NCBI GenBank assembly: GCA_963966185.1
Contig: CAWZYM010000342.1
Span: 92,501-156,500 of the forward strand
Direction of reading: 5' to 3'
From: Rhabditoides inermis
Lineage: Eukaryota; Nematoda; Chromadorea; Rhabditida; Rhabditidae
Length of the DNA: 64,000 nt
Part shown: piece by piece, positions 1 through 64,000 of the stretch
Position numbering within the stretch: position 1 is the first letter of the stretch
Layout: every line of letters starts with the position of its first letter
Notes under the pieces: generated by a model
The model's input: the letters and a program-made list of their open reading frames with translations, nothing else
What the model was told of the DNA's origin: nothing
The model's database searches: none
Program-made: the position numbers and the translations under genes

Positions 1-157
1 AGTTGAGAGGTGCCTGAATTTTGTTGTCGTCTGGTGCAGGTGACACAACTTTCTACCAAGTTTCATAGAAATCGGTTGAGTTTGAAGATAGTTATGACCT
101 TCCAATGACGGACGGACACCATAGGACATTTTAGTAAGAAAGGAGATCGCCATCTGG
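1..157. other. Left-edge sequence, no gene seen
   Basis: Short stretch before the first repeat copy. I see no coding potential and no match to other parts of the window. Confidence 0.4.
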
Positions 158-1200
158 TTGACGCAGCTGGAAACCGGCGCCGACCCATATACGGAGAGTG
201 CACCAAACTTGCTTGTTTATTTCGACGGGAGCACTATTCGCCCGCAGGCACAGTCGAGATATGCATGGGCTGCTTGCGCGCGACCGGTGTCCGGACCGCC
301 ATGGCGCGCGAATGGTGCGAGGCTTTTCGAATTGAAGAACTGCCTGGGATTATGACACGTGTTGCTAACAGGACGGGGAACATCTTTGTTTATAACAACA
401 CGCATCTTTCAGAGGCACTTGTCCCGTGGCTTGCTGTGCGACGCCGCGTCAAGAAGGCGACATGCTAAGAGAGGCAGGATGGATAGTCAATGTCACCGTA
501 CCATACAAGGACTGACACTCTCTCCCTCTCTCTCACTCTCTCTCTAACTCCCCCCACCCCATTCTAACGCTCCCTCTCTAATTCTTTCTTTCTCCCTTTT
601 TTTCTTTCTCTATTGAAGAGAGGGTAAATGTCACCGTACAATGATTGACTACATCATCTGCACGCATGTCTGCACTAACCACTTTTGAAATTGCATTGTA
701 TAACAAACAGAAATGTGTAATAAATATATGGGTGAGGTAGTGGTGAGTAGAGTGACGAGAAACGAGAAGCTCACGTCCGACTAATTACAGATTCATGAGC
801 TCTATTACGAACCGATCTTGAACTCACTCTCACGAGCGTCCCAATCGGAGTTTCCACTTCCTCTGCGTCTCTGCCTCAGTGGGACCGCGCTAACCGTTTG
901 CACTCTCTCCAAATGACCTGAAATGGGCGGTGCACAAGAATTACGGTAACCGTCGGTTGGAGTCATGCCAGTCGCACGGGTCCGCCCGCTCATCGCCGCG
1001 CTCCTATAAATCGCTTGTCACAATCGCGCGCCGCGCCGCGTGAGAATCTTCAAAGGCGGCATGCACTGACTTTGCACTTTGCAATGGCGGCCGCGCTGCG
1101 CGGGCTCATGCGACGCGTGCCACTCGCTGTGACAGCGGCGAGCGATCAGCGGGCCGAGCCGTGAGTCGGTCATTTTTGATTTTGATATCGCGCCGGATTG
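148..1200. repeat. Partial third copy of the 9.1-10.7 kb / 18.0-18.9 kb segment
   Basis: From the motif ATCGCCATCTGGTTGACGCA onward the sequence follows 9,087-10,690 and 18,024-18,870, including the same pyrimidine tract and the same downstream block with GAAATGGGCGGTGCACAAG. It lacks the transposon found in the 9-kb copy, so it is one of two empty-site references. Around 970-1,175 it carries a GC-rich insertion not present in the other two copies. The small ORFs here are not conserved as reading frames between copies, so I do not call genes. Confidence 0.75.
970..1175. other. GC-rich insertion with a TATA-like box, private to this copy
   Basis: The homologous copies pass directly from the motif CATGCCAGTC to ATTTTTGATATCGCGCCGG. 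Here about 200 bp of CpG-rich sequence lies between them, containing CCTATAAATC near 1,003-1,012 and alternating CG runs. It could be a captured promoter fragment or a small transposon. Nothing downstream looks like a gene because the 42-bp satellite follows. Confidence 0.4.
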
Positions 1201-1209
1201 CTTGGGATG

Positions 1210-3735
1210 ACGGTATGATAATAATTAGACCTACTCCACTCGCGTATCATTACGGTATGAAAATAAGTTGAACTACTCCACACGCTTATCATTAAGGTGT
1301 GATAATAAGTTGACCTACTCCACTCGCTTATCATTACGGTAGAAGAATACTTTAACTTACTTCACTCGCTTAGAATTACGGTAGGAGAATAATTTGACAT
1401 ACTCCACTCGCTTATCATTACGGTATGAAAATAAATTGAACTACTCCACACGCTTATCATTAAGGTGTGATAATAAGTTGACCTACTCCACTCGCTTATC
1501 ATTACGGTAGAAGAATACTTTAACTTACTTCACTCGCTTAGAATTACGGTAGGAGAATAATTTGACATACTCCACTCGCTTATCATTAAGGTGTGATAAT
1601 AATTTGACCTACTCCACTCGCTTATCATTACGGTATGAGAACACTTTACTTTGACACTCCACTTGCTTAAACTTACGGTAGGAGAATATTTTGACCTACT
1701 CCACTCGCTTATCATTACGGTAGGAGAATAATTTGACCTACTCCTTTCGCTTATCATTACGGTATGAGAATACTTTGACCTACTCCACTCGCTTGAGATT
1801 GCGGTAGGAGAATAATTTGATTTACTCCACTCGCTCAGGATTACGGTATGATAATACATATTTCGACCTTACCCACTCGCTTAAGGTGATGGTATGACAA
1901 TAATTAGACCTACTCCACTCGCTTATCATTACGGTGTGATAATAATTTGACCTACTCCACTCGCTTATCATTAAGGTGTGATAATAATTTGACCTACTCC
2001 ACTCGCTTATCATTAAGATATGATAACACTTTCACCTACTCCACTTGCTTAAACTTACGGTAGGAGAATATTTTGACCTACTCCACTCGCTTATCATTAC
2101 GGTAGGAGAATAATTTGACCTACTCCACTCGCTTATCATTACGGTATGAGAAGACATTGACCTACTCCACTCGCTTGAGATTGCGGTAGGAGAATATTTT
2201 GATTTACTCCACTCGCTCAGGATTACGGTATGATAATACATATTTCAACCTACTTCACTCGCTTAAGGTGATGGTATGATAATAATTAGACCTACTCCAC
2301 TCGCTTATCATTACGGTATGAGAATAATTTGAACTACTTCACTCGCTTATCATTAAGGTGTGATAATAAGTTGACCTACTCCACTCGCTTATCATTACGG
2401 TAGAAGCATATTTCGACCTACTCAACTCGCTCAGGATGATGGTATGATAATATTTTGACCTACTCCACTCGCTTATCATTACGGTAAGAGAACAATTTGA
2501 ACTACTTCACTCGCTTATCAATAAGGTGTGATAATAAGTTGACCTACTCCTTTCGCTTATCATCACGGTAGGAGAATACTTTGACCTACTATACTCGCTT
2601 ATCATTATGGTAGGAGAATAATTTGACCAACTCCACTTGCTTATCATTACGGTATGAGAATACTTTGACCTACTCCACTCGCTTCGGATTGCGGTAAAAG
2701 AATAATTTGATCTACTCCACTCGCTCAGGATTACGGTATGAGAATGCATATTTCGACCTACTACAGTCGCTTAAGGTGATGGTATGATAATAATTAGACC
2801 TACTCCACTCGCTTATCATTACGGTATGAGAATAATTTGAACTACTCCACTCGCTTATCATTAAGATGTGATATTAAGTTGACCTACTCCACTCGCTTAT
2901 CATCACGATAGGAGAATACTTTAACCTACTTCACTCGCTTAGAATTACGGTAGGATAATAATTCGACATACTCCACTCGCTTATCATTAAGGTGTGATAA
3001 TAAGTTGACCTACTCCACTCGCTTATCATTACGGTAGAAAAATATTTCGACCTACTCCACTCGCTTAGGATGATGGTATGATAATAATTTGACCTACTCC
3101 ACTCGCTTATCATTACGGTATGAGAATGATTTGACCTACTCCACTCGCTTAAGATTACGGTAGGAGAATACTTTGACCTACTCCACTCGCTTAAAATTAC
3201 GGTAGGAGAATATTTTGACCTACTCCACTCGCTTATCATTACGGTATGAAATTACTTTGACCTACTCCACTCGCTCAGGATTGCGGTAGGAGAATAATTT
3301 GATCTACTCCACTCGCTCAGGATTACGGTATGAGAATACATATTTCGACCTACTCCACTCGCTCAAGGTGATGGTATGATAATAATTAGACCTACTCACG
3401 GTATGAGAATAATTTGAACTACTCCACTCGCTTAGAATTACGGTAGGAGAATACTTTGACCTACTCCACTCGCTTATCATTACGGTAGGAGAATAAATTG
3501 ACCTACTCCACTCGCTTATCATTATGGTATGAGAATACTTTAACCTACTCCACTCGCTTAGGATTGCGGTAGGAGAATAATTTGATCTACTCCACTCGCT
3601 CAGGATTACGGTAAGTATGAGAATACATATTTCGACCTACTCCACTCGCTTAAGGTGATGGTATGATAATAATTAGACCTACTCCAATCGCTTATCATTA
3701 CGATATGAGAATAATTTGAACTACTCCCCTACGTT
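1210..3735. repeat. 42-bp satellite array 1 (about 60 units)
   Basis: Tandem units of about 42 bp built on TACTCCACTCGCTTATCATT followed by ACGGTATGAGAATAATTTGACC. Units differ by point changes and occasional loss or gain of a few bases (for example near 3,390). Because 42 is a multiple of three, the minus strand shows long shadow reading frames with a 14-residue period (ILSEWSRSKYSPTV-like); these are not genes. The same satellite recurs at 28.9, 38.7, 47.9 and 56.1 kb. Confidence 0.95.
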
Positions 3736-3736
3736 C

Positions 3737-4070
3737 ATCGAAATTCACTTATGAGAACTTGGCAAAACTGTTTGCACATGACGGGAATCGAACCGGCATA
3801 GTATGGTTCACAAACCGTGAGCGTTACCACAACACTATAACGACTTGTTTTGACAACCTCATATCGACGAGATGCGCACAGAGCTCAACTTTACGATAAG
3901 CATTTTGGCGCGAAGTTCGATTTCGCCTTACCAAGCTTCGCACGTGCACATTTTGGTAAGCGTGCAGGTAACGAGGAAACGCCGTTCTTTCGCGTTTTCT
4001 TTGATTATTTCGTGTTTCTATGGGTCAAGCCATAAACCAAAGTCGAAAACTGAGCGCCTCTGTTGCTTTA
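3737..4070 (-). mobile_element. tRNA-derived SINE-like element, copy 1
   Basis: Read on the minus strand, 3,774-3,843 resembles a tRNA: an A-box-like TAGTGTTGTGGT (3,826-3,837) and a B-box-like GGTTCGATTCC (about 3,783-3,793). The acceptor stem does not pair, so it is not a working tRNA. Roughly 330 bp around it align with 31,119-31,475, including the shared tRNA-unrelated part with CGCCGTTCTTTCGCGTTTTC. A tRNA head plus unrelated body in dispersed copies is the usual SINE layout. Confidence 0.65.
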
Positions 4071-4129
4071 AAGTCGCTTACGTAACCTATTTTCGGTGCA
4101 AACTTGAGTATTATACAGAATTATGGAAT

Positions 4130-4640
4130 ATTAAAGATATAGAGAAATTTTACTCGCCGACGCTTAATAAACGATATTGCGTATATTCATAAGGTTATGA
4201 CTAATCGCACTAGTCTAGAGTATTCTGGCCTCTTCAAAATTGTACCTTCCCGGTCTCGTGTTTCTCATGGGTGGCGCCTGATTCCTTGCTTTGACACAAC
4301 TTTAAAGAGCAGCACGTTTTTCAGTAGGGTTTTTGCACTATGGAACACACTCCCCAACAACATAATTTTATCTGCGTAACATCAAACACTAAAATCGTAA
4401 ATCCTAGATAACCCACATTTGTTTCCTCTGTCCAATATTAGATGAGTTCTCATTTAGGAACCTGTGTTATCTGTATTATTCTATTTTTGTGTTTATTATT
4501 TCCCAATCACGCTTGCCGTATTCACTCTATCTATGCGTTCGCCCTGTGTTCTTCTATATAGTATACACGGTAATAAATATTTATTATACTTACTTACTTG
4601 AATACTTGAATGCTCCTTCAGCTTGCAAGCGCGGAGCCCA
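4130..4640 (+). mobile_element. 3' end of a non-LTR retrotransposon (5'-truncated)
   Basis: An open stretch ending at the stop at 4,377-4,379 reads like the C-terminal tail of non-LTR reverse transcriptases: a basic segment (SRSRVSHGWRL) followed by FFSRVFALWNTLPNN, matching the widespread F-x-R-x-x-x-x-WN-x-LP motif of CR1/RTE-type elements. An in-frame stop just upstream (about 4,130) and absence of the polymerase core show it is a dead, 5'-truncated copy. A 3' UTR-like region follows and runs into a TTA microsatellite, as expected for elements that end in simple repeats. Confidence 0.6.
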
Positions 4641-4658
4641 TCTTTCGCCACAGTGAAA

Positions 4659-7280
<2,622 letters not shown>

Positions 7281-7282
7281 GT

Positions 7283-7331
<49 letters not shown>
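7281..7331. repeat. (CT)n microsatellite at duplication edge
   Basis: Uninterrupted CT dinucleotides immediately before the first base (TGCAGTCACATAACG) shared with the copy at 16,268. The second copy has no such tract on its left side, so the tract marks the left limit of the duplicated block. Confidence 0.9.
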
Positions 7332-7334
<3 letters not shown>

Positions 7335-7845
7335 GTCACATAACGAGTTTTTCTGAGTGTCTATTCATCCGGTTTCCCACCAATGCTTCCGCTTCTACTT
7401 CTTATTATGGTAAGCAATGAGAATAGCAATCTTCAACCCTCTAATGTGTCGCTGTTCAGAGTCAGTCCGTCTCTCCATTCACTGACACTCACTATGTGTA
7501 CATCACACATCATGTACATGTGAGTTTAAAAGGAAGTTTATAAGTTTATAAGGAATGGTTAGTTCCACCATCACTCCCCGTCTATGTACACCACCGCAGT
7601 TGAGAATTCCCAATTTGAAACTGATCGCGTGCTCTCGCATGTCTATCGATTTCAATCCGCCTCGCACTCTCTTCACTCTTGCGCTCTCTAAGGGGTCAGA
7701 CTTTATCGCTCGCTTTCGCTGAATGTAGAGCGATAGCGAAAACTCGCCAGAGTGTTGGAAGTCAATAAACGGTACTGCGCACAATAAGTTATGAAGTGGT
7801 TTTTTGCTTATGGGCGCGATGTTTTTGTTTTCGAATTTCTTTATA

Positions 7846-8381
7846 TTGTTTGCGAAACTTTCATTTCAACACAATAGCTGAAAAAACACATTCATAAGTT
7901 ATAGTATAACTGAAATTGGTATAAGTAATAATGCCTATAATATAAAAAATAAAAGAAAAATATAATAGGAAAAAGGAAAAGAAAAAAACGCGTTGAAATC
8001 GGTGAAAATTCGAAAACTACCAACTCGCTGCGAAATCAAATTGCAGCGATAAAAGTAGAGGTTCGCTGAAAATTTTAAGCGAAAAAGTCTAAAGGTCAGA
8101 TCGCTGACTTCGGCGATTAGGGTTACGGTAGCGAATAGCTGGCGAAATCGCTAATCGATAGAGCATCTTAATGCATTACGGAATCTCCACGGTTTTGTTA
8201 GCGAAAAAGTCTGATTGGCCCTGGCAGCACCTGATTGGCCTTTCCACTGTCTGCATATCAGGTGGAACTCCTCTTTTCCTCGAATATAGGTATTATTACT
8301 TATATCAATTTCAGTTATACCATAATTTATAAATGTGTTTTTTTTCAGTTATTGTGTTGAATTGAAAGTTTCGTAAACAAT
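7846..8381. mobile_element. Non-autonomous DNA element with ~95-bp terminal inverted repeats, copy 1
   Basis: The left arm starting TTGTTTGCGAAACTTTC is repeated in inverse orientation at the right end (GAAAGTTTCGTAAACAA). The arms stay similar for about 95 bp, down to the TATAGGTATTATTACTTATA-like inner ends. The interior has no coding sequence and contains GCGAAAAAGTCT blocks also found in the 9.4-10.0 kb transposon. The size of about 536 bp and the long arms fit a MITE. No clear target duplication was identified. Confidence 0.65.
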
Positions 8382-8655
8382 GTGAAAAGTATTAGAAAAC
8401 AAAAACATAACAATTTCCGATTTCCCGTGGAACTTCTCTTTTCCTCGATTTCCACCATTTTGTCATTTTTTGCGAGGTACGCCGCATCTCGAGAAATTCA
8501 CGACGAATACGACTCTGGAGGAATGCGCGCGCCGTTGCACAGGTCGTCGCACCAAACCGTCCCTCTACTTTCCCTTTGTTATAGAACGGGAGCATTGCAA
8601 CACGTTCGCTCATCACGTCATTTTTGATAACCGGTGCACTCTGTCAGTTGTTTGA

Positions 8656-8668
8656 GAGAGAGAGAGAG

Positions 8669-8713
<45 letters not shown>
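8656..8713. repeat. (GA)n microsatellite
   Basis: GA dinucleotide run, with a shorter counterpart in copy 2 at about 17,601-17,648. Confidence 0.9.
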
Positions 8714-8716
<3 letters not shown>

Positions 8717-9362
8717 GATTCAGATACTACGTGCCCTACTTGGATTACAATGGACGACCCGATCCGTTCCTGCATGAACACCGCATCTACGCTCAAATCT
8801 CCGATACGCAGTGAGGGGATTCGGCGTTCAATCGCGTCTCACAAAGTAGCAAATAGTTATCGATCAAGTATCGCCTTCCCGCCACTAACCTCGTCAGTCT
8901 GCCTGTCTTTCGACGGCGTTAGCCTACGTGTCAAGCATCTTAGGCATTACTTACTGCATGCTCCATATAATCATGATTGTGTTGTCATATTCAGATATAA
9001 CGAATCCGGACAGTCGAATGATTGCGAGTAGCGAGTCGAAACACCGCACTGCTGCTAACAATGCCTTAAAACACTAGTTTTCCTTATCGCCATCTGGTTG
9101 ACGCAGGTGGAAACCGGCGCCAAGCCATATATGGAAGGTGCACCAAACTTCCTTTTTTTAATTCGACGCAAGCACTATTCGCCCGCAGGCACGGTCGAGC
9201 TATTTATGGGCTACTTGCGCGCGACCGGTGTCTGGGCCGCCTTGGCGCGCGAATGGTGTCTGGACCGCCTTGGCGCGCGAATGGTGCGAGGCTTTTCGAA
9301 TTGAAGAACTGGCTGGGATTTTGACACGTGTTGGTTATAGGACGGGGAACATCTTTGTTTAT

Positions 9363-10053
9363 GGCCTCCGACAGACTTTTTCGCGAGCGAAATGCGAAAA
9401 TAATCGCAAAACTTTTAGCTTGAGAGAATCGCGAAACTACCCATAATCGCGCGAATTGGTGATCTTTTTCGCTGAAATTTGGCGAATTCGAAGATATTCG
9501 CTTCCACTGAGAATTACGCAGATTTGTTTTCTTTGTTATAATTGAAAACTTACTTCTTAGAGGTTGTGTGACATGTTTAACACCAAACATTCAAATAGGA
9601 ACATTGTTTTGTCACTGGCGCACGTCTTTTTTCAAATTCGCCAAACTTTTCGCGCGAATCGGGTGGCACGAGTGCGCAACGACTAGTATGTAATAGCAGC
9701 AAACAATTGTGGTCAATACAGCTTTCACGATGTTCATGAAGTGTATTTTCAATTATAAAGAATGAAAAATATACAGAAAAGTGAAAATTATTACCTGGAT
9801 TCGCGAAAAAGTAGCGAATCTGTGGTATCTCTCGTTTCGCAGCGAAAACGGTGTCCGCGAAAATTTTCGCGATTCGCTGAAATTTTTGCGCGAAAAAGTA
9901 TGTCAAACTGCAATGCTTTAGCACGCACCTATTTTCGCAAATTTTTGCCGAAAACATTTTTGCGATTCGCGCTGCGAATTGCAAATCAATAATGCATGCT
10001 AAAGCATTGCAGTTTTCGCGCGATTTTTTTCGCGAAAAAGTCTGCCCGGGGCC
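9363..10053. mobile_element. 691-bp DNA transposon (MITE) with TAT target duplication
   Basis: Both ends share a ~23-bp inverted terminus: left GGCCTCCGACAGACTTTTTC, and on the opposite strand at the right GGCCCCGGGCAGACTTTTTC. It is flanked by TAT at 9,360-9,362 and 10,054-10,056. The homologous positions in copy 2 (about 18,245) and in the first segment (about 391) have the uninterrupted site with one TAT-like triplet. This gives a clean occupied/empty comparison. No transposase is encoded. A 3-bp duplication with GGCC-starting ends resembles PIF/Harbinger-type elements, though TAT is not their usual target. Confidence 0.8.
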
Positions 10054-10180
10054 TATAACAACACGCATCTTTCAGAGGCACTTGTCCCGTGGCTTGCTGT
10101 GCGACGCCGCGTCAAGAAGGCGACATGCTAAGAGAGGCAGGATGGATAGTCAATGTCACCGTACCATACAAGGACTGACT

Positions 10181-10185
10181 CTCTC

Positions 10186-10231
<46 letters not shown>
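10181..10231. repeat. (CT)n microsatellite
   Basis: CT-rich run with counterparts near 513-545 and 18,372-18,410 in the related segments; lengths differ between copies. Confidence 0.85.
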
Positions 10232-10233
<2 letters not shown>

Positions 10234-11349
10234 CCCTTCCCCCTTCTCACGCTCCCTCTCTATCTGCCCCCTCTTCCTTTCTTTATTGAAGAGAGAGTGA
10301 ATAGTAAATGTCATACAAGGACTGGCTACATCATCTGCACACACCTCTGCACTAACCACCTTTAAAATTGCATTGTATAACAAACAGGAATGTGTAATAA
10401 TTATCTGGTAGTGAGTAACATTGTGACGAGAAACGAGAAACTCGAGCCTGACTAATTACAGATTCATGAGCTCTATTACGAACCGATCTTGAACTCACTC
10501 TCACGAGCGTGCCAATCGGAGTTTCCACTTTCTCTGTGTCTCTGCCTCAGTGGGACCGCACTAACCGTTTGCACTCTCTCCAAATGACCTGAAATGGGCG
10601 GTGCACAAGAATTACGGTAGCTGGACCCGTCGGTTGGAGTCATGCCAGTCTGTAATTTTTGATATCGCGCCGGTTTCGAACACACGAAAGTGAGCGCTTT
10701 AGACCCTCAGCTACAGTGTAGCCATCTATTGACGACTAAACATTTGAATTCGCGCGCGCGAAAAGACTGTGGGGAGAGGAGAGACGCAGGCGGTAAGCGC
10801 GCGCCTCTCTATCACATTCCCATTGGCTCTCGCTATTCGAACGAATAAAACAGTGACAGAGGGCAGAGGGCGGCTGCATCAAAGCACTGATGACGTCATC
10901 ATTAGTTAAATTATGAATATATTCGTTGATAATGATAGCGCTACGCTTTGTGTGATTGTAATCGATCAGTATTTGATGAAATACGTCTCTTATGACATCA
11001 CTTTTCATTATTCATTTTGGGCAATGGTGGCTGGATCAGAGAAATATGGCGTCATCATATCACTTTTTAACGATTTCCACAACTTTACAGGGTACATGTA
11101 CATGATCCTATAAAAAAAAATACCGTTGGAATCAGCGCGAAAGGGCGAATCGTTGTTTTTTTATTGTTGGTATCGCGTTTATCTCACTACTCATAGAGAT
11201 AACAAGGATTTAGCCGTATCAATTGTTCTCAGCCGAAATTGCGAGCCTTGGGTTATAAATTATAACGACTGTGAGAACTAAATTAGTTCAACTGACGTGC
11301 TTTTTAAGCATGCTAGTCGATAAACGCAACTGTTAGTAAGATAAGACAC

Positions 11350-12270
11350 CGTCTCCGACGGTCACAATTCACAGATTCTTGACAGCTGTTTGGTCTCCTT
11401 CAGGACATCCTTCTCCGGTAGGGCATTCCAAAGCCTTCTCAACTCGTTCACCGTGTAGTCGTGCAGTCTCGCACTTGTCACCACAGGCTCCATCACTCTC
11501 AGTGAGTGCCCACCGCGTGCTGTCCTTCTCACTCCGCTGTCCGACACCAGGACCAGCATTCCACCTGGAGGGGCTCTCACTCCGTGCACATAATTCCACA
11601 TGAGCACCCTCCTTCTCTCGGTCTTCTTCACCTTAGCCTTCTCTAGCATTCGGCCATCCAATGACGTGAAATCATTGTTCAGGAGAATAGGGGTGGGATG
11701 GTCCACTATGACCAAATAGCAACCAAACCCAACTCTACGCGATGTCTAGACAACCAAAAGAGAACACGATTCGATGGAGAAATGATCGGAGCCTCCGCGA
11801 ACCATAGAAAGCCTTATTACAAAAAAAAAATAGAAAAACATTATAAGAAGAAGAGAGTTTACTGACAATAGGGGAAGGCCCGCACGCCGGCGGGAGCACA
11901 CAAAACAATGTCGGACACACGTCCACGACAGCAATACAAGGGAGCATTACTCCAAATCATAACACACACTAGTCGCAACTAGGAAAATAAGGGACTACTG
12001 CATTCCGCCAGTATCCTGAACCCTACGCGGGCAAAACCATGGAACGGGACCGACCTTACTCGAGCATCGCTATCACCGAACAAGGAGACAATACGAAATG
12101 GAGGGGGCGGGGCTAGAATTCGGAGCGTGTGGCGTCTCCGCGCAGGTGTGTGGCGAGTGTGTGGAAGACGAGGGTGGCCGAGTGGGCGAGGGAAGTGCCG
12201 GCTCCAGACAGGCGCAGACGGGGCAGACGAATTCACGGCGCCGCTTCTTCTTCACATCCTTCATGCGAAC
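11350..12270 (-). mobile_element. Non-LTR retrotransposon remnant, copy 1 (zinc finger and C-terminal tail only)
   Basis: On the minus strand, 12,250-12,110 begins EFVCPVCAC and, one frame away, continues LATHLRGDATRSEF before a stop. Together these look like the CCHH zinc-finger segment found at the N terminus of NeSL/R2-type non-LTR elements, broken by a frameshift. Further along, 11,715-11,362 encodes HSLRVMEPVVTSARLHDYTV then LRRLWNALPEKDVL, matching the WN-x-LP C-terminal tail of such polymerases. The polymerase core is absent, so this is a deleted, dead copy. The element class is inferred. Confidence 0.5.
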
Positions 12271-12399
12271 CGCGACAGAGAGTACAGTATTCGTTCAGCG
12301 GGTAGTACGGTAGTACGGTATCATGTTGTTGTCACCGAGTGGTTGTCACATGGTCATAGTCAAAGTTATACGGTATCGGTCGTGAAATCCACGGCACTC

Positions 12400-15300
12400 A
12401 TGACGTCTAATTCAAATTAGACATATAATTTGAATTAGACGTCTAATTTGGGTTTGGACGGTGCAACTGCAAAAACAAAACGACAAATGTGGTTGTAGAG
12501 AGAATTTAATTTTTTATTTGAATTGTGGTTGTATTTTATTGACTCCCAGGTCCCCTAGAGTCATCCCATTGCCTCCTCTCATGGTCCGCTTCGAACTGTA
12601 TCGAACGCAGTGTCTGTGAGCCAATAGCTACAGTATTCTCGTCCCTCTATTGACTTTTATGAAGCATTTAGAATCGATTAGGACTGTCATATTTCAAACT
12701 GTTCGGCCATATTCTAAAGTAGACGTCTAATTCAAATTAGACATCTAATTTGAATTAGACGTCTAATTTGGGTTTCGACGGTGCAACTGCAAAAACAAAA
12801 CGACAATTGTGATTGTAGAGAGAATTTACTTTTATATTTGATTTGTGGTTGTGTTTTATTGACTCCCAGGTCCCCTAGAGTCATCCCATTGCCTCCTCTC
12901 ATGGTCCGCTTCGAACTGTATTGAACGCAGTGTCTGTGAGCCAATAGCTACAGTATTCTCGTCCCTCTATAGACTTTTATGAAGCATCTAAAATCGATTA
13001 GGACTGTCATATTTGAAACTGTTCGGCCATATTCCAAATTAGACGTCTAATTCAAATTAGACATCTAATTTGAATTAGACGTCTAATTTGGGTTTGGACG
13101 GTGCAACTGCAAAAACAAAACGACAGATGTGATTGTACAGAGAAATTGATTTTTTATTTGAATTGTGGTTGTGTTTTATTGACTCCCAGGTCCCCTAGAG
13201 TCATCCCATTGCCTTCTCTCATGATTCGCTTCGAACTGTATTGAACGCAGTGTCTGTGAGCCAATAGCTACAGTATTCTCGTCCCTCTATTGACTTTTAT
13301 GAAGCATCTAGAATCGATTAGGACTGTCATATTTGAAACTGTTCGGCCATATTCCAAATTAGACATCTTATTTGAATTAGACGTCTAATTGCGGTTTGGA
13401 GGGTGCAACTGCAAAAACAAAACGACAGATGTGATTGTAGAGAGAATATAATTTTATATTTGATTTGTGGTTGTGTTTTATTGACTCCCAGGTCCCCTAG
13501 AGTCATCCCATTGCCTCCTCTCATGGTCCGCTTCGAATTGTATTGAACGCAGTGTCTGTGAGCCAATAGCTACAGTATTCTCGTCCCTCTATTGACTTTT
13601 ATGAAGCATCTAGAATCGATTAGGACTGTCATATTTCAAACTGTTCGGCCATATTCCAAATTAGACGTCTAATTCAAATTAGACATCTAATTTGAATTAG
13701 ACGTCTAATTTGGGTTTGGACGGTGCAACTGCAAAAACAAAACGACAGATGTGATTGTAGAGAGAATTTAATTTTATATTTGATTTGTGGTTGTGTTTTA
13801 TTGACTCCCAGGTCCCCTAGAGTCATCCCATTGCCTCCTCTCATGGTCCGCTTCGAACTGTATTGAACGCAGTGTCTGTGAGCCAATAGCTACAGTATTC
13901 TCGTCCCTCTATAGACTTTTATGAAGCATCTAAAATCGATTAGGACTGTCATATTTGAAACTGTTCGGCCATATTCCAAATTAGACGTCTAATTCAAATT
14001 AGACATCTAATTTGAATTAGACGTCTAATTTGGGTTTGGACGGTGCAACTGCAAAAACAAAACGACAGATGTGATTGTACAGAGAAATTGATTTTTTATT
14101 TGAATTGTGGTTGTGTTTTATTGACTCCCAGGTCCCCTAGAGTCATCCCATTGCCTTCTCTCATGATTCGCTTCGAACTGTATTGAACGCAGTGTCTGTG
14201 AGCCAATAGCTACAGTATTCTCGTCCCTCTATTGACTTTTATGAAGCATCTAGAATCGATTAGGACTGTCATATTTGAAACTGTTCGGCCATATTCCAAA
14301 TTAGACATCTTATTTGAATTAGACGTCTAATTGCGGTTTGGAGGGTGCAACTGCAAAAACAAAACGACAGATGTGATTGTAGAGAGAATATAATTTTATA
14401 TTTGATTTGTGGTTGTGTTTTATTGACTCCCAGGTCCCCTAGAGTCATCCCATTGCCTCCTCTCATGGTCCGCTTCGAATTGTATTGAACGCAGTGTCTG
14501 TGAGCCAATAGCTACAGTATTCTCGTCCCTCTATTGACTTTTATGAAGCATCTAGAATCGATTAGGACTGTCATATTTCAAACTGTTCGGCCATATTCCA
14601 AATTAGACGTCTAATTCAAATTAGACATCTAATTTGAATTAGACGTCTAATTTGGGTTTGGACGGTGCAACTGCAAAAACAAAACGACAGATGTGATTGT
14701 AGAGAGAATTTAATTTTATATTTGATTTGTGGTTGTGTTTTATTGACTCCCAGGTCCCCTAGAGTCATCCCATTGCCTCCTCTCATGGTCCGCTTCGAAC
14801 TGTATTGAACGCAGTGTCTGTGAGCCAATAGCTACAGTACTCTCGTCCCTCTATTGACTTTTATGAAGCATCTAGAATCGATTAGGACTGTCATATTTCA
14901 AACTGTTCGGCCATATTCGAAATTAGTCGTCTAATTCAAATTTGACATCTAATTTGAATTAGACGTCTAATTTGAATTAGACGTCTAATTTGGGTTTGGA
15001 GGGTGAAACTGCAAAAACAAAAAGACAGATGTGATTGTAGACAGGATTTAATTTTATATTTGCTTTGTGGTTGTATTTTATAGACTCCCAGGTCCCCTAG
15101 AGTCATCCCATTGCCTCCTCTCATGGTCCGCTTTGAACTGTATTGAACGCAGTGTCTGTGAGCCAATAGCTACAGTATTCTCGTCCCTCTATTGACTTTT
15201 ATGAAGCATCTAGAATCGATTAGGACTGTCATATTTCAAACTGTTCGGCCATATTCCAAATTAGACGTCTAATTCAAATTAGACATCAAATTAGACATCT
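12400..15300. repeat. ~320-bp satellite, array 1 (about 9 monomers)
   Basis: Tandem monomers of 314-338 bp. Each carries a conserved block with GTCCCCTAGAGTCATCCCATT, the block CATTGAACGCAGTGTCTG-like, and a junction rich in the 16-bp perfect palindrome AATTAGACGTCTAATT and its variant with ACATCT. Minus-strand 70-79 codon shadow frames (starting MAHRHCVQY) appear once per monomer because the block is conserved; they are not genes. Confidence 0.95.
13020..14903. repeat. Higher-order repeat: 942-bp trimer duplicated head to tail
   Basis: 13,020-13,961 and 13,962-14,903 are identical as far as I can read, including private variants such as GTACAGAGAAATTG and CTCTCATGATTCGC in the first monomer of each block. 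Each block holds three diverged monomers. This is a recent block duplication inside an older array. Confidence 0.85.
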
Positions 15301-16267
15301 GTGACTTTCAATGTACAGTAAACCAGTACTATCTACAGTAACCCGATATCTTGATATTCAATACTTTTTTGTTATTATTGCATATTCAGAAGATTTTAGA
15401 AGTTACTTTGAAGTGGATTCGAGACAAAAAAAATTCGATCCTAAGGGTCCCTCCCCCCTTTGGATTAAATTTTTCGAAATTTCAATGGCCGATAACGGGT
15501 TAACTAGTAAAGTAAAGTATAGATGTTAATAGTCGGTTAGAAAGCCGGCGAGATGAGCTTTCGAACCCGCTAAACTAGAAATGTGAGAGTCAATTTTGAA
15601 AGAAGTTATGACCGCAAAAGCTTATGCCACCCAGGGGTGGTATAAGCGTATAGCACAGGGTGGTATAAGCTATCAACCATGGTCTATACCAGGTTCATGG
15701 ATTCTGACTTTGTATTTATGCTAATTAGCTATCCGGAGGTTGTATGGGAGTTGTTAGGGTGTGAATGGGGGTACTTTAGGTGGATCTACAGATGTGTTTT
15801 GGAGCTGGATTTTTTGAGTCCGCGCGCGAAGAGATACGCGTATGCGAAGTCGGGCTTAATCCTGGCACGTATTGAGGTATTCTGAAAATGGAGAATTTCG
15901 AAAGGCGCGTTAGCGCCCGGAAAACTAGTAGTTTTAGAGTGTTGTGGAGTGGAAATGAAGGCAGTACACGAACAATTTGGTTGAATGAAGTGGGTCCTGA
16001 GTGGTGATGGATCATGCACCCTCACTTGGAGTATAAAGACTTTTTCCTTCGCGACCTCTCACTATTCTTCGTTTCTCTGTTCAATGTGAATGTAAAATTG
16101 GGGTATTCAGATCACATTGAGATCGATTGCGAAATAGCGACTTCATGTACGTCTTCACTGCGTAAATTTCACTAATTTATCTTTGTTCCTCTCTCGAAAA
16201 ACCTTCATATTAGTACATTTTTCGCCCGAACTAAACACGAACCTATACTATACATCAAAATTTTTAG
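15301..16267. other. Spacer between satellite array 1 and duplication copy 2, no gene supported
   Basis: Single-copy in this window. A short direct repeat GGTGGTATAAGC occurs near 15,636 and 15,660. Open stretches up to 79 codons show no family motif or splice context. Confidence 0.4.
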
Positions 16268-16790
16268 TGCAGTCACATAACGAGTTTTTCTGAGTGTCCA
16301 TTCTCCCGGTTTCCCACCAATGCTTCCGCTTCTACTTCTTATTATGGTAAGTAATGAGAATAGCAATCTTCAACCCTCTGGCTAATGTGTCGCTGTTCAG
16401 AGTCAGTCCGTCTCTCCATTCACTGACACTCACTATGTGTACATCACACATCATGTACATGTGAGTTTATAAGGAAGTTTATAAGTTTATAAGGAATGGT
16501 TAGTTCCACCATCACTCCCCGCCTATGTACACCGTTGAGACGCGCCGCGAATTCCCAATTTGAAACTGATCGCGTGCTCTCGCATGTCTATCGATTTCAA
16601 TCCGCCTCGCACTCTCTTCACTTCTGCGCTCTCTAAGCGGTCAGACTTTATCGCTCGTTTTCGGTGAATGTAGAGCGATAGCGAAAACTCGCCAGAGTGT
16701 TGGAAGTCAATAAACAGTACTGCGCACAATAAGTTATGAAGTGGTTTTTTTGCTTATGGGCGCGATGATTTGGTTTTCGAATTTCTTTAT

Positions 16791-17327
16791 ATTGTTTGCG
16801 AAACTTTCATTTCAACACAATAGCTGAAAAAACACATTCATAAGTTATAGTATAACTGAAATTGGTATAAGTAATAATGCCTATAATATAAAAAATAAAA
16901 GAAAAATATAATAGGAAAAAGTGAAAGAAAAAAACGCGTTGAAATCGGTGAAAATTCGAAAACGACCAACTCGCTGCGTAATCAAATTGCAGCGATAAAA
17001 GTAGAGGTTCGCTGAAAATTTTAAGCAAAAAAGTCTAAAGGTCAGATCGCTGACTTCGGCGATTTGGGTTACGGTAGCGAATAGCTGGCGAAATCGCTAA
17101 TCGATAGAGCATCTTAATGCATTACGGAATCTCCACGGTTTTGTTAGCGAAAAAGTCTGATTGGCCCTGGCAGCACCTGATTGGCCTTTCCACTGTCTGC
17201 ATATCAGGTGGAACTCCTCTTTTCCTCGAATATAGGTATTATTACTTATATCAATTTCAGTTATACCATAATTTATAAATGTGTTTTTTTTCAGTTATTG
17301 TGTTGAATTGAAAGTTTCGTAAACAAT
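16791..17327. mobile_element. Non-autonomous DNA element with long terminal inverted repeats, copy 2
   Basis: Duplicate of the element at 7,846-8,381, with the same arm sequences and the same interior. It was carried along in the segmental duplication rather than inserted separately. Confidence 0.65.
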
Positions 17328-17599
17328 GTGAAAAGTATTAGAAAACAAAAACATAACAATTTCCGATTTCCCGTGGAACTAATCTTTTCCTCGATTTCCA
17401 CCATTTTGTCATTTTTTGCGAGGTACGCCGCATCTCGAGAAATTCACGACGAATACGACTCTGGAGGAATGCGCGCTCCGTTTCACAGGTCGTCGCACCG
17501 AATCGTTCCTCTACTTTCCTTTTGTTATAGAACGGGAGCATTGCAACACGTTCGCTCATCATGTCATTTTTGATAACCGGTGCACTCTGTCAGTTGTTT

Positions 17600-17652
<53 letters not shown>

Positions 17653-18370
17653 GATTCAGATACTACGTGCCCTACTTGGATTACAATGGACGACCCGATC
17701 CGTTCCTGCATGAACACCGCATCTACGCTCAAATCTCCGATACGCAGTGAGGGGATTCGGCGTTCAATCGCGTCTCACAAAGTAGCAAATAGTTATCGAT
17801 CAAGTATCGCCTTCCCGCCACTGACCTCGTCAGTCTGCCTGTCTTTCGACGGCGTTAGCCTACGTGTCAAGCATCTTAGGCATTACTTACTGCATGCTCC
17901 ATATAATCATGATTGTGTTGTCATATTCAGATATAACGAATCCGGACAGTCGAATGATTGAGAGTAGCGAATCGAAACACCGCACTGCTGCTAACAATGC
18001 CTTAAAACACTAGTTTTTCCTTATCGCCATCTGGTTGACGCAGCTGGAAACCGGCGCCAAGCCATATATGGAAGGTGCACCAAACTTCCTTTTTTAATTC
18101 GACGCAAGCACTATTCGCCCGCAGGCACAGTCGAGCTATTCATGGGCTACTGGTGCGAGGCTTTTCGTGGTGCGAGGCTTTTCGAATTGAAGAACTGGCT
18201 GGGATTTTGACACGTGTTGGTAATAGGACGGGGAACATCTTTGTTTACTACAACACGCATCTTTCAGAGGCACTTGTCCCGTGGCTTGCTGTGCGACTCC
18301 GCGTCAAGAAGGCGACATGCTAAGAGAGGCAGGATGGATAGTCAATGTCACCGTACCATACGAGGACTGA

Positions 18371-18411
<41 letters not shown>

Positions 18412-19539
18412 CCCTTCCCCCTTCTCACGCTCCCTCTCTATCTGCCCCCTCTTCCTTTCTTTATTGAAGGGAGAGTGAATAGTGAATGTCATACAAGGAC
18501 TGGCTACATCATCTGCACACATAGCTGCACTAACCACTTTAAAAATTGCATTGTATATCAAACAGGAATGTGTAATAAATAAATATCGGGGTGAGGTAGT
18601 GAGTAGCAGAGTGACGAGAAACAAGAAGCTCAAGCCCGACTAATTACAGATTCATGAGCTCTATCACGAACCGATATTGAACTCACTCTCACGAGCGTGC
18701 CAATCGGAGTTTCCACTTTTTCTGCGTCTCTGCCTCGGGACCGCGCTAACCGTTTGCACTTTCTCCAAATGACCTGAAATGGGCGGTGCGCAAGAATTAC
18801 GGTAGCTGGACCCGTCGGTCGGAGTCATGACAGTCTGTAATTTTTGATATCGCGCCGGTTTCGAACACACGAAAGTGAGCGCTATAGACCCTCAGCTACA
18901 GTGTAGCCATCTATTGACGACTATACATTTGAATTCGCGCGCGCGAAAAGACTGTGGGGAGAGGAGAGACGCAGGCGGTAAGCGCGCGCCTCTCTATCAC
19001 ATTCCCATTGTCTCTCGCTATTCGAACGAATAAAACAGTGACAGAGGGCAGAGGGCGGCTGCATCAAAGCACTGATGACGTCATCATTAGTTAAATTATG
19101 AATATATTCGTTGATAATGATAGCGCTACGCTTTGTGTGATTGTAATCGATCAGTATTTGATGAAATACGTCTCTTATGACATCACTTTTCATTATTCAT
19201 TTTGGGCAATGGTGGCTGGATCAGAGAAATATGGCGTCATCATATCACTCTTTAACGATTTTCACTACTTTACAGGGTACATGTACATGAACCTATAAAT
19301 AAAATACCGTTGGAATCAGCGCGAAAGGGCGAATCGTTGTTTTTTTATTGTTGGTATCGCGTTTATCTCACTACTCATAGAGAGTAACAAGGATTTAGCC
19401 GTATCAATTGTTCTCAGCCGAAATTGCGAGCCTTGGATTATAAATTATAACGAATGTGAGAACTAAATTAGTTCAACTGACGTGCTATTTAAGCATGCTA
19501 GTCGATAAACGCAACTGTTAGTAAGATAAGACACCGTCT

Positions 19540-20470
19540 CCGATGGTCACAATTCACAGATTCTTGACAGCTGTTTGGTCTCCTTCAGGACATCCTTCTC
19601 CGGTAGGGCATTCCAAAGCCTTCTCAACTCGTTCACCGGGTAGTCGTGTAATCTCGCACTTGTCACCACAGGCTCCATCACTCTCAGTGAGTGGCCACCG
19701 CGTGCTGTCCTTCACACTCCGCTGTCCGATACCAGGACCAGCATTCCATCTGGAGGGGCTCTCACTCCGTGCACATAATTCCACATGAGCACCCTCCTTC
19801 TCTCGCTCACGGTCTCCTTTACCGTATTCCACTTGGCCTTCTCTAGCACTCGGCCATCCGATGACGTGAAATCATTGTTCGGGAGAATAGGGGTGGGATG
19901 GTCCACTATGACCAAATAGCAACCAAACCCAACTCTACGCGATGTCTAGACAACCAAAAGAGAACACGATTCGATGGAGAAATGATCGGAGCCTCCGCGA
20001 ACCATATAAAGCCTTATTACCAAGAAAGAATAGAAACACATTATAGGAAGAAGAGAGTTTACTGACAATAAGGAAAGGACCGCACGCCGGCGGGAGCACA
20101 CAAAACAATGTCGGACACACGTCCACGACAGCAATACAAGGGAGCATTAGTCCAAATCATAACACACACTAGTCGCAACTAGGAAAATAAGGGACTACTG
20201 CATTCCGCCAGTATCCTGAACCCTACGCGGGCAAAACCATGGAACGGGACCGACCTTACTCGAGCATCGCTATCACCGAACAATGAGACAATACGAAATG
20301 GAGGGGCGGGGCTAGAATTCGGAGCGTGTGGCGTCTCCGCGCAGGTGTGTGGCGAGTGTGTGGGAGACGAGGGTGGCCGAGTGGGCGAGGGAAGTGCCGG
20401 CTCCAGACAGGCGCAGACGGGGCAGACGAATTCACGGCGCCGCTTCTTCTTCACATCCTTCGTGCGAACA
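19540..20470 (-). mobile_element. Non-LTR retrotransposon remnant, copy 2
   Basis: Duplicate of 11,350-12,270, with the same broken zinc-finger segment and the same WN-x-LP tail. A small insertion near 19,805-19,830 changes the frame in the middle, so the reading frame that is continuous in copy 1 is interrupted here. Confidence 0.5.
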
Positions 20471-20589
20471 GCGACAGAGAGTACAGTATTCGTTCAGCGG
20501 GTAGTACGGTAGTACGGTATCATGTTGTTGTCACCGAGTGGTTGTCACATGCTCATAGTCAAAGTTATACGGTATCGGTCGTGGAATCC

Positions 20590-23500
20590 ACGGCACTCAT
20601 GGTCCGCTTCGAACTGTATTGAACGCAGTGTCTGTGAGCCAATAGCTACAGTATTCTCGTCCCTCTATTGACTTTTATGAAGCATATAGAATCGATTAGG
20701 ACTGTCATATTTCAAACTGTTCGGCCATATTCCAAATTAGACGTCTAATTCAAATTAGACATCTAATTTGAATAAGACGTCTAATTTGGGTTTGGACGGT
20801 GCGACTGTGAAAACAAAACGACAGATGTGATTGTAGAGAGAATTTAGTTATATATTTGATTAGTGGTTGTATTTTATTGACTCCCAGGTCCCCTAGAGTC
20901 ATCCCATTGCCTCCTCTCATGGTCCGCTTCGAACTGTATTGAACGCAGTGTCTGTGAGCCAATAGCTACAGTATTCTCGTCCCTCTATTGACTTTTATGA
21001 AGCATCTAGAATCGATTAGGACTGTCATAATTCAAACTGTTCGGCCATATTCCAAATTAGACGTCTAACTTGGGTTTGGACGGTGCAACTGCAAAAACAA
21101 AACGACAGATGTGATTGTAGAGAGAATTTAATTTATATTTGATTTGTGGTTGTGTTTTATTGACTCCCAGGTCCACCTAGAGTCATCCCATTGCCTCCTC
21201 TCATGGTCCGCTTCGAACTGTATTGAACGCAGTGTCTGTGAGTTAATAGCTACAGTATTTCCGTCCCTTTATTGACTTTCGTGAAGCATCTAGTATCGAT
21301 TAGGACTGTCATATTTCAAACTGTTCGGCCATATTCCAAATTAGACGTCTAATTCAAATTAGACATCTAATTTGAATTAGACGTCTAACTTGGGTTTGGA
21401 CGGTGCAACTGCAAAAACAAAACGACAAATGTGATTGTAGAGAGAATTTAATTATATTTTTGGTTTGTGGTTGTATTTTATTGACTCCCAGGTCGCCTAG
21501 AGTCATCCCATTGCCTCCTCTCATGGTCCGCTTTGAACTGTATTGAACGCAGTGTCTGTGAGCCAATAGCTACAGTATTCTCGTCCCTCTATTGACTTTT
21601 ATGAAGCATCTAGAATCGATTAGGACTGTCATAATTCAAACTGTTCGGCCATATTCCAAATTAGACGTCTAAGTCAAATTAGACATCTAATTTGAATTAG
21701 ACGTCTAATTTGGGTTTGGACGGTGCAACTGCAAAAACAAAACGACAGATGTGATTCTAGAGAGAATTTAATTTTATATTTGATTTGTGGTTGTATTTTA
21801 TTGACTCCCAGGTCCCCTAGAGTCATCCCATTGCCTCCTCTCATGGTCCGCTTCGAACTGTATTGAACGCAGTGTCTGTTAGCCAATAGCTACAGTATTC
21901 TCGTCCCTTTATTGACTTTTATGAAGCATCTAGAATCGATTAGGACTGTCATAATTTAAACTGTTCGGCCATATTCCAAATTAGACGTCTTATTCAAATT
22001 AGACATCTAATTTGAATTAGACGTCTAATTTGGGTTTGGACGGTGCAACTGCAAAAACAAAACGACAGATGTGATTGTAGAGAGAATTTATTTTTATATT
22101 TGAATTGTGGTTGTTTTTTATTGACTCCCAGGTCTCCTAGAGTCATCCCATTGCCTCCTCTCATGGTCCGCTTCGAACTGTATTGAACGCAGTGTCTGTG
22201 AGCAAATAGCTACAGTATTCTCGTCCCTCTATTGACTTTTATGAAACATCTAGAATCGATTAGGACTGTCATATTTCAAACTGTTCGGCCATATTCGAAA
22301 TTAGACGTCTAATTCAAATTAGACATCTAATTTGAATTAGACGTCTAATTTGGGTTTGGACGGTGCAACTGCAAAAACAAAAAGACAGATGTGATTGTAG
22401 ACAGAATTTAATTTTATATTTGATTTGTGGTTGTATTTTATTGACTCCCAGGTCCCCTAGAGTCATCCCATTGCCTCCTCTCATGGTCCGCTTCGAACTG
22501 TATTGAACGCAGTGTCTGTGAGCCAATAGCTACAGTACTCTCGTCCCTCTATTGACTTTCATGAAGCATCTAGAATCGATTAGGACTGTCATATTTCAAA
22601 CTGTTCGGCCATATTCGAAATTAGACGTCTAATTCAAATTAGACATCTAATTTGAATTAGACGTCTAATTTGAATTAGACGTCTAATTTGGGTTTGGAGG
22701 GTGAAACTGCAAAAACAAAAAGACAGATGTGATTGTAGACAGGATTTAATTTTATATTTGAATTGTGGTTGTATTTTATTGACTCCCAGGTCCCCTAGAG
22801 TCATCCCATTGCCTCCTCTCATGGTCCGCTTTGAACTGTATTGAACGCAGTGTCTGTGAGCCAATAGCTACAGTATTCTCGTCCCTCTATTGACTTTTAT
22901 GAAGCATCTAGAATCGATTAGGACTGTCATATTTCAAACTGTTCGGCCATATTCGAAATTAGACGTCTAATTCAAATTAGACATCTAATTTGAATTAGAC
23001 GTCTAATTTGAATTAGACGTCTAATTTGAATTAGACGTCTAATTTGGGTTTGGAGGGTGAAACTGCAAAAACAAAAAGACAGATGTGATTGTAGACAGAA
23101 TTTAATTTTATATTTGAATTGTGGTTGTATTTTATTGACTCCCAGGTCCCCTAGAGTCATCCCATTGCCTCCTCTCATGGTCCGCTTTGAACTGTATTGA
23201 ACGCAGTGTCTGTGAGCCAATAGCTACAGTATTCTCGTCCCTCTATTGACTTTTGTGAAGCATCTAGAATCGATTAGGACTGTCATATTTCAAACTGTTC
23301 GGCCATATTCGAAATTAGACGTCTAATTCAAATTAGACATCTAATTTGAATTAGACGTCTAATTTGAACTAGACGTCTAATTTGGGTTTGGAGGGTGAAA
23401 CTGCAAAAACAAAAAGACAGATGTGATTGTAGACAGAATTTAATTTTATATTTGAATTGTGGTTGTATTTTGTTGACTCCCAGGTCTCCTAGAGTCATCC

Positions 23501-26500
23501 CATTGCCTCCTCTCATGGTCCGCTTTGAACTGTATTGAACGCAGTGTCTGTGAGCCAATAGCTACAGTATTCTCGTCCCTCTATTGACTTTTATGAAGCA
23601 TCTAGAATCGATTAGGACTGTCATATTTCAAACTGTTCGGCCATATTCGAAATTAGACGTCTAATTCAAATTAGACATCTGATTTGAATTAGACGTCTAA
23701 TTTGAACTAGACGTCTAATTTGGGTTTGGAGGGTGAAATTGCAAAAACAAAAAGACAGATGTGATTGTAGACAGAATTTAATTTTATATTTGAATTGTGG
23801 TTGTATTTTGTTGACTCCCAGGTCCCCTAGAGTCATCCCATTGCATCCTCTCATGGTCCGCTTTGAACTGTATTGAACGCAGTGTCTGTGAGCCAATAGC
23901 TACAGTATTCTCGTCCCTCAATTGACTTTTATGAAGCATCTAAAATCGAATAGGACTGTCATATTTCAAACTGTTCGGCCATATTCGAACTTAGACGTCT
24001 AATTCAAATTAGACATCTAATTTGAATTAGACGTCTAATTTGAACTAGACGTCTAATTTGGGTTTGGAGGGTGAAACTGCAAAAACAAAAAGACAGATGT
24101 GATTGTAGACAGAATTTAATTTTATATTTGAATTGTGGTTGTATTTTGTTGACTCCCAGGTTCCCCTAGAGTCATCCCATTGCCTCCTCTCATGGTCCTT
24201 CCGAACTGTATTGAACGCAGTGTCTGTGAGCCAATAGCTACAGTATTCTCGTCCTTCTATTGATTTTTATGAAACATCTAGAATCGATTAGGACTGTCAT
24301 ATTTCAAACTGTTCGGCCATATTTCAAATTAGACGTCTTATTCAAATTAGACGTCTAATTCAAATTAGACGTCTAATTTGGGGTTGGAGGGTGCAACTCA
24401 AAAACAAAAATACATAGGTAATTGTAGAGAGAATTTGATTTTTTATTTGGTTTGTGGTTGTATTTTATTGACTCCCAGGTACCCTAGAGTCATCCCATTG
24501 CCTCCTCTCATGGTCCGCTTCGAACTGTATTGAACGCAGTGTCTGTGAGCCAATAGCTACAGTATTCTCGTCCCTCTATTGACTTTTATGAAGCATCTAG
24601 AATCGATTAGGACCCTCATATTTCAAACTGTTCGGCCATATTCCAAATTAGACGTCTAATTCAAATTAGACATCTAATTTGAATTAGACGTCTAATTTGG
24701 GTTTGGACGGTGCAACTGCAAAAACAAAACGACAGATGTGATTGTAGAGAGAATTTAATTATATATTTGATTTGTGGTTGTGTTCTATTGACTCCCAGGT
24801 CCCCTAGAGTCATCCCATCGCCTCCTCTCATGGTCCGCTTCGAACTGTATTGAACGCAGTGTCTGTGAGCCAATAGCTACAGTATTCTCGTCCCTCTATT
24901 GACTTTTATGAAGCATCTAGAATCGATTAGGACTGTCATATTTCAAACTGTTCGGCCATATTCGAAATTAGACGTCTAATTCAAATTAGACATCTAATTT
25001 GAATTAGACGTCTAATTTGGGTTGGGACGGTGCAACTGCAAAAACAAAACGACAGATGTGATTGTAGAGAGAATTTAATTATTTATGTGATTTGTGGTTG
25101 TATTTTATTGACTCCCAGGTCGCCTAGAGTCATCCCATTGCATCCTCTCATGGTCCGCTTCGAACTGTTTTGAACGCAGTGTCTGTGAGCCAATAGCTAC
25201 AGTACTCTCGTCCCTCTATTGACTTTTATGAAGCATCTAGAATCGATTAGGACTGTCATATTTCAAACTGTTCAGCCATATTCCAAATTAGACGTCTAAT
25301 TCAAATTAGACATCTAATTTGAATTAGACGTCTAATTTGGGTTTGGACGGTGCAACTGCAAAAACAAAACGACAGATGTGATTGTAGAGAGAATTTAGTT
25401 ATATATTTGATTTGTGGTTGTAATTCATTGACTCCCAGGTCCCCTAGAGTCATCCCATTGCCTCCTCTCATGGTCCGCTTCGAACTGTATTGAACGCAGT
25501 GTCTGTGAGCCAATAGCTACAGTATTCTCGTCCCTCTATTGACTTTTATGAAGCATCTAAAATCGATTAGAACTGTCAGATTTCAAACTGTTCGGCCATA
25601 TTCCAAATTAGACGTCTAATTCAAATTAGACATCTAATTTGAATTAGACGTCTAATTTGGGTTTGGACGGTGCAACTGCAAAAACAAAACGACAGATGTG
25701 ATTGTAGAGAGAATTTAATTATATATTTGATTTGTGGTTGTGTTTTATTGACTCCCAGGTCCCCTAGAGTCATCCCATTGCCTCCTCTCAAGGTCCGCTT
25801 CGAACTGTATTGAACGCAGTGTCTGTGAGCCAATAGCTACAGTATTCTCGTCCCTTTATTGACTTTTATGAAGCATCTAGTATCGATTAGGACTATCATA
25901 TTTCAAACTGTTCGGCCATATTCCAAATTAGACGTCTAATTCAAATTAGACATCTAATTTGAATTAGACGTCTAATTTGGGTTTGGACGGTGCAACTGCA
26001 AAAACAAAACGACAAATGTGATTGTAGAGAGAATTTAGTTATATATTTGATTTGTGGTTGTAATTTATTGACTCCCAGGTCGCCTAGAGTCATCCCATTG
26101 CCTCCTCTCATGGTCCGCTTCGAACTGTATTGAACGCAGTGTCTGTGAGCCAATAGCTACAGTATTCTCGTCCCTCTATTGACTTTTATGAAGCATCTAG
26201 AATCGATTAGGACTGTCATATTTCAAACTGTTCGACCATATTCCAAATTAGACGTCTAATTCAAATTAGACATCTAATTTGAATTAGACGTCTAATTTGG
26301 GTTTGGACGGTGCAACTGCAAAAACAAAACGACAGATGTGATTGTAGAGAGAATTTAGTTATATATTTGATTTGTGGTTGTATTTTATTGACTCCCAGGT
26401 CCCCTAGAGTCATCCCATTGCCTCCTCTCATGGTCCGCTTCGAACTGTATTGAACGCAGTGTCTGTGAGCCAATAGCTACAGTATTCTCGTCCCTCTATT

Positions 26501-27005
26501 GACTTTTATGAAGCATCTAGAATCGATTAGGACTGTCATATTTCAAACTGTTCGGCCATATTCCAAATTAGACGTCTAATTCAAATTAGACATCTAATTT
26601 GAATTAGACGTCTAATTTGGGTTTGGACGGTGCAACTGCAAAAACAAAACGACAGATGTGATTGTTGAGAGAATTTAATCATATATTTGATTTGTGGTTG
26701 TATTTTATTGACTCCCAGGTCGCCTAGAGTCATCCCATTGCCTCCTCTCATGGTCCGCTTCGAACTGTATTGAACGCAGTGTCTGTGAGCCAATAGCTAC
26801 AATATTCTCGTCTCTCTATTGACTTTTATAAAGCATTCAGAATCGATTAGAACTGTCATATTTCAAACTGTTCGGTCATATTCCAAATTAGACGTCTAAT
26901 TCAAATTAGACATCTAATTTAAATTAGACGTCTAATTTGGGTTTGGACGATGCAACTGCAAAAACAAAAAGACAGATGTGATTGTAGAGAGAATTTAAGT
27001 TTATA
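20590..27005. repeat. ~320-bp satellite, array 2 (about 20 monomers)
   Basis: Same monomer as array 1. From about 24,650 to 26,900 the spacing is exactly 320 bp. Between 22,634 and 24,060 the spacing steps to 338, 356 and 338 bp, because the junction gains one or two extra 18-bp units containing the palindrome TTAGACGTCTAATTTGAA. Several monomers also differ by GTCGCC versus GTCCCC in the conserved block. Confidence 0.95.
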
Positions 27006-27744
27006 TTAGAGAGGGCGCGCCAGCGCCCTCTCGTTTGTACTGGATGTCCCCGCGCGCTAGAATGCTCAAAAACGACTTTTCCCGGATGAAGCACTTTTCC
27101 TCATTTTGAAGTGATTTCCACTGTTACATTGCATTCACATCTCTATTCGATAGAGTTATAGAAAGTTGTATTGAGTTTGATTGAATTTGAAGCGAGATAC
27201 GGAGAGTCCGCATTCGAGTGCGGATTGAGATTGGTGTCGGGCGGGCGGGCGGGCGGGCGGGCGGGCGGGCGTCGGACAATCGCTTTCGCCCCGCCCCCTC
27301 TGTGTGTGAGTGAGAGAGAGAGGCGAATAGCGGGTGCGCGTCGGTATCCTCGCAGCGAATCGCGAACGTGTATGAAAATATAATTTTGTGAAACAAAACT
27401 TAAGAAAAGGACAGATATTATCTTTCAAAAGTACTTCCAAGTAAAAGTAGTTGGTTTGTACTGTTGTCTCAGTTGAGCAAAAGGACTGACATGTTTTCAA
27501 TAGAGACATGTGCAAACAGGCTCTCAGCATTATTCGACGTGTTATGTTACAACAGAAGTTGTGTTTTTAGATAATAACTGCATAACTTTGTAAACGCGTT
27601 CATTATAATATGGCCGCTTTGCACTGGTATGAGAGAGAGAGCCTGTTGGCACATGTCTCCATTGAAAACATGTCAGTCCTTTTGCTCAACTGAGACAACA
27701 GTACAAACCAACTACTTTTACTTGGAAGTACTTTTGAAAGATAA
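27006..27744 (-). mobile_element. Helitron-like non-autonomous element H1, inside the satellite
   Basis: Read on the minus strand it starts (T)TATCTTTCAAAAGTACTTCC, has a ~110-bp foldback (arms 27,635-27,744 and 27,418-27,525), and ends in a perfect 10-bp-stem hairpin (27,009-27,032) followed by CTAA. The interrupted satellite monomer shows insertion between A and T with no clear target duplication. Terminal hairpin plus CTRR end and A/T insertion are Helitron traits, but the expected bare TC 5' end and RepHel protein are missing. A (GGGC)n run lies at 27,239-27,270. Confidence 0.6.
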
Positions 27745-28590
27745 TTTGAATTGTGGTTGTATTTTATTGACTCCCAGGTCGCTTAGAGTCATCCCATTGC
27801 CTCCTCTCATGGTCCGCTTCGAACTGTATTGAACGCAGTGCCTGTGATCCAATAGCTACAATATTCTCGTCTCTCTATTGACTTTTATGAAGCATTCAGA
27901 ATCGATTAGAACTGTCATATTTCAAACTGTTCGGCCATATCCCAAATTAGACGTCTAATTCAAATTAGACATCTAATTTAAATTAGACGTCTAATTTGGG
28001 TTTGGACGATGCAACTGCAAAAACAAAACGACAGATGTGATTGTAGAGAGAATTTAGTTATATATTTGATTTGTGGTTGTATTTTATTGACTCCCAGGTC
28101 GCCTAGAGTCATCCCATTGCCTCCTCTCATGGTCCGCTTCGAACTGTATTGAACGCAGTGTCTGTGAGCCAATAGCTACAGTATTCTCGTCCCTCTATTG
28201 ACTTTTATGAAGCATCTAGAATCGATTAGGACTGTCATATTTCAAACTGTTCGGCCATATTCCAAATTAGACGTCTAATTCAAATTAGACATCTAATTTA
28301 AATTAGACGTCTAATTTGGGTTTGGACGATGCAACTGCAAAAAAAAAACGACAGATGTGATTGTAGAGAGAATTTAATTTTATGTTTGAATTGTGGTTGT
28401 ATTTTATTGACTCCCAGGTTCCCAGGTCCCCTAGAGTCATCCCATTGCCTCCTCTCATGGTCCGCTTCGGACTGTATTGAACGCAGTGTCTGTGCGCCAA
28501 TAGCTACAGTATTCTCGTCCCTCTATTGACTTTTATGAAGCATCTAGAATCGATTAGGACTGTCATATTTCAAACTGTTCGGCCATTTTT
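27745..28590. repeat. ~320-bp satellite, end of array 2
   Basis: Remaining 2.6 monomers after insertion H1. One carries a duplicated CCCAGGT motif near 28,418. The array stops abruptly at TTCGGCCATTTTT, where a truncated gene end begins. Confidence 0.9.
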
Positions 28591-28591
28591 G

Positions 28592-28800
28592 AATACGAGA
28601 TTGTTTTAGTCGTTTTAGTCGCAGGCTACTCGTGCAACTTCGAGAGACAAGAAGGCCATTCTCGTCAGCTTCGCTTCTCTTGGTCGATTCTAGAATAATC
28701 AATTGCGTTTTTTTCCAAAATTGTTAAGATATTGCAATTATACCGATTTTATAACTTACATTTAAAGACTCTTTAATACAGTGTTTTCGCAAAAAAGTTT
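28592..28800 (+). pseudogene. Remnant: last exon of a third phosphatase-kinase copy
   Basis: 28,625-28,693 is the same terminal exon (ATRATS... to LGRF and TAG) as at 38,187-38,255 and 55,803-55,871, preceded by the same TTTTAGTCGCAG acceptor. All upstream exons are missing and replaced by the satellite. The usual AATAAA downstream is changed to a run of A. It shows that the cassette array once extended further left. Confidence 0.85.
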
Positions 28801-28887
28801 ATTTCGTTTATTCGTAGCGAACTTTTGTCGTACATTTTGCTAACACCACGGCAACCAATACGTTACTGTATGTAAGAAAGAATAGCT

Positions 28888-29395
28888 TAGGGTTACGATA
28901 GGAGAATAATTAGATCTACTCCACTTGTTTAGGATTACGTTAGATTAATATTTTTACCTACTCCACTCGCTTAGGGCTTAGGATTACGGTATGAAAACAT
29001 ATTTTTATCTACTCCACTCGCTTAAGATGACGGTATGATAATAATTTGACCTACTCCACTCGCTTATCATTACGGTATGAGAATACATTGACCTACTCCA
29101 CTCGCTTAGGATTACGGTAGGAGAATAATTTGATCTTCTCCACTCGCTTAGGATTACGGTATGAGAATACATATTTCGACCTACTCCACTCGCTTAGGAT
29201 GACGGTATGATAATAATTTGACCTTCTCCACTCGCTTATCATTACGGTATGAGAATAATTTGGTCTACTCCACTCGCCTAGGATTACGGTCGGAGAATAC
29301 TTTGACCTACTCCACTCGCTTAGATTTACGGTAGAAGAATAATTTGACCTACTCCACTCGCTTACGACTACGATAGAAGAATACTTTGACGAACC
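28888..29395. repeat. 42-bp satellite array 2
   Basis: About a dozen units in plus orientation between the gene remnant and the Sre remnant, in the same relative place as arrays 3 and 5. Confidence 0.9.
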
Positions 29396-29690
29396 TTATA
29401 GTGGACATGCGAGAGAGGAGGCACGACAGGTTCAAGGAGGAGAGGCGAGTGTGTATTCGATGATGCTTCTCTATCATACTGCATTTTTGTATCTTGGAAA
29501 TAGTATGTCATGCGTGTAATAACACCATTTTTTTTCGAAAAAAAATGGGAAAAATTGTTTATAAGACACATTGGCTGTTACTCGTTACACAAAAACGTAA
29601 AAGTAAAATCGTGTAAAGGAACAGGAGCGTTTAGCAGATTGCAGTTACCCCCCCCCCCCCCCACTCGCAGTTTTTTTTTCAACCCGACTT

Positions 29691-30463
29691 TCACATCCAC
29701 GAGCTTTTGAGATGGCTGAAATAGACGTCGCCGGGGCAGCTAAGTGGCTGTTTAACTATCTGAAACACAGAACATCTGCGCTCTCACAATGTGGCTTCGA
29801 GCAATGACGTACCTCTTCCTTTCGGGGCAATAGGAATGCCACGAATAGCCGCCGATACCCCATATGGGCAGTCATCACAACGCCCACCACGCACACAATC
29901 ACTCTTAATGGATTGTGATTATGTGAAGATGTTTGTTTAGAGTGATATAGAGTTTAGATATATAGAAAAGATATATTATAGTGATTTACATTGGTGTGGT
30001 CATTTCGAGTATGAGCCATGCTAGCTGCGTCGAACTGCCGAGGGGATTGTATAGAAAGGGGAAGAAGTAGAGTATGAATTGCGAAGCGACAGCTGCTTCC
30101 ACTCCAAAAAACAGCGGCGTCAATCACAAAAAAACAAGCGGCGACTGGAAACGTTCCTATGATCCTATATTATTCATAGTTTTTGTTCACCTCAAGCGTG
30201 AAAATATTCTCGTTTAGCTGATAGCGTAGTGAAAGTGAATACTCGGGTCGAGTGTAATAGGAGATGATTATGTTCTTATTTATCCTCTTCACTATTAGGA
30301 ACAGCTAAAACACTGTGTGACTAAAAACTCTTACATGAAGTAACCTACCATAATGGTCACTATAACAATGGGAATAGTGAGGCAGATAAACGTTGGCGGA
30401 AGCACGTCTTAATTATTGTGGCGTTTGAAGGAATTAGATGCGCGCTCACCTAACGAGAACAAT
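29691..30463 (-). pseudogene. Sre-family chemoreceptor remnant (3' exons only)
   Basis: Minus-strand exons matching the intact Sre copies: last exon 29,691-29,759, then 29,813-29,903, about 29,990-30,110, 30,191-30,304, 30,349-30,407, and the first bases of the next exon to about 30,463. There the homology stops at GGGGCATG. The exon near 30,110 is altered by an insertion (TCACAAAAAAACAAGCGGCG-like). The N-terminal half (TM1 to TM4) is absent. A C14 homopolymer at 29,648-29,662 lies just beyond the stop codon. Confidence 0.85.
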
Positions 30464-30477
30464 GGGGGCATGTTAGC

Positions 30478-30488
30478 TAGTGCGCCGC

Positions 30489-30522
<34 letters not shown>

Positions 30523-30528
30523 ATCGGT
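30478..30528. repeat. (GCC)n-(GTC)n trinucleotide repeat
   Basis: About six GCC units followed by six GTC units. It lies at the breakpoint of the Sre remnant. Confidence 0.9.
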
Positions 30529-30529
30529 G

Positions 30530-31118
30530 TCATTTTTTTGTCAGTAGTATTTAGCGTCAAAATACAATTTTGGAATGCACACTATCAAAGGTAATGCATG
30601 GTCAATATTCCCAAACGATGACGACGCTGGACGACCACGAGAACACGGCCCGGCGTCACTCATTTGTACTGACCAGTGAGCCCAGACGCAACGCATCAGT
30701 TCCGCGTCGCGGTTGGCGCAAGGAATCAAACCTGCGAGGAACACATCGCTGGCCGCGCTAGCCACTAGGACATTAGACCACATCAGCAGTCTCTCAGAAA
30801 TCGACAATGATGATGAGCTTAATTTTATTTAACATGTGAGACGCGTTGCGGGTGCGGGTGCGTGCGTTTTTTTTCAAGTGTTCAAGATTTTGCGCAGTTC
30901 AAGATTGCGAAAGCGAAAAGATTTGAACCCGACTCGCTCGATTACCAAGCGAAAGCGTTGCCACAACACTAACCTGTAGGAAAGGAGCAGAAGTGATAGA
31001 GTCGCAAAGAGATCGTGACGTCATAACGACTGTCGCATTCCACTCACCACTCCTTTCTCTCGGGTCCAGGGTTTTAGAGCTGGCTCGGCCGGTTATTACC
31101 TTTAGTTCAGCCCGATTT
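30530..31118. other. Intergenic; tRNA-like fragment at about 30,913-30,975 (-)
   Basis: No supported gene. On the minus strand 30,913-30,975 shows A-box-like TTAGTGTTGTGG and B-box-like GGGTTCAAATC with poor stem pairing, suggesting another tRNA-derived fragment near the SINE-like copy that follows. An 88-codon minus ORF (30,541-30,807) has no recognised motif. Confidence 0.4.
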
Positions 31119-31475
31119 TATCGAAATTCACTATCGAAAACTTGGCAAAACTGATTGCACGTAGCGGGATCGATCCGGCATAGCGTAGTCCGTGAACCGT
31201 GAGCATTACCACAACACTACAACGACACAACGACATGTGCTGTCGAACTCAGATCGATAAGAGGCGCACAGAGCTCAACTCTCCGATAAGCATTTGAGAG
31301 CGAAGTTCAAACTCGCAGTACCAAGCTTCGCTCGTGCGCATTTTGGTAAGCGTGTAGGTGACGCGAAAACGCCGTTCTTTCGCGTTTTCTTTAATTGTTT
31401 CGTGTTTCCATGGTCAAGCAATGAAACAAAGTCAAAAACTAAGCGCCACTGTGCCTTTAAAGTGTCGATGGTTCC
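31119..31475 (-). mobile_element. tRNA-derived SINE-like element, copy 2
   Basis: Aligns over its whole length with 3,737-4,070, including the tRNA-like head (about 31,158-31,230, minus strand) and the same body. The flanks are unrelated, so the shared stretch defines the element. Confidence 0.65.
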
Positions 31476-31625
31476 CAATTGAATGAATTGTTATTACGCA
31501 ATAATGTTCATTTCACTCACTCAGTGTGCGTTCATTCATCAAATCATCCACGAATAACTGGTATTTGAATAGGAGATTGTCAACTCATCGTTTCTGTCAC
31601 CCGTTACCTCATCATTTTCTTCGCA

Positions 31626-31682
31626 ATGACTCGTCTCGCGTGGTGGTCAGTCCATGTTACTGATCCTGTTTTATTTTCCCGG

Positions 31683-31727
<45 letters not shown>

Positions 31728-34700
31728 CTCTCTTTTTCTCTCTCTCTACCTATCTCAACCCTCTCTATCTCAGGCTGTTGCTTCTCCTTTTGATGTCCCT
31801 ATCGGTTCTCGGTGACGACTCCAAGGCGAAATCCATCAAGATCAAGAGTCTCTCGTCCAAGAGTGAGTCAGATATTCCACACCAGTCTATTGCGAGCGAT
31901 TCGCTCGAAATGAAGACACGACTTCGTGTAAACTGGATATGTTGTTGAAAAATTCCGTGTTGCCAATTGTTTTTGTCAAATACGCCGATATCCGATCGAT
32001 ATCCGATCGATATCAATAGTTAGTCCAGAAACGAAGCAAACGCGGAATTTTGATAGTCCGTAGTGTTTATCTCTTTCTTTGATTAACGACTAAGCACAGA
32101 ACCAAAAAAAAGATATTTTTTTTCTTCTCAATCACTGACAATGACAAATCATCTTCACAATTTCACAACTTCGCAACTTCACTAACAAACATTTTTTGAT
32201 ATATTTTTTTAACAAGTTTCACCCGAGTCAACATCATGTTTCAGACTGCACTGCCTACTCGCACACCGTTCGCCCGGTGCCTCATCTGTGGAACAGTACA
32301 GAGTGGCAGGACAGACTTCTGGATGCGACTGCGGATCTCCTCGCACCGAACCCTGTCGAATTCCCACAGCCATCCGAGGAGACCATACGAGGAGTGCTGG
32401 AGGTATTTATGATGCTTTATCTTTGTAATCAACATATCATCTAGTACGCATTTGGTATCGGTAATGAAAAGACGTTCGCAGATTTGGTTCATGAAATCGA
32501 AGAAAACCTGCCGGTTAGATGAAAACAAGTTGTATTTGATCTTTGTTATAGCAAACCTCTATCACTCCGTCCGTCGTGTTTCGATTGTTGTCTTGTGTTA
32601 GTGTCATTGCAGTTGTTGCTTATATGACATATCTCACTAAGAAGAAACCACGTATACAGGTTGAGTCATGTTACACAAAACAAGTCCCTACATGCATATT
32701 TAAGACAATCAGAACGGTTTCATACGTAACGAATGAACAAACAGTAATCATTCCATCGCTACCCAAAGATAGCTCGAGAGAAATTTACTATTTGAAGGTG
32801 TATTCGGATTCTATTATCAAAAATGGTGTATGTTTCAGAAATCGATTGTTGTGATATCGGTTGTCACACTGGCTTTCGTAATTGCTTCGATTATTTGTGT
32901 CAGTGCGTTCTTCCAAACTCACGACAAAATCGCCGCTGATATATCCAAAAACATCAACTCCCAGATTCAAAGTTGGTTCCGAATAAAAATCGATTATACA
33001 TGATTCAGACATCTACTATGAAATGCAAGAGTTGATGTGTGCCATTCGAGAATCTGTCGAAAATCCGAAAGCTAACATGATACTTGCACTAAATGACGTC
33101 ATTATCAAACAGGTATATATTCTTCAAAAGTAAAAGAAAAGCTTTACGTTATAGCTGCATGAAGTAAACACGAAAGTTTTGAGCGACACTCATCCGGATG
33201 AAATGGCGGTACTTCAAAATTACCGTATGACCTACATCGTATAAATTGCAGATGAATCTCATAAAACATTTCAAAACCATAAACACGGATCCAATTCTCT
33301 TTGCAATTGAACAATTGCGCGTGAGTTGAAATGTTTTTTTTAATCAAAAATTGAAACTTTTTTTTAGAGAAATGAAGAAACACAAATAATTAACAATCCT
33401 GAAGTAATGAACGCTGTCAGAGAAGTTGAGATGTTCTACAAAACATTCGACGAAAACTTTCATTTCGCGCAAAATGATAACGTATGTTCTATCATGTACC
33501 ATATAAACTTCTTCTTGCAAAAAAAGTCATACTTAGAAAAGTTCTTTCAATGTGCACAAAATTCTCGAATACAACGCGCAATCATATAGCAAGAAACTTC
33601 TGAATACAAAGTTCTCACGGCCGAAAAACATGTTTTCAAAAGCGGTGTGTTTGAGAAAAAACGTTTGTAATTGTCAGCGTCATATAGATTTACAATGAAT
33701 TGTACAAGATTGGAAAAGAAGTATCGCAGTTCAAAATCAGGAAACTTGAGGTGATTTTTTTTATAGATCATCATTATAATCGTATATATTTTTATCAGAC
33801 ACAGTACACTATAACCAACAATTCTGCAAAGCAAATGATCGTTGTCATTGTGGTTGTACAAATGACTGCATGTTTATTGGCATTCGCACTCTACTTTGCA
33901 CCACGTATGTTATTTGTTATTAATCGAAATCAGCACAAAATGTTTCAGTCAAGCCGAAAATGATTTTTATGTGCTCAATTGTTGTATTTGCTCTCATGAT
34001 CATTTCGACAATTTACACCCCGTGATTTCTCTTTTTTCGCCTTACTTTATAAGCCATTCTGATTTCAGTTTGATATTACAATTTTCAAACGTACGCCAAT
34101 TTGGGTGTAATCTTTTTGTTGAAAACAAACAAAACATTTGGAACACCGCAGCTAATTTAAACGGATCATTTTTGCAGAGAAACTATCTGTATGTTGATAT
34201 CATTTGTATGTATTGCTAATCACGGTAAATTTAGAAACCTAAATGCATGTTATACAAGTAATGGTAATGTTTTCTTTGAGAGGTATACGGATCGTGCATT
34301 GCAAGGTATTTATTGGAAAAAAGTCATCTCGACTTTTTTTAGGTATTCGCGACCAATTTTCAACCACAGAAGTTCTGATCAGAGATTTGTCAGTTGAACA
34401 TGCAACCGGTATTCTACCCGGACTCATGGTATGAAAATAGCATATTCAATAACTGAAAAATCTGTTCATAGAATCTCAAAAAGCATTACAACGAGTTTGA
34501 TGGAAAGGTCAATGATACTATAAAACAATGCACTCCTGTGATTACCAACTTGGGAATTGTTAGAGAATCAATCAAATGTTTCGAATCTATTGACAAACAA
34601 TTCATCATGCAAAAACTATATTCACTCAATAATGAAGTACGAACGTTCAAGGTAAAACAACTCACGTTATAAACTTTGAATAAGCTTCACTTCAAAGATG

Positions 34701-37700
34701 TACTGGAATTGTGGAGGCCAAACATCTTGCAAAAATATATCTGCATTCGATGACCTCGAAAACAATTTGAAAAAAACAATGCGTGATCCTGGCATATCTT
34801 CACTCTTAGCTCCGATAAACAGCAGCACGACTTCAATCAAGGTTTCACGTTTTTACATTATCTTTTTTTTAAATCCGTATTTCATTTCATAGACGGCTCT
34901 CATGAATGCATTGCCGAAAGATTGTCAGATGGCAATCATATACTCTAATATTGTCACTCGAATCTGTAATCAAGTCAAGCCATTCTATCTAGTTGCTCTG
35001 ACAATGTGTGAGTTTTTATTTATAAAAAATCAATTTACATAATCAACATCCAGACCTTAACAATGTAACAATTTGGTTGATCGGATTTGTAATTTTTCTG
35101 ATAGGCCGCCTCAGAATTCTACGACCAGTAAGATTGAGATCTGAAATCGATTCAAAGGTATGTTGGTTGATCAACACTGACTCATTTATCGAAATTCAGC
35201 GCGAGTTGAACTCCAACAATCAGAAGAAGTTTGGAAATAGCGTAGGAATTTCACTGGCAAGTATTTAATTTGTATCCATTGTAAATTTGAGATTCAGGAT
35301 TGCATTGGAATCGATCCTCGAAAAGCCTATAAGGAATTCCTGTGACAGTTCGTGACTGATAAATCTAAAAAGAAGACATCGGGAAGCAAAGCGTCGACGT
35401 CAAATATGGTTGATGTGAAGGAATCGAAAGAAGCAACTGATAATTCGACTACGGTCAATTTGGGCTGGTCGGGAGAATCAAACTACTTTAACGGAAATTG
35501 GGTCGTTCCAATGGGACTTGCACACAAGTATTTTTTGTTATTAAAAGTAGACTTTTTCAACTAAACAACTCAGATATATAATGACCGCTGCTCCAACCGC
35601 TGACACTGCCATTGACTTTTGGCATGTGATCTTTCGATACAACTGCAAAGCAATTGTCATGCTATGCGATTTTGTTGAAAAAGAAAAAGGACAGTCTGTT
35701 GAAAAGTGTTTCGAATATTGGAACGAAAAGACACACCGTGTATTTGAGAACCAATTCGCGAAATACAAGGTATGATATGACCACAACAATTCATGTTTTC
35801 TAACACATTACTTTTATAGATCAAATGTACCTCTGTGAAAAAGTCTGTTATCAAAAATGTGAAGCACCTCGTTTTCTCAGTTTCTGAGTGAGTCATAACA
35901 AACAAAAGTAGAATATTCAAACAGTGAACATTTATCAAGCATTTAGTGGATACGTGACAAAGAAAGTTGAATTGATCCAATACACCGGCTGGCAAGACTG
36001 CCTTGCTCCTGAAAACCCGGAAGAAATGGCACAAGTGATGAAAACGATATACGAAAACATTGGACACACGGACGAGCCAGTGGTCGTCCACTGCGCTGAC
36101 GGACTTGGAAGGAGCGCCGCATTTGTCGGTATGATAACCACTGTTCTTTTCTTCTTCTAGGAAATTTTTTTTAGGAATGGATATTCTCATGGGAATGGTC
36201 GACTCTGATCCGAATCCCGGGTCTTTCGATCTTATACAGGTGTTGTTGTTACTCACAATTTAATCACTCATGTATTTTGTAGATGATGCGTCGATTCCGA
36301 GCCAACAGCTACACTGACAAGTGGCAGTACTATTTCACTTACATTTGCTTCTTCCAGTTTCATATCATTGTAAAAAAGAACTTATTTGAAATACCTTTTC
36401 ACTAACCGTTGCAGAATCTCACCTATGGCGAAGTGTCAAAAATCTACAACTACATAAAGGATAGAAAGACTTCGTTTGTGGAGAAAATAAAGGCTGCATC
36501 GGCTTCGGAGGACTACACTGCTCTGAAGAAAAGAAGGGTGGAAACGGCAATGAACTACATTGAATTCCAAAACGCAAACGACAAGAAGGGCAAAAAGAGG
36601 AAGGAATCGTCATCGCAAAAAGAGAGGGTATACAATTGATGTTTTCATCCGTTTGTCTCACCTAAAGATGTTCAGAAATTGTCTGGAACGTATTTGAGTG
36701 GCTGCAATGATGAGTATCTACTTGGGAAACTGTTGGGAGCAGGCACCTACGGAGAGGTGTATCAAGCAACTAAAGAGAAGCAAGACCCGAAAATGAATAC
36801 AGCAACCAAAGAACATGAACATGAAGTAAAGTATGCAATCAAGACAGAAAAACGCGGAATCACATGTTCATCTCTCACTGTATGATCAATTGATAGTAGC
36901 ATTTAAATTAATATTATTCAGACGGAAATTTATGTTCTGATGGATGTCTCATCAAATGCGCCAGAAAACAGAAACCAGATTGTTCAATACATTGACAAAG
37001 GTGAGATTTGATGATTTTGATTATTGCCGAAATTTATATTCAGGCCGAACTGCGAGCTTCGAGTTCTTGGTTATGAGTCTGGTCGGCAAATCTCTCAGCA
37101 CTATTCAACAACATGTTTCAAAAAAACTCGAGTATTTGAATATTATTCTAAAACAACAACCACTTACAACTACTTTTAAGCTCGTTTTCGGCAATGTATA
37201 TTTCTATCCAATCTTTCAATGCAATCCATCAATTGCACAGATGTGGATTCATTCACAGGCTTGTCATCATTTTTTATCATGACATATGTGTTCAGAGATA
37301 TCAAGCCTGGAAACTTTGCGATTAGTGGGAAAAAGAACGAGAAAGTTGTGTTTATTCTCGACTTTGGATTGGCCCAGCGTAGCATTGATCGAGAAGGAAA
37401 CATTGCAGTTTACAGAGGCAAAGAAAAGGGACTGATTGGTACTATGCGGTGAGCAACCTGTTGAAAAACTTTTTTTTTCAAAATTCCAATTTGAATTACC
37501 AGATATGCCCCTCGTGCAGCCCACGAAATGAGAAAGCAGTATCCTTACGACGACATCGAATCCTGGCTTTACATGAGTATTGAGGTTAGTTGCATTAACA
37601 ATTTGCGAAAAAAAAGTCTTGTTCAGATGTTCCAAAAGCTGCCGTGGAAAGGAAATGTGAATTCGGAAGAGGTTCTGCATGGAAAAATCAATCTCATGAA

Positions 37701-38255
37701 GGGAAACTGTAAGCAGTATATAATGACATCATTGTTATGAAGTCACTTCCAGACTCGCATTCGATGTGGAACAACGGCCTCCCAATCGCTATGCTTCATC
37801 TCATCAAGTTTTTTTTTCTGGAGTATCATAAGTTTAGGATAATCTGTTTAGAATGATATACGAAATGAATCCGAAAGAGGCTTCCGACTACAGAAAGCTG
37901 ATGCATGTGATGATGGGAGCAGAATGCGACTGTGATGTTAGTAAAATTATTATTTTAACGGCATTTATATAGTGTTTTGCTAATATAATTTTATTGATTG
38001 AACCATATTCGAATCTTATCCTTCAGGTCGATCTTAACTGGATAATCTCTACAAAAATCCATGACAAGGACCAATACGAGGTATTCGGAACAATAACAAT
38101 AACTGAATCATAATGGATTGTCAAACTCGTACATAACTGTTTTATAGTCTAGTCATATTTTTTCAATCCACTCGTTTTAGTCGCAGGCTACTCGTGCAAC
38201 TTCGAAAGACAAGAAGGCAATTCTCGTCAGCTTCGCTTCTCTTGGTCGATTCTAG
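31626..38255 (+). CDS. Five-TM (prominin-like) receptor tyrosine phosphatase fused to a CK1-like kinase, copy 1
   Basis: Forty exons join in consistent phase (4,353 nt, ~1,450 codons): 31626-31645, 31774-31862, 32245-32402, 32445-32513, 32552-32797, 32839-32971, 33009-33112, 33155-33208, 33252-33320, 33368-33481, 33537-33644, 33688-33750, 33799-33904, 33949-34021, 34069-34188, 34235-34305, 34343-34428, 34472-34651, 34698-34841, 34893-35007, 35054-35157, 35200-35256, 35298-35527, 35574-35769, 35820-35887, 35947-36128, 36175-36239, 36283-36369, 36415-36627, 36676-36879, 36922-37000, 37044-37131, 37181-37258, 37296-37448, 37503-37584, 37627-37708, 37753-37807, 37852-37936, 38027-38080, 38187-38255. 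Seen: signal peptide (MTRLAW plus a leucine run), membrane segments near residues 120, 197, 420, 450 and 713 with two ~200-240 residue loops; phosphatase with HCADGLGR (Cys ~975) and WQD (~941-943); kinase with GAGTYG, YAIK, HRDIKPGN and DFG. Oddities: TGA at 35,343-35,345 before the phosphatase (AGA in copy 2), and GC donors at 35,257 and 37,259. Prominin relationship is inferred from topology only. Confidence 0.8.
35343..35348 (+). promoter_or_regulatory. In-frame TGA immediately followed by a potential CAG splice acceptor
   Basis: The reading frame of exon 35,298-35,527 meets TGA at 35,343-35,345. The next codon is CAG (35,346-35,348). Using that AG as an acceptor, with the preceding exon ending in phase 0, would start the exon at 35,349 in the same frame and omit 17 codons including the stop. 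Two products are therefore possible: a membrane-only protein (776 residues) or the full fusion. The pyrimidine tract before this AG is weak. Confidence 0.45.
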
Positions 38256-38409
38256 AATATTCACATGCGTGTTCCTCTAAAATAGTTAAGATAATGCAAT
38301 TATACCGATTTAATAATTTATATAAGCAATTATACCGATTTTATAACGATTTTATAACAATTGTACCGATTTTTTAAACATTTAAGACTCTTTATCACAG
38401 TGTTTCCGC

Positions 38410-38415
38410 AATAAA
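38410..38415 (+). terminator. Polyadenylation signal AATAAA of phosphatase-kinase copy 1
   Basis: AATAAA lies about 155 bp after the TAG, inside the conserved GCAATAAAGTTTATTT stretch shared with copy 2 (55,969-55,974). Confidence 0.7.
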
Positions 38416-38671
38416 GTTTATTTTGTTTGTTCCTAGCGAACTTTTGTCGTACAATTTGCTATACAATACTGTTGTCGTGGAATTATCCACGACCCACGTG
38501 ATACAGTAATCTAGCTAATGTGACGTCATCAGATACGTTTGTCCTGAATCTGATGTGACAATTCCTTGTGACACAATACGCGAGCCGAGTGAGCAAGCAG
38601 AGCCGAGGCAAGGTAAGAAGAAGAGAGAGCGCGCTGCCGCGTCCCGCCGTAGCCTGATTTGCATACTGCCC

Positions 38672-39372
38672 GCTTAGGATTACGGTAGGAGAATACTTTG
38701 ACCTACTCCATTCGCTTAGGATTACGGTAGGAGAAAACTTTGACCTACTCCACTCGCTTAGGATTACGCATTACGGTAGGAGAATAATTTGATCTACTCC
38801 ACTCGCTTAGGATTACGGTAGGAAAATATTTTGACCTACTCCACTCGCTTAGGATCACGGTAAGAGAAAACTTTGACCTACTTAACTCGCTTAGGATTAC
38901 GGTAGGAGAATAATTTGATCTACTCCACTCGCTTAGGATTACGGTAGGAGAATACTTTGACCTACTCCACTAGATTTGGATTACGGTAGGAGAATACTTT
39001 GACCTACTCCACTCGCTTAGGATTACGGTAGGAGATTACTTTGACCTACTCCACTCGCTAAGGATTACGGTAGGAAAATACTTTGACCTACTCCACTCGC
39101 ATAGGATTACGGTAGGAGAATACTTTGACCCACTCCACTCGCTTAGGATTACGGTATGAGAATACATATTTCGAACTACTTCACTCGCTTAGGAAAAGGT
39201 ATGATAATAATTTGACCTACTCCACTTGCTTACCATTACGGTTACGAGATGAATTTCACCTACTTCACTCGCTTAGAATTACGGTAGGAGAGTAATTTGA
39301 TCTACTCCACTCGCTTAGAATTACGGTAGGAGAATAATTTGACCTACTCCACTCGCTTACGATAATACTTTG
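38672..39372. repeat. 42-bp satellite array 3
   Basis: About 16 units in plus orientation between the 3' ends of two convergent genes (phosphatase-kinase and Sre copy A). Confidence 0.95.
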
Positions 39373-39647
39373 ACGTACCTTATAGTGGACATGTGAGACA
39401 GGAGACACGACAGGTTCAAGGAGGAGATGCGAGTGTGTATTCTATCATACTGCATTTTTGTATCTTTGAAAAAGTCTGGCATGCTTGTAATTATAACACC
39501 ATTTTTCGAAAAAAATATGGGGAAAATTGTTTATAAGACATATTGGCTGTTACACGTTACACAAAAACGTAAGAGTAAAATCGTGTAAAGGAACAGGAGC
39601 GTTTCACAGATTGCTGTTACCCCCACTCGTTTTTTTCAACCCGACTT

Positions 39648-40890
39648 TCACATCCACGAGCTTTTGAGATGGCTGAAATAGACGTCGCCAGGGCAGCTAA
39701 GTGGCTGTACAACTATCTGAAACACAGAACATCTGCGCTCTCACAGTGTGGCTTCGAGCAATGACGTACCTCTTTCTTGCGGGGCAATAGGAATGCCACG
39801 AATAGCCGCCGATACCCCATATGGGCAGTCATCACAACGCCGACCACGCACACAATCACTCTTAATGGATTGTTATTATGTGAAGACGTTTGTTAAGAGT
39901 GATATAGAGTTTAGATATACATATAGAAAAGATATATTATAGTGATTTACATTGGTGTGGTCATTTCGAGTACGAGCCATGCTAGCTGCGTCGAACTGCC
40001 GAGAGGATTGTATAGAAAGGGGAAGAAGTAGAGTATGAATTGCGAAGCGACAGCTGCTTCCACTCCGAAAAACAGCGGCGTCAGTGACTGGAAAAGTTCC
40101 TATGCTCTTATATTAGAGAGGGCGCGCAGCGCCCTCTCTTTTGGCTTAGGATAAGGCTCGCGCTAGAATTTTTAAGAAGCGATATCCAAAGGTCATGTTA
40201 GCAGCAACGTGAACTCATCCAATTCGTGTTAGTTAGATTCGCACGGTTCCGTAGGCCAGATCACTGGTCGACGCCATCTTTGTATCTTTTCTGTGAAAGA
40301 AGTTATGCGCGATCGCGCGCACCCATGAGGCGAGAGGCCAGCGTGTGGGTGTGTGTGTGTGTGGGTGTGGACCGTTTCCAGTCAACGATGGCTGCTAGCT
40401 CTCTCCCGGTGGGCGGGGCGCGAGAGAGAGCGAGAGAGTGCGCGATATTGAGAGAGCGCGCAGACGGTAGTAGACATGCACTTACGCCTCAGCGATCCAA
40501 AATAAAGAGTAAAATTTCTTTCAAAGCGTTTATTTTAATACCATGAGAAACATTGTTGTACATACGCAACAAACACGACCTGTAGAATGTAGTATATTCA
40601 ATGACTTGCTACCATCATTAAATTGTGTCATTCATCATACATAGTTCTGCGCATACGAATGAACGACGGAGCTTGGCAATCAGGTAGAAAAGAAATTTCT
40701 ATGAAATTTTACAAAAGCACATATATTATCTCTTAAAAGTACTCGCGTAAAGATAGTCAGTTTGTCTTGACTCAATTCAACAAAAGCGCATGCATAAAAC
40801 GTTTACAAATACTAACACAAACCTGCGCATATCGGACTGTTCGATGAATCGATGAAATCGATGAAATGTAATCAATATTAGAGAGAGAGG

Positions 40891-40940
<50 letters not shown>

Positions 40941-40950
40941 GAGAAAGAGA

Positions 40951-40989
<39 letters not shown>

Positions 40990-41984
40990 GCAGGTTTGTG
41001 TTAGTATTTGTAAACGTTTTATGCATGCGCTTTTGTTGAATTGAGTCAAGACAAACTGACTATCTTTACGCGAGTACTTTTAAGAGATATTATTCATAGG
41101 TTTTGTTCACCTCAAGCGTGAAAATATTCTCGTTTAGCTGATAGCGCAGTGAAAGTGAATACTCGGGTCGAGTGTAATATGAGCTGATTATGTTCTTGTT
41201 TATCCTCTTCACTATTAGGAACAGCTAAAACACTGTGTGACTGAAAACTCTTTCTTGAAGTAACATACCATAATGGTCACTATAACAATGGGAATTGTGA
41301 GGCAGAGAAACGTTGGCGGAAGCACGTCTTTAAGTATTGTGACGTTTGAAGGAATTAGATGCGCGCTTACCTAACGAGAACAATGATGTCGTCATCAACG
41401 ATATCACGCATGCAGCGCTATTGAGAACGTAGGAAATGTATATCCTATCGCTTTTTTCATAATCTTCTATCAAAACGGTCGCAATGATTCTCTCGACCAG
41501 CAACGCTATCGGATGAAAAACGAGCATCGCAATGTAGAAATAGCGATACGTAGTTAGCAACAATAGCACGTGCCAACGCAATTCTACGATCAAATCATGA
41601 TTGAAACAACCCGTCTCTCAGCTCTCACGTGTGGAATCGAGAATCTCCAATTGAAAGAGCAAACTGATACATCGGAAAATGTGAAAGCCGACGGTTGTGA
41701 GCGGTAGAACGGAAATGAGGGCAGTGATGTTGGGATGGAAGGCCGTGGTGGCGCGTTTTATGGCGAATAGGGTGACAATGACAAGGACAGCTGCGAGCGG
41801 ATGGCACACCAACTGAAACAGCCAACTCTCGTGCAATCCGACTGCTCACTTCGATGATGTTGCAGACGACAAAGAAGCGACTATAAGACAGCTGCTGCAC
41901 GACTTCACTGTCGACGAAGAATGTAAGTCGACAGTCGAATTCGAATCCAAACACGTCGAGCTTCTCGATACCGAACGACCGCAT
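39648..41984 (-). CDS. Sre-family 7TM chemoreceptor, copy A
   Basis: Predicted chemosensory G-protein-coupled receptor in the plasma membrane. Eight minus-strand exons: 41850-41984, 41629-41812, 41371-41583, 41269-41327, 41111-41224, 39951-40087, 39770-39860, 39648-39716. Together they give 1,002 nt or 333 residues, the usual Sre length. Seven hydrophobic segments are visible, including LAAVLVIVTLFAI (TM1), the ERIIATVLIEDYEK motif after TM3, IPIVIVTIMLFLIV (TM5), YSLSLRYQLNEN after TM5 and a C-terminal VYFSHLKSSW; the ER-ATxxxxDYE and YxLSxRYQxxEN motifs are characteristic of Sre. Start is the ATG at 41,984; an upstream GTG is not used. Intron 5 is enlarged by a 977-bp Helitron-like insertion. 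No frame break was found. Confidence 0.88.
40113..41089 (-). mobile_element. Helitron-like non-autonomous element H5, in Sre intron 5
   Basis: Same architecture as H1 but diverged: minus-strand 5' end TATCTCTTAAAAGTACTCGC, ~100-bp foldback arms (40,729-40,828 and 40,990-41,089) separated by GA-rich sequence, unique middle, and a hairpin (GAGAGGGCGC, GCA loop, GCGCCCTCTC) then CTAA at 40,113. The empty site is intact in copy B (about 57,661-57,668) and in the inverted copy. Removing the element between A and T restores that site without any duplication. Confidence 0.65.
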
Positions 41985-42548
41985 CACACTACGTGACTAC
42001 TCTGCAAACGATTTTCATCATTTGCATGCGATATCACCTGGCGACATTTGAGACGCCTCAGAGTGGAAATCAACTGGAACATTTCAGGCTTCAATTTGTA
42101 AAGGTGAAGTTAACGAGGGTGCGACGAGAGAACTTTCTAGAAACGGTCAGTGAAGGTAGACCAGTCTGGATAGATCCGAGCACTTTCGCTTTGTTTGAGT
42201 GAAACTGCTTGTTGAGAGAAACATTTTGAAATCAGTAATTGAGCTTTCAGTGATGTGGTTTATTTGATTGTCATTTGACAGCATATGCTGAAAATCGTAA
42301 CGTGAAATTTCTGTGACCAAAACTCTTCGCTAAGTGCCAAGGTGCCGTTGACAGTGTTTTAATATTATGCCATTATACACAATAATATGATATTATGACA
42401 TATATGGACTGTAATGAGGACAATATTCCATATTCAATGTGACATAAAATGATGTATGAATGACGAATAAATTATAATGTGATTACACGTGTACCAGAAC
42501 GGGTATAAAACGGGATCAGGCGGACGTCTATTCATTCGTTCTGTCAAC
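41985..42548. promoter_or_regulatory. Divergent intergenic region, Sre (-) and transthyretin-like gene (+)
   Basis: 564 bp between two oppositely transcribed start codons. On the right side TATAAAA at 42,504-42,510 lies 39 bp before the ATG of the transthyretin-like gene. An AT-rich ~95-bp block at 42,358-42,455 recurs at 58,908-59,010 and upstream of the secreted-protein gene at 63.74 kb. No TATA-like box is evident for the Sre side. Confidence 0.55.
42504..42510 (+). promoter_or_regulatory. TATA box of transthyretin-like gene, copy A
   Basis: GGGTATAAAACGGG, 39 bp upstream of the start codon. The close spacing implies transcription begins only a few bases before the ATG, which supports that ATG as the true start. 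Confidence 0.6.
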
Positions 42549-45507
42549 ATGGGATCTTCCTATTCTCGCACCGCAGTTTTTGATGGTAAGTCCTACATAA
42601 ATCTTTTTTAAGTCGCCGTCCAATGGATATGCAGTTTGTGCTTTAACGTTAGAGGTCAGTTGACGAAATTCGGCGAGCGAGAAAGAGACCAGATAGCGCG
42701 GGAAAAGACTTGATTCGAATGCGGGCTTCGATGACAATATCAGTATATGAAATGCGATTAGAAAAAAATCAACGTTGCTTCAGTTATTCACAATAGTTTC
42801 TTTATTCCAATCAAATATTTGTTGTAAATTATTAACATCTTACACTATTGAGATTGTTTTTCAGTCAACACAGATCACTGAAAGCTTTCAGTGATTTTCT
42901 GATAGATTATAGAACATAAATGTCAGAGTCAGAGTAGATAGAATGTTATAAAACTAGTTTGAACTAATCTGGACTATACTATTTCCCTGTGATAAAAAGA
43001 TGGACACAAATTACAATAACAAAACTTCTAGCTTGATCACATCTCGTAACACTCACAATCAGATTAATTTTTTTGCAGTTTCGTTTCCGTCTGAAACTTA
43101 TACTGTTCCTTGTTACAGGTAATGTGACATGCAACATCCGAGATTCATTCTTCGTTAAAATACATTATTTTGTGAGTTCATTTTGAATATATTCCATTAG
43201 AAGTACACAACTGGAATGTATTGTCTTTCCGTCTTATTTCCGAAACAATTAGAGAGGGTGCGCCAGCGCCCTCTCGTTTGTACTGAATGTCTCGCGCGTT
43301 AGAAAGTTACAAACGACTTTTTCCGGAAAAAGCTTTTTCCTAATTTTGAAGTGTTTTCCACTGTTTTCGGACAATCGCGTTGGCTCCGCCCCCTCTGTGT
43401 GTGAGTGAGAGAGAGGCGAATAGCGAATTCGCGCCGGTATCATCGCTACGAATAGCGAACGTGTATGAAAAGCAATTTTGTGAAACAAAACTGAAGAAAA
43501 GGACAGACAATATCTTGCAAAAGTGCTTACGAGTAAAAGTAGTTGGTTTGTACTGTTTTCTCAGTTAAGCAAAAGGACTGACATGTCTTCAATGGAGACA
43601 TGTGCAAACAGGCTCTCAGCATTATTCGACGTGTTATGCTACACCAGAAGTTGTGTTTTTAGATAACAACTGCATACCTTTGTGAACACGTTCAGTATAA
43701 TATGGCGGTTTGGCACTGGAATGAGAGAGAGAGCCTGTTGGCACATGTCTCCATTGAAAACATGTTAGTCCTTTTTCTCAACTGAGACAACAGTGCAAAC
43801 CAACTACTTTTACTTTGAAGTACTTTTGAAAGATAATCTAGCATAGTGGTAAACGTTCCCGATGGGTAAAAATAAGTTCGCAAACCCGACTCGTCTCACG
43901 TGCTAGCGCTGGCTGGAGTTTATTTGGCGCCGCTAAGAAGCGTCATCTAAGGCTTTTCTATACACGCTGCAACGCTCGATGCCGCATGCGTTTCTTGTGC
44001 CAATGTGCAACCGCACGCCGCGATGCGTTTCGGAGCATGGTGCGTGCGGCTGCGGCTGCGTTTTGCATATTCCAGACTCGCCGCAGCGATATTGCACGCT
44101 TGTTGCGTTAATACCTTGCCGCACGTGCGTTGCGGCGGAGTTACCCCGCCAAATTATGCAGATTTGCCGCATGCGTTTCGAAACGCAACCGCGCCGCAGA
44201 GACGGACAGACATTGCGTTTTTTATACATACATACAGTGGGTGGAAAAATGAGTTGCCAGGCCGAGAGAGCAGCAGAGATATCGCGCGCGCGAGAGTGTA
44301 GAGAGTGGCAGGCGGGATTGACGCTAGAGTGCGCTGATTTTGAAGTATTGAGCACATCGCCCCACCCGGGCAATCATTACTGGAAATGTGTCAAGTTACA
44401 TTGACCATGTACGTATTTGAACGCGAGAGAAGGGGTACGTATCGCTCGTACGTATCGGTTCGTACGTATCGGTTCGTCCGTATCGGTTCGTACATACGTA
44501 TCGGTTCGTACGTATCGGTTCGTACGTATCGCTCGTACGTATCGGTTCGTCGGTTCGGTCGGTACGTATCGGTTCGTATCGCTGCCCGCCTCTCACAGTT
44601 TCTCTTCTGCGTGAGTTCCGCGGATTATCTGCCGTTGTTTCAATTCGCGACAGCGCACAAAATTTTCTCAACTTGAGAACTCTTTCCCACGGGCTCTGAT
44701 GTTTATTTTACCATTTTTACGACTGTAGTGAAAATATTGAAACTTCATTGCTATACAAATTTAGAAGCATTTTTTTCAAAGGAACACACAACTATAAATT
44801 TCGTATCTAAAACTGCCACTGCCACATGAAAGAAAATCAAATCACAATCACTTTTAAAAATTTAACTTTATACTGAAAATGAATGAAGCATAAAGCAAAC
44901 AAGCCGCGAAGTTTTTTCGTTTTGTAGTAAGAATGACACAAGCGGAAACTTGTCTATGATAATATATTTTATTTTATTTATGAAAAATTGCCGTGACTCG
45001 ATGTTCCTTCGTGTTGCATTCGTAGTTTACGTACAAAAATAAGAGTGGTGTGTTTCTTTAATAGTGTATCACAATAAACTACATATTGTTTTGTTTGTAG
45101 GAACATGATTATGGTAGATTTGAAGAGAATTGTGATCATAATGATCACGACGATGAACTTGGATCATCAAAAGTCTATCATTTTAATAAAACCGGCGAAT
45201 ACAAAATTGATACATTTTATATAACGGAAACAGAAAACGAAGACATTGAACCGTATTTCATTGTCGAACACAATTGTCTCTCTGAACAAATCCAGGTAGA
45301 TTGTACAACTTTCTTTTTTCAAGTAATATTTTTTTTCAGAAATACAGTTGTTTTCTAACCTGGCCTGGAGTGGAAGAACACTATTATGTGACTGACGAGA
45401 AAGAATATAGAACATTTGACATCGTTCTAGATGATATATGTGATCCTTGCGTTTGGAGTTCATGCTTTGGCAAAACGTATTGGGGAAGGAACTGTTACGA
45501 CTACTGA
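42549..45507 (+). CDS. Transthyretin-like (TTR family) protein, copy A
   Basis: Exons 42549-42585, 43119-43171, 45101-45295 and 45340-45507 join in phase to 150 residues. The start (MGSSYSRTAVFDGNVTC) matches the V-x-G-x-V-x-C opening strand of nematode transthyretin-like proteins, and the later P-x-x-x-V-E-H-N-C segment (around residues 80-90) matches their P-x-L-x-I-x-H-x-C strand; length and cysteine pattern also fit. Family members are usually secreted carrier-like proteins. Here no signal peptide is visible, and the TATA box argues against a missing upstream exon. Intron 2 (1.93 kb) holds a Helitron-like element and GC-rich repeats; other introns are short or moderate. Coding sequence appears identical to copy B. 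Confidence 0.8.
43249..43836 (-). mobile_element. Helitron-like non-autonomous element H3, in transthyretin-like intron 2
   Basis: Same ends as H1: hairpin at 43,252-43,275 (one mismatch) followed on the minus strand by CTAA, and TTATCTTTCAAAAGTACTTC at the other end, with the CTCAGTT foldback arms. It lacks the (GGGC)n run of H1. Duplicated with its host intron as H4. Confidence 0.6.
43837..44710. repeat. tRNA-like head, CG-rich region and 14-bp tandem repeat in intron 2, copy A
   Basis: 43,837-43,900 (+) resembles a tRNA with A-box-like TAGCATAGTGGT and B-box-like GTTCGCAAACCC. Then comes ~350 bp dense in GCATGCG, CCGCATGCG and CGCAACG words. Last is a tandem repeat of about 14 bp (CGGTTCGTACGTAT) at about 44,430-44,580. 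Both strands are open here because the sequence is GC-rich; neither frame shows a family motif or splice context. Confidence 0.55.
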
Positions 45508-46109
45508 TATGTGTTAGCGCATAAACTTGTTGTTGTGTTGTTTTCTCATGTCAGTTGTGCCCCCACCGGGAGAATACAAGTAGAACATTCCAGATTTTTT
45601 CCTATCTTACCTAACATTTCCTATCTTCTCAATACCCTTCCCGACACTTCCCCCATTTTACTCTGGGGAGGTGTTTTTAGTGACCTGTTAAACTCCATCT
45701 TGGCAACAGCGCAGATCTGACAGAAAATGCGATCGGGAAAACTAGTCTCTGACGAATCTGACGAACTATCTCATAAATAATGTTCTGAAATTATATACAG
45801 CGAACTAGTATACTGTTGTGTCTGCACGAGTGAGATAGACGCGAGTAGTAAAGGCGTTTATTGAAATAGCCAATAGAACAATTTAGGAAAACAACTGAAA
45901 AGCTGGTGAGCGATACGCTATAAGCTCACCATGGCTACTGAACAGGGGAACTCAAAAAACAGTCCAGTATTAAAAGGCATAAGAATTCTCCCAGTGAATA
46001 TACATTGTGTCGTGAACAAGATATGTAAGTGATTCATTCTTTTATTTTTCTATCACATTTTCTATTCTACCAGTTGAGTCAACTTGTAAAAGTAAAGGTA
46101 AAGTAACCT
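45508..46109. other. Cassette 1 end and junction with the inverted fragment
   Basis: Homology with copy B ends at about 45,679 (GGGGAGGTGTTTTT, matching 62,236). 45,680-46,080 is single-copy here, with no supported gene. At 46,083-46,130 an imperfect hairpin (AACTTGTAAAAGTAAAGGT against ACCTTTACAAGTT) sits exactly at the outer end of the inverted fragment. Confidence 0.5.
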
Positions 46110-46238
46110 TTAACTTTACCTTTACAAGTTGAAGCATGAAATGTTCTAGTTGATTTCCAATTTGAGGCGTCTCAAATGTCGCCAGGTGATATTGCATGCA
46201 AATGATGAAAATCGTTTGCAGAGTAGTCACGTAGTGTG

Positions 46239-47606
46239 ATGCGGTCGTTCGGTATCGAGAAGCTCGACGTGTTTGGATTCGAATTCGACTGTCGACTTGC
46301 ATTCTTCGTCGACAGTGAAGTCGTGCAGCAGCTGTCTTATAGTCGCTTCTTTGTCGTCTGCAACATGATCGAAGTGAGCAGTCGGATTGCACGAGAGTTG
46401 GCTGTTTCAGTTGGTGTGCCATCCGCTCGCAGCTGTCCTTGTCATTGTCACACTATTCGCCATCAAACGCGCCACCAAGGCCTTCCATCCCAACATCACT
46501 GCCCTCATTTCCGTTCTACCGCTCACAACCGTCGGCTTTCACATTTTCCGATGTATCAGTTTGCTCTTTCAATTGGAGATTCTCGATTCCACGCGTGAGA
46601 TACGGGTTGTTTCAATCATGATTTGATCGTAGAATTGCGTTGGCACGTGCTATTGTTGCTAACTACGTATCGCTATTTCTACATTGCGATGCTCGTTTTT
46701 CATCCGATAGCCTTGCTGATCATTGCGACTTGCTGATCATTGCGAGAATCATTGCGACTGTTTTGATAGAAGATTATGAGAAAAGCGATAGGATATGCAT
46801 TTCCTACGTTCTCAATAGCGCTGCATGCGTAATTTCGTTGATGACGACATCATTGTTCTCGTTAGGTAAGCGCGCATCTAACTCCTTCAAACGTCACAAT
46901 AATTAAGACGTGCTTCCGCCAACGTTTCTCTGCCTCACGATTCCCATTGTTATAGTGACCATTATGGTATGTTACTTCAAGTAAGAGTTCTCAGTCACAC
47001 AGTGTTTTAGATGTTCCTAATAGTGAAGAAGATAAACAAGAACATAATCAGCTCCTATTACACTCGACCCGAGTATTCTCTTTCACTGCGCTATCAGCTA
47101 AACGAGAATATTTTCACGCTTGAGGTGAACAAAACCTATGAATAATATAGGATCATAGGAACGTTTCCAGTCATTGACGCCGCTGTTTTTTGGAGTGGAA
47201 GCAGCTGTCGCTTCGCAATTCATACTCTACTTCTTCCCCTTTCTATACAATCCCCTCGGCAGTTCGACGCAGCTAGCATGGCTCATACTCGAAATGACCA
47301 CACCAATGTAAATCACTATAATATATCTTTTCTATATATCTAAACTCTATATCACTCTAAACAAACATCTTCACATAATCACAATCCATTAAGAGTGATT
47401 GTGTGCGTGGTGGACGTTGTGATGACTGCCCATATGGGGTATCGGCGGCTATTCGTGGCATTCCTATTGCCCCGCAAGAAAGAGGTACGTCATTGCTCGA
47501 AGCCACACTGTGAGAGCGCAGATGTTCTGTGTTTCAGATAGTTAAACAGCCACTTAGCTGCCCCGGCGACGTCTATTACAGCCATCTCAAAAGCTCGTGG
47601 ATGTGA
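46239..47606 (+). pseudogene. Sre-family chemoreceptor pseudogene, inverted copy
   Basis: Exons equivalent to copy A: 46239-46373, 46411-46594, 46633-46865, 46908-46966, 47011-47124, 47171-47307, 47394-47484, 47538-47606. All splice sites look usable. In the third exon the motif encoding ALLVERIIAT is disrupted by about 20 extra bases that duplicate a TTGCTGATCATTGCGA word, causing a frameshift and a TGA at 46,734-46,736. The break falls in the conserved segment after TM3, so this copy cannot make a receptor. Confidence 0.85.
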
Positions 47607-47924
47607 AAGTAGGGTTGAAAAAAAACTGCGAGTGGGGGGGGGGGGGGTAACTGCAACCTTCTAAACGCCCCTGTTCCTTTACACAATTTTACTTTTACGT
47701 TTTTGTGTAACGAGTAACAGCCAATGTGTCTTATAAACAATTTTTCCCATATTTTTTTTGGAAAAAATGGTGTTATTACACGCATGACAGACTATTTCAA
47801 AGATACAAAAATGCAGTATGATAGAGACGCATCATCGAAAACACACACACCTCTCCTCCTTGAACCTGTCGTGCCTTCTCTCTTGCATGTCCACTATAAG
47901 GTACGTCAGAGTATTATCCTATCG

Positions 47925-48980
47925 TAATCGTAAGCGAGTGGAGTAGGTCAAATTATTTTCCTACCGTAATTCTAAGCGAGTGGAGTAGGTCAAAGTATTC
48001 TCTTACCGTAATCCTAAGCGACTGGAGTAGGTCAAATTATTCTCATACCGTAATAATAAGCGAGTGGAGTAGGTCAAATTTTTATCATGCCGTCATCCTA
48101 AGCGAGTGGAGTAGGTCGAAATATGTATTCTCATACTGTAATCCTAAGCGAGTGGAGTAGGTCAAATTATTCTCCTACCGTAATTCTAAGCAAGTGGAGT
48201 ACGTCAAATTATTATCATACCGTCATCCTAAGCGAGTGGAGTAGGTCAAAGTATTCTCCTACCGTAATCTTAAGCGAGTGGAGTAGGTCAAATTATTCAT
48301 ATACCGTAATGATGAGCGAGTGGAGTAGGTCAAATTATTATCATACCGTCATCCTAAACGAGTGGAGTAGGTCGAAATATGTATTCTCATACCGTAATCC
48401 TAAGCGAGTGGAGTAGATCAAATTATTCTCCTACCGTAATCCTAAGCGAGTGGAGTAGGTCAAATTATTATCATACCGTCATCCTAAGCGAGTGGAGTAG
48501 GTCGAAATATATATTCTCATACCGTAATCCTAAGCGAGTGGAGTAGGTCAAATTTTTCTCATACCGTAATGATAAGCGAGTGGAGTAGGTCGAAATATGT
48601 ATTCTCATACCGTAATCCTAAGCGAGTAGAGTAGGTCAAATTATTCTCCTATCGTAACCCTAAGCGAGTGGAGTAGATCAAAGTATTCTCCTACCGTAAC
48701 CCTACGCGAGTGGAATATACCAAAGTATTTTCCTATCGTAACCCTAAGCGAGTGGAGTAGATCAAAGTATTCTCCTATCGTAACCCTAAGCGAGTGGAGT
48801 AGATCAAAGTATTCTCCTATCGTAACCCTAAGCGAGTGGACTAGATCAAATTATTCTCCTATCGTAACCCTAAGCGAGTGGAGTAGGTTAAAGTATTTTC
48901 TTACCGTAAGCCTAAGCGAGTGGAGTAGGTCAAAGTATTATCATACCGTCATTTTAAGCGAGTGGAGTAGGTAAAATTAT
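47925..48980. repeat. 42-bp satellite array 4 (reverse orientation)
   Basis: About 25 units read in the opposite orientation to the other arrays (TAAGCGAGTGGAGTAGGTC), as expected from the inversion. Several right-end units carry CCTATCGTAACCCTAAGCG. Confidence 0.95.
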
Positions 48981-48982
48981 AA

Positions 48983-49720
48983 TTATCTTTCAAAAGTACT
49001 TCCAAGTAAAAGTAGTTGGTTTGTACCGTTGTCTCAGTTGAGCAAAAGGACTGACATGTTTTCAATGGAGACATGTGCCAACAGGCTCTCTCTCTCATAC
49101 CAGTGCAAAGCGGCCATATGATAATGAACGCGTTTACGAGGTTATGCAGTTATTATTTGAAAGCACAACTTCTGTTGTAACATAACACGTCGAATTATGC
49201 TGAGAGCCTGTTTGCACATGTCTCCATTGAAAACATGTCAGTCCTTTTGCTCAACTGAGACAACGGTACAAACCAACTACTTTTACTTGGAAGTACTTTT
49301 GAAAGATAATATCTGTCCTTTTCTTAAGTTTTGTTTCACAAAATTACATTTTCATACACGTTCGCGATTCGCTGCGAGGATACCGACGCGCACCCGCTAT
49401 TCGCCTCTCTCTCTCACTCACACACAGAGGGGGCGGGGCGAAAGCGATTGTCCGACGCCCGCCCGCCCGCCCGCCCGCCCGCCCGACACCAATCTCAACA
49501 ATCCGCACTCGAATGCGGACTCTCCGTATCTCGCTTCAAATTCAATCAAACTCAATACAACTTTTTATAACTCTATCGAATAGAGATGTGAATGCAATGT
49601 AACAGTGGAAATCACTTCAAAATGAGGAAAAGTGCTTCATCCGGGAAAAGTCGTTTTTGAGCATTCTAGCGCGCGGGGACATCCAGTACAAACGAGAGGG
49701 CGCTGGCGCGCCCTCTCTAA
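48983..49720 (+). mobile_element. Helitron-like non-autonomous element H2
   Basis: Nearly identical to H1 but in plus orientation: TTATCTTTCAAAAGTACTTC start, foldback arms (48,983-49,092 and 49,200-49,310), a (GCCC)n run at 49,458-49,486, the GAGAGGGCGC/GCGCCCTCTC hairpin at 49,694-49,717 and terminal CTAA. The empty site is seen in the right arm near 56,122-56,130. Confidence 0.65.
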
Positions 49721-49976
49721 TTCTAACGTAATCCTAAACGAGTGGAGTATGTAGATCTAGTTATTCTCCTATCGTAACCCTAAGCTATTCTTTCTTACAT
49801 ACAGTAACGTATTGGTTGCCGTGGTGTTAGCAAATTGTACGACAAAAGTTCGCTACGATGAAACGAAATAAACTTTATTGCGAAAACACTGTATCAAAGA
49901 GTTTTTAAATGTAAGTTATAAAATCGGTAAAATTGCATTATCTTAACAGTTTTGGAAGAATACACATGTGAATATC

Positions 49977-50379
49977 CTAGAATCGACAAAGAGAAGCGAA
50001 GCTGACGAGAATGGCCTTCTTGTCCCTCGAAGTTGCACGAGTAGCCTGCGACTAAAATGAGTGGATTAAAAAAATGACTAGACTATAAAACAGTTATGTA
50101 CGAAATTGACAATCCGATGTGATGTAGTTATTGTTATTGTTCCGAATACCTCGTATTGGTCTTTGTCATGGATTTTTGTGGAGATTATCCAGTTGAGATC
50201 CACCTGAAGGATAACATTTGAATATGGTTCATTCAATACAATAACATTAGCAAAACAATATACAAATACTGTTGAAAAGTTTAATTTTACTCACATCACA
50301 GTCGCATTCTGCTCCCATCATCACATGCATCAGCTTTCTGTAGTCGGGCGCCTCTCTCGGATTCATTTCGTATATCATT
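49977..50379 (-). pseudogene. Inverted fragment: last three exons of the phosphatase-kinase gene
   Basis: Minus-strand exons 50295-50379, 50150-50203 and 49977-50045 equal the final three exons of copies 1 and 2, with intact splice sites and TAG. Homology stops just after the 50,379 exon (about 50,405), where the plus-strand copy 2 begins head to head. There is no 5' part, so it is a fragment. Confidence 0.85.
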
Positions 50380-50434
50380 CTAAACAGATTATTCTACATA
50401 TATATTGCATCAAGTTATATTGCATCAAGTTCAG

Positions 50435-53400
50435 GCATCTACTATGAAATGGAAGAGTTCATGTGTATCATTCGAGAATCTGTCGAGAATCCGAAAGCTA
50501 ACATGATAACTGCACTCAATGATGTCATCATCAAACAGGTGTGTGTTTTTTGAAAAAAAAGAGAATAATACACTTTACGTTTTTAGTTGCATGAAGTGAA
50601 TAGAAAAGTATTGAGCGACACTCATCCAGACGAAATGGCGGTACTTCAAAAAAAATAAACAGCAAATTATAATCTTCAATGTATGAATTGCAGAAGAACC
50701 TCATTAGTTATTTCAAAGAAGTCAACACGGCTAAAATCCTGTTTGCAATTGGACAGTTGCACGTGAGTTGACATCTCTCTCTCTTTTTACATATAGAAAA
50801 TCTTAGAATATAAAGTGATCTCCATTGCAGATAAGTATAACCAATAATATAGAGGTCATGAATGCTGTCAGAGAAGTTGAGATGTTCTACAAAACATTCG
50901 ACGAAAAATTTCACATAGCGCAAAACGATCTCGTATGTTAATTAATCACATACTCTCCCGCATAATCAGAAAACTTGTCATGTTTAGGAAAACTCTTTTA
51001 ATGTGCACAAGATTCTCGATCACAACGCTCAATCTTACAGCAAAAAACTGTTGAATACAAAGTTCTCGCGACCAAAGAATATGTTCTCTAAAGCGGTAAG
51101 TTTGAGACTAAAATGATTGAAATTGTCAGTGTCATATAGGTCTACAATGAATTGTACGAGATTGACAAAGAATCACAGTTCAAGATCAGGAACCTTGAGG
51201 TGCGTTTTAGTGCATTCAAAATTTGTTTTCTGTCTTTTTCAGACGCAATACACTATAACAAACGAATCTGCTAAACAGATGGTTGTGGTCGTTATGGTTT
51301 TACAATTGACCGCTGCTTTATTGGCAATTGCACTTTACTTTGCACCACGTATGTTGTTTGATGAAAATAAGACATCATTACAAGATGTTTCAGTCAACCC
51401 GAGAGTAATATTGATGTGCTCGTTTGTTGTCTTTGCCCTGATGCTCATTCCAACAATTTACACACCGTAATTTCTCTTTTTTTTATCTTAATGTATACTT
51501 TTCAGGTTGATATTACAATTTGCGAATGTCCGCAATTGCGGGTGTAATCTGTTTACTGAGAACAAGCAACACATTTGGAACATCAGTGCTAGTTTGAACG
51601 AGTCATTTCTGCAGCGAAATCATCTGTATGTGGGAATCATGTATATGTATTGCCAAGCGTATTCAGAAACCTGAACGCATGTTACAAAAGAAACGGCTAT
51701 ATTTTCTTTGAAAAGTATACGGATCGTGCATTGCAAGGTATGTATTGGAAAACATATCATAAGACTTTTTTTTTAGGTATTCGCGACCAACTTTCAACAA
51801 CGGAAGTTTCAATTCGAGATTTGTCCGTTGAACATGCGACTGGTATTCTTCCCGGACTTATGGTAGGAGAATTATCACATTTTCTGATCAATCTTTCAAT
51901 CTCAATCTTTTTGATATTATCTTAGAATCTCAAAAAACATTACATCGACTTCGATGGAAAGGTCAATGATACCCTCAAATCTTGTACTCTAAAATCGACG
52001 GGAGAAACGACAGAATCAATCGAGTGTTCTCACTTGGAAAACAACAGAATTGTCCAAAAAATGAAAGAGCTCATTTTCTCCATCAAAACATTCAAGGTTT
52101 GAACTTTAGCTGTTTCTTTTTTCATTAGAAGACTTTTTCAGGAAAATTGGAATTGCATTGGTGAAGATTCATGCAGAAACTTATCTGTATTTGATGATCT
52201 CGAAAACATTTTGAAGAAATCGATGAGCGATCCTGGTATCTCCTCGCTGTTGACTCCTATAAATAGCAGCACGACTTCAATCAAGGTTTTCGTATGACAT
52301 GCATATACATGTTGTTTCTATATACTTATGTTTTAACTTGTAGACGGCTCTTATGAATGCGTTGCCGAAAAACTGTCAGATGACTGTCATATACTCAAAT
52401 ATTGTCACTCGTGTCTGTAATCAAGTGAAGCCATTCTATCTAGTCGCTCAGATAATGTGTGAGTCATTATTTCATTTCAAAGTTTTTTGTTTAGAATGAA
52501 AGAAAGAAATTGTTTGGAATGTTTTTTTTTCATTTTACTCTCCTACCGTAGGCTCTGTTCTGTTGCACATGTTTCCTATGCTATGTACTTGAAGCGATAA
52601 AAAACTGGTATAGTACTTAACACGTTTATAAACTAGTACTTATAGTACTTAACGCGTTAATAAACTAGTGTTCAGACTTGTACAACGGATGTCTCTGGAT
52701 GATCGGAGTTGTGATCATTCTAATAAGTCGCCTCAGAACTCTACAACCAGTGAGACTAAGATCTGAAGCCGATGCAAAGGTAGTTTTAGTCTTGAATAAT
52801 GACTAAACTCATTATATTCTCTTTAGCGCAAGTTGAACGCCAACAATCAAAAGAAATTTGGAAATAGCGTCGGAGTTTCACTGGTGATTTTATATTTGGT
52901 ATCGAATATACTTTGCAAGGATTCAGGACTGCATTGGAATCGATCCTCGAAAGACCTATAAGGATTTCTTGAGACCATCAGTGACTGATAAGTCGAAGGA
53001 GAAGACATCGGGAAGCAAAGTGTCGACGTCAAATATGATCGATGTGAAGGAATCAAAAGAAGCAACTGATGATTTAACTATGGTTGATTTGGGCTGGCCG
53101 AGAGAACACAACTACTTTAATGGAAACTGGGTTGTTCCTATGGGATTTGCACACAAGTATTTTTGTTAACTGTAGAGTAGGTATAACTAAATATTCTTTA
53201 GATACATAATGACTGCTGCTCCGACAGCTGACACTGCCATTGACTTCTGGCATGTAGTCTTCCGATACAACTGCAAGGCAATTGTCATGCTATGCGATTT
53301 TGTTGAAAAAGAGAAAGGGCAGTCTGTCGAAAAGTGCTTCGAGTATTGGAACGAAAAGACACCCCGAGTGTTTAAAAACCAGTTCGCCAATTACAAGGTG

Positions 53401-55871
53401 TGATAACAACATTTTTTACATCATATGAAACTATTATAGATCAAATGCACCTCTGTGAAAAAGGCTGTCATCAGAAATGTGAAACACCTGGTTTTCTCAG
53501 TGTCTGAGTGAGTCGTGCGAACAAATGTAGAACATAAAAATAGGAAAAAAATCAAAATTTAGTGGATACGTAACAAAGAAAGTTGAACTGATCCAATACA
53601 CCGGCTGGCAAGACTGCCTTGCTCCTGAAAACCCGGAAGAATTGGCACAAGTGATGAAGACTATATACGAGAACATTAGACACACGGACGAGCCAGTGGT
53701 CGTACATTGCGCCGACGGACTTGGAAGGAGCGCCGCTTTTGTCGGTACGAGAAGTTGTACTACTTATCTTACACACCATATTCCAGGAATGGATGTTCTG
53801 ATGGGTATGGTCGACTCTGATCCTAATCCCGGATCTTTCGATTTGATACAGGTGTTGCTATCGTCTAAATTTCAACCACTCATTTTGTAGATGATGCGTC
53901 AATTCCGAGCCAACAGCTACACTGACAAGTGGCAGTACTATTTCACATACATCTGTTTCTTCCAGCTTCACATCATGGTAATTACTTATCTAAAAGTTCT
54001 TATTAGCTTATTACTGACCGTTGTAGAATCTCACCTATGGCGAAGTGTCCAAAATCTACAACTACATAAAAGATCGGAAGAATTCTTTCGTGGAGAAAAT
54101 GAAGGCTGCATCGACTGCAGAAGACTACACTGCTCTGAAGAAAAGAAGGGTGGAAACAGCAATGAACTACATTGATTTCCAAAACGCAAATGACAAGAAG
54201 GGAAGAAAGAGGAAAGAATCGTCATCGCAAAAAGATAGGGTATACAATAATGTTGATTTGTTTGTACCAAGGTGAAATGCTTTAGAAATTGTCGGGAACG
54301 TATCTGAATGGCTGCAATTATGAGTATCTACTTGGGAAACTGTTGGGAGCAGGCACCTACGGAGAGGTGTATCAAGCAACTAAAGAGAAGCAAGACCCGA
54401 AAATGAGCACAGCAACCAAAGAATATGAAAATGAAGTGAAATATGCAATCAAGACAGAGAAACGCGGAATCACATGTTCATCTCTCACTGTATGATTACA
54501 TATTTATCCTAATACAATTTTTTTAAATGTTTTTGACGGAAATCTATGTTTTGATGGATGTCTCAGCAAATGCGCCCGAAAACAGAAACCAGATTGTTCA
54601 ATACATTGACAAAGGTGAGATTCGCTGAGTTTGAATAATACCGAAAGTTGCTCAGGCCGAACTGCGAGCTTCGATTTCTTGGTTATGAGTCTGGTCGGCA
54701 AATCTCTCAGCACTATCCAACAACATGTTTCCAAGAAACTCAAGTATATGCATAATATTTTACAAAAACGTTCACTAGTTTATTTCAGCTCATTCTCGGC
54801 TATGTACATCTCTATTCAGTCTTTCAACGCGATCCATCAGTTGCACAGATGTGGATTCATTCACAGGTTAATTATTGTCATTTTGAACATTTCATCATGA
54901 TGTATTCTCAGAGATATCAAGCCTGGAAACTTTGCGATTGGTGGGAAAAAGAACGAGAAAGTTGTGTTTATTCTCGACTTTGGAATGGCCCAGCGTAGCA
55001 TTGATCGAGAAGGAAACATTGCAGTTTACAGAGGCAAAGAAAAGGGACTAATTGGTACTATGCGGTAAGCAACCTGTAACTATTACATATTCAAGTTATA
55101 TCACTTTGAATTATCAGATATGCCCCTCGGGCAGCCCATGAATTGAGAAAGCAGTTTCCTTACGACGACATCGAATCCTGGCTTTACATGAGTATTGAGG
55201 TTAGTTGCATTAACTATTTGCGAAAAAAATGAATGTTTTTCAGATGTTCCAAAAGCTGCCGTGGAAGGGAAATGTCAATTCGGAAGAGGTTGTTCATGGC
55301 AAAAGAAATCTTATGAAGGGAAACTGTAAGCAGTAAATAATGACATCATTGTTATGAAGTCACTTCCAGACTCGCATTCGATGTGGAACAACGGCCTCCC
55401 GATCGCTATGCTTCATCTCATCAAGTTGTTTTTTCTGGAATTATTTATATGTAGAATAATCTGTTTAGAATGATATACGAAATGAATCCGAGAGAGGCGC
55501 CCGACTACAGAAAGCTGATGCATGTGATGATGGGAGCAGAATGCGACTGTGATGTGAGTAAAATTAAACTTTTCAACAGTATTTGTATATTGTTTTGCTA
55601 ATGTTATTGTATTGAATGAACCATATTCAAATGTTATCCTTCAGGTGGATCTCAACTGGATAATCTCCACAAAAATCCATGACAAAGACCAATACGAGGT
55701 ATTCGGAACAATAACAATAACTACATCACATCGGATTGTCAATTTCGTACATAACTGTTTTATAGTCTAGTCATTTTTTTAATCCACTCATTTTAGTCGC
55801 AGACTACTCGTGCAACTTCGAGGGACAAGAAGGCCATTCTCGTCAGCTTCGCTTCTCTTGGTCGATTCTAG
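50435..55871 (+). pseudogene. Phosphatase-kinase gene copy 2, 5'-truncated and with a lost splice acceptor
   Basis: Exons 7 to 40 of the copy 1 model are present in order: from 50435-50538, through 52927-53156 (junction with the phosphatase), 53563-53744 (HCADGLGR), 54286-54489 (kinase glycine loop), 54912-55064 (HRDIKP, DFG), to 55803-55871. Exons 1-6 (signal peptide, N-terminal domain, first two membrane segments) are absent, cut at the inverted-repeat junction. Where copy 1 has TGA this copy has AGA (52,972-52,974), showing the fusion frame is ancestral. However the acceptor before 54,536 reads TTTTTG instead of TTCAG; retaining that intron meets a stop at once, so the kinase half is likely lost. 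Several exons differ by whole codons from copy 1, suggesting past selection. Confidence 0.8.
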
Positions 55872-55968
55872 GATATTCACATGTGTATTCTTCCAAAACT
55901 GTTAAGATAATGCAATTTTACCGATTTTATAACTTACATTTAAAAACTCTTTGATACAGTGTTTTCGC

Positions 55969-55974
55969 AATAAA
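55969..55974 (+). terminator. Polyadenylation signal AATAAA of phosphatase-kinase copy 2
   Basis: Same position relative to the TAG as in copy 1. Confidence 0.7.
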
Positions 55975-56072
55975 GTTTATTTCGTTTCATCGTAGCGAAC
56001 TTTTGTCGTACAATTTGCTAACACCACGGCAACCAATACGTTACTGTATGTAAGAAAGAATAGCTTAGGGTT

Positions 56073-56895
56073 ACGATAGGAGAATAACTAGATCTACATA
56101 CTCCACTCGTTTAGGATTACGTTAGAATAATAATTTTACCTACTCCACTCGCTTAAAATGACGGTATGATAATACTTTGACCTACTCCACTCGCTTAGGC
56201 TTACGGTAAGAAAATACTTTACCACTCGCTTAGGATCACGGTAGGAGAATAATTTGACCTACTCTACTCGCTTAGGATTACGGTATGAGAATACATATTT
56301 CGACCTACTCCACTCGCTTATCATTACGGTATGAGAAAAATTTGACCTACTCCACTCGCTTAGGATTACGGTATGAGAATATATATTTCGACCTACTCCA
56401 CTCGCTTAGGATGACGGTATGATAATAATTTGACCTACCCCACTCGCTTAGGATTACGGTAGGAGAATAATTTGATCTACTCCACTCGCTTAGGATTACG
56501 GTATGAGAATACATATTTCGACCTACTCCACTCGTTTAGGATGACGGTATGATAATAATTTGACCTACTCCACTCGCTCATCATTACGGTATATGAATAA
56601 TTTGACCTACTCCACTCGCTTAAGATTACGGTAGGAGAATACTTTGACCTACTCCACTCGCTTAGGATGACGGTATGATAATAATTTGACGTACTCCACT
56701 TGCTTAGAATTACGGTAGGAGAATAATTTGACCTACTCCACTCGCTTAGGATTACAGTATGAGAATACATATTTCGACCTACTCCACTCGCTTAGGATGA
56801 CGGCATGATAAAAATTTGACCTACTCCACTCGCTTATCATTACGGTATGAGAATAATTTGACCTACTCCACTCGCTTACGATTACGATAGGATAA
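56073..56895. repeat. 42-bp satellite array 5
   Basis: About 19 units in plus orientation between the convergent phosphatase-kinase copy 2 and Sre copy B; reverse counterpart of array 4. Confidence 0.95.
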
Positions 56896-57204
56896 TACTC
56901 TGACGTACCTTATAGTGGACATGCAAGAGAGAAGGCACGACAGGTTCAAGGAGGAGAGGTGTGTGTGTTTTCGATGATGCGTCTCTATCATACTGCATTT
57001 TTGTATCTTTGAAATAGTCTGTCATGCGTGTAATAACACCATTTTTTTTCCAAAAAAATATGGGAAAAATTGTTTATAAGACACATTGGCTGTTACTCGT
57101 TACACAAAAACGTAAAAGTAAAATTGTGTAAAGGAACAGGGGCGTTTAGAAGGTTGCAGTTACCCCCCCCCCCCCCACTCGCAGTTTTTTTTTCAACCCT
57201 ACTT

Positions 57205-58559
57205 TCACATCCACGAGCTTTTGAGATGGCTGAAATAGACGTCGCCGGGGCAGCTAAGTGGCTGTTTAACTATCTGAAACACAGAACATCTGCGCTCTCA
57301 CAGTGTGGCTTCGAGCAATGACGTACCTCTTTCTTGCGAGGCAATAGGAATGCCACGAATAGCCGCCGATACCCCATATGGGCAGTCATCACAACGCCCA
57401 CCACGCACACAATCACTCTTAATGGATTGTGATTATGTGAAGATGTTTGTTTAGAGTGATATAGAGTTTAGATATATAGAAAAGATATATTATAGTGATT
57501 TACATTGGTGTGGTCATTTCGAGTATGAGCCATGCTAGCTGCGTCGAACTGCCGAGGGGATTGTATAGAAAGGGGAAGAAGTAGAGTATGAATTGCGAAG
57601 CGACAGCTGCTTCCACTCCAAAAAACAGCGGCGTCAATGACTGGAAACGTTCCTATGATCCTATATTATTCATAGGTTTTGTTCACCTCAAGCGTGAAAA
57701 TATTCTCGTTTAGCTGATAGCGCAGTGAAAGAGAATACTCGGGTCGAGTGTAATAGGAGCTGATTATGTTCTTATTTATCCTCTTCACTATTAGGAACAG
57801 CTAAAACACTGTGTGACTAAAAACTCTTACATGAAGTAACCTACCATAATGGTCACTATAACAATGGGAATTGTGAGGCAGAGAAACGTTGGCGGAAGCA
57901 CGTCTTAATTATTGTGACTTGTGACGTTTGAAGGAATTAGATGCGGGCTTACCTAACGAGAACAATGCTGTTGTCATCAACGATATCACGCATGCAGCGC
58001 TATTGAGAACGTATGAAATGTATATCCTATCGCTTTTCTCATAATCTTCTATCAAAACAGTCGCAATGATTCTCTCGACCAGCAACGCTATCGGATGAAA
58101 AACGAGCATCGCAATGTAGAAATAGCGATACGTAGTTAGCAACAATAGCACGTGCCAACGCAATTCTACGATCAAAACATGATTGAAACAACCCGTATCT
58201 CACGTGTGGAATCGAGAATCTCCAGTTGAAAGAGCAAACAGATACATCGGAAAATGTGAAAGCCGACGGTTGTGACCGGTAGAACGGAAATGAGGGCAGT
58301 GATGTTGGGATGGAAGGCCTTGGTGGCGCGTTTTATGGCGAATAGGGTGACAATGACGAGGACAGCTGCGAGCGGATGGCACACCAACTGAAACAGCCAA
58401 CTCTCGTGCAATCCGACTGCTCACTTCGATGATGTTGCAGACGACAAAGAAGCGACTATAAGACAGCTGCTGCACGACTTCACTGTCGACGAAGAATGGA
58501 AGTCGACAGTCGAATTCGAATCCAAACACGTCGAGCTTCTCGATACCGAACGACCGCAT
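57205..58559 (-). CDS. Sre-family 7TM chemoreceptor, copy B
   Basis: Predicted chemosensory GPCR. Exons 58425-58559, 58204-58387, 57953-58165, 57845-57903, 57687-57800, 57504-57640, 57327-57417 and 57205-57273 have the same lengths as copy A and encode 333 residues without a break. Intron 5 is 46 bp here because the Helitron-like element is absent, giving the ancestral intron. Differences from copy A are a few substitutions (for example MTTALFSL for MTTSLFSL). A poly-C run (57,164-57,177) lies after the stop. This is the cleanest Sre copy in the window. Confidence 0.9.
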
Positions 58560-59060
58560 CACACTACGTGACTACTCTGCAAACGATTTTCATCATTTGC
58601 ATGCGATATCACCTGGCGACATTTGAGACACCTCAGAGTGGAAATCAACTGGAACATTTCAGGCTTCAACTTGTAAAGGTGAAGTTAACGAGGGTGCGAC
58701 GAGAGAACTTTCTAGAAACGGTCAGTGAAGGTAGACCAGTCTGGATAGATCCGAGCACTTTCGCTTTGTTTGAGTGAAACTGCTTGTTGAGAGAAACATT
58801 TTGAAATCAGTAATTGAGCTTTCAGTGATGTGGTTTATTTGATTGTCATTTGACAGCATATGCTGAAAATCGTAACGTGAAATTTCTGTGACCAAAGCTC
58901 TTAATATTATGTGTTTTAATATTATGCCATTATACACAATAATATGATATTATGACATATATGGACTGTAATGAGGACAATATTCCATATTCAATGTGAC
59001 ATAAAATGATGTATGTATGACGAATAATTTATAATGTGATTACACGTGTACCAGAACGGG

Positions 59061-59067
59061 TATAAAA
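59061..59067 (+). promoter_or_regulatory. TATA box of transthyretin-like gene, copy B
   Basis: TATAAAA 39 bp before the ATG, same context as copy A. Confidence 0.6.
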
Positions 59068-59105
59068 CGGGATCAGGCGGACGTCTATTCATTCGTTCTG
59101 TCAAC

Positions 59106-62064
59106 ATGGGATCTTCCTATTCTCGCACCGCAGTTTTTGATGGTAAGTCCTACATAAATCTTTTTTAAGTCGCCGTCCAATGGATATGCAGTTTGTGCTT
59201 TAACGTTAGAGGTCAGTTGACGAAATTCGGCGAGCGAGAAAGAGACCAGATAGCGCGGGAAAAGACTTGATTCGAATGCGGGCTTCGATGACAATATCAG
59301 TATATGAAATGCGATTAGAAAAAAAATCAACGTTGCTTCAGTTATTCACAATAGTTTCTTTATTCCAATCAAATATTTGTTGTAAATTATTAACATCTTA
59401 CACTATTGAGATTGTTTTTCAGTCCACACAGATCACTGAAAGCTTTCAGTGATTTTCTGATAGATTATAGAACATAAATGTCAGAGTCAGAGTAGATAGA
59501 ATGTTATAAAACTAGTTTGAACTAATCTGGACTATACTATTTCCCTGTGATAAAAAGATGGACACAAATTACAATAACAAAACTTCTAGCTTGATCACAT
59601 CTCGTAACACTCACAATCAGATTAATTTTTTTGCAGTTTCGTTTCCGTCTGAAACTTATACTGTTCCTTGTTACAGGTAATGTGACATGCAACATCCGAG
59701 ATTCATTCTTCGTTAAAATACATTATTTTGTGAGTTCATTTTGCATATATTCCATTAGAAGTACACAACTGGAATGTGTTGTCTTTCCGTCTTATTTCCG
59801 AAACAATTAGAGAGGGTGCGCCAGCGCCCTCTCGTTTGTACTGAATGTCTCGCGCGTTAGAAAGTTACAAACGACTTTTTCCGGAAAAAGCTTTTTCCTA
59901 ATTTTGAAGTGTTTTCCACTGTTTTCGGACAATCGCGTTGGCTCGCCCCCTCTGTGTGTGAGTGAGAGAGAGGCGAATAGCGAATTCGCGCCGGTATCAT
60001 CGCTACGAATAGCGAACGTGTATGAAAAGCAATTTTGTGAAACAAAACTGAAGAAAAGGACAGACAATATCTTGCAAAAGTGTTTACGAGTAAAAGTAGT
60101 TGGTTTGTACTGTTTTCTCAGTTGAGCAAAAGGACTGACATGTCTTCAATGGAGACATGTGCAAACAGGCTCTCAGCATTATTCGACGTGTTATGCTACA
60201 CCAGAAGTTGTGTTTTTAGATAACAACTGCATACCTTTGTGAACGCGTTCAGTATAATATGGCGGTTTGGCACTGGAATGAGAGAGAGAGCCTGTTGGCA
60301 CATGTCTCCATTGAAAACATGTTAGTCCTTTTTCTCAACTGAGACAACAGTGCAAACCAACTACTTTTACTTTGAAGTACTTTTGAAAGATAATCTAGCA
60401 TAGTGGTAAACGTTCCCGATGGGTAAAAATAAGTTCGCAAACCCGGCTCGTCTCACGTGCTAGCGCTGGCTGGAGTTTATTTGGCGCCGCTAAGAAGCGT
60501 CATCTAAGGCTTTTCTATACACGTTGCAACGCTCGATGCCGCATGCGTTTCTTGTGCCAATGTGCAACCGCACGCCGCGATGCGTTTCGGAGCATGGTGC
60601 GTGCGGCTGCGGCTGCGTTTTGCATATTCCAGACTCGCCGCAGCGATATTGCACGCTTGTTGCGTTAATACCTTGCCGCACGTGCGTTGCGGCGGAGTTA
60701 CCCCGCCAAATTATGCAGATTTGCCGCATGCGTTTCGAAACGCAACCGCGCCGCAGAGACGGACAGACATTGCGTTTTTTATACATACATACAGTGGGTG
60801 GAAAAATGAGTTGCCAGGCCGAGAGAGCAGCAGAGATATCGCGCGCGCGAGAGTGTAGAGAGTGGCAGGCGGGATTGACGCTAGAGTGCGCTGATTTTGA
60901 AGTATTGAGCACATCGCCCCACCCGGGCAATCATTACTGGAAATGTGTCAAGTTACATTGACCATGTACGTATTTGAACGCGAGAGAAGGGGTACGTATC
61001 GCTCGTACGTATCGGTTCGTACGTATCGGTTCGTCCGTATCGGTTCGTACATACGTATCGGTTCGTACGTATCGGTTCGTACGTATCGCTCGTACGTATC
61101 GGTTCGTCGGTTCGGTCGGTACGTATCGGTTCGTATCGCTGCCCGCCTCTCACAGTTTCTCTTCTGCGTGAGTTCCGCGGATTATCTGCCGTTGTTTCCA
61201 TTCACGACAGCGCACAAAATTTTCTCAACTTGAGAACTCTTTCCCACGGGCTCTGATGTTTATTTTACCATTTTTACGACTGTAGTGAAAATATTGAAAC
61301 TTCATTGCTATACAAATTTAGAAGCATTTTTTTCAAAGGAACACACAACTATAAATTTCGTATCTAAAACTGCCACTGCCACATGAAAGAAAATCAAATC
61401 ACAATCACTTTTAAAAATTTAACTTTATACTGAAAATGAATGAAGCATAAAGCAAACAAGCCGCGAAGTTTTTTCGTTTTGTAGTAAGAATGACACAAGC
61501 GGAAACTTGTCTATGATAATATATTTTATTTTATTTATGAAAAATTGCCGTGACTCGATGTTCCTTCGTGTTGCATTCGTAGTTTACGTACAAAAATAAG
61601 AGTGGTGTGTTTCTTTAATAGTGTATCACAATAAACTACATATTGTTTTGTTTGTAGGAACATGATTATGGTAGATTTGAAGAGAATTGTGATCATAATG
61701 ATCACGACGATGAACTTGGATCATCAAAAGTCTATCATTTTAATAAAACCGGCGAATACAAAATTGATACATTTTATATAACGGAAACAGAAAACGAAGA
61801 CATTGAACCGTATTTCATTGTCGAACACAATTGTCTCTCTGAACAAATCCAGGTAGATTGTACAACTTTCTTTTTTTCAAGTAATATTTTTTTCAGAAAT
61901 ACAGTTGTTTTCTAACCTGGCCTGGAGTGGAAGAACACTATTATGTGACTGACGAGAAAGAATATAGAACATTTGACATCGTTCTAGATGATATATGTGA
62001 TCCTTGCGTTTGGAGTTCATGCTTTGGCAAAACGTATTGGGGAAGGAACTGTTACGACTACTGA
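59106..62064 (+). CDS. Transthyretin-like (TTR family) protein, copy B
   Basis: Exons 59106-59142, 59677-59729, 61658-61852 and 61897-62064 give the same 150 residues as copy A. The second exon starts after TTGTTACAG and ends in TTATTTT before GTGAGT; using the earlier TTTTGCAG acceptor (near 59,636) breaks the phase with exon 3, which is why I chose this one. Same intron 2 insertions as copy A, so they predate the cassette duplication. No signal peptide is visible. Confidence 0.8.
59807..60393 (-). mobile_element. Helitron-like non-autonomous element H4
   Basis: Duplicate of H3 in the same intron position of copy B. Confidence 0.6.
60394..61270. repeat. tRNA-like head, CG-rich region and 14-bp tandem repeat in intron 2, copy B
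   Basis: Duplicate of 43,837-44,710; the 14-bp CGGTTCGTACGTAT repeat lies at about 60,990-61,140. Confidence 0.55.
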
Positions 62065-62236
62065 TATGTGTTAGCGCATAAACTTGTTGTTGTGTTGTTT
62101 TCTCATGTCAGTTGTGCCCCCACCGGGAGAATACAAGTAGAACATTCCAGATTTTTTCCTATCTTACCTAACATTTCCTATCTTCTCAATACCCTTCCCG
62201 ACACTTCCCCCATTTTACTCTGGGGAGGTGTTTTTG

Positions 62237-62395
62237 CGACAGTTTTTTTGCGACACTTCCCCCAAAATGAAAATCGCGCGTCAAATCAGCGACACTTTCC
62301 CTGTTTTTCAACATGCGACACTTACCCCATTTTCGGAATGAGAATGCGACAGTTCCCCCTTTTTTGAAAATGGACTGCGACACTTACCCCATTAT
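62237..62395. repeat. Short GCGACA...CCCC repeat
   Basis: Four to five degenerate copies of GCGACACTTCCCCCATTTT at 30-50 bp spacing, starting exactly where homology with cassette 1 ends. Confidence 0.7.
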
Positions 62396-62510
62396 TCTGA
62401 TGATAATTTTATGGATGATACATATACATAATGATTTTATGGATAATACATAATGACTTATTTGTGATGTAATCGATAGCTAATGTCAATAATTAATTTA
62501 AAAGTTCATG

Positions 62511-62685
62511 GAGAGAGAGGGAGATAGAGAAAGAGAAAGAGAGAGACAGAGAGGGAGAATGAAGGGGAGGGGGGAAGGAGGGAGAAAGAGAGAAAGAAGG
62601 GAAGGGGAGAGAGTGAAAGAGGGGAAGGGGAGAGAGTGAAAGAGGGGAAGGGGAGAGAGTGAAAAAGGGGAAGGGGAGAGAGAGA

Positions 62686-62720
<35 letters not shown>
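62511..62720. repeat. Purine-rich (GA)n tract with a GGGGAAGGGGAGAGAGTGAA repeat
   Basis: About 210 bp of almost pure purine on the plus strand, with three near-exact copies of a ~28-bp unit in the middle. Confidence 0.9.
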
Positions 62721-62724
<4 letters not shown>

Positions 62725-63010
62725 GAGAGATGCTAACGTGTCATGAGAAAGAGAGAGACCATCTTGTGTGTTTCAAAACATTGATGATAAGGAAACTAGG
62801 AATCGGGGGGGAGAGAGATGATGCTCATTTTTTTATCGTCTCACCAGTGGAACAGCTGATTTGCCCTAAACGCGCTCTCATTGCCACGTTCTCTCATCTC
62901 CCAGGCAGTGCTGTATTGATTGCAGTGTACGTTGCGTGCGACGATTTGATGGAACATAATGTATTTCATGCGTGAATCAGTGTTACACAACTAACTTTTG
63001 ATGACAAAAC

Positions 63011-63016
63011 TTTATT
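63011..63016 (-). terminator. Polyadenylation signal of the secreted-protein gene
   Basis: AATAAA on the minus strand, 7 bp after the likely stop codon (63,025-63,023). Confidence 0.55.
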
Positions 63017-63022
63017 CTCTAA

Positions 63023-63541
63023 TCAATACGGTGGTGTACCAATAGGAAACATCTCTGATATCTTTTCTTTCTCACAGCGTCCTCTCACATCACAGTCGAG
63101 AACCTTCCTCTCCTCACACTTGCTCGCATTTTTACGACAGAAATCGGACTCCATAGCCGATGGCAGACGGAACATCACAATTGACGACGTCTTCAATCTT
63201 TTGAATGTAGTAGGTGCATGGGTCGTTGTTGGCGTTTGCTTTGTCCGTGTTGCGCGCGAGTAGTGCTAGTCGGACCTCTGAGAATAGGTAGAAGGTCGTA
63301 GCAAAGCATTCTGCATCCGCGATCGCTACAGTCACACTTCACTTGTACTCTCTAAAAAAGCGGTAGAACTGTATTTTGAAAATCCACTACTATTTAACGA
63401 TATCCTATATCAAGAACTTCTGCTTACTTCACACTGGTCGCGGTGTTCTTTGCAGAACTTTTTGTCCTGCTCGGTGGGTGGATGGCCCGATAACACGGAG
63501 ACAGCCAATGCAGAGAGAAAGATGAGGAGATGGAGACGCAT
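63023..63541 (-). CDS. Small secreted cysteine-rich protein, exon structure partly resolved
   Basis: First exon 63,428-63,541 encodes MRLHLLIFLSALAVSVLS, a clear signal peptide, then a short mature part ending FCKEHRDQCE before a GTAAGC donor. Downstream on the same strand one frame reads DPCTYYIQKIEDVVNCD (about 63,230-63,180), and another reads FCRKNASKCEERKVLDCD and ends at TGA (63,025-63,023) with AATAAA right after. The two FC-x5-C-E motifs resemble each other, suggesting a repeated domain. I could not join these frames with confident splice sites, so either small introns or a frameshift lies between about 63,150 and 63,350. Secretion is supported; function is unknown. Confidence 0.55.
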
Positions 63542-63739
63542 TATCGATGGTGCGACACATAACATCCACTACTTTATACTAGCTCAATATTACTTAGCTC
63601 ATTTATATTCGATGCAAGTAAGACAACGCACAGAGCACAACACACAGGGAAAAGATCGAAACAATGCCATCTTCACATACAATCACATTTCATAAATATT
63701 TTTTTACCAGAGCTCTTTGCTGTGTCAATGTGTTTTATA

Positions 63740-63830
63740 ATGATAATATTATGCCATTATATATTCGACATAAATGGACTATGAATATGACATTATATTT
63801 CATATTGATGACATAAAATGATTACAAATA
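63740..63830. promoter_or_regulatory. AT-rich block shared with the transthyretin-like upstream regions
   Basis: ATTATGCCATTATA, then GACATAAATGGACT and GACATAAAATGAT, in the same order as 42,358-42,455 and 58,908-59,010. It lies about 200 bp upstream of the secreted-protein start. It may be a shared regulatory block or a short dispersed repeat. Confidence 0.45.
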
Positions 63831-64000
63831 TTGAGTGCCTCGATTTGGCGGTAGGCAAGTTGCGAATCGTCATTATTTTTATATAACATGCGTAAAACTC
63901 AAGAGTATGTAGGAAGAGAGGGAGGAGGAGAGAGTTGAAGAGTGAGACAAACGTGTCGTGAATTGTTCCAGTTTCAAGTAGCCAAAAAAAAAAACTATTC

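Follow-up and report, generated by a model that had tools for sequence, protein, structure and literature searches.

A nematode gene family that probably encodes a five-span membrane protein with a cytoplasmic tyrosine phosphatase and a CK1-type kinase in one chain

Where a phosphatase and a kinase work at one membrane, they are generally two different proteins. Receptor-type protein tyrosine phosphatases (PTPs) cross the membrane once and carry tandem PTP domains. Among five-span proteins, prominins have outer loops of about 280 residues and Tweety homologues (TTYH) loops of about 120, according to PMC11405016, which also gives a near-invariant tryptophan in TM5 of prominin (Trp-795). In PMC3108902, a Cys-rich region at TM1 and the first inner loop is a prominin feature, less conserved in prominin-2, and F08B12, M28.8 and M28.9 are named as prominin homologues of C. 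elegans. As for nematode kinases, two studies describe a male and sperm bias of CK1 kinases and place both CK1-type kinases and tyrosine phosphatases under the control of NHR-23 (PMC4672506, PMC9635660).

We analysed a stretch of 64,000 nucleotides from Rhabditoides inermis, hereafter the window. On its forward strand, 40 exons were chained from an ATG at 31,626 to a TAG at 38,255 (copy 1), with a coding length of 4,149 nt. From N- to C-terminus, the encoded product has a signal-like start and five hydrophobic spans, followed by a tyrosine phosphatase domain and a CK1/TTBK-like kinase. The search for this model was guided by a second copy and followed by hand changes at four exons; the openness of the copy 1 frame is partly by construction, because openness was a condition of the search for the model. 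A single-sequence model made without copy 2 contained only 34 exons and missed several, the one encoding HRD included. A preliminary description of this DNA had joined 40 exons in one frame, with a length of 4,353 nt, up to the terminus LGRF-TAG. We recovered the exon count, and the terminus in both copies. The length was not reproduced, and the copy 1 frame is broken under the better-scoring splicing by an in-frame TGA at 35,343, which that description had missed along with the 5′ truncation of copy 2 and one lost acceptor in it.

In copy 1, exons 1–2 (31,626–31,862) carry the start codon and the signal-like segment MTRLAWWLLLLLLMSLSVLG, and the donor of the first exon is among the weaker donors by splice scoring. 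Exons 3–4 (32,245–32,513) encode an N-terminal extracellular stretch, exon 5 (32,552–32,659) TM1 at residues ~120–138 and exon 6 (32,839–32,971) TM2 at residues ~151–169, the ends of these last two exons having been set by hand. For this whole portion, from signal peptide to TM2, the evidence is the copy 1 gene model and its hydropathy; it lies outside the coverage of copy 2. Exons 7–12 (33,009–33,750) encode most of the large loop 1, of ~206 residues between TM2 and TM3, exons 13–14 (33,799–34,021) TM3 and TM4 with a loop of ~8 residues between them, and exons 15–20 (34,069–35,007) the large loop 2, of ~239 residues with 8 cysteines. Exons 21–22 (35,054–35,241) hold TM5 (residues ~661–679) and a basic juxtamembrane segment. 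Exon 23 spans 35,298–35,527 when its better-scoring acceptor is used, and the PTP domain extends over 35,445–36,351. Exon 29 (36,415–36,627) is a Lys-rich linker ending SSQKER in phase 0. It is followed by a 48-nt intron (36,628–36,675; median intron 46 nt) in which readthrough meets a stop after three codons, then by the kinase exons (36,676–37,936), with HRDIKPGNF and DFG encoded at 37,181–37,448, and by the C-terminal exons (38,027–38,255).

Copy 2 (50,435–55,871, forward strand), defined by alignment to copy 1, has 34 exons in the same phases. It reads from loop 1 through the phosphatase and kinase to LGRF-TAG with no internal stop, and passes from TM5 into the PTP domain uninterrupted. 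Exons 1–6 of this copy were not found within the window, nor was any TM1–TM2 exon set for it, and there is no AG acceptor before the kinase exon at 54,536–54,614. Identity between the copies over aligned bases is 86.6% for exons, as against 63.6% for introns. In the 35 exons having any aligned base, substitutions at codon positions 1, 2 and 3 number 125, 82 and 286, an excess at the third position (286/493, p=3.1e-29) that reaches p<0.05 in 18 of these exons and falls short of it in 17, including the first kinase exon. Along the nine segments covered by copy 2, dN/dS is 0.13 in loop 1, 0.18 in TM3–TM4, 0.19 in loop 2, 0.31 in TM5 and its juxtamembrane segment, then 0.25, 0.07 in the phosphatase, 0.12 in the linker, 0.12 in the kinase and 0.08 in the C-terminal exons. 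The third-position bias, the low dN/dS and a phosphatase–kinase junction that is in phase in both copies therefore indicate that the fused frame was under selection. At the level of sequence, this comparison establishes the reading frame, the exon phases and selection over everything from loop 1 to the C-terminus, with the junctions of both enzymes, and so upholds in a diverged copy the single frame proposed earlier for the five-span part, the phosphatase and the kinase.

Two fragments were also found: an inverted piece of the last exons directly upstream of copy 2 (49,909–50,396, reverse strand; 90.2% identical to 37,835–38,323), and a piece of the last exon and 3′ end (28,610–28,758, forward strand; 91.3%). 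The surrounding region is rich in satellites and nested duplications. An Rfam scan at the gathering threshold and a tRNA scan of the window returned nothing, and a scan of viral contigs gave no relative of the gene.

By hydropathy, the membrane part comprises a signal-like start, five spans and two large outer loops, with the N-terminus predicted to lie outside because of the signal-like start. Prominins such as PROM1 share this five-span topology and the two large outer loops. The ectodomain had been called prominin-like, and its likeness to prominins is one of topology; sequence similarity did not follow. The prominin profile PF05478, with which human PROM1 scores 1,015 bits, matched neither the membrane part of copy 1, nor that of copy 2, nor any of six pieces. 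A single-sequence hhalign comparison of the ectodomain with human PROM1 gave a probability of 0.4%, and segment shuffles against PROM1 gave z-scores of −0.4 to 2.5, none significant. A search with the two copies and PROM1 combined in one alignment scored 7,994 candidates but matched nothing, not even prominins, and is uninformative on presence or absence. Nevertheless, we consider it a serious possibility, somewhat short of even odds, that the membrane part represents a genuine but strongly diverged prominin, a pentaspan of the membrane-bending kind that has acquired enzymes; this would be compatible with a single fused protein. The inner loops are short, and the outer loops (~206 and ~239 residues) are nearer in length to those of prominin (~280) than to those of Ttyh (~120; PMC11405016). 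In addition, TM5 contains a tryptophan in both copies (669 of copy 1). However, it sits at a different depth, 11 residues from the first inner arginine, as compared to 19 from the lysine near the inner end in the PROM1 sequence used. Furthermore, there is no Cys-rich TM1/first inner loop, the TM1–TM2 loop TYLTKKKPRIQKS having no cysteine, and the enzymatic tail would also set the protein apart from prominins such as PROM1. TTYH proteins also have five spans, with outer loops about half as long, and the Tweety profile PF04906 did not match the membrane part, whole or in pieces. Against PDB sequences, the membrane part gave nothing significant: a single row at E 0.45 (hemolysin), and none up to E 10 with a two-sequence profile.

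Profile searches identified both enzymes in one chain, in agreement with the initial assignment. The phosphatase matches PF00102 (Y_phosphatase) with 163 bits (E 9.2e-48, cut-off 20.9), and both copies retain the HC(X)5R catalytic signature as HCADGLGRS (36,089–36,115) and the general-acid motif as WQD (35,990–35,998), a variant of WPD. The phosphotyrosine recognition loop of PTPs is named KNRY. The profile match begins at position 15 or 25 of 234, and no such stretch was seen by eye upstream; because a recognisable segment of this kind is absent, phosphatase activity is not certain. The best PDB match is the receptor-type PTPRE (2jjd), in which two stretches matched. Like receptor-type PTPs, the protein would have a class I PTP domain with HC(X)5R and WxD in the cytoplasm; unlike them, it has five spans rather than one, a kinase where the second PTP domain would be, and no phosphotyrosine loop that we could find. 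The kinase matches PF00069 (Pkinase) with 69.5 bits (E 4e-19) and keeps GAGTYGEV, AIK, HRD with IKPGN, and DFG. Its best PDB match is TTBK1 (7qhw, 4.5e-25), to which its DD-S-YM stretch aligns. Among the best 60 of 669 PDB matches, the first 46 are of TTBK or CK1 type, one of them bearing only a general kinase name, and are followed by VRK, one MAP kinase and CHK2. Judged by sequence, the kinase is a member of the CK1 superfamily, nearest to TTBK among solved structures. It shares the kinase core, HRDIKPxNF and DFG with tau-tubulin kinases and the rest of the superfamily, including the nematode-expanded TTBKL and Worm families, but here it follows a phosphatase in a protein predicted to span the membrane.

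Intactness can be demonstrated for neither copy. With acceptor 35,298 (8.2 bits), copy 1 has the TGA at 35,343–35,345, between span 5 and the phosphatase, where copy 2 has AGA. In the models made, only acceptor 35,349 removes this TGA; it scores −1.7 bits, below the 38 other acceptors of the model, and of 292 decoy AGs, 38% reach at least that score. In addition, HRD in copy 1 requires a GC donor at 37,259, where copy 2 has GT. Given the TGA of copy 1 and the 5′ truncation and lost acceptor of copy 2, neither therefore shows a full-length intact product, and both probably descend from an intact gene and have since decayed in part or been altered in isoform. That both are pseudogenes of a once-fused gene, the architecture being real and these loci yielding no full-length protein, is a distinct possibility, below even odds, and is likewise compatible with a fused ancestral protein. 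The defects of copy 1, the missing exons of copy 2, the inverted 3′ fragment upstream of it, the absent AG at 54,536 and a setting full of satellites and nested duplications all favour decay. However, dN/dS is low in every covered segment and the 34 exons of copy 2 are free of internal stops, so that decay, if any, would be recent; the TGA itself could be an assembly error or be spliced out.

Acceptors 35,298 and 35,349 lie 51 nt apart and in phase, one keeping and the other losing the TGA. This would suit a switch in which the TGA is the true end of a short pentaspan protein, the phosphatase–kinase part is a separate product or isoform, and acceptor choice turns the enzymatic tail off or on. 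We regard this as unlikely: copy 2 reads through with AGA, the score of acceptor 35,349 is in the range of decoys, and, as the frame resumes right behind the TGA, a separate gene would have hardly any space in which to begin.

The phosphatase–kinase junction, claimed earlier to be in phase in both copies, was borne out: KER ends at 36,627 and KLSGTY begins at 36,676 in copy 1, and the join has phase 0 both there and in copy 2. No separate kinase start was found; the first in-frame methionine of the junction exon comes after the glycine loop. A crude window-wide gene finder, run without the alignment but with codon and splice tables partly trained on this very gene, made the same join in both copies. 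It serves as a weak check only; it also ran adjacent genes together, left out two exons of loop 2 as well as the HRD exon of copy 1, and shortened the kinase join of copy 2 around 54,536. It is very improbable that two adjacent genes were joined in error, for although C. elegans lists such kinases and phosphatases as separate genes (table in PMC9635660) and an AATAAA occurs at 36,486, that AATAAA falls within coding exon 29, whose dN/dS of 0.12 and third-position bias (p=0.0004) argue for coding, and the 48-nt phase-0 intron is present in both copies with no methionine before the glycine loop.

Two insensitive protein searches gave no fused relative among the 15 and 14 proteins listed, which were kinases and phosphatases; the absence is weak, since the filter was probably too strict. 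These proteins include one named nematode entry (Dirofilaria), and none whose name marks it as a nematode PTP. Titles and abstract starts among the matches listed in the open-licence literature describe no such PTP–kinase fusion, and these weak searches are consistent with the earlier statement that no receptor with a tandem phosphatase and CK1-type kinase has been described.

Overall, we favour, with a probability of about 0.6, the reading that the product of this gene family is one nematode membrane protein, with five spans and a cytoplasmic PTP followed by a kinase. Its likely product, as predicted from sequence, is a membrane-tethered dual phospho-enzyme. It would have a signal peptide, an outside N-terminus, five spans, two large outer loops and a cytoplasmic tail of ~700 residues, in which a class I PTP, a Lys/Ser-rich linker and a CK1-superfamily kinase nearest to TTBK among solved structures would follow one another. 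Both enzymes may act at one membrane patch, where the outer loops would serve in sensing or in positioning; the phosphatase would strip phosphotyrosine and the kinase would add phosphoserine or phosphothreonine, switching the type of phosphorylation of local substrates. By analogy, a role at the spermatid or sperm surface can be proposed. A more specific version remains tentative and on balance doubtful: a dual phospho-switch receptor that evolved in a nematode lineage, a pentaspan in which PTP and CK1-type kinase are both active and which would probably work at protrusions of the sperm membrane. In this version the genome would contain an intact, expressed member at another place, and an alternative 3′ splice site could serve to switch the tail on or off.

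If the favoured reading is true, this protein would add a new type of five-span receptor. With tyrosine phosphatase and serine/threonine kinase domains joined in a single receptor chain, it would form a two-enzyme switch by its very build, and would hint at how the PTP and CK1 families of nematodes, each with links to sperm, came to cooperate.

In both gene copies, the phosphatase and kinase exons are joined across a 48-nt, phase 0 intron, in agreement with the in-phase join of the preliminary description. Reading through this intron yields VYN and then a stop, and the first in-frame Met of the following kinase exon is its residue 40, past the glycine loop. In copy 1, the gene at 31,626-38,255 (+), the Pfam profiles Y_phosphatase (E = 9.2e-48) and then Pkinase (E = 4e-19) match the same polypeptide, as had been proposed. 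The top PDB sequences are PTPRE for the tyrosine phosphatase (PTP; 1.6e-35) and TTBK1 for the kinase (4.5e-25).

Copy 1 was modelled by a splice-aware search aided by copy 2, a diverged copy of the gene at 50,435-55,871 (+), and four exons were then refined by hand. The model has 40 exons and 39 introns (median 46 nt), and encodes 1,382 residues in 4,149 nt, which replaces the earlier figure of 4,353 nt. Without copy 2, the search returned only 34 exons and missed several, including the end of the exon carrying the kinase HRD motif. Hydropathy indicates the predicted five membrane spans and two large outer loops: a hydrophobic, signal-like N-terminus, an outer stretch of about 100 residues, TM1 (residues 120-138), TM2 (151-169), loop 1 (about 206 residues), TM3 (376-394), TM4 (403-421), loop 2 (about 239 residues, 8 Cys) and TM5 (661-679), followed by a basic tail that precedes the phosphatase.

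Copy 2, whose exons were mapped one by one with two exon starts adjusted, comprises 34 exons (3,599 nt) that stay open in a single frame, beginning in loop 1 and ending with LGRF-TAG. Its donors are GT in 33/33 cases and its acceptors AG in 33/34, the one without AG belonging to the kinase exon at 54,536. No second version of exons 1-6 was found in the window (tblastn; best match outside copy 1 E 2.2), and immediately upstream of copy 2 lies a segment of the gene's 3' end in inverted orientation.

The two copies are 86.6% identical in aligned exons and 63.6% in aligned introns, and differ at codon positions 1/2/3 by 125/82/286. A Nei-Gojobori type comparison over 1,197 of 1,207 aligned codons (codons with gaps or stops excluded, exons 1-6 outside the comparison) gave an overall dN/dS of 0.16: loop 1 0.13, TM3-4 0.18, loop 2 0.19, TM5 0.31, linker to PTP 0.25, PTP 0.07, PTP-kinase linker exon 0.12 (differences 3/2/14 by codon position), kinase 0.12 and tail 0.08. 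Among the 35 exons that have at least one aligned base, 18 show a third-position excess at p<0.05 and 17 do not, such as the exon that opens the kinase (p=0.29) and the one encoding TM5 (p=0.36). There is thus good sequence-based evidence that the frame from loop 1 onward was used in its fused form during most of the period after the two copies diverged. This signal speaks for past use, not for present-day intactness of either copy. Because dS is high in the outer loops (loop 1 0.83, loop 2 0.88) and much lower in the kinase (0.20) and tail (0.27), gene conversion towards the 3' end is suggested.

Apparent damage is seen in both copies. Between TM5 and PTP, copy 2 reads ...GNSDCIGIDPRKTYKDFLRPSVTDKSK... 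with no stop, while copy 1 with acceptor 35,298 (8.2 bits, outscoring 21 of 38 other acceptors) reads ...KAYKEFL and then TGA. The alternative acceptor at 35,349 scores -1.7 bits, the lowest against 38 others; therefore, an uninterrupted frame in copy 1 hinges on a poor site. In addition, the HRD motif of copy 1 needs a GC donor at 37,259 (GC-AG intron), where copy 2 has GT-AG.

The preliminary description called the ectodomain prominin-like. The five-span topology agrees with prominin, and the outer loop lengths are closer to prominin than to Tweety homologues (Ttyh), by the figures for those families in PMC11405016. However, the Prominin profile PF05478 matched neither the membrane part of copy 1, nor that of copy 2, nor six pieces (Pfam), although human PROM1 scored 1,015 bits as positive control. 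Against PROM1, hhalign of the membrane part gave a probability of 0.4% and segment shuffles z of -0.4 to 2.5. The Cys-rich TM1/inner loop, a prominin feature according to passages of PMC3108902, is absent here. Both copies have a Trp in TM5, at another depth than the Trp of PROM1. Given the missing profile match, the hhalign value and the lack of the Cys-rich segment, we call the membrane part prominin-shaped and regard it as a possible, not an established, prominin. F08B12, M28.8 and M28.9 are given in PMC3108902 as prominin homologues of C. elegans; one of these three may possibly carry a similar tail.

Downstream of each gene copy, a 4.6-kb block is repeated (41,087-45,678 and 57,663-62,235; 98.4% identity). 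Since the two blocks have diverged much less than the gene copies have, the surroundings are, to judge from identity, nested duplications of different age. A 42-bp satellite forms five arrays (1,210-3,727; 28,885-29,390; 38,671-39,363; 47,901-48,980; 56,063-56,908), four of them immediately following a copy of the gene's 3' end or a fragment of it, as if last exon and satellite moved together. A second satellite with units of about 320 bp (284- and 338-bp variants; 12,402-15,292; 20,771-27,007; 27,744-28,586) contains TTAGACGTCTAATT-like palindromes, and TTA repeated about 406 times, almost without interruption (98% matches), occupies 4,662-5,878. Sre-type chemoreceptor pieces were found by tblastn at 41,300-41,815 (-), 46,408-46,981 (+) and 57,876-58,390 (-), with an Sre profile match of 2.4e-12 (Pfam, one piece scanned), which points to a nematode host.

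The predicted gene product would be a PTP of the receptor type that combines a new kind of membrane part with a kinase. Insensitive searches, which scored 7,996 and 7,622 candidates, gave no fused PTP-kinase relative among the matches listed, and no published description of such a fusion among the literature matches listed; within that scope, the results are consistent with the earlier statement that no such tandem receptor is known. Class I PTPs use a Cys nucleophile and an Asp acid. Here, a KNRY-like segment is missing, which makes phosphotyrosine specificity less certain; the CK1-type kinase has intact core motifs. With such a cytoplasmic tail, a tyrosine phosphatase would be placed together with a serine/threonine kinase at the same site on the membrane. 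In Haemonchus, excerpts of PMC4672506 report 79 kinase transcripts in two male-enriched clusters, 44 of them of the CK1 group and these mostly of nematode-specific families; in C. elegans, NHR-23, a promoter of spermatogenesis, regulates CK1-type kinases and tyrosine phosphatases (PMC9635660). By analogy with these two cases, a sperm role of the gene family may be considered plausible, no more.
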